Assembly: GCF_016887965.1 (NCBI RefSeq)
Contig: NZ_JAFDVD010000010.1
Coordinates: 1 to 41,964, forward strand
Direction: 5' to 3'
DNA from: Phycicoccus sonneratiae
GTDB lineage: Bacteria > Actinomycetota > Actinomycetes > Actinomycetales > Dermatophilaceae
DNA: 41,964 nucleotides
The notes beneath the pieces are model-generated. The model worked only from the letters and a program-made list of their open reading frames with translations. It did no database searches and was not told the origin of the DNA. The position numbers were made by a program, and so were the translations under genes. Of the stretch, positions 1-41,964 are shown one piece after another; positions within the stretch are counted from its first letter, which is position 1; each line of letters starts with the position of its first letter.

Positions 1-41
1 CGGGGTCGGGCGCCCAGGGCTGACGCCCGCGCCCGGCACTC

Positions 42-85
42 CGCGAGAGGGGCCGCATCCCGGGTGGGATGCGGCCCCTCTCGCG
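42..85. terminator. Strong bidirectional hairpin terminator
   Basis: A perfect 20-bp inverted repeat (42-61 against 66-85) with a GGGT loop sits just after the 3' end of the alcohol dehydrogenase gene, which reads leftward and stops at 100. No T-run follows, which is usual for GC-rich actinobacterial terminators. Because it is symmetric it could also end a rightward transcript entering from outside the window. Confidence 0.8.
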
Positions 86-99
86 TGCCGGTCGGCTGC

Positions 100-1152
100 T
101 CAGCCGCCGGTCAGGGTGCTCGTGTCGATGACTGCGCGGTAGCGCACGTCACCGTCGACGACCCGGTCCCAGACCGCGTCGACGTCGGCGGCGTCGACGA
201 CCTCGATGGTCGCGGCGATGCCGTGCTCGGCGCAGAAGTCGAGCATCTCCTGGGTCTCGGCGATGCCGCCGATCTGCGAGCCCGCGACCGCCTTGTTGCC
301 GCCGATGAGCGAGCCCGGCGGGATCTCGTACGGGGCCGGCGGGAGGCCGACGTTGACGACGACGCCGGCCGGCTTGAGCAGAGCGACGTAGTCGGCGATC
401 GGGATGTCGGCGCTCACCGTGTTGAGGACGATGTCGAAGGTGCCCTTCGCGGCCTTCATCGCCTCCTCGTCGGACGAGGCGATGTGGGCGCTCGAGCCGA
501 GCGACTTCGCGTCCTCGGCCTTGGCGTCGCTGCGCGAGATGGTCGTCACCGTCGCGCCCATCGCCGCGGCGATCTTGACCCCCATGTGGCCGAGCCCGCC
601 GACGCCGACGATCGCCACCTGCTTGCCGGTGCCCGCGCCCCAGCGGTGCAGCGGCGAGTACGTCGTGATGCCGGCGCACAGCAGCGGCGCGGCGACGTCG
701 AGCTCCATGCCGTCCGGGATGCGCAGGACGAAGCGCTCGCTGACGACGACCTCCTGGGAGTAGCCGCCCATCGTCCACTCGCCGTCGTAGCCCTGGGCGT
801 TGTACGTGCCGACGGAGGGCTTGGTGCAGAACTGCTCCATGCCGTCCTTGCACGGCTCGCACTGCCCGCACGAGTCGACGAGGCAGCCGACGCCGACCCG
901 GTCGCCGACGGCGTGCCGCGTCACCTCGTCACCGACCTCGACGACAGTGCCGGCGATCTCGTGGCCGACGGTCAGCGGGAAGTGCGCCGGACCCCACTCC
1001 TCGCGGACGGTGTGGATGTCGGAGTGGCAGATGCCCGCGTAGGCGATGGCGATGCGGATGTCGTCGGGGCGCAGGTCGCGCCGCTCGATCGTGCCCTGGT
1101 GGAAGCCGGAGGTCGCCGAGTCGGCGATGAGTGCGGGGGTCGTGGTCGTCAT
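100..1152 (-). CDS. Zinc-dependent alcohol/aldehyde dehydrogenase (MDR family, YahK/AdhC-like)
   Basis: The 350-residue product is a full-length medium-chain dehydrogenase that probably reduces aldehydes or oxidises primary alcohols with NADP(H). Visible motifs are the catalytic zinc region CHSDIH, then GHEIAG, the four-cysteine structural zinc lobe (CGQCEPC followed by FC about 8 residues later) and the Rossmann loop [10 protein letters not shown]. After the Rossmann strand the sequence TISRSDAK resembles NADP-preferring YahK/AdhC enzymes. The ATG at 1152 is chosen over an upstream GTG at 1161 because a TAGCGT -10 box ends 7 bases before it, so the mRNA is probably leaderless. It stands alone, with a strong terminator downstream. 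The substrate cannot be read from sequence. Confidence 0.93.
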
Positions 1153-1159
1153 GCACCCC

Positions 1160-1190
1160 ACGCTAGGACCGCACCCCGGGGCGCGGTCAA
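1160..1190 (-). promoter_or_regulatory. Promoter of the alcohol dehydrogenase (leaderless)
   Basis: On the minus strand TTGACC (1190-1185) and TAGCGT (1165-1160) are separated by 19 bases. The expected start of transcription falls on or next to the ATG at 1152. The spacer is slightly long, so the -35 assignment is less certain than the -10. Confidence 0.5.
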
Positions 1191-1245
1191 ACTCTCGACA
1201 GACATTCGACGACGAGGATTCTCACCCCCGACGGCGGAATACGCC

Positions 1246-2019
1246 TCAGAGCTGCTCGAGCAGGCCCGCCGCCACCTCGCGGTAGGCCTTCGCGCCCTTG
1301 GAGGAGCGGGCCGTCGCGAGGATCGAGCGCCCCACGGCCGGTGCCTCGGCGAAGCGCACCGTCTTGGGGATCGGCGGCGAGAGCACCGGCAGGTCGTAGC
1401 GCGACCCGACGTCCTCGAGCACCTCCCGGGCGTGGGTGCTGCGCCCGTCGTAGAGGGTCGGGAGGATGCCGACGACCCGCAGCTTCTTGTTGAGGATCTT
1501 CTTCACGTCGGCGACGGTGTCGAGCAGCTGGCCGACGCCGCGGTGGCTGAGCATCTCGCAGGGCATCGGCACGATGACCCCCGTCGCCGCGGTCAGGGCG
1601 TTGAGGGTGAGCACGCCGAGGCTCGGCGAGCAGTCGAGGACGATGACGTCGTAGTCGCGCCGCACGGGGTCGAGGGCCGACTGCAGCACGTACTCGCGGG
1701 CCGGGCGGCCGAGCAGCACCGCCTCGGCGCCGGCGAGCTCGATGGAGCTGGGGACGAGGTGCACACCGTCGTCGCACTCGTGGACCACGTCGGCGAGGGG
1801 GGTGCCGCCGACGAGCACGTCGTGCACCGAGGCCTCGACGGTGTCGGGGTCGATGCCGAGGCTGAAGGTGAGGCAGGCCTGGGGGTCGAGGTCGACGAGG
1901 AGCACGCGCTTCCCGGCCTCGGCGAAGGCCGCCCCGAGCGAGGCGACCGACGTGGTCTTCGCGACGCCGCCCTTCTGGTTGGCCAGGGCGAGGATGGGGG
2001 CCTTGGGCGTACGCGCCAT
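1246..2019 (-). CDS. ParA/MinD-family ATPase (orphan, Soj-like)
   Basis: The 257-residue protein is a deviant Walker ATPase of the ParA/Soj type. The N-terminus has NQKGGVAKTTS (deviant Walker A with the signature lysine), followed by LLVDLDPQA (A' motif) and VIVLDCSPSLG (Walker B). These proteins dimerise on ATP, bind DNA non-specifically and position chromosomes, plasmids or other cargo. No ParB, parS-like cluster or replication gene lies next to it, so the cargo is unknown; many actinobacteria carry such an extra chromosomal copy. The ATG at 2019 is preferred to one at 2091 because a GGAAGG ribosome site lies just upstream and homology begins there. It lies between the ADH and LysR genes, all on the minus strand but separately spaced. 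Confidence 0.9.
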   Translation of the reverse strand: MARTPKAPILALANQKGGVAKTTSVASLGAAFAEAGKRVLLVDLDPQACLTFSLGIDPDTVEASVHDVLVGGTPLADVVHECDDGVHLVPSSIELAGAEAVLLGRPAREYVLQSALDPVRRDYDVIVLDCSPSLGVLTLNALTAATGVIVPMPCEMLSHRGVGQLLDTVADVKKILNKKLRVVGILPTLYDGRSTHAREVLEDVGSRYDLPVLSPPIPKTVRFAEAPAVGRSILATARSSKGAKAYREVAAGLLEQL

Positions 2020-2071
2020 CGAGCGGGGCCTTCCGTGGTGTGGGTCGGGTCGCGGCGATTCTCTCATCCGC

Positions 2072-2968
2072 TCAACCGGCGCCCGACGCAAGGACGAAGC
2101 GCCGGAAGGCCTCCGCCGACGGCAGCAGCGGGCGCCCGTCGACCCAGGCCAGGCCGACCTCGCGCTGGGCGCCGGCGTCGGTGAGCGGCAGGAGCCGCGT
2201 GCGGGCGAAGGTCGTCGGGCAGCGCAGGCCCTGGGCGGGGACGACGGCGACCCCGAGGCCGGCCGCGACGAAGCCGCGGATGGTCGGCAAGTCGTCGGCC
2301 TCGGTGGCGATCTCGGGCTCGAAGCCCGCGGCGCGGCACAGGTCGAGGGTCTGCTGGCGCATGCCGGACGGTGCCCCGCGCAGGACGAACGGCTCGTCCG
2401 CGACCTCGGCGAGCGCCACGTCGTCCCGCCCGGCGAGCGGGTGCCCGAGGGCGACGGCGAGCACCAGCGGCTCGACGAGCACCCGCTGCCACACCACGCC
2501 CTGGCCGGCGACGCGGGCCGCCGTCAGCTCGAGGTCGGCGCGCCGGGTCGCCAGCTGCGCCGAGATCCGGCCGTCCTCCCCCACCGCCGTGCGCTCGAGG
2601 GCGACCCGCACCCGGGGGTGATCGCGGCGGAAGGCGCCGACGAGGTTGGGGACGAGCCAGCTGCCGAGGCTCAGCGGGAAGGCGAGGGTGACGACCCCGC
2701 TCTCGGGGTCGACGAGCTCACCGACCGCGGCGAGGCCGTCGTCGAGGTTGTTGACGAGGGCGTCGACGTGGCGCTTGAAGGCCGCGCCCGCGTGGGTCAT
2801 CCGCAGCACCCGGCCCTGGCGGTGCAGCAGCGGGGTGCCGACCTCGTCCTCGAGCCGGGCCAGCGCGCGAGAAACGCCCGGCTGGCTGACGCCGAAGACG
2901 TCGCTGACCTCGGTGACCGTGTAGCCGTCGGCGACGAGCTGGAACCAGCGCAGGGCGTCGGTCTCCAT
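2072..2968 (-). CDS. LysR-family transcriptional regulator
   Basis: The 298-residue product has a LysR winged helix-turn-helix at residues 5-65 (helix region TVTEVSDVFGVSQPGVSRALARLE) ending in the usual FKRHVDAL-type linker helix, then a periplasmic-binding-like effector domain to about residue 290. LysR proteins usually regulate a divergent or nearby gene in response to a small ligand. The divergent neighbour is a small conserved protein 75 bases away; the effector cannot be inferred. The ATG at 2968 is preferred to the one at 2986 because a TATCGT -10 box lies 6 bases upstream, predicting a leaderless message. Confidence 0.9.
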   Translation of the reverse strand: METDALRWFQLVADGYTVTEVSDVFGVSQPGVSRALARLEDEVGTPLLHRQGRVLRMTHAGAAFKRHVDALVNNLDDGLAAVGELVDPESGVVTLAFPLSLGSWLVPNLVGAFRRDHPRVRVALERTAVGEDGRISAQLATRRADLELTAARVAGQGVVWQRVLVEPLVLAVALGHPLAGRDDVALAEVADEPFVLRGAPSGMRQQTLDLCRAAGFEPEIATEADDLPTIRGFVAAGLGVAVVPAQGLRCPTTFARTRLLPLTDAGAQREVGLAWVDGRPLLPSAEAFRRFVLASGAG

Positions 2969-2974
2969 CCCATG

Positions 2975-2980
2975 ACGATA
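2975..2980 (-). promoter_or_regulatory. -10 box of the LysR gene
   Basis: TATCGT on the minus strand ends 6 bases before the ATG at 2968, placing the transcription start at the start codon. The adjoining 2981-3000 segment contains two CACAT repeats 10 bases apart, a possible but weak LysR binding site. Confidence 0.45.
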
Positions 2981-3043
2981 CCGCATGTGTCGTATGTGCC
3001 GTTTTCATTGGACGCATGGATGGTGACTCCGGACACTGGAGGC

Positions 3044-3310
3044 ATGACGAACACCACCACCCTCTGGACCACCGTCAAGGACGAGCTGCGCGAGCGCCGC
3101 GAGCGTCGCGCCGCGGTCCGCACCCTGCGTGAGGACCTCTCGCACTACCGCACCCCGGCCGAGATCGAGGACCTCCTCGTCGCGGTCGACGCGCAGGAGG
3201 CGAGCGGCGAGGGCGCCGCCGAGGCGCCGGTCATCCGCGCCATCCTCCACGAGAACCTCCAGCGCTACCACGGCCAGCACACGACGCTGCGTCGCGCCGC
3301 CGGCCTCTGA
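3044..3310 (+). CDS. Small conserved actinobacterial protein
   Basis: This 88-residue protein is charged, mostly helical and has no signal peptide or membrane segment. Its pattern (TLW..VK.ELRERR, then LS.YRTPAEIEDLL.AVD, then IR.IL at the C-terminus) resembles small hypothetical proteins widespread in Actinobacteria; no function is known to me. A GGAGG ribosome site 3-7 bases before the ATG supports the start. It is divergent from the LysR gene and faces a VOC gene downstream. Confidence 0.75.
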   Translation: MTNTTTLWTTVKDELRERRERRAAVRTLREDLSHYRTPAEIEDLLVAVDAQEASGEGAAEAPVIRAILHENLQRYHGQHTTLRRAAGL

Positions 3311-3332
3311 ACCGACCCCGCGGGCGCGCGCC

Positions 3333-3773
3333 TCAGCCGCGCGCCGAGGTGTCGGTGGCCGGCACCACCCGGAGGCCGATCGGCCCCGGGTTCCAGGCCA
3401 CCTCCCAGCGGACCCCGTCCGGGTCCGCGAAGTACCCGGTGTAGCCGCCCCACTCGCGGTCGGTCGCCGGACCCACGTCGGCCCCCGCGGCGGCGGCGAG
3501 GTCGAGCACCTCGTCGACGCGCGCGGGGGTCTCGACGTTGTGGGCGAGGGTGAACGGCAGCACGCCCGGGCCCTGCACCGCCCGCTCACCGACCTCGGCC
3601 TCGAAGGCCGCGCGGTCCCACAGCGAGAGCACGAGCCGGTCGCCGACGTCGAACATCACGACCTCGCCGGGGACGTCGAGCTCGGGGACCCACCCCAGCC
3701 CGTCGACGTAGAACCGCCGCGACGCCTCGAGGTCGACGACGGCGAGGGTGACGAACGAGATCCGCTGGTCCAT
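3333..3773 (-). CDS. VOC (glyoxalase/bleomycin-resistance) family protein
   Basis: The 146-residue protein fits one two-module vicinal-oxygen-chelate domain. Its beginning ISFVTLAVVDLEASRRFY and its end GYFADPDGVRWEVAWNP are hallmarks of the YaeR/glyoxalase-I-like group. Family members bind a divalent metal and act as lyases, dioxygenases or drug-binding proteins. The usual metal positions are only partly matched (E of WEVAWNP is present, the N-terminal H is replaced), so catalytic activity is uncertain. It converges on the small gene at 3044-3310, with 22 bases between them. Confidence 0.85.
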   Translation of the reverse strand: MDQRISFVTLAVVDLEASRRFYVDGLGWVPELDVPGEVVMFDVGDRLVLSLWDRAAFEAEVGERAVQGPGVLPFTLAHNVETPARVDEVLDLAAAAGADVGPATDREWGGYTGYFADPDGVRWEVAWNPGPIGLRVVPATDTSARG

Positions 3774-3896
3774 CGGGGCAGCCTCGCACGACCCGCCGAC
3801 GGGCGGCTGCGCGGACGTGGACGCGCTCTGGCGCCGGCCCGGGTCCGACCCCTACGCTGGGCGGCGTTCGGTGCGTATCGCGAGACAGGTTGCCCC

Positions 3897-4763
3897 ATGA
3901 GCAACGAGTTGCCCACCGTCGCCACGGCCCGCCTCCTCGAGGGTGCGCGCTACGAGGTGATGCCCACGGCATCCATCGCCGACGCCGTGACAACCCACGT
4001 ACCCCGCTCGGTGGCCGTCACGGTCACCGCCGCCCCGGGCAAGGGGCTGGGAGCCACCCTCGACCTCGCGACGCTGCTCGCCGGGCGCGGCTACCAGGTC
4101 GTGCCCCACCTGGCGGCCCGGATGGTCACCGGTCGTTCCGAGCTCGAGGACGTCGTGGCGCGGCTGGCCGAGGCCGGCATCTCCGCGGTGTTCGTCCCCG
4201 GGGGCGACGCCGATCCGCCGGCCGGCGACTACACCGCCGCCCTCGACCTGCTCCAGGACCTCGCGACGATCGACCACCCGTTCACGCAGGTCGGCATCAC
4301 CGGCTACCCCGAGTCGCACCCGACGATCGACGACGACGTCACCGTCCAGTCGATGTGGGACAAGCGCCGGTACGCCACCCACGTCGTCTCCAACATGACC
4401 TTCGACGCCGAGCACCTCGGCACGTGGTGCGAGCGCATCCGCCGCCGCGGGGTGACCCTCCCGCTGCTCGTCGGCGTGCCCGGCCCGGTCGAGCGGACCA
4501 AGCTGCTCGGGATGGCGACGAAGATCGGTGTCGGGGAGTCACTCCGGTTCCTGCGCAAGCAGAAGTCGGTCTTCGCCCGCATCGCCGCACCGGGGTTCTC
4601 CACCGACCGGTTCGTCAGCCGGGTCGCCGCGCTGTCGGCCAACCCGGCGCTGGCCATCGAGGGCCTGCACCTCTTCACGTTCAACCAGGTCGAGGTCGTC
4701 GAGACGTGGCGGCAGCGGATGCTCGAGGAGGCCGCGACGGCCCGGGTCCGCCCCCCGCGCTGA
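3897..4763 (+). CDS. Methylenetetrahydrofolate reductase-like protein (MetF family)
   Basis: The 288-residue product has the length and layout of a flavin-containing MTHFR TIM barrel: an early VAVTVTAAPGKG strand, a mid-protein ITGYPESHP motif matching the MetF AGYPEGHP loop, and a late RRRGVTLPLLVGVPG segment typical of folate-reductase barrels. Known MetF enzymes interconvert 5,10-methylene-THF and 5-methyl-THF. It differs enough from housekeeping MetF that it may belong to the subgroup seen with methyl-group catabolism genes. The next gene is a homocysteine S-methyltransferase, and a corrinoid methyl-THF system lies a few kb away, so oxidation of methyl-THF is a plausible role (inference). 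The ATG at 3897 is the first methionine that begins the domain. Confidence 0.78.
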   Translation: MSNELPTVATARLLEGARYEVMPTASIADAVTTHVPRSVAVTVTAAPGKGLGATLDLATLLAGRGYQVVPHLAARMVTGRSELEDVVARLAEAGISAVFVPGGDADPPAGDYTAALDLLQDLATIDHPFTQVGITGYPESHPTIDDDVTVQSMWDKRRYATHVVSNMTFDAEHLGTWCERIRRRGVTLPLLVGVPGPVERTKLLGMATKIGVGESLRFLRKQKSVFARIAAPGFSTDRFVSRVAALSANPALAIEGLHLFTFNQVEVVETWRQRMLEEAATARVRPPR

Positions 4764-4813
4764 GCCGGGCGTCCGGGGCGCGGGACGCCGTGGCCGGCGT
4801 GCGCCCCGGCTCG

Positions 4814-4819
4814 TACCGT
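4814..4819 (+). promoter_or_regulatory. -10 box before the homocysteine methyltransferase gene
   Basis: TACCGT followed by 6 bases and the GTG start at 4826 predicts a leaderless transcript independent of the upstream MetF-like gene. No clear -35 is visible. Confidence 0.45.
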
Positions 4820-4825
4820 GGAACG

Positions 4826-5710
4826 GTGACGAACCGCCTGAGCACCCTCCTCGCCGGTCGGCCCGCCGTGTTCGACGGCGGCTACGGCTGGCTGCTCCAG
4901 GAGCGGGGCCTCCCGATGGGTGACTGCGCCGAGTCCTGGAACCTCACCAACCCCGCGGCCGTGGACGCCCTCCACGACGAGTACGCCTCCGCCGGAGCCG
5001 TCTTCATCACGACCAACACCTTCGGCGCCACCGAGCCCCGGCTCGCCCAGCACGGGCTCGCCGGCCGGGCCGAGGAGGTCAACAAGGCCGGCGCCACCGT
5101 CGCCCGCACCGTGGCCGACCGTCACGGTGCACTGGTGGCCGGCGACATCGGGCCCACCGGAGAGCTGCTCGAGCCGCTCGGGACCCTCACGCCGGAGGCG
5201 GCGACCGCGCTCTTCGCCGAGCAGGTCCGCGGGCTGCGTGACGGCGGGGCCGACCTGCTCCTCGTCGAGACGATGAGCGACCTCGGCGAGGCCCGGGCCG
5301 CCGTGGCCGCCGCGCGCGAGGTGGCGCCCGACCTCCCGGTGGTGGTCACCCTGTCCTTCGACACCAACCTGCGGACGATGATGGGCGTCGACCCCGCCTC
5401 CGCGCTGGCCGCCCTCGCCGGCGACGGCGTCGACGCCGTCGGCGCGAACTGCGGGCGCGGCCCCGACGAGATGCTCTCCATCGCGGGGCAGCTCGTGGCC
5501 GGTCGTCCGCAGGGGCTGCTGCTCGTGGCCCAGTCCAACGCGGGTCTCCCCGAGCTCGACGGCGACCGGTTCGTCTACACGGTCGGTCCGGAGGCGATGG
5601 CCGAGCACGCCCTCGAGCTGCGGGACCTCGGCATCGACGTCATCGGCGCCTGCTGCGGCTCCTCCCCCGAGCACACCCGGGCGATGGCCGCGGCCCTCGC
5701 CACCGGGTAG
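4826..5710 (+). CDS. Homocysteine S-methyltransferase (betaine- or S-methylmethionine-type)
   Basis: The 294-residue protein is a zinc-dependent Pfam S-methyltrans barrel. It begins with VFDGGYGWLLQERG and carries the zinc ligands in GANCGRGP near residue 210 and GACCGSSPEH near residue 280, so all three cysteines are present. It would move a methyl group to homocysteine, or to a related thiol, giving methionine. The donor is unclear: S-methylmethionine or SAM (MmuM) and glycine betaine (BHMT) enzymes share this fold and length, and the surrounding betaine genes make betaine a real option. The GTG start follows the -10 box at 4814 by 6 bases. It lies 62 bases after the MetF-like gene. Confidence 0.85.
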   Translation: MTNRLSTLLAGRPAVFDGGYGWLLQERGLPMGDCAESWNLTNPAAVDALHDEYASAGAVFITTNTFGATEPRLAQHGLAGRAEEVNKAGATVARTVADRHGALVAGDIGPTGELLEPLGTLTPEAATALFAEQVRGLRDGGADLLLVETMSDLGEARAAVAAAREVAPDLPVVVTLSFDTNLRTMMGVDPASALAALAGDGVDAVGANCGRGPDEMLSIAGQLVAGRPQGLLLVAQSNAGLPELDGDRFVYTVGPEAMAEHALELRDLGIDVIGACCGSSPEHTRAMAAALATG

Positions 5711-5713
5711 GCG

Positions 5714-5734
5714 GCGAGGGCCGGTCGGCCTCGC
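5714..5734. terminator. Probable hairpin between convergent genes
   Basis: An 8-bp stem (GCGAGG-CC against GGCCTCGC with one bulged G) lies exactly between the homocysteine methyltransferase stop and the azoR stop. It could end both transcripts. Confidence 0.45.
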
Positions 5735-5740
5735 TACGGC

Positions 5741-6379
5741 TCAGGCGGCCCGGCGGGCCAGGGCGGCACCGGCGTCGACCGCAGCCTCCTCGGCCGTCTT
5801 GCGCATCAGCGTCCCGAGCTCGACCAGCTCGTCCATGGCCGGGTTGACCCCCGCGAGGGTCAGCTCGCGCTCGACGAGCGTCAGGTCGGCACCCCACACG
5901 TCGACGAGCACGCGGCGCAGGTAGTCGGTGCTGTGGTCCCAGCCCTCCTTGGGCGTCCCGGGAGCGTAGGAGCCACCCCGCGTCACGAGGGCGACGACCG
6001 GCGTGCCGTCGAGGAGGCGGGCGCCGTGCTCGGCGCCGGCGATCGCCAGGTCGAACCACGCCTTGACGTGCTGCGAGACCCCCCAGTTGTAGAGCGGCAG
6101 GGCGAGGACGGCGGCGTCCGCACCGCGCAGCTCGTCGGCGAGGGTGCGGGCCAGCCCGACGGCAGCGCGCTGCTCCTCGGTGCGCTGCTCCTCCGGAGTG
6201 AAGTTCCCGGCGACGGCCAGCGGCCACGCGGTCGACGGCAGCGGCTCCGCGCCGAGATGGCGGCGGACCACCTGCTCGTCCGGGCGGGCGGCGGTGAAGT
6301 GCTCCAGCACGAGGTCGGCGAGCGCGCTGCTCGCGGACCGGTCGCCCTGGATGCTGGCGTCGACGCGGAGGACGGTCAT
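5741..6379 (-). CDS. azoR: FMN-dependent NADH:quinone/azo oxidoreductase (AzoR family)
   Basis: The 212-residue protein is a flavodoxin-fold AzoR. N-terminal LRVDASIQGDRSAS binds FMN phosphate, LPLYNWGVSQHVKAWFD is the AzoR-type loop under the flavin, and LVTRGGSYAP is the third loop. It would reduce quinones, azo or nitro compounds with NADH, typically as electrophile or dye detoxification. A GAGGAG ribosome site precedes the ATG. It is divergent from a MarR gene, with two matching palindromes in the 88-base gap, which suggests it is repressed by MarR and induced by electrophiles or aromatic compounds. Confidence 0.92.
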   Translation of the reverse strand: MTVLRVDASIQGDRSASSALADLVLEHFTAARPDEQVVRRHLGAEPLPSTAWPLAVAGNFTPEEQRTEEQRAAVGLARTLADELRGADAAVLALPLYNWGVSQHVKAWFDLAIAGAEHGARLLDGTPVVALVTRGGSYAPGTPKEGWDHSTDYLRRVLVDVWGADLTLVERELTLAGVNPAMDELVELGTLMRKTAEEAAVDAGAALARRAA

Positions 6380-6400
6380 GGGGGTCTCCTCGGAGGGTGG

Positions 6401-6414
6401 GTTGAATGTTCAAC
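6401..6414. promoter_or_regulatory. Operator 1 of the azoR/marR region
   Basis: GTTGAA-TG-TTCAAC is a perfect 6-bp inverted repeat with a 2-base centre. It shares the core TTGAATGTTCAA with operator 2, with centres 34 bp apart. It lies closer to azoR, upstream of its ribosome site. Confidence 0.75.
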
Positions 6415-6432
6415 TCCACCCTAGGCATGGAT

Positions 6433-6450
6433 GACTTGAATGTTCAAGTC
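6433..6450. promoter_or_regulatory. Operator 2 of the azoR/marR region
   Basis: GACTTGAA-TG-TTCAAGTC is a perfect 8-bp inverted repeat, the size expected of a MarR dimer site. It ends 6 bases before the marR -10 box, so binding would block marR transcription (autoregulation). Confidence 0.8.
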
Positions 6451-6455
6451 AGCGG

Positions 6456-6461
6456 TACGAT
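6456..6461 (+). promoter_or_regulatory. -10 box of the marR gene
   Basis: TACGAT plus 6 bases leads straight into the ATG at 6468, predicting a leaderless message. The operator at 6433-6450 covers the -35/spacer region. Confidence 0.5.
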
Positions 6462-6467
6462 GTTGTC

Positions 6468-6989
6468 ATGACCCCCGAGCCGACGGCCACCGCCGACCCC
6501 GTCCCGTGGCTCGACGACGACCAGCTCCGCGACTGGAAGTCGCTCATGTCGCTGGTCGCCGCCCTCCCGAGCGCCCTCGACGTGCAGCTCAAGCGGGACT
6601 CCGGCCTCAACTCCTTCGAGTACCACGTCCTCGTGGCCCTGTCCGCGGCCCCCCACGCCACCCTCCAGCTCTCCGAGCTCGCGATGCTCTCCCGGGGGTC
6701 GCTCTCGCGGCTTTCCCACGCCGCCGGCCGGCTCGAGGCCGACGGCTGGATCACCCGGTCCACGTGCACCGGCGCCGGGCCTCGCCGGGTGGAGGCGCGG
6801 CTCACCGAGGCCGGTTGGGACAAGCTGCGCGAGAGCGCTCCGGGCCACGTGCGCGAGGCCCGCCGGCTCGTCGTCGACGTGCTGAGCGCGGAGGAGCTGC
6901 GCGCCCTCGGCGTCGCCGCCCGCAAGGTCGCGCGGGCCGCCGGCATGGACCTCGAGCCGGTCGACGAAAGTCCGCTCAGCGAGTGCTGA
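6468..6989 (+). CDS. MarR-family transcriptional regulator
   Basis: The 173-residue protein has a MarR winged helix: dimerisation helix near residues 20-50 (DWKSLMSLVAALPSALDVQL), LNSFEYHVLVALSAAP, then TLQLSELAMLSRGSLSRLSHAAGRLEADGWI as helix-turn-helix, and a beta wing with TGAGPRRVEARLTEAG. The subgroup resembles regulators of stress- or aromatic-induced oxidoreductases. Divergence from azoR and the two palindromes between them suggest control of azoR and of itself. Its last 14 bases overlap the convergent DUF1638 gene. Confidence 0.92.
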   Translation: MTPEPTATADPVPWLDDDQLRDWKSLMSLVAALPSALDVQLKRDSGLNSFEYHVLVALSAAPHATLQLSELAMLSRGSLSRLSHAAGRLEADGWITRSTCTGAGPRRVEARLTEAGWDKLRESAPGHVREARRLVVDVLSAEELRALGVAARKVARAAGMDLEPVDESPLSEC

Positions 6990-7569
6990 GCAGCCCGTCG
7001 AGGGCGCGCTCGAGGCCGCCGGTGCCGGTGTGCCGCACCACGAGCGGGAGCCCGATGCGGTCGGCGGCGTCCTGTGCGAGGGTGCACAGCTCGGCCCGCT
7101 CCCCCGGGTCGGTGGTCTGCACGAGCCACACGACGCGCGTGTAGTGCCGGAAGTAGTCGTCGCGCAGCTCGGGGTGTCGGTCCAGCCCGAGCTCGTGGAC
7201 CACGGTGCGCGAGAAGGACCGCACGAGGAAGTCGGTGAGCAGGTAGGTGCCCGGCTCGTCGTCGGTGAGGGACTCGACCTCGCGCTGCCCGGCGAAGAGG
7301 TCGTAGCAGTGCAGCCCCGGCAGCCGCTCGACCCCGAGCCGGTCGCAGACCTCGTCGAGCTCACCGTAGGTGCCGCAGTCCGCGTAGCCCACGGCCACCC
7401 GGTCGTACCGGTTGCGGAGCTCGACGACCAGCTCCTCGACGGCGGCGGCGATTCGCTCGGGGCGGTTGTGCAGCAACGGGTTCAGCGGGTGGACGTCCAC
7501 CGGCCACCCGTGGCGCTCGGCGGCCGCGGCGGCCGGCTGGGCGATCGCCCCGCACGCGACGAGGGCCAC
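6976..7569 (-). CDS. DUF1638 domain protein, last gene of the corrinoid operon
   Basis: The 197-residue product matches the DUF1638 pattern: an opening RVALVACGAIAQP, the signature VGYADCGTYGELDEVCDRLGV, then LHCYDLFAG, and a C-terminal region with WLVQTTDP. Several cysteines and a histidine in these motifs could bind metal or a cofactor. No biochemical function is established that I know of, but the family recurs beside MttB-type methyltransferases and corrinoid proteins. It follows the ASKHA gene by 19 bases. The GTG at 7569 is preferred; a longer frame from 7656 would overlap the upstream gene with low-complexity residues. A role in corrinoid handling is inference from context. Confidence 0.85.
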   Translation of the reverse strand: MALVACGAIAQPAAAAAERHGWPVDVHPLNPLLHNRPERIAAAVEELVVELRNRYDRVAVGYADCGTYGELDEVCDRLGVERLPGLHCYDLFAGQREVESLTDDEPGTYLLTDFLVRSFSRTVVHELGLDRHPELRDDYFRHYTRVVWLVQTTDPGERAELCTLAQDAADRIGLPLVVRHTGTGGLERALDGLLSTR

Positions 7570-7588
7570 CCGGCCCGGCGCCCCGCGC

Positions 7589-9559
7589 TCAGACGGGGAA
7601 GGCGAGCTGGTCGACGAAGCGGTCGTTGAAGTCGGGACGGTCCGAGAGCTCGACATAGGCCACCTCCTCGAGCAGCGCGTCGGCGCCGGCCCGCTCGCGG
7701 GCCGACAGCAGGACCATCTTCGCGCCCTCCCCCGCGACGTTGCCGGCCGAGACGATGCGCAGCACCGACAGCTTCGGCACGAGACCGATGCGGACCGCCG
7801 ACGCCGGCGACAGGTAGGAGCCGAACGAGCCCGCGAGCAGCACCTGCTGGACCTCGGAGGCCTCGAGCCCGAGCTCCTCGAGCAGCAGGGTCCACCCCGT
7901 GGAGATCGCGGCCTTGGCGAACTGCAGCTCGCGGACGTCGCGTTGCGAGAGGTAGACCGACTGGGCGGCCGGCGCGTCCGGAGCCGTCCGGTGCAGGACG
8001 AAGACCCGCTCGCCGTCGCGCACGGTCGTCAGCCGGTCCGCGAGGGCCGGCGCAGTGGTGGCGGCCACCTCCTCCGGGACGAAGCGGCCGGAGGCGTCGA
8101 GCAGCCCGACGCGCGCGAGCTCGGCGACCGCGTCGACGAGCCCGGAGCCGCACAGCCCGCGCGGCTCGACGTCGCCGATGACCCCCAACATCACTGCGGC
8201 GGAGGGGTCCTCGGCCGTCGGGTCGAGGCGGATGACCTCGATCGCGCCGTCGGCCGCGCGCATCCCGCACCGGATGGCACCCCCCTCGAACGCCGGCCCG
8301 GCCGGGGCGGCGGTCGTCACGATGCGCTCCCCGTCGGTGAGCGCGATCTCGCAGTTGGTGCCCACGTCGACGAACAGCCGCACCCGCTTGTCGCGGTCGA
8401 GGCCGCTCGCGAGCATCCCCGCGACGATGTCGCCGCCGACGTACGCGCCGAGCGCGGGGAAGACGACGGCCCGCGCCCCCGGGTGCAGGTCGAGCCCGAG
8501 GTCGCTCGCCCGCAGCACCGGCCAGTCGGCGGCCACCTGGATGAACGGCGCCACCCCGAGCGGCTCGGGGTCGACACCGAGCAGCAGCGCGGTCATCGTC
8601 GCGTTGCCGGCGAGGGCCACCTCGTACACCCCGGCCGGGTCGACGCCGCCCTCCTCGCACACCTCGGCGGCCAGCTCGGCGAGGGTGTCGCGGGCCAGCG
8701 CCGTGAGCCGCGGCAGCGCCTCGGGGTCCATCATCGTCGCGCTGATCCGCGTGATGACGTCGCCGCCGAAGGGCTGCTGCTTGTTGAGGATGCTCGCCAC
8801 GGCGACCGGCGTCCCGGTCTCGAGGTCGAGCAGCGTGGCGACGACCGTCGTCGTGCCGAGGTCGTAAGCGATGGCGTGTCGGTGCCCCGAGGTGTCGCCG
8901 GGCTCGACGTCGATCAGCACCTCGTCGACGACGACCGCCGTCACCTTGAAGTCGCTCTCGCGCAACACCTTCGGCAGGCGTCGCAGCGCGTGGAGATCGG
9001 GCTCGAGGGTGAGGTCGTCGACCGCGTCACGCAGCCGCTGGAGGTCGGTCCGCTGGTCGGCGAGGGTCGGCTCGGTGAGCTCGACGTACCGCTTCTGCAC
9101 CGACGGCCGGAGGATGACCTGCCGGCCGACCCCGACCGTCGAGGCCTTGGGGCGGGTGACGAGCGGGGGCACCTCGACCGCGAGGTCGTGCGTGGCCCGC
9201 ACGAGGCAGGCCAGCCGCCATCCCTCGCCGAGCTGGTCGTCGGTGAAGGTGCGGCGGTCGTGCCGGGTGACCGGCGAGGTGCCGCGGGTCAGCCGGACGA
9301 GGCACTTGCGGCAGGTGCCGTGACCGCCGCACGTCGAGTCGACGGCGATGCCGTTCCACGACGCGGCGTCGAACACCGACACCCCCGGCGGCACGCGCAC
9401 GGACCGTTCGGCAGGGCTGAACGACAACGTGACCCGTCCCGTGCCCTCGGGCACCTCGTCGGTCTCGCCGGCGGACGGCGGCGGTTCGAGCAGGCCCTCG
9501 CGGCGCAGGCCCTCGACGACGTCCTCGAACGGCTGGTCCGGCCCCCGGTCGTGGCTCAC
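7589..9559 (-). CDS. Ferredoxin/ASKHA corrinoid-reactivating protein (RACE/RamA-like, DUF4445)
   Basis: The 656-residue protein reductively restores inactive Co(II) corrinoid to Co(I), using ATP and an iron-sulfur cluster, as known for RamA and RACE proteins. A plant-type 2Fe-2S domain lies at about residues 42-130, with cysteines 77, 83, 86 and 118. A linker follows, then an actin-like ATPase beginning AYDLGTTTVVATLL (phosphate loop near 233) with later FVDVGTNCEIALTDG and GLCGSGLVDAVAELA. The GTG start overlaps the upstream stop codon (GTGA), indicating translational coupling. The match to this family is strong; its partner here should be the corrinoid protein encoded two genes upstream. 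Confidence 0.9.
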   Translation of the reverse strand: MSHDRGPDQPFEDVVEGLRREGLLEPPPSAGETDEVPEGTGRVTLSFSPAERSVRVPPGVSVFDAASWNGIAVDSTCGGHGTCRKCLVRLTRGTSPVTRHDRRTFTDDQLGEGWRLACLVRATHDLAVEVPPLVTRPKASTVGVGRQVILRPSVQKRYVELTEPTLADQRTDLQRLRDAVDDLTLEPDLHALRRLPKVLRESDFKVTAVVVDEVLIDVEPGDTSGHRHAIAYDLGTTTVVATLLDLETGTPVAVASILNKQQPFGGDVITRISATMMDPEALPRLTALARDTLAELAAEVCEEGGVDPAGVYEVALAGNATMTALLLGVDPEPLGVAPFIQVAADWPVLRASDLGLDLHPGARAVVFPALGAYVGGDIVAGMLASGLDRDKRVRLFVDVGTNCEIALTDGERIVTTAAPAGPAFEGGAIRCGMRAADGAIEVIRLDPTAEDPSAAVMLGVIGDVEPRGLCGSGLVDAVAELARVGLLDASGRFVPEEVAATTAPALADRLTTVRDGERVFVLHRTAPDAPAAQSVYLSQRDVRELQFAKAAISTGWTLLLEELGLEASEVQQVLLAGSFGSYLSPASAVRIGLVPKLSVLRIVSAGNVAGEGAKMVLLSARERAGADALLEEVAYVELSDRPDFNDRFVDQLAFPV

Positions 9560-10446
9560 GCGGGGCTGGCCGCGGCCTCCGCCGCCTGTCGGGCCCGGTG
9601 CGCCGCGATCCACGACATCCCCCACTCGTCGTTGCCGAGCATCAGGTCCGAGGCGCGCACCGCGTCGACGATCTGCGGGGTGCGGGCGTCCATGATCGCG
9701 CTCGTCATGCCGGCGGACATCGCGAGCGGCAGCCACGCGGCGTTGAGCGCGTGCCGCCCGGGCATCCCGAAGCTGACGTTGGACGCACCGCACGTCGTGT
9801 TGAGGCCCCACCGCTCGCGGATGCCGCGGATCACCTCGAGCGTCGTGCGACCGACCGTGGAGTCGGCGCCGATGGGCATGGCGAGCGGGTCGATGACGAT
9901 GTCGTCGATCGCGATGCCGTACTCCTCGGTGGCGACCCGGACGATCTTCTCGGTGAGGGCGAGGCGCTTCTCGGCCTCCATCGGGATCTCGTCCTCGTCG
10001 TTGGGCAGGGCCACGATCGCCGCGTCGTACTTCTTGACGAGCGGGAGGATGGCGGCGAGCCGGTCGTCCTCGGCGGTGCACGAGTTGACCAGGGCCCGGC
10101 CCTCGTACGCCTCGAGCCCGGCCTCGAGCGCCTCGACGACCGAGGAGTCGATGCACACCGGCAGGTCGGTGAGCCCCTGGACCATCCGGATCGCCGTGAC
10201 GAGCAGCTCGGCCTCGTCGGTGAGCGGGACCCCCATGTTGATGTCGAGCACGTCGGCGCCGCCGGCGACCTGCGCCGCGACGTCCTTGGCGATGATCGAG
10301 AGGTCGCCCTCGCGAAGCGCGGCCTGGAGGACCGGCCGGCCGGTGGGGTTGATCCGCTCGCCGATGACGCAGAACGGCTTGTCGGCCCCGATGACGACCT
10401 CCTTGGTCGCCGACCGGAGCACCGTGTGCCGCAGCGGGGCGCTCAT
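9556..10446 (-). CDS. Methyltetrahydrofolate:corrinoid methyltransferase (MtgA/AcsE-like)
   Basis: The 296-residue protein is a pterin-binding TIM barrel of the dihydropteroate-synthase-like family. Motifs are the opening CVIGERINPTGRP, GGADVLDINMG, VCIDSS, LVNSC and CGASNVSFGMPGR, all shared with AcsE, MtgA and the folate-binding part of MetH. It would carry a methyl group between methyl-corrinoid and THF. With the neighbouring MtgB-like enzyme the direction is probably methyl-corrinoid to THF, as in glycine betaine demethylation by Desulfitobacterium. The ATG overlaps the stop of the corrinoid gene (ATGA), so the two are coupled. Confidence 0.92.
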   Translation of the reverse strand: MSAPLRHTVLRSATKEVVIGADKPFCVIGERINPTGRPVLQAALREGDLSIIAKDVAAQVAGGADVLDINMGVPLTDEAELLVTAIRMVQGLTDLPVCIDSSVVEALEAGLEAYEGRALVNSCTAEDDRLAAILPLVKKYDAAIVALPNDEDEIPMEAEKRLALTEKIVRVATEEYGIAIDDIVIDPLAMPIGADSTVGRTTLEVIRGIRERWGLNTTCGASNVSFGMPGRHALNAAWLPLAMSAGMTSAIMDARTPQIVDAVRASDLMLGNDEWGMSWIAAHRARQAAEAAASPA

Positions 10447-11108
10447 GCGAGCACCTTCGAACGGCGCTCCTGGAGAAGGGCCTTGGCGCGCTTGACGGTC
10501 GCCGACGCATCCGCCGCGTACCCGTCGGCGCCGACCGCGTCCGCGTACTCCTGGGTGACCGGCGCACCACCGACCATGACGATGACCGAGTCGCGCATGC
10601 CGGCCTTCTCGAGGGCGTTGATGTTGGCCTTGAACATCGGCATCGTCGTCGTGAGGAAGGCCGAGAAGCCGACGATGTCGGGCTGGTGCTCGTCGATGGC
10701 GGCGACGAACTTCTCCGGGGCGACCTGCACCCCGAGGTCGATGACCTCGAAGCCGGCACCCTCGAGCATGATGTTCACGAGGTTCTTCCCGATGTCGTGC
10801 ACGTCGCCCTTGACGGTGCCCATGAGGAACTTGCCGATGGTCTCGACGCCGGTGTCGGCGAGCAGCGGTCGCAGCACCTCCATCGAACCGGCCATCGCGC
10901 GCCCGGCGATGAGCATTTCGGGGACGAAGAAGTCGCCGCGCTCGAAGCGCGCACCGACCTCCTCGAGCGCCGGGATGAGCGCGTCGAAGAGCAGGCTGCC
11001 GGGGGCCATGTCCATCCCGAGGGCCTGATGGGTCAGGTCGAGGACGGCCGGGCCGTTGCCGACGAGCGTCTCGTCGTACAGGCCCTTGAGGATGTCGTCG
11101 GGGGTCAT
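10443..11108 (-). CDS. Corrinoid (B12-binding) methyl-carrier protein, MtbC/MtgC-like
   Basis: The 221-residue protein has the helical cap domain (residues 1-85, with GARFERGDFFVPEML) followed by a Rossmann-like B12 domain. The cobalt-ligand motif DVHDIGKN is intact, as are the GFEVIDLGVQVAPE and VGGAPVTQEYADAVGADGYA segments. It would accept the methyl group from the MtgB-like protein and pass it to the MtgA-like protein. Start ATG has an AGGAAGG ribosome site inside the end of iclR and overlaps its stop (ATGA). Confidence 0.95.
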   Translation of the reverse strand: MTPDDILKGLYDETLVGNGPAVLDLTHQALGMDMAPGSLLFDALIPALEEVGARFERGDFFVPEMLIAGRAMAGSMEVLRPLLADTGVETIGKFLMGTVKGDVHDIGKNLVNIMLEGAGFEVIDLGVQVAPEKFVAAIDEHQPDIVGFSAFLTTTMPMFKANINALEKAGMRDSVIVMVGGAPVTQEYADAVGADGYAADASATVKRAKALLQERRSKVLA

Positions 11109-11872
11109 GCCGCACCTTCCTGTGGGTGGTTCTCGAGCCGTGCGGAGAGCGCCGCGGCGTGGCCGGCGACCAGCGCACCCGTCGACGGGATCTGGTCGGA
11201 CAGACGCGAGGTCGGCCCGGAGATGCCGAGCGCGGCGACGACAACGCCGCGTGCGCGGACGGGCGCGGCGATGCCGGTGAGGCCGGGCTCGAGCTCGTCG
11301 ACGGTGGCGGCCCAGCCGGCGCGCCGGATGCCCGGCAGCTGCTCGGCGAGCTGGGCGCCGGAGGTGACCGAGGCCGGTGACGGCGCGTCGAGCCGGCCGG
11401 AGGGGACGGGCAGGGCGCCGTGCGCGTAGAGGACCTTGCCGAGCGCCGAGCAGTGCGCCGGCACGTCGGTGCCCACCCAGTCGCGCGAGCCGAGGAAGTA
11501 CGCCGCGTCGACCTGCGCCACCTGGACGACGGTGCCGCGTCGGGGCACCCCGAGGTTGACGGTCTCGCCCGTCAGCTCGCCGAGCGCGCGCATCGACGGA
11601 CCGGCGGCCTCGACGAGCACCTCGTCGTCGGCGCGGCGGGTGGCGTAGAGGTCGAAGAGCGGTCCCGGGGCCCAGCCGCCCGCCTCGTCGCGGGCGAGCA
11701 GCTCGGAGCGCTCGAGGGCGCCGAGCAGGCGCTGGGCCGTGGAGCGGGCCAGGCCGGTCGCCTCGGCGAGCGCGGTCGCGGTGACCGGTCCGTCGGCCCG
11801 CACGACGCGTCCCACGAGGTCGGCGGCCCGGTCGATCGACTGGGTCCCGGTGCTCGGGCTGGACGGCGTCAC
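11105..11872 (-). CDS. IclR-family regulator of the corrinoid locus
   Basis: The 255-residue protein has an N-terminal IclR winged helix (residues 10-70, VTATALAEATGLARSTAQRLLGALE) and a GAF-like effector domain (LTGETVNLGVPRRGTVVQVAQV, then HCSALGKVLYA, then ELEPGLTGIAAPVRA). It is the first gene of the minus-strand methyl-transfer operon and is divergent from the MtgB-like gene. A perfect inverted repeat sits in the promoter region between them, suggesting it controls both transcripts and itself. The start is a GTG with an AGGAGG ribosome site 8 bases upstream. The effector may be betaine or a relative (inference). Confidence 0.9.
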   Translation of the reverse strand: MTPSSPSTGTQSIDRAADLVGRVVRADGPVTATALAEATGLARSTAQRLLGALERSELLARDEAGGWAPGPLFDLYATRRADDEVLVEAAGPSMRALGELTGETVNLGVPRRGTVVQVAQVDAAYFLGSRDWVGTDVPAHCSALGKVLYAHGALPVPSGRLDAPSPASVTSGAQLAEQLPGIRRAGWAATVDELEPGLTGIAAPVRARGVVVAALGISGPTSRLSDQIPSTGALVAGHAAALSARLENHPQEGAA

Positions 11873-11915
11873 GGCCGGGTCCTCCTGGGGTGGTCAGGGT
11901 GTGGGCGAGAGGTGC

Positions 11916-11950
11916 TCATGATGTGGGCCTTGCCGGTCCACATCATGAGG
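11916..11950. promoter_or_regulatory. Operator between iclR and the MtgB-like gene
   Basis: CTCATGATGTGG at 11916-11927 and its perfect reverse complement CCACATCATGAG at 11939-11950 flank an 11-base spacer. Arm centres are 23 bp apart, about two helical turns. The repeat covers the -35 and abuts the -10 of the rightward promoter, so bound protein should repress. The divergent IclR is the obvious candidate. Confidence 0.85.
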
Positions 11951-11958
11951 CTAGGATG
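11931..11958 (+). promoter_or_regulatory. Promoter of the MtgB-like gene
   Basis: TTGCCG (11931-11936) and TAGGAT (11953-11958) are spaced by 16 bases. The -35 lies in the spacer of the inverted repeat and the -10 begins 3 bases after its right arm. The predicted leader is about 40 bases, with GGAGG at 11993-11997. Confidence 0.6.
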
Positions 11959-12003
11959 TGACCCCGCTCACCGTCAACGTCGTCCCGCCCCCGGAGGCCG
12001 CGC

Positions 12004-13443
12004 ATGTTCACGAACCGGATGCCGCGCTACGAGATCCTCTCGGCCGACGCGATGTCCCAGCTCGACGCCGGCTGGCGCCGCCTCGTCACCGAGATCGGCG
12101 TCGAGTTCATGAGCGAGCGGGCCCTCGAGCTGTTCCGGCAGGCCGGCCAGAAGGTGGAGGAGAACACGGTCTTCCTCGACCCCGAGTTCGTCCTCGAGCA
12201 GGTGGCCAAGGCCCCGCGCGAGTTCGACGTGCAGGCCCGCAACGCGGAGCGGAACATCCACATCGGCGGCGACTCGATGGCCTTCGGCGCCGTGTACGGA
12301 CCGCCGTTCGTCCGCGAGGGCGAGACGCGCCGCGACGGGACGATGGAGGACTACCGCAACTTCGCCCGTCTCTCGCAGTCCTTCTCGGTCCTCGACTCGG
12401 CGGGCGGCGTCGTCTGCGAGCCGAACGACACCCCCCTCGACTCGCGCCACCTCGACATGACCTACGCGCTGATGACGCTCACCGACAAGGTGTTCATGGG
12501 CAACGTCGTCTCCGGCGAGAACGCGCGCGACGTCATCGCGATGTCCGAGATCCTCTTCGGCGGGCGCGAGGCCATCGAGCGCACCCCCACCTCGATCAGC
12601 CTCGTCAACTGCAACAGCCCGCTGCGCTGGGACGACCGGATGCTCGACGCGCTCTTCGAGTACGCCGCCGCCGGCCAGCCGTGCGTGCTCACGCCGTTCA
12701 TCCTCATGGGCGCGATGTCGCCGGTCACCATCCCGGCGGCCCTCGTCCAGCAGATCGCCGAGGCGCTGTCGGGCATCGCGCTCGCCCAGCTCATCCGGCC
12801 GGGCTGCCCGGTGATCTTCGGGTCGTTCCTCTCGAACATCGACATGCAGTCCGGCTCACCGACGTTCGGCACGCCGGAGTCGGGCATCGGCCTCCTCTGC
12901 ACCGGCCAGATCGCCCGCCACTTCGGGCTGCCCTTCCGCACCGGCGGCGGGCTGACCTCCTCGCAGGTCCCCGACGCGCAGGCCGGCTACGAGGCGCTGA
13001 TGACCCTGCTGCCGACCTTCCTCGCGGGCACCAACTGGGTGATGCACAGCGCCGGCTGGCTCGAGGGCGGCCTCGTCGCCGGCTTCGAGAAGTTCGTCGT
13101 CGACTGCCAGATCGTCGAGATGCTCCAGCACGAGTTCACGCCGCTCGAGATCGACGAGGGGTCGCTCGGGTTCGACGCGCACCAGGAGGTCGGGCACGGC
13201 GGGCACTTCCTCGGGTCGATGCACACGATGGAGCGCTTCCGCACCTGCTTCTACCGCCCGTTCCTCAACTCCTCCGAGAACTACGAGCGGTGGATGCGGA
13301 ACGGGGCCCAGGACACCGCGACCCGCGCGGCGGCCATCTGGCGCAAGCGGCTCGAGGAGTACGAGCAACCGGCCCTCGACGAGGCCGTGCGGGCCGAGCT
13401 CGAGGAGTACGTCGTGCGCCGGCGCCGCGAGCTCGGCGACTGA
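12004..13443 (+). CDS. MttB-superfamily (non-pyrrolysine) methyltransferase, MtgB-like
   Basis: The 479-residue protein is a full-length trimethylamine-methyltransferase-family barrel. Typical segments are the start region LVTEIGVEFMSERALELFRQAG, GGDSMAFGAVYGPPFV, the middle SLVNCNSPLRWDDRMLDALFEYAAAGQP and the late GFDAHQEVGHGGHFLGSMHTMERFR. The frame is unbroken, with no in-frame amber codon, so it belongs to the non-Pyl branch that includes glycine betaine methyltransferase MtgB and relatives acting on other quaternary amines. It would methylate the Co(I) corrinoid protein encoded divergently. Betaine is the best guess because transport, choline oxidation and dimethylglycine genes surround it; proline betaine, carnitine or gamma-butyrobetaine remain possible. 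Confidence 0.88.
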   Translation: MFTNRMPRYEILSADAMSQLDAGWRRLVTEIGVEFMSERALELFRQAGQKVEENTVFLDPEFVLEQVAKAPREFDVQARNAERNIHIGGDSMAFGAVYGPPFVREGETRRDGTMEDYRNFARLSQSFSVLDSAGGVVCEPNDTPLDSRHLDMTYALMTLTDKVFMGNVVSGENARDVIAMSEILFGGREAIERTPTSISLVNCNSPLRWDDRMLDALFEYAAAGQPCVLTPFILMGAMSPVTIPAALVQQIAEALSGIALAQLIRPGCPVIFGSFLSNIDMQSGSPTFGTPESGIGLLCTGQIARHFGLPFRTGGGLTSSQVPDAQAGYEALMTLLPTFLAGTNWVMHSAGWLEGGLVAGFEKFVVDCQIVEMLQHEFTPLEIDEGSLGFDAHQEVGHGGHFLGSMHTMERFRTCFYRPFLNSSENYERWMRNGAQDTATRAAAIWRKRLEEYEQPALDEAVRAELEEYVVRRRRELGD

Positions 13444-13448
13444 CCCCG

Positions 13449-13832
13449 GTGCACGCCGGCGGCTGCGCCTGCGGGGCCGTGCGGTACGAGGCGACCGGTG
13501 CGCTGCGCGACGTCGTGGACTGCCACTGCGACCGCTGTCGCCGCGTCACCGGACACTTCCTGGCCGCGACCTCCACCGCCGACGACGACCTCGCCGTCAG
13601 CGGCGACGAGGCCCTCCGGTGGTGGGAGGCGGCGCCGGGCGTGCGCTACGGGTTCTGCGCGACGTGCGGGTCCACGCTGTTCTGGCGGGTCGACGGCTCC
13701 GGGCGGACCTCGCTGGCCGCGGGCACCCTCGACCCGCCCACCGGCCTGCGGACGACGAGCGCCTGGTACGTGGCCGACGCCTCCGACTACCACCGCCTCG
13801 ACGACACCCTGGAGCAGCGCGACCACGAGTGA
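13449..13832 (+). CDS. GFA/CENP-V family zinc protein
   Basis: The 127-residue protein has the GFA cysteine pattern: GGCACGAVRYEA, then CHCDRCRRVTGHF, then FCATCGSTLFWR. The family is named for glutathione-dependent formaldehyde-activating enzyme, but most members are uncharacterised zinc proteins. It starts with a GTG only 5 bases after the MtgB-like stop, so it is probably co-translated. Methyl-group oxidation can release formaldehyde, so a C1-aldehyde role is tempting but unproven. Actinobacteria generally lack glutathione, which argues against the literal name. Confidence 0.82.
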   Translation: MHAGGCACGAVRYEATGALRDVVDCHCDRCRRVTGHFLAATSTADDDLAVSGDEALRWWEAAPGVRYGFCATCGSTLFWRVDGSGRTSLAAGTLDPPTGLRTTSAWYVADASDYHRLDDTLEQRDHE

Positions 13833-13848
13833 GCCGGGGCCCGGCGGC

Positions 13849-14229
13849 CTACCCGAGGATCGCGGTCATCCGCACCGAGACGAGCACCCCGGGCAGCTCG
13901 GGACCGAGCCGGGCGACGTGACGCGCCGGCGGGGAGTCGCCGAAGTACTCGGCCCAGGCCTCGTTGAGACCGGCGAAGTCTTCGGGGTGGGCGAGGAGCA
14001 CCCCCACCTCGACGACGTCCTCGGGGGCCCCGCCGCCCGCGGCGACCACCGCCTCGCAGTTCGCGAGCGCCTGCCGCAGCTGCTGCCGGATGGTCGGGCC
14101 GGCCATCTCGCCGGTGGCCGGGTCGACCGCGGTCATCCCGGAGACGTGGAGGTGGGACCCGACGCGCACCCCCTGGGCGAACAGCGGCGACGACGGGGCA
14201 TCAGGGGTGCCGACGATCTGGCGGGTCAC
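13849..14229 (-). CDS. RidA/YjgF-family protein
   Basis: The 126-residue protein has the RidA trimer fold, with SPLFAQGVRVGSHLHVSGMTAVDP near the start, QALANCEAVVAAGGG in the middle and PARHVARLGPELPGVLVSVRMTAI at the end. The arginine near the C-terminal motif (SVRM) is the one that binds the carboxylate in RidA imine deaminases. Family members hydrolyse enamine or imine intermediates released by PLP enzymes such as serine dehydratases, or act in amine catabolism. The GTG at 14229 has a GGAGG ribosome site and is preferred to an ATG at 14334. It lies between the MtgB-like operon and iclR2. Confidence 0.88.
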   Translation of the reverse strand: MTRQIVGTPDAPSSPLFAQGVRVGSHLHVSGMTAVDPATGEMAGPTIRQQLRQALANCEAVVAAGGGAPEDVVEVGVLLAHPEDFAGLNEAWAEYFGDSPPARHVARLGPELPGVLVSVRMTAILG

Positions 14230-14325
14230 GGCGGACCTCCGGGGGGTGCGGTGCTCGGGACCCCGCGATCCTCCCAACCCCGGGGGCGCCTGACCAGCCC
14301 CGCCGCCGGGGCTCGACGCCGGGGG

Positions 14326-14358
14326 TTGCGCCATTCGCTACCGTTGCGCCATGCGCAC
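14326..14358. promoter_or_regulatory. Tandem operator over the iclR2 promoter and start
   Basis: Two copies of the TTGCGC-N3-GCGCAA motif begin at 14326 (TTGCGC-CAT-TCGCTA) and 14344 (TTGCGC-CAT-GCGCAC), 18 bp apart. The first overlaps the promoter spacer and the second covers the ATG. The same paired motif precedes proV, the first BCCT gene and the flavoprotein gene. This is the layout of autorepression. Confidence 0.8.
14339..14344 (+). promoter_or_regulatory. -10 box of iclR2
   Basis: TACCGT followed by 6 bases and the ATG at 14351 predicts a leaderless message. The box lies between, and partly in, the two operator copies. Confidence 0.5.
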
Positions 14359-15133
14359 CACCACGCGGGACGGAGCCAGCACCGTCCAGTCCGTCGACCG
14401 GGCCGTGACGATCCTCGAGCTGCTCGCCCTGCACGGCGCCGCCGGCATCACCCAGCTGGCCCGCGAGCTCGGCGTCCACAAGTCCACCGCCAGCCGGCTC
14501 GTCTCGGCCCTGGAGCGCCGGCGGCTCGTCGAGCAGGTGGAGGAACGCGGGCGCTACCGCCTCGGGGTCGGGGTGCTCAAGCTCGCCGGCGCGACCAACG
14601 CCCGCCTCGACCTCGTCCAGGAGGCGCGGCCGGTCGTGCGGCGGCTGGCCTCCGAGACCGGCGAGACGGTCAACCTCGCGGTGCTCTCCGGTGGCGCGGC
14701 GCTCTACGTCGACCAGGTCTCCGGCAGCACGAACCTCACCTCGTACAACTGGGTCGGCCAGCACATCCCGCTCCACGCGACGAGCAACGGCAAGGTCCTC
14801 GTCAGCGAGCTCCCCGAGGGCGAGCTCGGCCGGCTGCTCGGCGACCTGGTCCGCTACACCCCGGCGACGATCACCGACCGCGCGACGCTCGACCACCAGC
14901 TCGCCGAGGTGCGCGAGCGCGGCTGGGCCGTGGCCGTCGACGAGCTCGACGTCGGCCTCACCGCCGTCGCCGCGCCCGTCCGCGACGCGCACGGCGACGT
15001 CGTGGCCTCCGTCTCGGTCTCCGGGCCGACCTTCCGGTTCGCCGGCGGCCGGGTCGAGGAGCTGGTCCCCCTCGTGCGGGCGGCGACGGCCGAGATCTCG
15101 GGCCGGCTGGCCCACGGCCCCGGGGAGCGCTGA
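14351..15133 (+). CDS. IclR-family regulator (IclR2), probable betaine-regulon repressor
   Basis: The 260-residue protein has an IclR helix-turn-helix at residues 10-70 (AAGITQLARELGVHKSTASRLVSALERR) and an effector domain with ETGETVNLAVLSGGAALYVDQVSG, IPLHATSNGKVLVSELP and AVDELDVGLTAVAAPVRDAHGD. It is upstream of and codirectional with proVWX, 128 bases away. Its start lies within a tandem operator also found before proV, the BCCT gene and the flavoprotein/ETF operon, so it is the natural candidate for the regulator of that set. Whether it acts as repressor and what ligand releases it (betaine, dimethylglycine, sarcosine) is inference. Confidence 0.92.
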   Translation: MRTTTRDGASTVQSVDRAVTILELLALHGAAGITQLARELGVHKSTASRLVSALERRRLVEQVEERGRYRLGVGVLKLAGATNARLDLVQEARPVVRRLASETGETVNLAVLSGGAALYVDQVSGSTNLTSYNWVGQHIPLHATSNGKVLVSELPEGELGRLLGDLVRYTPATITDRATLDHQLAEVRERGWAVAVDELDVGLTAVAAPVRDAHGDVVASVSVSGPTFRFAGGRVEELVPLVRAATAEISGRLAHGPGER

Positions 15134-15179
15134 CCCCGCGCCACCGCGGAAACGCTGTGACCACAGGGCGTCCACACCC

Positions 15180-15208
15180 TTGACCCCCGGGAGGCCGGGG
15201 TCCATCCT
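15180..15208 (+). promoter_or_regulatory. Promoter of proVWX
   Basis: TTGACC (15180-15185) and CATCCT (15203-15208) are 17 bases apart. The tandem operator starts 2 bases after the -10, so the transcription start lies inside it. Confidence 0.55.
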
Positions 15209-15209
15209 G

Positions 15210-15243
15210 TTGCGCAGAACACATGGTGTTGCACATGGCGCAA
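15210..15243. promoter_or_regulatory. Tandem operator before proV
   Basis: Copy 1 (15210-15224) keeps the left half TTGCGC but has a degenerate right half. Copy 2 (15229-15243) is TTGCAC-ATG-GCGCAA, one mismatch from a perfect inverted repeat. They are 19 bp apart. Confidence 0.75.
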
Positions 15244-15261
15244 CCACTGCGGAGGTGGACG

Positions 15262-16361
<1,100 letters not shown>

Positions 16362-16365
<4 letters not shown>

Positions 16366-18485
16366 CGACGACGCTCGAACCGGCACCGGCGCCCGCCCCG
16401 CGGGCCACCAAGGAGGAGCAGCCGCACACCGTCGTCATGCCCTCACGGCACACGGGACGCAAGCTGCTCGTCGTCCTCGTCCTCTGGCTGGTCGCGTGGG
16501 CGACGTTGCGCGGCAAGCAGACCCTCGCCCTGGCCAACGCCGACACCACGGGCCTGCACGAGTGGCTCAACGAGGTCCGCGACCGCGTGCAGCTGCTCGG
16601 GCAGGACAACTGGTTCTTCCACGGGGTGCTCGGCAGCATCGCGAGCGTGCTCGACTCCTTCGTCGGGTTCCTCCAGTCCCACCTCAGCTCGGTGACGCCG
16701 GGGGCCTACCTCGGCTGGCTGGGCGTCCTCGCCCTCGCCGCGTGGGTGACCTACACGCTCGCCGGCCTCCGCTCGACCCTCCTCGTGACGGCCGTCCTCC
16801 TCTTCCTCGGCGTGGCCGGGCTGTGGACCGACGGCGTCGACACGCTGATCATCACCGTCGTCTCGGTGCTCATCTGCATCGTCATCGGGCTGCCGCTGGG
16901 GATCGCGATGTCCCGCAGCCACCGCACGTCCGCCCTCATGACCCCCGTCCTCGACGTCATGCAGACGATGCCGTCGTTCGCCTACCTCACCCCCATCGCG
17001 CTGTTCTTCGGCATCGGCCCGGCCTGCGCGATCGTCCTCACCCTCATCTACGCCCTGCCCCCGCTCGTGCGCATCACCGAGCACGGCCTGCGCTCGGTCG
17101 CGGCGAACACCGTCGAGGCCGGCCGCTCGCTCGGGGTGACGAAGGGCCAGCTGCTGCGCCAGGTCCAGCTGCCGATGGCCAAGCGCACCATCGTCGTCGG
17201 CATCAACCAGAGCACGATGGCCGCGCTGTCGATGGCGACGATCGCCGCGCTCGTCAACGGCCCGGGCCTCGGCAAGCCGGTCGTCGCGGCGCTCCAGAGC
17301 CTCAACGTCGGAGCCGCCTCGGTCGCCGGCCTCGGCATCGTCCTCATCGCGATCATGCTCGACCGCACGACGACCGCGGCGAGCGAGCGCTCCGCACCGG
17401 CCGGCCAGCGCGTGACGGCCGTCAGCTCGCCCGGGTTCTTCCGCGGACCGACCGTCGTCATGGAGAAGCTGCCCCGCTGGGCCACCGAGGAGGGCGGGCA
17501 CGGCGAGCCGGCCAAGCGGCTCACCCCCGGCGGCCGGCGCCTGGTCCTCGGCCTGCTCCTCGTGCCGGCGCTCGTCGCCGCGTACTACTCCACCCTCTAC
17601 CTCCAGCTCTCGCAGTTCCCGGACGTCTCGGCCGTCCCGCTGCTCGGCGAGCTGACCTCCGGGCCGCTGAGCACGCACATCAACGACCTGACGACCGCCG
17701 TCGTCGACGCGCTGTCCGGCCTGACCAACGGGTTCAAGGACCTCGTGACGCTCGGCATGCTCAACCCGCTCCAGTCGGTGATGTCCGACCTGCCGTGGTG
17801 GGTCATGGCGCTGGTGCTCCTCGCCGTCGCGTACCTCCTCGGCGGCTGGCGGCCCACCGTCGTCACCGCCGTCTGCGAGGCCGTCATCCTCGGCACCGGG
17901 CTCTGGTACGACGCGATGGTCACCCTGACGATGACGATCGTCGCGACCCTCCTCGTCATGCTCATCGCCGTCGTCCTCGGGGTGGCGATGGGCCGCGGCC
18001 GGCGCACCGACACCGTCATCCGGCCCTTCCTCGACGGCTTCCAGACCATCCCCGCCTTCGTCTACCTCGTGCCGGCGCTCGCCCTCTTCGCCGCGACCCG
18101 CTTCACGGCGATCATGGCCGCCGTCGCCTACGCCGTGCCGATCGCCACGAAGCTCGTCGCCGACGGCGTGCGGGGCGTCTCGCCGACCTCGGTCGAGGCG
18201 GCCCGCTCCACCGGCATCACCCGCTGGCAGATGATCTCCAAGGTCCAGCTGCCGATGGCCCGCGAGGCGCTCGTCCTCGCGACCAACCAGGGCCTGCTCT
18301 ACGTGCTGTCGATGGTCGTCATCGGCGGCATGGTCGGTGGCGGCAGCCTCGGCTACCTCATCGTCCAGGGCTTCGTCCAGGGCCAGCTCTTCGGCAAGGG
18401 CCTGGCCGCCGGCATCGCCATCACCGCCCTGGGGATCATGCTCGACCGGATCGCGCGGTACGCCGCCGCGCGGTACGGACGGTGA
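16362..18485 (+). CDS. proW: Glycine betaine ABC transporter permease, two fused ProW domains
   Basis: The 707-residue protein contains two complete permease units in tandem. The first has [20 protein letters not shown] and the second [20 protein letters not shown], both classic ABC coupling (EAA) loops that dock on ProV. Each unit is preceded by several hydrophobic helices, and a hydrophilic linker lies near residues 340-390. Typical ProW is one domain of about 300-350 residues acting as a homodimer, so this gene encodes both halves of the pore in one chain. GTG start is coupled to proV. The N-terminal 40 residues are cytoplasmic and proline/alanine rich. Confidence 0.92.
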
Positions 18486-18567
18486 CGGGACCGCCCCGGA
18501 CCCCGCGCACCATGCACCACCACCACGACCCCGCGCCAGGACGCGGACACAGAAGAGGGAGAAGTCA

Positions 18568-19539
18568 ATGCCACGAGGAACCACCCGGCTCCCCCTGATC
18601 GCCGGCCTCGCCGCGGTGGCCCTCGGCCTCGCGGCCTGCGGCGGGGGCAACATCGAGCAGTCCGGCGGGTCGGACACCGCGGCCGGCGGGAAGGACTGCG
18701 GCGACCTGCGGATCGCGGTCAACCCGTGGACCGGCTACGTGAGCAACGCCCACGTCATCGGCTACGTCGCGAAGACCAAGCTCGGCTGCAACGTCACCTA
18801 CCCCGACGTCAAGGAGGAGGTCGGCTGGCAGGGCATGGCCTCGGGGTCCATCGACACCATCGTCGAGAACTGGGGACACGCCGACCTCACGAAGAAGTAC
18901 ATCACCGAGCAGAAGACCGTCCAGGACGCCGGGCTCACCGGCAACCAGGGGATCATCGGCTGGTACGTGCCGCCGTGGATGGCCGAGAAGTACCCGGACA
19001 TCACGAACTGGGAGAACCTCAACAAGTACGCCGACATGTTCAAGACCTCGGAGTCCGGCGGCAAGGGCCAGCTGCTCGACGGCGACCCGTCGTACGTCAC
19101 GAACGACGAGGCGCTGGTGGCCAACCTCAAGCTCGACTACAAGGTCGTCACCGGCGGCTCGGAGGCGGCGCTCATCACGAGCTTCCGCCAGGCCGAGAAG
19201 AACAAGACCCCGTTGCTGGCCTACTTCTACGACCCGCAGTGGTTCTTCTCCGAGATGAAGCTCGTCAAGGTCGACCTGCCGAAGTACACCGACGGGTGCG
19301 ACGCCGACGCCAAGAAGGTCGCCTGCGACTACCCGCCGTACGCGCTCAACAAGCTGATCGCCACGAAGTTCGCCGAGTCGGGTTCTCCCGCAGTGGACCT
19401 CATCAAGAAGTTCCAATGGACCAATGACGACCAGAACGCCGTGTCCGAGATGATCGCCAACCAGAACATGACCCCCGACGACGCCGCCAAGAAGTGGGTG
19501 GAGGCCAACCCGGACAAGGTCGCCGCCTGGCTCGGCTGA
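18568..19539 (+). CDS. proX: Glycine betaine-binding lipoprotein (ProX/OpuAC-like)
   Basis: The 323-residue protein begins with a lipoprotein signal (hydrophobic helix 9-20, lipobox LAAC with Cys24) and is anchored outside the membrane. The mature part matches the OpuAC family: LRIAVNPWTGYVSNAHVIGYVAK, then IVENWGHADL, GWYVPPWM and AYFYDPQWFF. The many tryptophans and tyrosines in these motifs probably form the aromatic cage around the quaternary ammonium. A GGGAGAAG ribosome site precedes the ATG. The gene follows proW by 82 bases and a strong terminator follows it. Confidence 0.93.
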   Translation: MPRGTTRLPLIAGLAAVALGLAACGGGNIEQSGGSDTAAGGKDCGDLRIAVNPWTGYVSNAHVIGYVAKTKLGCNVTYPDVKEEVGWQGMASGSIDTIVENWGHADLTKKYITEQKTVQDAGLTGNQGIIGWYVPPWMAEKYPDITNWENLNKYADMFKTSESGGKGQLLDGDPSYVTNDEALVANLKLDYKVVTGGSEAALITSFRQAEKNKTPLLAYFYDPQWFFSEMKLVKVDLPKYTDGCDADAKKVACDYPPYALNKLIATKFAESGSPAVDLIKKFQWTNDDQNAVSEMIANQNMTPDDAAKKWVEANPDKVAAWLG

Positions 19540-19559
19540 CGCCCCGCCGGACTCCTCTA

Positions 19560-19598
19560 GGCCGGATCGTCCCCGCTCCCGCGGGTGACGGTCCGGCC
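19560..19598 (+). terminator. Terminator of proVWX
   Basis: A 12-bp outer stem (19560-19571 with 19587-19598, one G-T pair) continues into a 5-bp inner stem CCCGC/GCGGG with a 4-base loop and one bulged T. It lies 20 bases after the proX stop. Confidence 0.8.
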
Positions 19599-19605
19599 TC
19601 GGCCG

Positions 19606-19634
19606 TTGACGCGTCGGGTGACCTGGATCACACT
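19606..19634 (+). promoter_or_regulatory. Promoter of the first BCCT gene
   Basis: TTGACG (19606-19611) and CACACT (19629-19634) are 17 bases apart. The predicted start is near 19641, directly before the tandem operator. Confidence 0.55.
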
Positions 19635-19641
19635 GCCTGTG

Positions 19642-19675
19642 TTGTGTGATGCGCACAGCGTTCCGTCCAGCGCAA
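19642..19675. promoter_or_regulatory. Tandem operator before the first BCCT gene
   Basis: Copy 1 is TTGTGT-GAT-GCGCAC (19642-19656). Copy 2 is TTCCGT-CCA-GCGCAA (19661-19675), with an intact right half. Spacing is 19 bp, as before proV and the flavoprotein gene. Confidence 0.72.
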
Positions 19676-19692
19676 CGACGAAGGGACCACCC

Positions 19693-21324
19693 ATGGCCAC
19701 GAGCGCACCCGAGAGAGTCGAGCAGGAGCATCCCGACGGCCACCGCCCGCGCGGGCGCGTCGACACCGTCGTCTTCGGCACGGCGGCCGGACTGGCCCTC
19801 GTCTTCCTGCTGTACGGCGCGATCGACAACGAGGGCTTCGGCGAGTCCGGGGGCAACGTCCTCGGCTGGATCACCGAGAACTTCGGCTGGTTCTTCGTCC
19901 TGACCAGCGGCGGCTTCGTGCTCTTCAGCGCCTTCCTCGCCGCGACCCGGTACGGCAACATCAAGCTCGGCCCCGACGACTCCGAACCCGAGTTCTCGAC
20001 GTTCTCGTGGGTCTCGATGATGTTCGCGACCGGCATGGGCATCGGTCTGATGTTCTACGGCGTCGCCGAGCCGCTGACCCACCTCAACACCCCGCCCCTC
20101 GGGCTCGCCGAGCCGGGGAGCGAGGAGGCGGCCCACCTCGCGATGGAGTACACGTTCTTCCACTGGGGCTTCCACCCCTGGGCGATGTACGCCGTCATCG
20201 GCCTGACCATCGCCTACTTCGCCTACCGCAAGGGCAGCGGCAACCTCATCAGCGCCGCCTTCCGGCCGCTCATCGGCCGCCACGCCGACGGACCGGCCGG
20301 CAAGGGCATCGACATCCTCGCGATCCTCGCGACGCTCTTCGGCTCGGCCACCTCGCTCGGGCTCGGCGCCCTGCAGATCACCGGCGGCCTGGCGAACGTC
20401 TTCGGCAAGAGCGGCTACGGCACGACCGCCGCGGCCGTCGTCATCGCGGTGCTCACCCTCTGCTTCGTCGTCTCGGCGGTCAGCGGCATCGACAAGGGCA
20501 TCAAGTGGCTGTCGAACGCCAACGCGGTCGCGGCCGCCCTGCTCGTGTTCTTCCTCTTCGTCGTCGGCCCGACGGTCTTCATCCTCTCGACCTTCACCGA
20601 GTCGCTCGGCGGCTACCTCACCCACCTGCCGACGATGAGCTTCCGCACCGGCGTCTTCGGCGGCGCCGAGTGGCTCAACGGCTGGACGATCTTCTACTGG
20701 GCCTGGTGGGTCTCGTGGACCCCCTTCGTCGGGATGTTCATCGCCCGCATCTCCAAGGGCCGCACCATCCGCCAGTTCGTCGTCTTCGTCATCGCCATCC
20801 CCTCGCTCGTCTCCTTCGTGTGGTTCTCGATCCTCGGCGGCTCGGCCTTCGACCTGCAGCTGACCCAGGGCAAGGACATGAAGGCGCTCGTCGACGCGGG
20901 GCTCGAGACGACCCTGTTCGACACGCTGCGCTCGTTCCCGCTCTCGACGGTGACCGTCGTGCTCGCGGTCTTCCTCATCGCGATCTTCTTCGTCACCGGC
21001 GCCGACTCGGCCTCGATCGTCATGGGGATGCTCAGCCAGAACGGCGACGAGGAGCCGAACCGCGGCCTCGTCGTCTTCTGGGGCGTGGCCACCGGCGCGA
21101 TCGCCGTCGTCCTGCTCTTCGCGGGCGGCCTGAGCGCGTTGCAGACCGGCGTCATCATCATCGGGTTCCCCTTCCTCATGGTGCTCATCGGCCTGTGCGT
21201 CTCGCTGTGGAAGTCGCTGCGCGAGGAGACCTTCGAGTCCACCCTGCGCGGCCCGATCCGTCGCCACCTGCGCGAGCACCCGGGCGAGCGCCCGGTCGTC
21301 GAGCCGGCGCGCACCGAGGGTTGA
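19693..21324 (+). CDS. BCCT-family betaine/choline/carnitine transporter (short form)
   Basis: The 543-residue protein has the 12-helix LeuT-fold of BCCT carriers. Visible signatures are FATGMGIGLMFYGVAEPLTH, the GSATSLGLGALQITGGL segment and the aromatic substrate box YWAWWVSWTPFVGMFIARISKGRTIRQF. It imports quaternary ammonium compounds with sodium or protons. The glycine-rich helix GMGIG is the variant associated with sodium-coupled BetP-like carriers, whereas BetT types have an aspartate there; this is a hint, not proof. The C-terminal tail is short. It is transcribed alone from the operator-controlled promoter upstream and followed by a strong hairpin. Confidence 0.93.
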   Translation: MATSAPERVEQEHPDGHRPRGRVDTVVFGTAAGLALVFLLYGAIDNEGFGESGGNVLGWITENFGWFFVLTSGGFVLFSAFLAATRYGNIKLGPDDSEPEFSTFSWVSMMFATGMGIGLMFYGVAEPLTHLNTPPLGLAEPGSEEAAHLAMEYTFFHWGFHPWAMYAVIGLTIAYFAYRKGSGNLISAAFRPLIGRHADGPAGKGIDILAILATLFGSATSLGLGALQITGGLANVFGKSGYGTTAAAVVIAVLTLCFVVSAVSGIDKGIKWLSNANAVAAALLVFFLFVVGPTVFILSTFTESLGGYLTHLPTMSFRTGVFGGAEWLNGWTIFYWAWWVSWTPFVGMFIARISKGRTIRQFVVFVIAIPSLVSFVWFSILGGSAFDLQLTQGKDMKALVDAGLETTLFDTLRSFPLSTVTVVLAVFLIAIFFVTGADSASIVMGMLSQNGDEEPNRGLVVFWGVATGAIAVVLLFAGGLSALQTGVIIIGFPFLMVLIGLCVSLWKSLREETFESTLRGPIRRHLREHPGERPVVEPARTEG

Positions 21325-21336
21325 GGCACCCCCGCC

Positions 21337-21373
21337 GCCGACCACCCGTCCCGGTCGTGGACGGGTGGTTGGC
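21337..21373 (+). terminator. Terminator of the first BCCT gene
   Basis: A 15-bp stem (21337-21351 with 21359-21373, one G-T pair, 11 bp perfect core) has a 7-base loop. Its distal end overlaps the -35 of the next promoter. Confidence 0.8.
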
Positions 21374-21397
21374 AGCGGGCAGCGGGTCTGCCAGACT
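21369..21397 (+). promoter_or_regulatory. Promoter of the flavoprotein-etfBA operon
   Basis: TTGGCA (21369-21374) and CAGACT (21392-21397) are 17 bases apart. The transcription start should be near 21404, just before the tandem operator. Confidence 0.55.
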
Positions 21398-21408
21398 GTG
21401 ACCTCGTG

Positions 21409-21442
21409 TTGCACCATGTGCGACCTGTTGCGTATCACGCAC
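21409..21442. promoter_or_regulatory. Tandem operator before the flavoprotein gene
   Basis: Copy 1 is TTGCAC-CAT-GTGCGA (21409-21423) and copy 2 is TTGCGT-ATC-ACGCAC (21428-21442). Each is one mismatch from a perfect 6-bp inverted repeat with a 3-base centre, and they are 19 bp apart. These are the best-preserved pair in the window. Confidence 0.82.
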
Positions 21443-21470
21443 CACTTGGCACGCCCGGAAGGACCGTTCG

Positions 21471-23996
21471 ATGGCCGCTCTCCCCTCCTCCGCCCGCTGC
21501 GTCGTCATCGGCGCGGGGATCGTCGGGAACTCGCTCGCGTACCACCTCGCCGAGCTCGGCTGGACCGACATCGTCCAGCTCGACAAGGGGCCGCTGCCCA
21601 ACCCCGGCGGCTCCACCGGCCACGCGAGCAACTTCATCTTCCCGGTCGACCACTCGCGCGAGTTCGCCGACATCACCCTCGACTCGATGCGCCAGTACAA
21701 GGAGCTCGACGTCTTCACCGAGTCCGGCGGCTTCGAGGTCGCGCGCACCGAGGAGCGGATGGAGGAGCTGCGCCGCCGGATGAGCAGCGCCAAGGCCTGG
21801 GGCATCCCCGCCGAGCTGGTCACCCCCGAGCAGGTCGCCGAGAAGGTGCCCTTCCTCGACAAGGACGTCATCATCGGCGCCGCGTGGTTCCCGACCGTCG
21901 GCGTCGTCGACAGCCTGCGGGCCGGCACGATCATGCGCGAGCGCGCGGTCGAGAAGGGCGCGCTCACCACGGTGCCGAACGTCGAGGTCACCGGCATGGT
22001 CGTCGAGGGCGGTCGGATCCGCGCCGTCGAGACCAACCAGGGCACCATCGAGGCCGAGACCGTCGTCATCGCCTGCGGTGTGTGGAGCCCGAAGATCGCG
22101 CGGATGGCCGGCGCCCACATCCCGCTGACCCCGGCCGTGCACCAGATGATCTCGGTCGGTCCGTGCGAGGTGCTCGCCGAGCGGCCGGGAGAGATCAGCT
22201 TCCCGATCGTGCGCGACATGGACACCTTCTGCTACGAGCGCCAGCACGGCTCCGACATGGAGGTCGGCTCCTACGCCCACCGCGCGATCCTCTGGGACCC
22301 CGAGGACATCCCGTCCATCGAGCAGAGCAAGCTCTCCCCCACCGAGCTGCCGTTCACCGAGGACGACTTCGACCCCCAGCTCGAGCAGGCCCTCGAGCTG
22401 ATGCCCGAGCTGCTCGGCGACGAGCGCGCCGAGATCCGCTACGCCATCAACGGCCTGCTCTCGCTGACCCCCGACGGCTACCCGATCCTCGGCGAGACCC
22501 CGGAGGTCAAGGGCCTCTGGTCGGCGGCCGCCGTGTGGATCAAGGAGGGCCCCGGCACCGCCCGGGCCGTCGCCGAGTGGATGACCCACGGCAACCCCGA
22601 GATCGACCTGGGGCACAGCGACATCGCGCGCTTCCACCCGCACCAGAAGACCCGCGCGCACGTCAAGGCGCGCACGTCGGAGTCGTTCATCAAGACCTAC
22701 GGCATCGTGCACCCGGGCGAGCAGTACACGAGCAACCGCAACGTGCGCCTCGCGCCGATGCACGAGTCCCAGAAGGAGCTCGGCGCGGTGTTCTACGAGG
22801 CCGCCGGCTGGGAGCGCCCGCACTGGTACACCTCGAACGCCGGGCTCGTCGAGAAGTTCGGCCCCGAGCAGACGATGCCGCGCGAGCACGAGTGGGACGC
22901 CCGCTGGTGGAGCCCGATCATCAACGCCGAGCACCTCCAGATGCGCGAGACGGCCGGTCTCGTCGACCTCTCGGCGTTCGCGATCTTCGACGTCGTCGGG
23001 CCGAAGGCGCTCGAGGCCGTGCAGCGGATCATCGTCGCGCAGGCCGACGTCCGCATCGGCCGCGTCGTCTACACCCCCGTGCTCGACGAGACCGGCGGCT
23101 TCCGCTCCGACCTCACGGTGATGCGCCTGGCCCACGACCGGTTCCGGGTCGTCACCGGTGGCGCGCACGGCATGGCCGACAAGAAGTGGTTCTCCGACCG
23201 CATGCCCGAGGACGGCGGCGCCGTCGTCGTCGACCTCACCTCGGCCTGGACGACCATCGGCGTCTGGGGCCCGAAGGCCCGCGAGATCGTCTCGTCGGTC
23301 ACCTCGGCGGACATGTCGCACACCGGGTTCCCGTTCGGCACCTGCCGCGAGGTCGAGGTCGGCACGCTGTCGGTGCTCGCCTCCCGCATCTCGTACGTCG
23401 GCGAGTACGGCTGGGAGCTGTACGTACCCATCGAGTCGGGAGCGGCCCTCTGGCAGAGGCTCCTCGAGGCCGGGACCCCGCTCGGGATGGTCCCCGTCGG
23501 CATCGGTGTCTACGGCACGACCGGCCGCATCGAGAAGGGCTACCGCGCGTACGGGTACGAGCTCGACACCGAGCGCACCCTGATGGAGACCGGCATGTCG
23601 CGCGCGAAGTGGAAGGAGCAGGACTTCATCGGCAAGGAGGCCGTCGTGGCCCAGGCCGGCGAGGCGCCGAAGGCCGTGCTCTGCTCCCTGACCGTCGACG
23701 ACCACACGTCGGCGAGCGGCGTGAAGCGCTACATGCTCGGCGGCGAGCCGATCCTCACCCGCGAGGGCGGCACGCTCACCGACGGCCACGGCCACCACCC
23801 CTACGTCACGACGGCGGGGTCCGCCCCCAGCCTCGGCAAGCACGTGCTCATGGCCTTCCTCCCGCCGGACCAGGCGACCCTCGGCAACCAGCTCGCCGTG
23901 TCGTACATGGAGGAGCTCTACCCGGTCACCGTCGCCGCCGTCGACGCGACGCCGCTCTTCGACCCCGAGAACGCCCGGATCCGGGGGCTGGCGTGA
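21471..23996 (+). CDS. Dimethylglycine/sarcosine dehydrogenase-like flavoprotein (DAO + GcvT domains)
   Basis: The 841-residue protein has the DMGDH/SDH architecture: FAD domain (residues 8-370, opening VVIGAGIVGNSLAYHLAELG), a short FAO-type linker domain, then a GcvT folate-binding barrel (about 435-715) and GcvT C-terminal domain (730-825). His51 in GGSTGHASNF aligns with the histidine that carries covalent FAD in mammalian DMGDH and Arthrobacter dimethylglycine oxidase. It would oxidise an N-methyl group and pass the formaldehyde-level carbon to THF. Genes for both ETF subunits follow with overlaps, pointing to a dehydrogenase rather than an oxygen-using oxidase. Dimethylglycine and sarcosine cannot be told apart here. 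GGAAGG precedes the ATG. Confidence 0.9.
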   Translation: MAALPSSARCVVIGAGIVGNSLAYHLAELGWTDIVQLDKGPLPNPGGSTGHASNFIFPVDHSREFADITLDSMRQYKELDVFTESGGFEVARTEERMEELRRRMSSAKAWGIPAELVTPEQVAEKVPFLDKDVIIGAAWFPTVGVVDSLRAGTIMRERAVEKGALTTVPNVEVTGMVVEGGRIRAVETNQGTIEAETVVIACGVWSPKIARMAGAHIPLTPAVHQMISVGPCEVLAERPGEISFPIVRDMDTFCYERQHGSDMEVGSYAHRAILWDPEDIPSIEQSKLSPTELPFTEDDFDPQLEQALELMPELLGDERAEIRYAINGLLSLTPDGYPILGETPEVKGLWSAAAVWIKEGPGTARAVAEWMTHGNPEIDLGHSDIARFHPHQKTRAHVKARTSESFIKTYGIVHPGEQYTSNRNVRLAPMHESQKELGAVFYEAAGWERPHWYTSNAGLVEKFGPEQTMPREHEWDARWWSPIINAEHLQMRETAGLVDLSAFAIFDVVGPKALEAVQRIIVAQADVRIGRVVYTPVLDETGGFRSDLTVMRLAHDRFRVVTGGAHGMADKKWFSDRMPEDGGAVVVDLTSAWTTIGVWGPKAREIVSSVTSADMSHTGFPFGTCREVEVGTLSVLASRISYVGEYGWELYVPIESGAALWQRLLEAGTPLGMVPVGIGVYGTTGRIEKGYRAYGYELDTERTLMETGMSRAKWKEQDFIGKEAVVAQAGEAPKAVLCSLTVDDHTSASGVKRYMLGGEPILTREGGTLTDGHGHHPYVTTAGSAPSLGKHVLMAFLPPDQATLGNQLAVSYMEELYPVTVAAVDATPLFDPENARIRGLA

Positions 23997-24766
23997 CCAA
24001 CGTCCTCGTCTGCGTCAAGCGGGTCCCCGACCCGACCGGCGAGGTGGTGCTCACGCCCGACGGGCTGCGCGTCGACGGCCGGTTCGCCGGGTACACGACG
24101 AGCGCGCACGAGGAGGCTGCGGTCGCGCTGGCCGTACAGCTCGCCGAGCCGTCCGGCGGGACCGTCACCGTGCTCTCGGTCGGGTCCGAGGACAGCATCG
24201 AGCAGATCCGCTCGGGCATCGCCGTCGGCGCCACCGACGGCATCCTCGTCGAGGCCGACGCCGACCTGCTCGGTCCGGCCGACGTCGCGTCCGCGATCGC
24301 GGAGGCGGTGCAGGGCCGGGAGGCCGCCGGCACGGGGTACGACCTCGTCCTGCTCGGCAACGACGCCGCCGACACCGGCGACTTCCAGGTCGGGATCCGG
24401 CTGTCCTACCTCCTCGACCGGCCGGTCGTCGCCGGCATCCAGACCGTCGAGGTCGAGGGTGACCGGGCGACCCTGCGCGGGGAGGGGCCGGAGGGCACCG
24501 AGGTCTACGAGGTCGACCTGCCGGCGGTCGCCACCGTCCTCGAGGGCGGCGTCGCGCCGAGGTACCCGAGCGTCATGGGCCGGATGCGCGCCAAGAAGGC
24601 CGAGGTCGAGACCGTCGCCTGGTCGGGCACCGCGTCGGGCTCGGGCCGCGACGCCCTGACCGTGCCCGAGCCGCCACCCAGCGAGGTGACCGTCCTCGGC
24701 GAAGGACCCTCTGCCGCACCGGCCCTCGTGGCCGTGCTGCGCGAGCTCAAGGTGGTGCACGGATGA
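23993..24766 (+). CDS. etfB: Electron transfer flavoprotein beta subunit
   Basis: The 257-residue protein has the ETF-beta pattern: VLVCVKRVPDPTGEV at the start, LAVQLAE, GSEDSIEQIRSGIAVGATDGILV, LLGNDAADTGDFQVGIRLSYLL and the C-terminal PRYPSVMGRMRAKKAEVE region. It binds AMP and, with EtfA, carries electrons from the flavoprotein to the quinone pool through ETF:quinone oxidoreductase, which is not in this window. Its GTG start overlaps the flavoprotein stop (GTGA), so the electron acceptor is coupled to its donor. Confidence 0.93.
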   Translation: MTNVLVCVKRVPDPTGEVVLTPDGLRVDGRFAGYTTSAHEEAAVALAVQLAEPSGGTVTVLSVGSEDSIEQIRSGIAVGATDGILVEADADLLGPADVASAIAEAVQGREAAGTGYDLVLLGNDAADTGDFQVGIRLSYLLDRPVVAGIQTVEVEGDRATLRGEGPEGTEVYEVDLPAVATVLEGGVAPRYPSVMGRMRAKKAEVETVAWSGTASGSGRDALTVPEPPPSEVTVLGEGPSAAPALVAVLRELKVVHG

Positions 24767-25719
24767 GCGTCGTCGTCCTCGTCGAGGTCGAGGAGGGCCG
24801 CGCCTCCCTCGTCTCCCGCGAGACCCTCACCTTCGCGCGCTCGCTCGGCGCCGGCGACCTGCACGCCGTCGTCGTCGGGGAGGCCGGCGAGGCGGTGGTC
24901 GCCGACTGCCGCGAGATGGGCGTCGTCGTCGTGCACGAGGCCGTCGACCCCGCCCTCGAGCGCTACGCCGCGGCGGCCTGGGCGGCGGTCGTCGAGGCCG
25001 CCGGTCGGGCCGCCCGGGCGAACGTCGTGCTCGCCCCCGGCACCGGGCGGGGCATGGAGGTGCTCGCCCACGTCGCGGCCCGCCGGAACCTGCGGATGGC
25101 CGCCAACGTCGTCGCCGTCGAGTCGCTGGACCCGCTCGTCGTCCAGCGCCAGGTGGTCGGTGGGGCCGCCCTCGAACGGGCCACCGTCGACAGCCGGGTG
25201 CGGCTGATGACGATGGCCGGTCACGCCGTCGACCCGAAGCCGGCCGACGCCGCGGGCGAGGCGACGGTCTCCCGGCTCGCCGTCGCCGTCGACCCCCGGG
25301 ACCTGCGGGCCCAGGTGGCGCGGGTCGAGAAGCGCGAGCAGGCCGACACCTCGGGGCTCACGGGAGCGCGGGTCGTCGTCGGGGCGGGCCGCGGCGCCGG
25401 TGGGCCGGACGGCTTCTCGGCCGTCGACGCCCTCGCCACGCGGCTCGGCGGGGCCGTCGGGGTCTCGCGGGTCGTCACCTCGCTCGGCTGGCGGCCGCAC
25501 CACGAGCAGGTCGGCCAGACCGGCTCGCGGATCGCCCCCGACCTCTACCTCGCGTGCGGCATCTCCGGGTCGATCCAGCACTGGGCGGGCTGCGCGTCGA
25601 GCCGGACGATCATCGCCGTCAACACCGACCCGGACGCCCCGATGGTCACCAAGGCCGACTACGCCGTCATCGGCGACATGCACGAGGTGCTGCCCGCCGT
25701 GCTCGAGGAGCTGGGCTGA
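24763..25719 (+). CDS. etfA: Electron transfer flavoprotein alpha subunit
   Basis: The 318-residue protein has the FAD domain at its C-terminus: VVVGAGRGAGGPDGFSAVDALA, SLGWRPHHEQVGQTGSRIAPDLY, ACGISGSIQHWAG and NTDPDAPMVTKADYAVIGDMHEVLP. This matches the ETF-alpha consensus, except that MVTKADYAVIGD replaces the more usual IFKVADYGIVGD. The N-terminal half is more divergent, consistent with a partner-specific ETF. ATG overlaps the etfB stop (ATGA). It is the last gene of the three-gene operon; no hairpin is evident in the 14 bases before the convergent nuclease gene. Confidence 0.93.
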   Translation: MSVVVLVEVEEGRASLVSRETLTFARSLGAGDLHAVVVGEAGEAVVADCREMGVVVVHEAVDPALERYAAAAWAAVVEAAGRAARANVVLAPGTGRGMEVLAHVAARRNLRMAANVVAVESLDPLVVQRQVVGGAALERATVDSRVRLMTMAGHAVDPKPADAAGEATVSRLAVAVDPRDLRAQVARVEKREQADTSGLTGARVVVGAGRGAGGPDGFSAVDALATRLGGAVGVSRVVTSLGWRPHHEQVGQTGSRIAPDLYLACGISGSIQHWAGCASSRTIIAVNTDPDAPMVTKADYAVIGDMHEVLPAVLEELG

Positions 25720-25733
25720 CCCGCCGGTCGCCC

Positions 25734-26585
25734 TCAGTCCTCGAGCGCGGCCCAGTCGGCCTTCTCGGGAGCCGCCGCCTGCCCCTCCGGGCAGTGGGCG
25801 CGCAGGTCGCACCAGCCGCAGAGCGGCCCGGTGACGGCGGGGAACATCGAGGACTGCGCACCGTGCCGGGCGAAGTCGGCGTCGGCCCGCCGGGCGTCGC
25901 GCATGATCGAGCGCGCCCGCTCGACGTGCCGGCCGACGGACTCGCCGGTGTGCTCGTGCGCGGCGACCGTGCCCGAGGGGACGTGGTGCAGCTCGACGCG
26001 GCGCACCGGGCGGCGGAACATCTTCCAGACCGCGGCCGCGTAGAGCGCCAGCGGCAGCGAGGTGCGCGCGTCGTCGTCGGTGGGCACCTGGCGCGAGGTC
26101 TTGTAGTCGACGACGACGAGCTCGCCGTCGCGGTCGTCGAGGCGGTCGATGCGGCCCTGGACGCGCAGGTCGTCGCTGACGAACGACACCGTGCGCTCGA
26201 TGCCCACGGGACGCGGCAGCGGGCCGGCGGACTCGAGGTAGGCCGCCACGGCGTCGCGCATCCGCGCCCGCCAGCGGCCGGACTGCTCGGCGTCGCGGAA
26301 GCCGACGTCGATCCAGGCCTTCTCGACGAGCCGCCCACCGGCCTCGGGCGTGCGCTGCGGGGCGTCCCACCAGTCGCGCAGCGCGTTGTGCACGGAGTTG
26401 CCGAGCGAGGTGTGCGCCCGCTGCGCCCGTGCGGGTGGGCGCGGGGTGTCGAGGTACTGCATCCGGTAGCGGCGCGGGCAGTCGAGGAAGGCGAGCAGCT
26501 TGCTCGGGCTGCCGCCCCACAGCGGCTCGGGCATGCCCGGGAAGGCCGCCTGCTGCGGCCGCACCTGCTCCCCCGTCGTGCTCAC
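25734..26585 (-). CDS. RecB/Cas4-like PD-(D/E)XK nuclease with probable iron-sulfur cluster
   Basis: The 283-residue protein has the RecB-family exonuclease fold. SPSKLLAFLDCPRRYRMQYLD supplies the first cysteine, HTSLGNSVHNALRDWW the first conserved histidine, GRIDRLDDRDGELVVVDYKTS the catalytic aspartate and D-Y-K core, and CGWCDLRAHC the last three cysteines. One N-terminal and three C-terminal cysteines is the 4Fe-4S arrangement of AddB and Cas4. No CRISPR or helicase gene is nearby, so it is likely a general actinobacterial RecB-like nuclease of unknown specific role. The GTG at 26585 is supported by a TACCGT box 7 bases upstream. Confidence 0.88.
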   Translation of the reverse strand: MSTTGEQVRPQQAAFPGMPEPLWGGSPSKLLAFLDCPRRYRMQYLDTPRPPARAQRAHTSLGNSVHNALRDWWDAPQRTPEAGGRLVEKAWIDVGFRDAEQSGRWRARMRDAVAAYLESAGPLPRPVGIERTVSFVSDDLRVQGRIDRLDDRDGELVVVDYKTSRQVPTDDDARTSLPLALYAAAVWKMFRRPVRRVELHHVPSGTVAAHEHTGESVGRHVERARSIMRDARRADADFARHGAQSSMFPAVTGPLCGWCDLRAHCPEGQAAAPEKADWAALED

Positions 26586-26592
26586 CCCTCCG

Positions 26593-26598
26593 ACGGTA
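26593..26598 (-). promoter_or_regulatory. -10 box of the nuclease gene
   Basis: TACCGT on the minus strand is followed by 7 bases and the GTG at 26585, the same leaderless spacing seen at several other genes here. Confidence 0.45.
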
Positions 26599-26667
26599 GC
26601 CGCTGCCACCGACCCTCCTCCCGCGCCGTCCCCAGGACGCGCCGACGGATGACACACTGAGCCCGCC

Positions 26668-28056
26668 ATGGCCATCTCCTCCTTCGACCTGTTCTCCGTC
26701 GGCATCGGGCCCTCGAGCTCGCACACCGTCGGCCCGATGCGCGCCGCGCACACCTTCGTCACCGGGCTGCGCGAGGCCGGCCTCCTCGACCGCGTGGGCC
26801 GGGTGCGCGCCGAGCTCTTCGGCTCGCTCGGGGCCACCGGCCACGGGCACGGGTCGGTCAAGGCGGTGCTCCTCGGTCTCGAGGGCGAGACCCCCGAGAC
26901 CACCGACCCGCGCGCCGCCGAGGGCCGGGTCGACGAGGTGCGCTCGGCCGGCGTGCTCCACCTCGGCGGCACCCACGACGTCCGCTGCGACCCCGACGCC
27001 GACGTCGTCCTCCACCGCCGCGCCACCCTCCCCTTCCACTCCAACGGCATGCGCTTCACGGCGTGGGTCTCCCCGGAGCCCACCGAGGGCGAGCAGCCGC
27101 TGCGCACGCGCGAGTACTACTCCGTCGGAGGCGGATTCGTCCTCGACCAGGACGAGGTGGGTCAGGGCGAGATCGTCCCCGACCACACCCCCGTCCGGTA
27201 CCCGTTCACCACCGGCGAGCAGCTGATGGCCCAGTGCGACGAGAGCGGCCTGCCGGTCAGCGGCGTCATGCTCGCCAACGAGCTGTCGTGGCGCACCGAG
27301 GCCGAGGTCCGCTCCGGGCTGCTGCACCTCTGGGAGGTCATGCAGGAGTGCGTCGACAACGGGTGCCGCACCGACGGCGTCCTGCCCGGCGGGCTGCGCG
27401 TGCAGCGCCGCGCCCCCCGGCTCGTGCGCCAGCTGCGGCGCGAGCACGCCGGCGACCCGCTCGCCGCGATGGACTGGGTCACGCTCTACGCCCTCGCCGT
27501 CAACGAGGAGAACGCCTCGGGCGGACGCATCGTCACCGCACCGACGAACGGTGCGGCGGGCATCATCCCGGCGGTCCTGCACTACTACACGCGCTTCGTC
27601 CCCGGCGCCGACGACGACGGCGTCGTGCGCTTCCTCCTCACCGCGGCCGCCATCGGCACGCTCTACAAGGAGAACGCCTCGATCTCCGGCGCCGAGGTCG
27701 GCTGCCAGGGCGAGGTCGGGTCGGCCTGCTCGATGGCCGCCGGAGCGCTGGCCGAGGTCCTCGGCGGCACCCCGCGCCAGGTCGAGAACGCCGCCGAGAT
27801 CGGCATCGAGCACAACCTCGGCCTGACCTGCGACCCGGTCGGCGGCCTCGTGCAGATCCCCTGCATCGAGCGCAACGCCGTCGCCTCGGTCAAGGCGATC
27901 ACCGCCGCCCGCCTGTCGCTGCGCGGCGACGGCCGCAGCGCGGTGGTCTCGCTCGACAAGGCCATCAAGACGATGCGCGACACCGGTCGTGACATGAAGG
28001 TCAAGTACAAGGAGACCGCGCGCGGCGGGCTGGCCGTCAACGTCATCGAGTGCTGA
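26668..28056 (+). CDS. sdaA: L-serine ammonia-lyase (iron-sulfur, single chain)
   Basis: The 462-residue enzyme converts L-serine to pyruvate and ammonia in the cytosol. It is the fused beta-alpha type: the opening [24 protein letters not shown] and [12 protein letters not shown] belong to the beta domain, and [36 protein letters not shown] and [21 protein letters not shown] to the alpha domain. The cysteines in the last two motifs hold the 4Fe-4S cluster. Next to betaine genes it probably drains glycine-derived serine to pyruvate, as sdaA/sdaB genes do in betaine catabolic clusters of Pseudomonas. No clear ribosome site precedes the ATG. Confidence 0.95.
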
Positions 28057-28075
28057 CGGCCTCCCCTCCCCGCGC

Positions 28076-28303
28076 TCAGCCGGGAGGTGCCCCGGCCGCG
28101 AGGGCCCGCACGTCGGCCGTGGTCATCGGCTGACCACCGATGCCCCACTCGCCGCTCGGCACCTCCTGCACGACGCACCACGTGACCGGGCGCAGGTTCT
28201 CGCCCGCGACCGAGACCATGGCGTCGGTGACCCGGCGCACGACCTCCTGCTTCTGCTCCGGAGAGAAGACCCCGGCGATGACCTTGACGTCGATGAACGG
28301 CAC
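28076..28303 (-). CDS. 4-oxalocrotonate tautomerase-family protein
   Basis: The 75-residue protein starts (M)PFIDVKVIAGVFSPEQKQEV; after removal of the initiator the N-terminal proline is the catalytic base of the tautomerase superfamily. Length and the later VQEVPSGEWGIGGQP segment match the 4-OT subfamily. The start codon is GTG with an AGGAGG ribosome site 5 bases upstream. It lies 42 bases from a YdhR-like gene on the same strand and may form an operon with it. The substrate is unknown. Confidence 0.88.
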   Translation of the reverse strand: MPFIDVKVIAGVFSPEQKQEVVRRVTDAMVSVAGENLRPVTWCVVQEVPSGEWGIGGQPMTTADVRALAAGAPPG

Positions 28304-28345
28304 GACGACCTCCTGCGGTGTGAGTGGTGGTGGGTGGCGCGGCGC

Positions 28346-28678
28346 TCAGGCGCCGACCGGGGTGGACACGACGACGACCCGCGGCTGGGTCAGCGCGGTC
28401 GTCGTCTCGTCGACGGCGAAGCGCCGGGCCTCGAGACCGGCGAAGTGCGGGTTCTCGGCGACCCCGCGGGCCAGGGCCGACCCGAGGAAGCCGTCGGCCG
28501 AGGCCGCGTCGGCGAAGAGGTAGAAGCCGCCGCGCCGGGCGTGCTCGACGTCCTCGAGCCACACCTTGGTGAGCAGGCCCGGGAGCGCCTCGAACGACGG
28601 TGCGAGCTCGGCGGCGACCCGGGCGTACTGCTCCGGGGACATGTCGACGAGGTCGAAGGTGATGACGACGGCGTGCAC
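28346..28678 (-). CDS. YdhR-like ferredoxin-fold (putative monooxygenase) protein
   Basis: The 110-residue protein resembles the YdhR family of dimeric alpha-beta barrel proteins: VVITFDLVDMSPEQYARVAAELAPSF, then LPGLLTKVWLEDVEHARRGGFYLFADAASADGFL. YdhR relatives are proposed monooxygenases or isomerases, but function is not established. The GTG at 28678 with a GGAGG ribosome site is preferred to an ATG at 28756. A TAGCGT box near 28716-28721 could be its promoter. Pairing with a tautomerase suggests a small catabolic or detoxification unit (weak inference). Confidence 0.82.
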   Translation of the reverse strand: MHAVVITFDLVDMSPEQYARVAAELAPSFEALPGLLTKVWLEDVEHARRGGFYLFADAASADGFLGSALARGVAENPHFAGLEARRFAVDETTTALTQPRVVVVSTPVGA

Positions 28679-28801
28679 GGGAACCTCCTGGGGGTGCGAC
28701 GAGCTGACCCCCACGACGCTACGAACGGGCCGCAGGTGGCCGCATCGGGCGATCACGTCGTCGTCGTGACCCGGATGTCGTAGGGCCGACGTCGGTGCTG
28801 C

Positions 28802-30675
28802 TCAGGACGGCGGTGCGGTGAGCCCGCCCTCCGCGGCGATGCGCGCCGCCTCGGCCCGGGTGCGCACGTCGAGCTTGTCGAAGATGTTCGACAGGTGGCG
28901 GCTGGCCGTCTTCGCGCTGATGAAGAGCAGCTCGCCGACCTCCCGGTTGGTGCGGCCCGCCGCGACGAGGCGGAGCACCTCGAGCTCGCGGCTGGTCAGC
29001 CCGGTGAGGAACGGACCGGGCGGGGGCGCGTCCGGGGCCGGCGTCGTCTCGGCGCCGACGAGCCGGGCCAGCCACCCGTCGACGCTCCCGGGGCCGAAGT
29101 CGAGGCAGACCGGCTGGGCGCGCACGCCGTCGAGCTCGACCGGCTCGCCGACGGGGGCGAAGCCGAGCGGCACGAAGATCGGCCCGAGCCGCCCGAGGTC
29201 GACGACGACGGAGTAGATGCGCCGCAGCCGCGGGCGCAGCTGCATGTAGACGCGCTTGACGTCGAGCCAGCAGGCCGAGACCGGCGGGGAGCGCAGCTCG
29301 CCGGAGTCGCGCCCGAGCCAGCGCCGCATCGCGAGGACGGTGGCGTCGGGTCCGAGCGGGTGGGCGTCGAGGTGCGCGCGCCACGCCGCGGCCACCGGGT
29401 CGGTGGCCAGCAGGTCCGGCGCGACGTCGGCGAGCTCGATGATCTGGACGAAGGCCTCGACCTGCCCGTCCGGCCTGCGCGCCACCGAGAACGAGCCGGG
29501 GTGCCGGTCCCACCACTGCGCGAGCAGGCGCGCCGAGCCCGCGGACTCGTGGGCGCCGGCGATGTCGAGGACGGCTGCACGCTCGCCCGGGCCGGCGGGC
29601 TCGACCGCGTGCTCGGGGCGCGCGCTCGGGAAGCAGGCGTCGCGCACCACCGGGTTCTCGATGAGGAACATGAGGTCGGCGGTGTGCCGCCACGGGTCCC
29701 CGCCGGACACCCGGGTCGTGAGGTGCTCGAGGGCCCGTCGGCGGTAGTCGCGGCGACGCGCGGGGTCGCGCACCGAGAGGTCCTGGCCGACGGTGTCGCG
29801 GACGACGTCGTGGAGGAGCAGGCCCTCCTCCGTCGTCTCGACGAACGGCAGCTCGCGGAGCCGGTGGAACCGCTCGCCGTCGTCGTCGAGGAGGGCGGCG
29901 AGCACGGGCAGGGTCACGCGGCGCACGGTGGCCGCTGCCTCGACGGCCTCGACCGTGGTGGCGGGCAGCCCACCGAGGAAGGACTCGAGGAGGCCGGCCG
30001 GCGCGCTCGGGGCGTCGCGCACCTCGCCGGGGTCGGCTCGGACGGCGGCCGCCGCGAGCTCGAGGGCGAGCGGATGGCCCCGCGCGAACTCGGCCGCCCG
30101 CGCCGCAGCGGCCGCGTCGAGCCCCCGCGAGCGCAGCAGCGCGGCGGCCTCGTCCGGGGTGAGGGGCCCGAGCGGCAGCTCGGTGACCAGACCGCCCCAC
30201 CCGGGGGCCGAGTACCACGCGGCGGCCGGGCGGTCGCGGCCCGCGAGGACGGTCAGCGTGCTCGCCGGCAGCGCGGGCAGGAAGCGGGTGCGCAGCCAGG
30301 CGTCGAGCAGGCCGAGGACCTCGTAGGTGTCGACGACGAGCACGGTGCGGCCGTCGTCGAGGGCCCGCGCGAGCCGGGTCGGCGTCGGGTGCTCGTCGGG
30401 CAGACCGAGCGCCCGGCCGACGGCCCGGCAGAACCCCTCGGGGGTCGGCTCGACGTCGCGGCCGTCGAGCCGGAGGCAGCGGACGGCGGCGGGCAGGCCG
30501 TCGACGACGCGGCGCACGAGGCTGCTCTTGCCGATGCCCCCGGACCGTGGACGAACGCGACGAGGAAGGGCGGCTCGTCGGCGCGGACCGCGTCGCCGAG
30601 GAGGTCGAGCTCGCGGCGGCGCCCGACGAACTCGCGCGCGGCGGACTCACGGACCCGGTCGGCGATCGTGGACAT
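28802..30675 (-). pseudogene. LuxR-family AAA-ATPase regulator with a frameshift in Walker A
   Basis: Two frames together make one protein. From the ATG at 30675 (GGGAGG ribosome site) the frame reads an N-terminus with EFVGRRRELDLLGDAV and FVHGPG. From about 30537 the next frame continues as IGKSSLVRRVVDGLPAAVRCL and runs to a C-terminal LuxR helix-turn-helix (LTSRELEVLRLVAAGRTNREVG, then TASRHLSNIFDKL). One extra G in the five-G run at 30537-30541 would restore GPGGIGKS, a perfect Walker A, and a 624-residue protein. Such proteins are stand-alone LAL-like activators that sense a ligand with a central ATPase/helical region. Either the gene is broken or the base count is a sequencing error; the rest of the frame is intact, favouring error. 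Confidence 0.75.
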
Positions 30676-30749
30676 GGCGCCACCTCCCACACCTGTGACC
30701 TCGGACGGTACCGCCGCGCGGCCCCGGTCCGGAAGGGTCCCGGGCCGCG

Positions 30750-30755
30750 TACCGT
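30750..30755 (+). promoter_or_regulatory. -10 box before the ATP-binding protein gene
   Basis: TACCGT followed by 7 bases precedes the GTG at 30763, predicting a leaderless message and choosing this start over the GTG at 30754, which overlaps the box. Confidence 0.45.
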
Positions 30756-30762
30756 GGCGGCC

Positions 30763-31266
30763 GTGGGCCACCGGAACTACCTCGTCGAGGGCGTCTCCAC
30801 GAGCGGCAAGACGAGCGTGTGCCACGAGCTGCGGCGCCGCGGGCACCACGCCGTCAACGGCGACACCGACCTCGCCTACGTCGGTGACCCGCTCACCGGC
30901 GAGCCCTGGACGGGCGAGCCGACGCACTGGACGCACCTCTGGGACGTCTCGGCCGTGCGGCGGCTGGTGGCCGACCCCGCGCACCCGGTGACCTTCCTCT
31001 GCGGCGGGTCGCGCAACGTCGCGGGCTTCGTCGACCTGCTCGACGGCGTCTTCGTCCTGACCGTGGACGAGGAGACCCTGCGCCGCCGGCTCGACGAGCG
31101 GCCGGCCGACGAGTTCGGCGCGGATCCCGAGGAGCGGGCGCTCGTGGAGCGCCTGCACCGCACCGGGGAGGGCGTCCCGGACGGGATCCGGATCGACGCG
31201 ACGGCCCCGCTGGCCGAGGTCGTCGACGCGATCCTCGCTCACGTCCCGCGCGACGGCCGTACGTAG
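30763..31266 (+). CDS. Small P-loop nucleotide-binding protein (kinase-like)
   Basis: The 167-residue protein begins HRNYLVEGVSTSGKTSVCHEL, a clear Walker A at residues 8-16, followed by RGHHAVNGDTDLAYVGDP, which resembles nucleoside- or shikimate-kinase-like proteins of Actinobacteria. A middle segment VTFLCGGSRNVAGFVDLLDGVFVLTVDEETLRRRLDERP has the LID-like arginines of small kinases. The phosphate acceptor is unknown. It is divergent from the LuxR-type gene and convergent with the DUF385 gene. Confidence 0.8.
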   Translation: MGHRNYLVEGVSTSGKTSVCHELRRRGHHAVNGDTDLAYVGDPLTGEPWTGEPTHWTHLWDVSAVRRLVADPAHPVTFLCGGSRNVAGFVDLLDGVFVLTVDEETLRRRLDERPADEFGADPEERALVERLHRTGEGVPDGIRIDATAPLAEVVDAILAHVPRDGRT

Positions 31267-31286
31267 GCGAGCGCGCCCCGGCCGCG

Positions 31287-31835
31287 TCAGGACGCCGTCG
31301 CCGGGGAGCGCACCTCGAGCCGCAGGAAGGTCGTGACCCCCAGGCGACGGAAGCCCGCCCGGCGCGGACCGAGCTCCGGCGGCAGGCCGTCGAGCCCAAC
31401 GAAGGACGGGGCCGCCACCTCGTGGCGCACGCCGTCGCGCTCGACGACGCACCCGCCGGCGGCCCGGACGTTGCGCACCCAGTCGGTCGTCGTGCCGTAG
31501 GGCAGCCCGACGTAGAACGCGTCCCCGACGCGGTGCGCCCACACGGGCGTGGCGTACGGCCGCCCCGTCCGCCGGCCCGTGTGGTGCACGGCGGCCAGCT
31601 CCCTCCCCGGCCGGCCTGCACTGCCCATCATCAGCGGGCGGACCCGGCGGTGGATGCGGCGCAGGAGGTCGAGGCCCGGCTGCCACCGCGCCCGCCAGGC
31701 GAGGACGTGGGCGACGGGCAGCAGGACGACGCCGGCGACCACCGCCCCGGCCACCCGGAGGGGCCACTGCACCCGTCGTCGGCCGCGCCCCCTCGATGGT
31801 GTGCAGCGTCGTGACGAGGGCTTCGTGGCGACCAT
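31287..31835 (-). CDS. Deazaflavin (F420)-dependent nitroreductase-family protein (DUF385/Ddn-like) with N-terminal helix
   Basis: The 182-residue protein has a basic N-terminus, one hydrophobic helix (about residues 24-46, VAGAVVAGVVLLPVAHVLAW) and a split-barrel domain with LAAVHHTGRRTGRPYATPVWAHRVGDAFYVGLPYGTTTDWVRNVRAAGG, the signature of the Ddn/DUF385 F420-binding family. These enzymes reduce quinones or nitro compounds with F420H2, often at the membrane. GGGAGG precedes the ATG. It is divergent from betB, with 193 bases between the starts. Confidence 0.87.
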   Translation of the reverse strand: MVATKPSSRRCTPSRGRGRRRVQWPLRVAGAVVAGVVLLPVAHVLAWRARWQPGLDLLRRIHRRVRPLMMGSAGRPGRELAAVHHTGRRTGRPYATPVWAHRVGDAFYVGLPYGTTTDWVRNVRAAGGCVVERDGVRHEVAAPSFVGLDGLPPELGPRRAGFRRLGVTTFLRLEVRSPATAS

Positions 31836-31961
31836 GACCGACCTCCCGCCCTCGACGCTACGCGCCTCCGGGACAGCCGGACCCGGATCCGCGACGCGGG
31901 TCACAGGGGCGCTGCGGCCCGGGCACCGGGCCCCCCGGAGCAGCCGCTCGACCAGCGCTCC

Positions 31962-31991
31962 TTGACGGCCGGAGCGGCTCTCCGACAGGCT
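31962..31991 (+). promoter_or_regulatory. Possible promoter of the bet operon
   Basis: TTGACG (31962-31967) is followed after 18 bases by CAGGCT (31986-31991). The -35 is good, the -10 weak. No BetI-type operator and no copy of the TTGCRC-N3-GYGCAA motif is seen in the 31836-32028 intergenic region. Confidence 0.35.
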
Positions 31992-32028
31992 GGTCCATCC
32001 GTCCCCCACCCCGACAGTCAGGACGACC

Positions 32029-33498
32029 ATGGCCGACCTGTACCTCGACGGCGCCTGGGTCGGCGCCGCTGCCGGAGGTCGTCGCACCATCGTCTGCCCC
32101 GCCGACGGCACCACCGTCGGCGAGGTCGACGAGGCCGACGAGACCGACACCCTGCGGGCCGTCGACGCCGCCCGCCGCGCCGCCGACGACGGCCGCTGGC
32201 GCGACACCCCGCCCACCGAGCGGGCCGCCCTCCTCGGCCGGGTCGCCGACCTGCTCGAGCGCGACACCGACGAGATCGCCCGGGCCGAGGCGCTCGACAC
32301 CGGCAAGCGCTTCGAGGAGGCGAAGCTCGACGTCGCCGACGTCGTCAGCGTCTTCCGGTTCTACGCCGGCAAGGGCGAGGAGGTCGAGCGCGTCCGCGAG
32401 GTCGACCCCGGCCAGCCGCACGTGCGCAGCCGGGTCGTCCGCGAGCCGATCGGCGTCTGCTCGCTCATCACGCCGTGGAACTACCCGCTGCTGCAGGCCA
32501 GCTGGAAGGTCGCGCCGTGCCTGCTCGCGGGCAGCACGTTCGTCCTCAAGCCGAGCGAGATCACGCCGCACTCGACCATCCTCATGGTCCGCGCGATCGA
32601 GGAGGCCGGGGTGCCGGCCGGCGTCGCCAACCTCGTCCTCGGCACCGGCCCCGGGTGCGCCGGCCCGCTGTCCACCGACCCACGCGTCGACCTCGTGTCG
32701 TTCACCGGCAGCCTCGCCGTCGGCAAGCACCTCATGAAGCAGTCCGCCGACACCGTCAAGCGGGTCGCCCTCGAGCTCGGCGGCAAGAACCCGAACATCG
32801 TCTTCGCCGACGCCGACCGGGAGGCCGCGATCGACAACGCGATGACGGCGGTGTTCCTGCACTCCGGGCAGGTCTGCTCGGCCGGCGCCCGCCTCCTCGT
32901 CGAGGAGTCCATCGCGGAGGAGGTCGTCGACACGATCGTCGAGCGCGCCGGGGCCATCCGGATGGGCCCGCCGTTCGACGAGGACGCCCAGACCGGGTCC
33001 CTGACCAGCGCCGAGCACCTGAAGAAGGTCGAGGACTACGTCGCGACCGGGCTCGCCGAGGGCGCCCGGCTGCGCTGCGGCGGAGCCCGCCCCGACGACG
33101 AGCGACTCGCGAGCGGCTACTACTACCTGCCGACCGTCCTCGACCGGTGCAGCGTCGACATGCACGTCGTCCAGGAGGAGTCCTTCGGCCCGGTCCTCAC
33201 CGTCGAGACCTTCCGCACCGAGGAGGAGGCGGTCCGCCTCGCCAACGCGACCCGCTACGGCCTCGCCGGTGCGGTGTGGACCGGCGACCCCGAGCGGGCC
33301 CGGCGCGTGGCCCGGGCGCTGCGGCTCGGCACGGTGTGGGTCAACGACTACCACCCCTACGTCGCCCCCGCCGAGTGGGGCGGGCACAAGCAGTCCGGCA
33401 TCGGCCGCGAGCTCGGTGAGCTCGGCCTCGAGGAGTACCAGGAGACCAAGCACGTGTGGGAGAACACCGAGCCGGCACCGACGGGGTGGTTCTCGTGA
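32029..33498 (+). CDS. betB: Betaine aldehyde dehydrogenase
   Basis: The 489-residue enzyme oxidises betaine aldehyde to glycine betaine with NAD(P). All ALDH motifs are present: [36 protein letters not shown], general base Glu249 in [12 protein letters not shown] and nucleophile Cys283 in [13 protein letters not shown], plus [12 protein letters not shown]. The opening [14 protein letters not shown] is typical of the BetB subgroup. A modest AGGA site precedes the ATG. Its stop overlaps the betA start (GTGA), linking the two oxidation steps. Confidence 0.93.
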
Positions 33499-35231
33499 GC
33501 ATCACCGACCGCGTCACCGACACCGCCCGGCGGCTGCGCGACCGGACGACGATGGCCGAGGTCCCCGACCGGGTCGACTACGTCGTCGTCGGGGGCGGCA
33601 GCGCCGGATGCGTCCTCGCCAACCGCCTCTCGGCCGATCCGGGCACGAGCGTCCTCGTCCTCGAGGCCGGCCGCAACGACCTGAAGCTCGACCCGTTCAT
33701 CCACATGCCGGCGGCCCTGCCCTTCCCCATCGGCAGCCGGTTCTACGACTGGAAGTACGAGTCCGAGCCGGAGCCGCACATGAACGGGCGGCGGGTCTAC
33801 CACGCCCGCGGCAAGGTGCTCGGCGGGTCGAGCTCGATCAACGGGATGATCTTCCAGCGCGGCAACCCCAAGGACTACGAGCGCTGGGGCGCCGACCCGG
33901 GGATGGCCGACTGGGACTACGCCCACTGCCTGCCCTACTTCAAGCGGATGGAGAACTGCCTCGCCGGCGCCGACGAGTGGCGCGGCGGCGACGGGCCGCT
34001 CGTCCTCGAGCGCGGCCCGGCCACCAACCCCCTCTTCACCGCCTTCTTCGAGGCGACCGTCCAGGCCGGGTACCCGCGCACCACCGACGTCAACGGCTAC
34101 CGGCAGGAGGGCTTCGCGCCCTTCGACCGCAACGTCCACCGCGGCCGGCGCCTCTCCGCCGCGCGCGCCTACCTGCACCCGGTGATGGACCGGCCGAACC
34201 TCCACGTCCGCACCCTCGCGCTGACGACGAAGGTGCTCTTCGAGGGCACCCGCGCGGTCGGTGTCGAGTACCTCGCGTTCGGTCGGCGCCACACGGTGCG
34301 GGCCGGCGAGGTCATCCTCTCCGGCGGGGCGATCAACACCCCACAGCTGCTCCAGCTCTCCGGCGTCGGCGACCCCGAGCTGCTCCGGCCGCTCGGCATC
34401 GACGTCGTCTCCGGGCTGCGCGGCGTCGGCGAGCACCTCCAGGACCACCTCGAGGTCTACATCCAGCACGCGTGCACGCAGCCGGTGTCGATCGCGCCCG
34501 GGCTCGCCTACCGCAACCGGCCGAAGCTGGCGGCGGAGTGGCTGTTCCTGCGCAAGGGCCTCGGGGCGACCAACCACTTCGAGGGCGGCGGCTTCGTCCG
34601 CAGCAACGACGACGTCGACTACCCGAACCTCATGTTCCACTTCCTGCCGATCGCGATCCGCTACGACGGCTCGAGCCCGGTCGAGGGCCACGGCTACCAG
34701 GTGCACATCGGGCCGATGTACTCCGACGCCCGGGGCTGGCTGCGCATCCGCAGCACCGACCCCCGGATGAAGCCGGCGATGCAGTTCAACTACCTCTCGA
34801 CCGACCAGGACCGGCGCGAGTGGATCGAGGCGATCCGGGTCTCGCGCGACATCCTGTCCCAGCCCGCCCTCGCGCCCTACGACGGCGGCGAGATCTCTCC
34901 CGGGGCGACGGTCGAGACCGACGAGGAGATCCTCGACTGGGTCCGCGCCGACGCCGAGACCGCCCTCCACCCGAGCTGCACGGCCCGGATGGGCACCGAC
35001 GACCTCTCGGTGCTCGACCCGACGTCGATGCGCGTGCACGGCACCGAGGGCCTGCGCGTCGTCGACGCCAGCGCGATGCCGTACGTGACGAACGGCAACA
35101 TCTACGCGCCGGTCGTCATGCTCGCCGAGAAGGCCGCCGACCTCATCAGCGGCGCCACCCCGCTGCCGCCCTCGGACGCGCCCTGGTACGACGTGCGCGC
35201 CGGCAGCCCGCTCGACCCGCCCACGCCCTGA
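33495..35231 (+). CDS. betA: Choline dehydrogenase (GMC oxidoreductase)
   Basis: The 578-residue FAD enzyme oxidises choline to betaine aldehyde. The dinucleotide motif [17 protein letters not shown] lies near residues 30-46, followed by GMC signature 1 ([20 protein letters not shown]), signature 2 ([20 protein letters not shown]) and the C-terminal active site HPSCTARMG with [15 protein letters not shown]. The N-terminus has an extra 20-25 residues before the FAD motif. GTG start is coupled to betB. A related GMC alcohol oxidase is the alternative, but the betB-betA-betT order strongly supports choline. Confidence 0.92.
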
Positions 35232-35253
35232 CCGCCCCACCCAGGAGGACCCG

Positions 35254-37341
35254 ATGAGCGCCGCCACCGACAGCCCGCCGACCGACGTCTCGCCGGAGGG
35301 GCCGCCGCCGGTGGGCTCCGGGACGACGGGAGTGCTCGGCGGGCCACCGGTGCGGATGCCGGTGTTCGCGGCCTCGCTCGTCGGCGTCCTCGTGGTGGCG
35401 CTCTGGGGGCTCCTCGCACCGTCGTCGGCCGAGAGTGCTCTCGGCGCCGTGACGACGTGGGCCACCGAGTGGTTCGGCTGGTTCTACGTGCTCCTCGCGA
35501 CGGCGGTGCTCGGCTTCGTCGTCTGGCTCGGCCTGTCCCGCTACGGCGACGTCCGTCTGGGCCCCGACCACTCGCGCCCGGAGTTCTCGATTTTCGCCTG
35601 GGCCTCGATGCTCTTCGCCGCCGGCATCGGCACGGACGTGATGTTCTACTCCGTCGTCGAGCCGGCCACGCAGTACGTGGCCCCGCCGGAGGGCGGCCCC
35701 GCCCCCGAGAGCATCGAGGCGGCCCGGGACGCGACGGTCTGGACGCTCTTCCACTACGGCGTCACCGGCTGGGGCATGTACGCGCTGATGGGCCTGGCGC
35801 TCGGCTACTTCTGCTACCGCAAGGGGCTGCCGCTCGCCGTCCGCTCGGCCCTCGCCCCGGTGCTCGGCCGACGCATCGACGGACCGCTCGGGCACGCCGT
35901 CGACACCGCCGCCGTGCTCGGGACGATCTTCGGCGTGGCGACGTCGCTCGGCATCGGCGTCGTCTTCCTCAACGTCGGGCTCAACGTGCTCTTCGGGGTC
36001 GGCGTCGGCACCGGCGCCCAGATCGCGCTGGCCGCCCTCGCGGTGGTCATGGCGGCCGTCTCCGCGACCACCGGCGTCGACCGTGGCATCCGGTTCCTGT
36101 CCCAGCTCAACGTCCTCCTGGCGCTGGGGCTCGCGGCGTGGGTGCTCGTCACCGGCAACACCGCGCTGCTGCTCAACGGGGCCGTCGCCAACGTCGGCGA
36201 CTTCCTCCGCACCTTCCCGGCCAAGACGATGGAGACCTTCCCGTTCGTCGACAACGCCACGTGGATGAGCACGTGGACGCTCTTCTTCTGGGCCTGGTGG
36301 GTCGCCTGGGCCTCGTTCGTCGGGCTGTTCCTCGCCCGCATCTCGCGCGGGCGGACCATCCGGCAGTTCGTGCTCGGCACCCTCGTCATCCCGTTCGCGT
36401 ACATCGTCATGTGGATCTCGATCTTCGGGAACGCCGCGATCGAACGGATCCGCGGCGGCGACACCGGCTTCGCGGAGGCGGCGCAGGACTTCACGGGCAT
36501 CGGGTTCTACGACCTGCTCTCGCAGTACCCGGCCGGCAAGGTCGTCATCGGCCTCGCGTTCTTCGTCGGGCTGCTCTTCTACGTCACCTCGGCCGACTCC
36601 GGCGCGCTCGTCATGGCCAACCTCACGAGCCGGCTCGGCGACCTCACCGAGGACGCCGCCGGCTGGCTGCGCATCACCTGGGCCGCGGCGACCGGGCTGC
36701 TGACCATCGCGATGCTCCTCGTCGGCGGCATCACGGCGCTGCAGTACGCGACGATCATCTTCGGGCTGCCGTTCGCCGCCGTCCTCGTCCTCGTCATGGT
36801 GGGGCTCGTCCGGGCCCTGCGGGTCGAGGGCCGTCGCGCGGACAGCCGGGCGCAGAGCATGTACGGCCTGCTGTCGGCACGGGCGGCGACCGCTCGGCGG
36901 GAGGACCGGGCCACCTCGTGGCGCGCCCGGCTGGCGCGCGCGACGAACTTCGTCGACCGCGACGACGCCGTCGGGCACCTGCACACCACGGTGGCCCCCG
37001 CCCTGGCCGAGGTCGCCGAGGAGCTCTGCCGGCACGAGGTCGAGGCGACCTGCGAGGTCGGGGCCGACGGCGAGGCGCCCTCGGTGACCCTCCGCACCCC
37101 GGCCGCCGAGCCGCCCTTCGTCTACCGGGTGGAGGTCGAGATCGCCCCGGTGCCGACCTACGGCGGCCGGATGATCCAGAGCCGCGACACCTACGCCCGG
37201 CTCGAGGTGCACCTCGCGGACGGCGGGCAGGGGTACGACGTCATGGGCTGGTCGGCGGCGCAGGTCATCCACGACTGCCTCGACCACTACGAACGACACC
37301 TCGAGTTCCTGCGGATGGCCGAGCCGACGACGAGCGGCTGA
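35254..37341 (+). CDS. betT: BCCT-family choline transporter (BetT-like, long C-terminal tail)
   Basis: The 695-residue protein has a BCCT core (about residues 30-530) with FAAGIGTDVMFYSVVEPATQY, ATSLGIGVVFLNVGLNVLFG and the aromatic box WAWWVAWASFVGLFLARISRGRTIRQF. The aspartate in GIGTDVM is the variant seen in proton-coupled, sodium-independent BetT carriers. A cytoplasmic tail of about 150 residues follows, including ATNFVDRDDAVGHLHTTVAPALAEVAEE and EVEIAPVPTYGGRM; in BetT such tails tune activity to osmolarity. AGGAGG precedes the ATG, 22 bases after betA. Its last 77 bases overlap the convergent MFS gene. Confidence 0.93.
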   Translation: MSAATDSPPTDVSPEGPPPVGSGTTGVLGGPPVRMPVFAASLVGVLVVALWGLLAPSSAESALGAVTTWATEWFGWFYVLLATAVLGFVVWLGLSRYGDVRLGPDHSRPEFSIFAWASMLFAAGIGTDVMFYSVVEPATQYVAPPEGGPAPESIEAARDATVWTLFHYGVTGWGMYALMGLALGYFCYRKGLPLAVRSALAPVLGRRIDGPLGHAVDTAAVLGTIFGVATSLGIGVVFLNVGLNVLFGVGVGTGAQIALAALAVVMAAVSATTGVDRGIRFLSQLNVLLALGLAAWVLVTGNTALLLNGAVANVGDFLRTFPAKTMETFPFVDNATWMSTWTLFFWAWWVAWASFVGLFLARISRGRTIRQFVLGTLVIPFAYIVMWISIFGNAAIERIRGGDTGFAEAAQDFTGIGFYDLLSQYPAGKVVIGLAFFVGLLFYVTSADSGALVMANLTSRLGDLTEDAAGWLRITWAAATGLLTIAMLLVGGITALQYATIIFGLPFAAVLVLVMVGLVRALRVEGRRADSRAQSMYGLLSARAATARREDRATSWRARLARATNFVDRDDAVGHLHTTVAPALAEVAEELCRHEVEATCEVGADGEAPSVTLRTPAAEPPFVYRVEVEIAPVPTYGGRMIQSRDTYARLEVHLADGGQGYDVMGWSAAQVIHDCLDHYERHLEFLRMAEPTTSG

Positions 37342-38476
37342 GGTCCGGGCGGGCCGGCCACGACGCGTGCCCGGTGGCCAGCACGACGGCCACCGCGGCG
37401 CAGGCCAGCCAGAGGGTGCGCTCGCCCTCGCCGAGGAGCGCGCCGCCGACGAGCGGCGCCAGCACCGAGGCGACCCCCCACGACAGGCCCTGCACGGTCA
37501 TGACGGCGGCCTCCGAGCCCGGCACCGCGAGGCGGGAGGCGACCGCCATCTGGGGGCCGACGACGAGGCAGCCCGCCGCCCCCTCGAGCACCGCGCCCGC
37601 GACGAGCGCCCGCACCCCACCGACCGACCAGAGCGCGAGGGCCCCGGCGAACAGGAGGAACCCCGCGGCGAGGACGTGGTGGGTGGGGGCCCGCGCCTCG
37701 ACCCGGGCGAGCAGTCGCTGGGTGCCGAGCGCGCTCGCGGCCCCGGCGACGAGCAGCCACGCGGTGAGCGTCGGCGGGTGCCCGGCCCGATCGACGACGA
37801 CGGGCAGCAGCAGGACGACGACCATGACGACCGTCGCCGAGACGGTGCACAGGGCGCTCCACCCGAGCACCCGCGGCCGCAGGGCCGCCCGCCAGGCGCG
37901 GTGCACGCGGTGGACCGGGAGGCGTGGCAGGAGCAGGGCGACGAGGGCGGCCGCCGCGAGGCTGGTCGCCGCGTCGACGGCGAAGAGCGCGCCGACGCCC
38001 CACTGCGTGACGAAGGCCGCGAGGACGCCCGCGAGCACCCCGGCCACGGAGAGGCTCGCCCAGAGCAGCGAGAACCGCGACGCCCGGCGGGCCGGGTCGA
38101 CGCCGGCCACGACCGCCGTCTGGGTCGCGGGCTCGATCACCTCGTAGGCGAGCCCGAGGAGGACCACCCCGGCGACGACGACGGCCACCGTGCTCCCGGC
38201 CGCGACGACGGCCTGGGCCACCCCGGCGGCGGCGAGGCCCGCGACGAGCGCCGGCCGCGGTCCCCACCGCGTCGTGAGCACTCCCCCGAGCACTCGGGAG
38301 GGGATGGTGGCCAGGCCGAAGGCGGCGAGGACGAGGGTGGTCGCCTCGAGGGGCATCCCGAGGTCGCGGGTCATCCGCACCCCGAGGAAGGCCATCCCGG
38401 CGCCCCCGAGGCGGTTGACGACCCGTGCGGCGACGAGGACACCCGTGACTGACGTAGGCTTGGTGAGCAGTGACAC
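37265..38476 (-). CDS. Major facilitator superfamily transporter
   Basis: The 403-residue protein has about 12 hydrophobic segments and the MFS loop signature GVLTTRWGPRPALVAG between helices 2 and 3. It is a drug- or metabolite-exporter-like MFS protein without a recognisable substrate. The C-terminal 30 residues (ARPDLSRSSSARPSAGTRG region) are low-complexity and antisense to the end of betT, so the gene may have lost an earlier stop. The start is a GTG with a TAGGCT box 7 bases upstream. It is divergent from a CGNR regulator only 26 bases away. Confidence 0.88.
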   Translation of the reverse strand: MSLLTKPTSVTGVLVAARVVNRLGGAGMAFLGVRMTRDLGMPLEATTLVLAAFGLATIPSRVLGGVLTTRWGPRPALVAGLAAAGVAQAVVAAGSTVAVVVAGVVLLGLAYEVIEPATQTAVVAGVDPARRASRFSLLWASLSVAGVLAGVLAAFVTQWGVGALFAVDAATSLAAAALVALLLPRLPVHRVHRAWRAALRPRVLGWSALCTVSATVVMVVVLLLPVVVDRAGHPPTLTAWLLVAGAASALGTQRLLARVEARAPTHHVLAAGFLLFAGALALWSVGGVRALVAGAVLEGAAGCLVVGPQMAVASRLAVPGSEAAVMTVQGLSWGVASVLAPLVGGALLGEGERTLWLACAAVAVVLATGHASWPARPDLSRSSSARPSAGTRGVVRSGRGSRG

Positions 38477-38483
38477 TCTCCCG

Positions 38484-38489
38484 AGCCTA
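38484..38489 (-). promoter_or_regulatory. -10 box of the MFS gene
   Basis: TAGGCT on the minus strand is followed by 7 bases and the GTG at 38476. It abuts the oppositely directed -10 of the CGNR gene, so both promoters share this 26-base gap. Confidence 0.45.
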
Positions 38490-38491
38490 GG

Positions 38492-38497
38492 TAACCT
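38492..38497 (+). promoter_or_regulatory. -10 box of the CGNR gene
   Basis: TAACCT is followed by 5 bases and the ATG at 38503, compatible with a leaderless transcript. Confidence 0.4.
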
Positions 38498-38502
38498 CAG
38501 AC

Positions 38503-39084
38503 ATGCGTTTCAACAGTCACGTCGACGCGGTGCTCGACGCCACGGTCGCGCTCGTCAACGCCGTCACGCCCGGCACGGACGGCGGCCGGCCCCACCCCGC
38601 GCCCACCGGGACGGCCCTGCGGGCGGCGGTCGTGGGGGCCGTGCGGTACGACGGGTACGAGCCCACCCCGTCCGGGCCGGAGGTGACGGCCCTCGTGGCC
38701 GAGGTGCACGAGGCCCGCCGCGTGCTCGAGGCCCTCGACCGCGAGGACGAGGACGCGGCCGCGGGGCTCGTCAACGCGATGCTGCGCCGGACCGACGCCC
38801 ACCCCGAGCTCGACCGCGACGACGACGGCCGCTGGGCCATCCACTTCCACGGGCCCGACACGACGTTCGCGCGCGGGTGGGCCGCGGGCATCGCCGCCGG
38901 GCTCGCGATGGCCATCGGCGGGGACCTCGGCAGCCGGCTCGGGGTGTGCGGGGCGCCGGGGTGCGACCGGGTGTGGGTGGACCGCAGCCGCAACACCCAC
39001 CGCCGGTTCTGCTCGACCCGCTGCCAGAACCGGGTCAAGGCGGCGGCCCACCGGCTCAGGACGCGAGACCGTCGACCGCGGTGA
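38503..39084 (+). CDS. CGNR zinc-finger transcriptional regulator (ABATE domain)
   Basis: The 193-residue protein has an N-terminal ABATE-type helical domain (FNSHVDAVLDATVALVNAVTPG at the start) and a C-terminal CGNR-type zinc finger with CGAPGCDRVWVDRSRNTHRRFCSTRCQNRVKAAAHR, whose four cysteines are intact. In the canonical finger CGNR follows the third cysteine pair; here it reads CQNR. Such genes are commonly divergent to an MFS or EamA exporter, as here, and probably control it. Its 3' end overlaps the convergent hypothetical gene by 29 bases. Confidence 0.88.
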   Translation: MRFNSHVDAVLDATVALVNAVTPGTDGGRPHPAPTGTALRAAVVGAVRYDGYEPTPSGPEVTALVAEVHEARRVLEALDREDEDAAAGLVNAMLRRTDAHPELDRDDDGRWAIHFHGPDTTFARGWAAGIAAGLAMAIGGDLGSRLGVCGAPGCDRVWVDRSRNTHRRFCSTRCQNRVKAAAHRLRTRDRRPR

Positions 39085-39489
39085 GCGGTGGCGGGAAGGA
39101 GCGCACGGTGGCCGGCGTCGCGAGGAACGCGCCGACGAGCCGCAGCTCCGCCCGCCGGCAGACGTCGAGCACGACCTCGTGCCACCGGCGGTCGGCATCG
39201 GTGACGAGGACCGACCCGTCGCGCCCGCGGGCGAACAGCATCCCGGCGAAGGGCAGCTGCCCGAACACCTCGACCAGGGAGTGCCGCAGCTCCCACGGGT
39301 CGCCGTCCGGAGGACCTCCCCCATGACGCAGGGCTGGGCGAGCCGCAGGTCCTCGTCGAGGAGGAGGAAGGCCGCACACCCGGCGACCCGGTCGGCGTGC
39401 GACACGAAGAGGTCGACGACGTCCGCGGCGAGGAGCGGGTCGGTGAGGGGCAGGTGGTCCCAGGGCTGGGGCAGGTCCTCGAAGCTCAT
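39056..39489 (-). pseudogene. Conserved hypothetical protein split by a frameshift
   Basis: From the ATG at 39489 one frame reads MSFEDLPQPWDHLPLTDPLL, then DVVDLFVSHADRVAGCAAFLLLDEDLRLAQPCVMG. The next frame continues GDPWELRHSLVEVFGQLPFAGMLFARGRDG, then VTDADRRWHEVVLDVCRRAELRLVGAFLA, to a stop at 39056. Adding one G to the five-G run at 39318-39322 joins them into 144 residues. The fused protein looks like a soluble actinobacterial protein related to JAB/RadC-like or other small enzymes only vaguely; I do not recognise it. The same kind of defect occurs in the LuxR-type gene. Confidence 0.65.
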
Positions 39490-39549
39490 GGCGTGAGGGT
39501 GGCGCAAACCGGCCGGACCGCCGCAGGCTTTTCCACAGCCCCGCCCCCG

Positions 39550-39555
39550 TAGCGT
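39550..39555 (+). promoter_or_regulatory. -10 box before the gene at 39563
   Basis: TAGCGT is followed by 7 bases and the ATG at 39563, the same box and spacing as the alcohol dehydrogenase promoter. Confidence 0.45.
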
Positions 39556-39562
39556 CGGCCCC

Positions 39563-40012
39563 ATGGCCACGGACTCCGTCGACGACGCCCACTCCCGCCC
39601 CCGCGGCACGAGCGACGCCACCGTCGCGGCGCTCGGCAAGCTCTCCGAGGCGCTCGAGGTGGTCGAGGAGGCCCGCGGCCACCTCTACGCCTTCCACCGT
39701 CGCTGCGGCACGGCCGACCTCACCCTCGGCGAGGCGGTCGAGGCCCTGCGCGACGCCGGGCACGGCGACCTCGCCGACCGCCTCGAGACCGACCTCGTCG
39801 GGCGCAACGTCCTCGCCGGGCGCTGGTCCTTCCAGGTCGTCGAGGAGTACGACGACGGCTACTACGCGAGCTTCCGCGAGCACGAGCGGCGCGCCCGCGA
39901 GGAGCTGATGGAGGGCCGCCGGCACGTCTTCGAGGCGGAGATGAAGGAGGACCGCCGCACCGCGGGCCGCCCCGGCCACGCCGCGACCCCCGAGGACTCC
40001 GCCCGCGGCTAG
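39563..40012 (+). CDS. Conserved hypothetical actinobacterial protein
   Basis: The 149-residue protein is acidic and largely helical: LGKLSEALEVVEEARGHLYAFHRRCG, then LTLGEAVEALRDAGHGDLADRLETDLVGRNVLAGRWSFQVVEEYDDGYY, then charged helices. There is no signal peptide or membrane segment. I do not know a function; similar proteins seem common in Actinobacteria. It overlaps the convergent GH16-like gene by 4 bases. Confidence 0.78.
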   Translation: MATDSVDDAHSRPRGTSDATVAALGKLSEALEVVEEARGHLYAFHRRCGTADLTLGEAVEALRDAGHGDLADRLETDLVGRNVLAGRWSFQVVEEYDDGYYASFREHERRAREELMEGRRHVFEAEMKEDRRTAGRPGHAATPEDSARG

Positions 40013-40758
40013 CCCGCGACGTGCTCGACGACGAGCTCGGGCACGAGGTCGTCGTCGCCGCCGACCGACCACCGCGGGAAGTCGAACACGGCGACCATCA
40101 GCTGCATCGGATAGGTCGGCGGGTTCGGGCACCGGCGCACGACCTGGCCGTCGACGGTGAACACCGCCTCGTCGGCGTCCCAGTCGACCGCGTACGTGTG
40201 CGGGTCGGCGGGGTCGACGGGCAGCCGAGGGGCGTCGAAGTCCTGGGTGAGGGCGGGGTCGCGAAAGGCCTTGATGCCGACCCCGACCTCGCACGACCCG
40301 TCCCGCACCGACCCGCCGAAGATCTCGACGACGCACAGCTCGCCGCACCGCTCCTGGGCGGGGTCGTCCTCGAACCCGGAGAGCCAGAGGGCCGCCATCG
40401 ACCTGGGGGACAACGCCATGCGGCAGCGGATCTCGACGCGCCCCGAGGACGGCAGCCAGCCCTCGAAACGCGGCTCCTCGGAGCGCACGACGAGCCCGTC
40501 GCGGAAGCGCTGCTGCCCGAGGGTGCTGCCGGCCGGACCCGACCAGCTGCCCGACTGGATGCCCGACACCCTAAGCGGCGGGTCGTGCTCACCCGGCATC
40601 CACACCGGGTGGTCCACCGGCACGTCGAGGACGAGCCCGTCTCGGCCGATGCGGTACGACGCGGCCGTCGCCCCGCGCGTGCTCCAGGCGGGCAGGTAGT
40701 GCGGCAGCCAGACCGAACGGTCGAGATCAGGCCCGGGGAAGTCGTCGCGGAAGCTCAT
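40009..40758 (-). CDS. GH16-like concanavalin-fold protein with altered active site
   Basis: The 249-residue protein has a jelly-roll sequence like glycoside hydrolase family 16: DDFPGPDLDRSVWLPHYLP at the start, SGRVEIRCRMALSP, HTYAVDWDADEAVFTVDGQVVRR and MQLMVAVFDFP. The GH16 catalytic line E-x-D-x-x-E appears as E140-L-C142-V-V-E145, so both glutamates are kept and the central aspartate is cysteine. There is no signal peptide, unusual for a polysaccharidase. It may be a low-activity or non-catalytic intracellular relative. The ATG at 40758 is preferred to one at 40809; TACAAC lies 6 bases upstream. Confidence 0.8.
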   Translation of the reverse strand: MSFRDDFPGPDLDRSVWLPHYLPAWSTRGATAASYRIGRDGLVLDVPVDHPVWMPGEHDPPLRVSGIQSGSWSGPAGSTLGQQRFRDGLVVRSEEPRFEGWLPSSGRVEIRCRMALSPRSMAALWLSGFEDDPAQERCGELCVVEIFGGSVRDGSCEVGVGIKAFRDPALTQDFDAPRLPVDPADPHTYAVDWDADEAVFTVDGQVVRRCPNPPTYPMQLMVAVFDFPRWSVGGDDDLVPELVVEHVAG

Positions 40759-40843
40759 GCGCCAGTTGTACCGACGGGCAGGACCGGACGCGAGGCCGAC
40801 GCCGAGCACGTATCAGGAGCCGGCACCCGGCCTCCTCCGGTGC

Positions 40844-41023
40844 ATGAGGATGATGACCCCCGGCCTGGCCCGCTCCGTCACGCCGTCCGACTGGACCACC
40901 GAGCAGCTCGCCCGCCGCGAGCACACCCCCCGGCAGCTCCACCTGCCCCGCATCCCCCGGCCGCAGGTTCCGGAGGTGCCGCAGCCGCCCCGGGTCCGGG
41001 TGTCGGGCCACCGGACCCCCTGA
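40844..41023 (+). CDS. Possible small proline-rich protein
   Basis: A 59-residue frame begins at ATG 40844 (alternatives 40850, 40853) and reads SVTPSDWTTEQLARREHTPRQLHLPRIPRPQVPEV. It fills the gap between the GH16-like and purU genes and has a less shadow-like composition than other overlapping frames. No ribosome site or -10 is obvious, and I know no homologue. It could be chance. Confidence 0.3.
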   Translation: MRMMTPGLARSVTPSDWTTEQLARREHTPRQLHLPRIPRPQVPEVPQPPRVRVSGHRTP

Positions 41024-41026
41024 GCC

Positions 41027-41878
41027 TCAGTCGAAGACGACGGTCCGAGTGCCGTTGAGGAGGATCCGCGACTCGCAGTGCCAGCGGACCGCCCGGGCGA
41101 GCACCCGCGACTCGACCTCCTCGCCGGCCCGCACGAGGTCCTCGGGCGTCATCCGGTGGTCGGCGCGCACGACGTCCTGCTCGATGATCGGCCCCTCGTC
41201 GAGGTCGGGCGTCGCGTAGTGGGCCGTCGCCCCGACGAGCTTGACCCCGCGCTCGTGCGCCTGGTGGTAGGGCTTCGCGCCCTTGAACGAGGGCAGGAAC
41301 GAGTGGTGGATGTTGATGACGCGCCCCTCGAGGTCGCGCGCCAGGGAGTCCGACAGCACCTGCATGTAGCGCGCGAGGACGACGAGGTCGACGTCGTGCT
41401 CGGCCACGACCTCGCGCAGCCGGGCCTCCGCCTCCGACTTGGTGTCGGCCGTCACCGGCAGGTGGACGAACCGGGTGCCGTACGAGGTGACGAGCGGCTC
41501 CAGGTCGCGGTGGTTCGAGACGACCGCGGGGATCTCGAGGTTGAGCTGCCCGCTGCGCCAGCGGAAGAGGAGGTCGTTGAGGCAGTGGCCGAAGCGGCTG
41601 ACCATCATGAGGGCTCGGAACGGCTCCGCGGCCTCGCGCAGTGACCACTGCATCCCGAACCGCTCGGCGACGGGGGCGAGGAGGTCGCTCCAGCCGTCGC
41701 GCCCCGGGCCTCCGTCGGTCGCGGAGAACCGGATCCGCATGAAGAACTGGTCGGTGCGGACGTCGTCGTACTGCTGGCTCTCCTCGATGTTGGCGCCGTG
41801 CTCGAAGAGCACCGAGGACACCGCCGCGACGATGCCTGGCCGGTCGGGGCAGGACAGGAGCAGGACGTACTCGGGCAC
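41027..41878 (-). CDS. purU: Formyltetrahydrofolate deformylase
   Basis: The 283-residue enzyme hydrolyses 10-formyl-THF to formate and THF. An N-terminal ACT domain (YVLLLSCPDRPGIVAAVSSVLFEHGANIEESQQY) is followed by a formyltransferase-like domain with ALMMVSRFGHCLNDLLFRWR, VVLARYMQVLS and the catalytic INIHHSFLPSFKGAKPYHQAH, holding the conserved His and Asp (later DEGPIIEQDVVR). PurU is often found with betaine or sarcosine catabolic genes, where it frees THF during C1 overload. A TACCGT box 6 bases before the ATG predicts a leaderless message. Confidence 0.95.
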   Translation of the reverse strand: MPEYVLLLSCPDRPGIVAAVSSVLFEHGANIEESQQYDDVRTDQFFMRIRFSATDGGPGRDGWSDLLAPVAERFGMQWSLREAAEPFRALMMVSRFGHCLNDLLFRWRSGQLNLEIPAVVSNHRDLEPLVTSYGTRFVHLPVTADTKSEAEARLREVVAEHDVDLVVLARYMQVLSDSLARDLEGRVINIHHSFLPSFKGAKPYHQAHERGVKLVGATAHYATPDLDEGPIIEQDVVRADHRMTPEDLVRAGEEVESRVLARAVRWHCESRILLNGTRTVVFD

Positions 41879-41884
41879 GCCCCC

Positions 41885-41890
41885 ACGGTA
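41885..41890 (-). promoter_or_regulatory. -10 box of purU
   Basis: TACCGT on the minus strand is followed by GGGGGC and the ATG at 41878. It has the same box and spacing as iclR2 (14339) and the homocysteine methyltransferase (4814). Confidence 0.5.
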
Positions 41891-41964
41891 CGGAGGTCCG
41901 GCCCGGCGGCGCCGGGGCGGCCCCCCGGGCCGGCCCCCGGGCCCGGCCCCACCGGGGGGGGGGC
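41891..41964. other. Low-complexity G/C end of the window
   Basis: This stretch is almost pure G and C, ending in a run of ten G and a C. No gene is visible. It looks like a poorly resolved contig end. Confidence 0.6.

Follow-up and report, generated by a model that had tools for sequence, protein, structure and literature searches.

Glycine betaine is both an osmolyte, i.e. a salt-stress compound, and a food, and the present locus raises the question of which protein reads the paired palindromes that recur in front of genes for its uptake and oxidation. The window, i.e. the whole stretch of 41,964 nucleotides of Phycicoccus sonneratiae that was analysed, encodes two IclR-family regulators, IclR1 and IclR2. 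The best explanation overall, which we consider very likely, is that IclR2 represses its own gene together with those for betaine uptake, dimethylglycine (DMG)/sarcosine oxidation and one-carbon (tetrahydrofolate, THF) metabolism. Computation established the motif and its conservation, the genes that carry it and the fact that it co-occurs with iclR2.

The gene iclR2 (14351..15133, + strand), for the proposed repressor, encodes a 260-aa member of the IclR family, as evident from its N-terminal HTH_IclR (PF09339, 4.3e-14) and C-terminal IclR_C (PF01614, 8e-48) domains and from its size, close to the roughly 250 residues typical of the family; its nearest NCBIfam models are BhcR, KdgR and PcaR, every one below cut-off. 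On the same strand lie a glycine betaine-type ABC transporter (15262..19539), formed by proV (15262-16365; TIGR01186 above cut-off), proW (about 16365-18485; BPD_transp_1, no NCBIfam match) and proX (18568-19539; OpuAC), and a BCCT carrier of the glycine betaine type (19693..21324; PF02028, TIGR00842 above cut-off, NF047988 605.7 against a cut-off of 650). A dimethylglycine/sarcosine dehydrogenase-like flavoprotein (21471-23996; DAO, FAO_M and GCV_T domains, NCBIfam matches all below cut-off) is followed by etfB-like (23993-24766; ETF domain in 23993-24763) and etfA-like (24763-25719; etfA models below cut-off) genes, again on the + strand. The window also holds an MTHFR-like gene (3897..4763, + strand; PF02219 8.7e-12, NF005718 below cut-off) and, after it, a homocysteine S-methyltransferase-like gene (about 4838-5710; PF02574 3.5e-66). 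Genes for a corrinoid protein (MtgC-like), a methyl-THF:corrinoid methyltransferase and a RACo-type activator occupy 7661..11108 on the − strand. The IclR2 paralogue is encoded by iclR1 (11105..11872, − strand), divergent from an mtgB-like methyltransferase gene (12004..13443, + strand; MTTB superfamily, PF06253), which from its context is likely a glycine betaine demethylase.

Each operator consists of two 15-bp palindromes (unstranded) with starts 18-19 bp apart. The first-pass annotation had located eight copies at four promoters, and all are present: at iclR2 (14326..14358; copies 14326-14340 and 14344-14358) with a start spacing of 18 bp, and, with 19 bp, at proVWX (15210..15243; second copy at 15229), the BCCT carrier (19642..19675; second copy at 19661) and the DMG dehydrogenase/ETF operon (21409..21442; second copy at 21428). 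The promoter-like hexamers reported with the last three are also there, namely TTGACC (15180)-N17-CATCCT (15203), TTGACG (19606)-N17-CACACT (19629) and TTGGCA (21369)-N17-CAGACT (21392). The pairs do lie downstream of them, but 'right after' is only roughly correct, since the first 15-mer starts 1, 7 and 11 bp, respectively, after the −10. At iclR2, the ATG at 14351 lies in the second copy, as had been claimed, and with a candidate −10 (TACCGT, 14339-14344) a leaderless mRNA is possible; the position of this operator is identical across the 7 same-genus loci listed, window included. The proposed form, TTGCRC-N3-GYGCAA, is better written GTTGCGYnATrCGCAAC, the consensus of 184 pairs at a spacing of 19 bp. 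The list of four sites was correct and incomplete; a fifth tandem operator precedes the MTHFR-like gene (3871..3904), with the start codon in the second copy, and a further pair lies on another contig, before the formate-THF ligase gene (fhs).

The operators of the window lie downstream of a −10 or over a start codon, and not upstream of a −35, a position which fits repression. IclR site centres in general have their peaks close to −22 and between −3 and +1 (PMC8222616). That IclR2 instead activates these promoters, or acts both ways as has been suggested for BhcR, is unlikely; IclR regulators with a dual role do feature in the literature (PMC11323563, PMC8222616), but the order seen here, with promoter-like hexamers preceding the operator, recurs at the DMG dehydrogenase gene (dmgdh) in most of the relatives' loci listed, as judged by eye. 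The earlier proposal of IclR2 as repressor of uptake, of DMG/sarcosine oxidation and of its own gene is thus supported by repressor-like positions, together with conserved sites and co-occurrence.

Conservation of the pair before orthologous genes, named in the first-pass annotation as a check, is evident from 80 related loci. Of the 220 pairs there, 214 are close to the start of a panel gene, as are 22% of all bases (the base rate). The spacing is 19 bp in 181 pairs, 20 bp in 21 and 18 bp in 7, and every other spacing between 8 and 40 bp accounts for 0-11 pairs. Nearly all pairs belong to dmgdh (53/57 loci), the betaine-aldehyde dehydrogenase gene (aldh, 52/63, whereas the BADH gene at 32029 of the window has no convincing pair), iclR2 (58/80, leaving 22 without a pair at the threshold used), MTHFR-like genes (22/31), BCCT (18/24) or proV, the last at 6/61 loci only. 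A pair occurs at 1 of 59 gmcox loci, and none of the 16 fhs genes contained in the 80 loci has its own. Among 43 places inspected, L254, L269 and L288 are without a panel gene nearby and L292 has only a weak ADH match.

The gene set first proposed for the regulon stands and becomes wider: the MTHFR-like gene and fhs join it, and so, in relatives, do BADH and a pair of formate-dehydrogenase-like genes. The demethylase gene is excluded. The formate-dehydrogenase-like pair counts as a target only in three genomes (G002, G009, G061); it is so labelled because the name fds rests on NF004638, below cut-off for the species' own gamma-like subunit (146.8 bits against 198), and, for the other subunit, on models of the NuoF type. 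In the own genome fdsGB was rejected as a target; the genes are present, and the best pair in the 10-kb stretch scores 10.8 and lies inside fdsB.

At the demethylase gene the IclR2-type pair is found in 0 of 62 mtgB orthologues, and between iclR1 and mtgB (11913..11951, unstranded) the window has a different tandem IclR-type motif, of the GTTCCAtgATGTGGAAC type and degenerate here, which is presumed to be the IclR1 operator, outside the IclR2 regulon. This GTTCCA pair occurs at 37/38 mtgB, 37/39 iclR1 and 1/19 mthfr loci, and at none of the iclR2 (56), dmgdh (38), aldh (41), bcct (18) and proV (40) loci. Ahead of the mtgB count 11 near-duplicate loci had been removed and some duplicates were left (e.g. 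L078, L086, L137), so that this held-out test of the motif is not fully independent; among the loci tested are second copies of genomes used in training. The nearly exclusive targets of the two motifs make it quite improbable that IclR1, or both paralogues, bind the TTGCG pairs under one shared code for the cluster, even though the two proteins are near neighbours (41% identical) and each motif is similar to the IclR pattern of group 1. Moreover, TTGCG sites are present in four genomes (G213, G035, G132, G180) with no IclR1 at E<=1e-30. Conversely, one contig of G043 (81% complete) carries dmgdh, mtgB and IclR1, the genome shows no relative of IclR2 at E<=1e-60, and its dmgdh pair is only degenerate, scoring 11.3 against at least 20.5 in the other 25 dmgdh stretches. 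The VHKSTA of the IclR2 recognition helix is invariant among 23 aligned relatives. Protein-DNA contacts predicted from the correlations of PMC8222616 did not discriminate between the recognition helices of IclR2 (VHKSTASR) and IclR1 (LARSTAQR), and were discarded.

The link of the pair to IclR2 itself is evident from its distribution over 197 genomes; sites occur in 29 of 37 with an IclR2 relative and in 1 of 160 without (Fisher 2.5e-26), under strict filters that may have missed weak sites, and the positive side of this comparison is partly circular because the model was trained on iclR2-adjacent sites, with some of these genomes among the 197. A different reader, either a regulator linked to the cluster by chance or a general osmotic regulator, has a slightly smaller probability still than a shared IclR1 code. 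It would account for G007, where two sites (mthfr, fhs) are retained although the genome shows no relative of IclR2 at E<=1e-60, the top IclR match being 38% identical. However, iclR2 is itself tagged in those 58 of 80 loci, the form and spacing of the sites match those described for IclR proteins, and the fhs and MTHFR-like targets are not osmotic genes.

The genome-wide scan suggested by the first-pass annotation was carried out with a window-free model (R1), built from 92 sites that are part of the 184 consensus pairs, none from the window. R1 recovers all four promoters in 4.1 Mb of the own genome and adds the pairs at the MTHFR-like gene and, unlinked, at fhs. Its E-values are 6.7e-4 at proVWX and 1.5e-3 at the MTHFR-like gene (own genome), and 0.014 at the DMG dehydrogenase/ETF operon, 0.107 at the BCCT carrier and 0.22 at iclR2, these three being insufficient taken singly. 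With 150 of 967 first-look candidates scored, 6 of 7 distinct places at E<=10 are promoters of the regulon set, so that the pair is rare elsewhere, as had been expected; C10:13854 (R1 E 0.05), a partial match within a peptidase M20 gene, is regarded as chance. Scans whose matrix derives from the eight window copies, that of the 80 loci among them, are not independent for the four window promoters, whereas R1 and a leave-one-promoter-out analysis are. In the latter, every held-out pair, scored with the other three, ranked top in the window once the training sites were set aside, and in 1 Mb of simulated Markov sequence 0 pairs reached the score of any held-out pair. This is a fairer test than a degenerate tandem pattern, composed after the sites were seen, which gave 7 window matches (4 places), the expectation from shuffles being 0.54. 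A search of the own genome with the single 15-mer was uninformative (281 matches with <=2 mismatches, 323 for the reversed control); the single 15-mer is not rare, and the signal therefore resides in the pairing. Chance or GC-rich sequence bias is hardly credible, since single 15-mers are common in the genome but pairs at this spacing are not, as judged from the 80 loci, the own genome and the Markov control.

Judging from sequence, it is very probable that one repressor protein docks at the double tag. As the tag also marks genes for the released one-carbon units, most of the pathway appears to be under a single switch. We infer the binding, oligomer state, regulatory sign and effector of IclR2 as follows. 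Two IclR2 dimers, probably as a dimer of dimers, would occupy the two GTTGCGYnATrCGCAAC palindromes, which are about two DNA turns apart and would lie on one helix face. Bound IclR2 would lie over the start of transcription or the start codon, or directly 5' of the gene, and would thereby block iclR2, proVWX, BCCT, DMGDH-ETF, the MTHFR-like gene and the unlinked fhs. A pathway compound, be it betaine, dimethylglycine or sarcosine, would release it, and the paralogue IclR1 would control the cobalamin-dependent betaine demethylase genes via its different tandem operator.

On a broader scale, two paralogous IclR repressors with separate tandem codes (GTTGCG..., GTTCCA...) probably divide cobalamin-dependent betaine catabolism in Intrasporangiaceae, Nocardioidaceae and some other actinobacteria. 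IclR1 would govern MtgB and the corrinoid machinery. IclR2 would govern uptake, choline-to-betaine conversion and the oxidation of dimethylglycine, and its reach would extend outside the cluster to THF one-carbon genes, namely the MTHFR-like gene, that for formate-THF ligase and, in certain species, the formate-dehydrogenase-like pair. With IclR2 gating uptake and oxidation as well as THF genes, osmolyte use and one-carbon burning would come under common control. If true, one repressor chooses between osmolyte and food use of betaine in many soil and marine actinobacteria, and this choice is tied via folate to methyl-group handling. IclR2 would then be a candidate sensor of betaine or dimethylglycine, its operator could be used for annotating betaine and one-carbon genes, and the paralogue pair would offer a natural case of distinct operator codes for the study of how IclR specificity splits.

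GbdR, BetI and GbsR/OpuAR control choline/betaine uptake, synthesis or catabolism, as proposed for IclR2; they are not known to be IclR proteins. TphR of Comamonas sp. E6, a regulator of terephthalate catabolism in another phylum, has a listed motif, TTTTTGCGCATAGCGCAAAAA, that shares the TTGCGC...GCGCAA core with the IclR2 pair. The first-pass annotation knew of no IclR operator of this form for betaine catabolism. The tandem form is in fact known, with sites 18-22 bp between centres in 94 orthologous groups (Suvorova and Gelfand 2021, PMC8222616), while the IclR2 regulon itself appears undescribed in the literature searched. The words 'betaine' and 'sarcosine' are absent from the main text of PMC8222616, as is 'IclR' from that of PMC12478193 on cobalamin-dependent betaine demethylation by MtgBCDE, for which the window carries mtgB-, mtgC-, methyltransferase- and RACo-like genes. 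BhcR of Paracoccus denitrificans, whose role is in the glyoxylate pathway (PMC11323563), gives the top-scoring NCBIfam model for IclR2, which stays below the curated cut-off of the BhcR equivalog (NF045644; 195 bits, cut-off 350). The efflux regulator TtgV of Pseudomonas putida (PDB 2xro) is, like IclR2, an IclR protein. Its structure was solved in complex with its operator, in a paper that is cited for binding as a tetramer, and its match to the IclR2 profile (2e-26) ranks below those of a dozen other solved IclR proteins. The spacing of 18-19 bp in the window, and the peak of 19 in relatives, fall within the group-1 tandem range. As compared to the group-1 palindrome GKTYCRYW3-4RYGRAMC (PMC8222616), GTTGCGYnATrCGCAAC agrees save for G at position 4 (GTTGC, not GTTYC) and the mirror C, with the central W3 only partly kept.

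The operator is real and conserved, and its regulon is larger than the set of genes initially proposed. All eight motif copies described in the first-pass annotation were located at four promoters, namely those of iclR2 (14326-14358), proV (15210-15243), the BCCT carrier gene bcct (19642-19675) and the dimethylglycine dehydrogenase-like gene dmgdh (21409-21442). A degenerate tandem pattern, composed once the sites were known, matched the window 7 times, at 4 places, where 0.54 matches were expected; its fixed gap misses the iclR2 pair, which has a spacing of 18. These 4 places include a previously unreported pair at 3871-3904, overlapping the ATG (3897) of a MTHFR-like gene (mthfr). When each of the four promoters was left out in turn, the matrix from the other three gave the omitted pair the top rank in the window, and the score of the held-out pair was reached nowhere in 1 Mb of Markov sequence.

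The host genome (4.11 Mb; window on contig C27) was scanned with a sequence-only model built on 92 tandem sites of relatives, to which the window contributed none. Of 967 first-look candidates the search scored 150, and the 13 rows at E<=10 represented 7 distinct places. The first (C17:25581, or L151:1501-1537 in the fetched locus; E 1.3e-5) lies outside the window, its centre 53 bp upstream of a formate-THF ligase (FTHFS) gene, fhs. It is followed by the proV (E 6.7e-4), mthfr (1.5e-3) and dmgdh (0.014) pairs, a partial match within a peptidase M20 gene (C10:13854; 0.05), and the bcct (0.107) and iclR2 (0.22) pairs. By this ranking, therefore, 6 of the 7 places coincide with promoters of genes for uptake, catabolism, one-carbon metabolism or regulation; the E-values of the weaker window sites are insufficient alone, and these sites are supported by conservation and the leave-one-out test. 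The four-promoter list is incomplete, a fifth pair lying at the MTHFR-like gene and a sixth upstream of the unlinked fhs.

A window-matrix scan of 20 fetched loci from relatives placed most pairs upstream of iclR2, proV, bcct, dmgdh, mthfr or the betaine-aldehyde dehydrogenase-like gene aldh, a few being without an assigned gene (L059, L062, L066, L068). Among 80 named loci (1.42 Mb; Phycicoccus, Nocardioides, Marmoricola, Brevibacterium, Serinicoccus and others; pair score >18), the spacing peaked at 19 bp with 181 pairs, followed by 21 at 20 and 7 at 18, with 0-11 at every other spacing from 8 to 40. Near panel-gene starts lay 214 of the 220 pairs, as compared to 22% of bases counting as near, which bears out conservation upstream of orthologous genes. 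The pair was present at dmgdh (53/57), iclR2 (58/80), mthfr (22/31), bcct (18/24), proV (6/61), proX (1/54), gmcox (1/59) and iclR1 (1/63), and absent from these loci at mtgB (0/62), rcfd (0/58), metr (0/59), corr (0/60), proW (0/56), etfB (0/17), etfA (0/15), fhs (0/16), sdaA (0/5), bhmt (0/5), o35254 (0/4), lysR (0/2) and gfa (0/2). The aldh-type gene at window position 32029 has no pair, whereas 52 of 63 aldh loci of relatives have one. Sites at fhs unlinked to the cluster occur in 11 genomes, and the formate-dehydrogenase-like fdsGB genes have an upstream operator in three (L163:1501, L255, L265); none was found upstream of fdsGB in the own genome (L330). No clear panel gene was seen at 4 of 43 inspected places. 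Each of the 20 named whole genomes matched the model once or more at E<=0.005, most of them having contributed sites to the model and hence not being independent.

Co-occurrence of site and regulator was evaluated in 197 relatives including the own genome, an IclR2 relative being called at E<=1e-60 and a site at E<=0.002 under strict filters, with up to 33 candidates scored per genome. An IclR2 relative was found in 37 genomes, a site in 30 and both in 29 (Fisher test, 2.5e-26, with a model trained beside iclR2 genes and species that are non-independent). Eight genomes have the relative and no site at the cut-off (G028, G036, G073, G113, G123, G158, G162, G192); G158 and G162 hold pairs by matrix score (20.5 and 32.9). 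The only genome with sites and no IclR2 relative is G007, of the same genus, in which pairs are kept at mthfr and fhs (L164, L178) and IclR2, DMGDH and IclR1 are absent at the cut-offs used; these pairs may be relics, or the site may have another reader. DMGDH (E<=1e-180) occurs in 26 of the 197 genomes, and in 25 of these an IclR2 relative accompanies a pair scoring at least 20.5 in the fetched stretch, the best pair belonging to iclR2 in L231, L233, L236 and L253. The exception is G043, an 81%-complete assembly with no IclR2 relative at E<=1e-60, where dmgdh, mtgB and IclR1 share one contig and the pair upstream of dmgdh is degenerate (score 11.3).

The interval between iclR1 and mtgB carries a distinct tandem motif, GTTCCATGATGTGGAAC-N4-GTTCCACATCATGAGG, unlike the iclR2-type pair, conserved among relatives and degenerate in its window copy (11913-11951). 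The best-matching pairs are spaced 21 in 48 of 66 upstream regions, 20 in 10, 22 in 5 and 19 in 3. A matrix from half of the upstream regions, applied to 56 other loci (some being second copies of training genomes), matched at mtgB (37/38), iclR1 (37/39) and mthfr (1/19), with zero matches at iclR2, dmgdh, aldh, bcct and proV and 1 of 39 pairs without an assigned gene. With such near-exclusive target sets, the paralogues IclR1 and IclR2 probably read separate codes, and a second regulator looks to bound the regulon. Among 18 genomes queried, four that hold sites together with an IclR2 relative (G213, G035, G132 and G180) gave no IclR1 at E<=1e-30, nor did G007.

By gene content, the cluster reads as one for glycine betaine catabolism, several gene names being based on NCBIfam scores under the curated cut-off. 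Its core comprises, on the minus strand, a RACo-type activator, a methyl-THF:corrinoid methyltransferase and a MtgC-like corrinoid protein, followed by iclR1, a mtgB-like methyltransferase, iclR2, proVWX, the BCCT carrier, the dimethylglycine/sarcosine dehydrogenase-like flavoprotein, ETF genes and L-serine dehydratase. Farther out lie a pair of MTHFR-like and homocysteine methyltransferase-like genes, and BADH-like, GMC oxidoreductase and BetT-like genes. Of the named relatives, Phycicoccus sp. HDW14 came out nearest, with an IclR2 that is 95% identical. The operator architecture is already known, and the regulon is apparently undescribed. Tandem IclR sites 18-22 bp apart are reported for 94 orthologous groups in PMC8222616, which lists TphR with a TTGCGC core and whose main text mentions neither 'betaine' nor 'sarcosine'. 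PMC12478193 describes MtgBCDE, with no mention of 'IclR' in its main text, and PMC3141670 mentions both 'IclR' and 'dimethylglycine'. The matches listed, which do not extend to subscription literature, RegPrecise or supplements, contain no description of this regulon, whether under betaine, dimethylglycine and sarcosine oxidase or under formate dehydrogenase.

At dmgdh, most printed loci show by eye a TTGAC- or TTGGC-like -35, about 17 bp, a -10-like hexamer and then the operator (exceptions: L109, L123, L145). Since the operator follows the -10-like hexamer, it would lie about the transcription start, where a bound repressor would block polymerase. Betaine, dimethylglycine and sarcosine are candidate effectors, judging from the gene set alone. 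At iclR2, TACCGT (within 14339-14353) lies inside the operator with its last base 6 bp upstream of the ATG, and a clear -35 was not seen in this promoter; the spacing would suit a leaderless mRNA, which is possible. The mthfr pairs spaced 19 have their centre 6-12 bp upstream of the inferred start in 20 of 21 cases, so the operator contains the start codon. This position, as in the window pair and at L072:1682 and L150:5352, constrains the first codons of mthfr.
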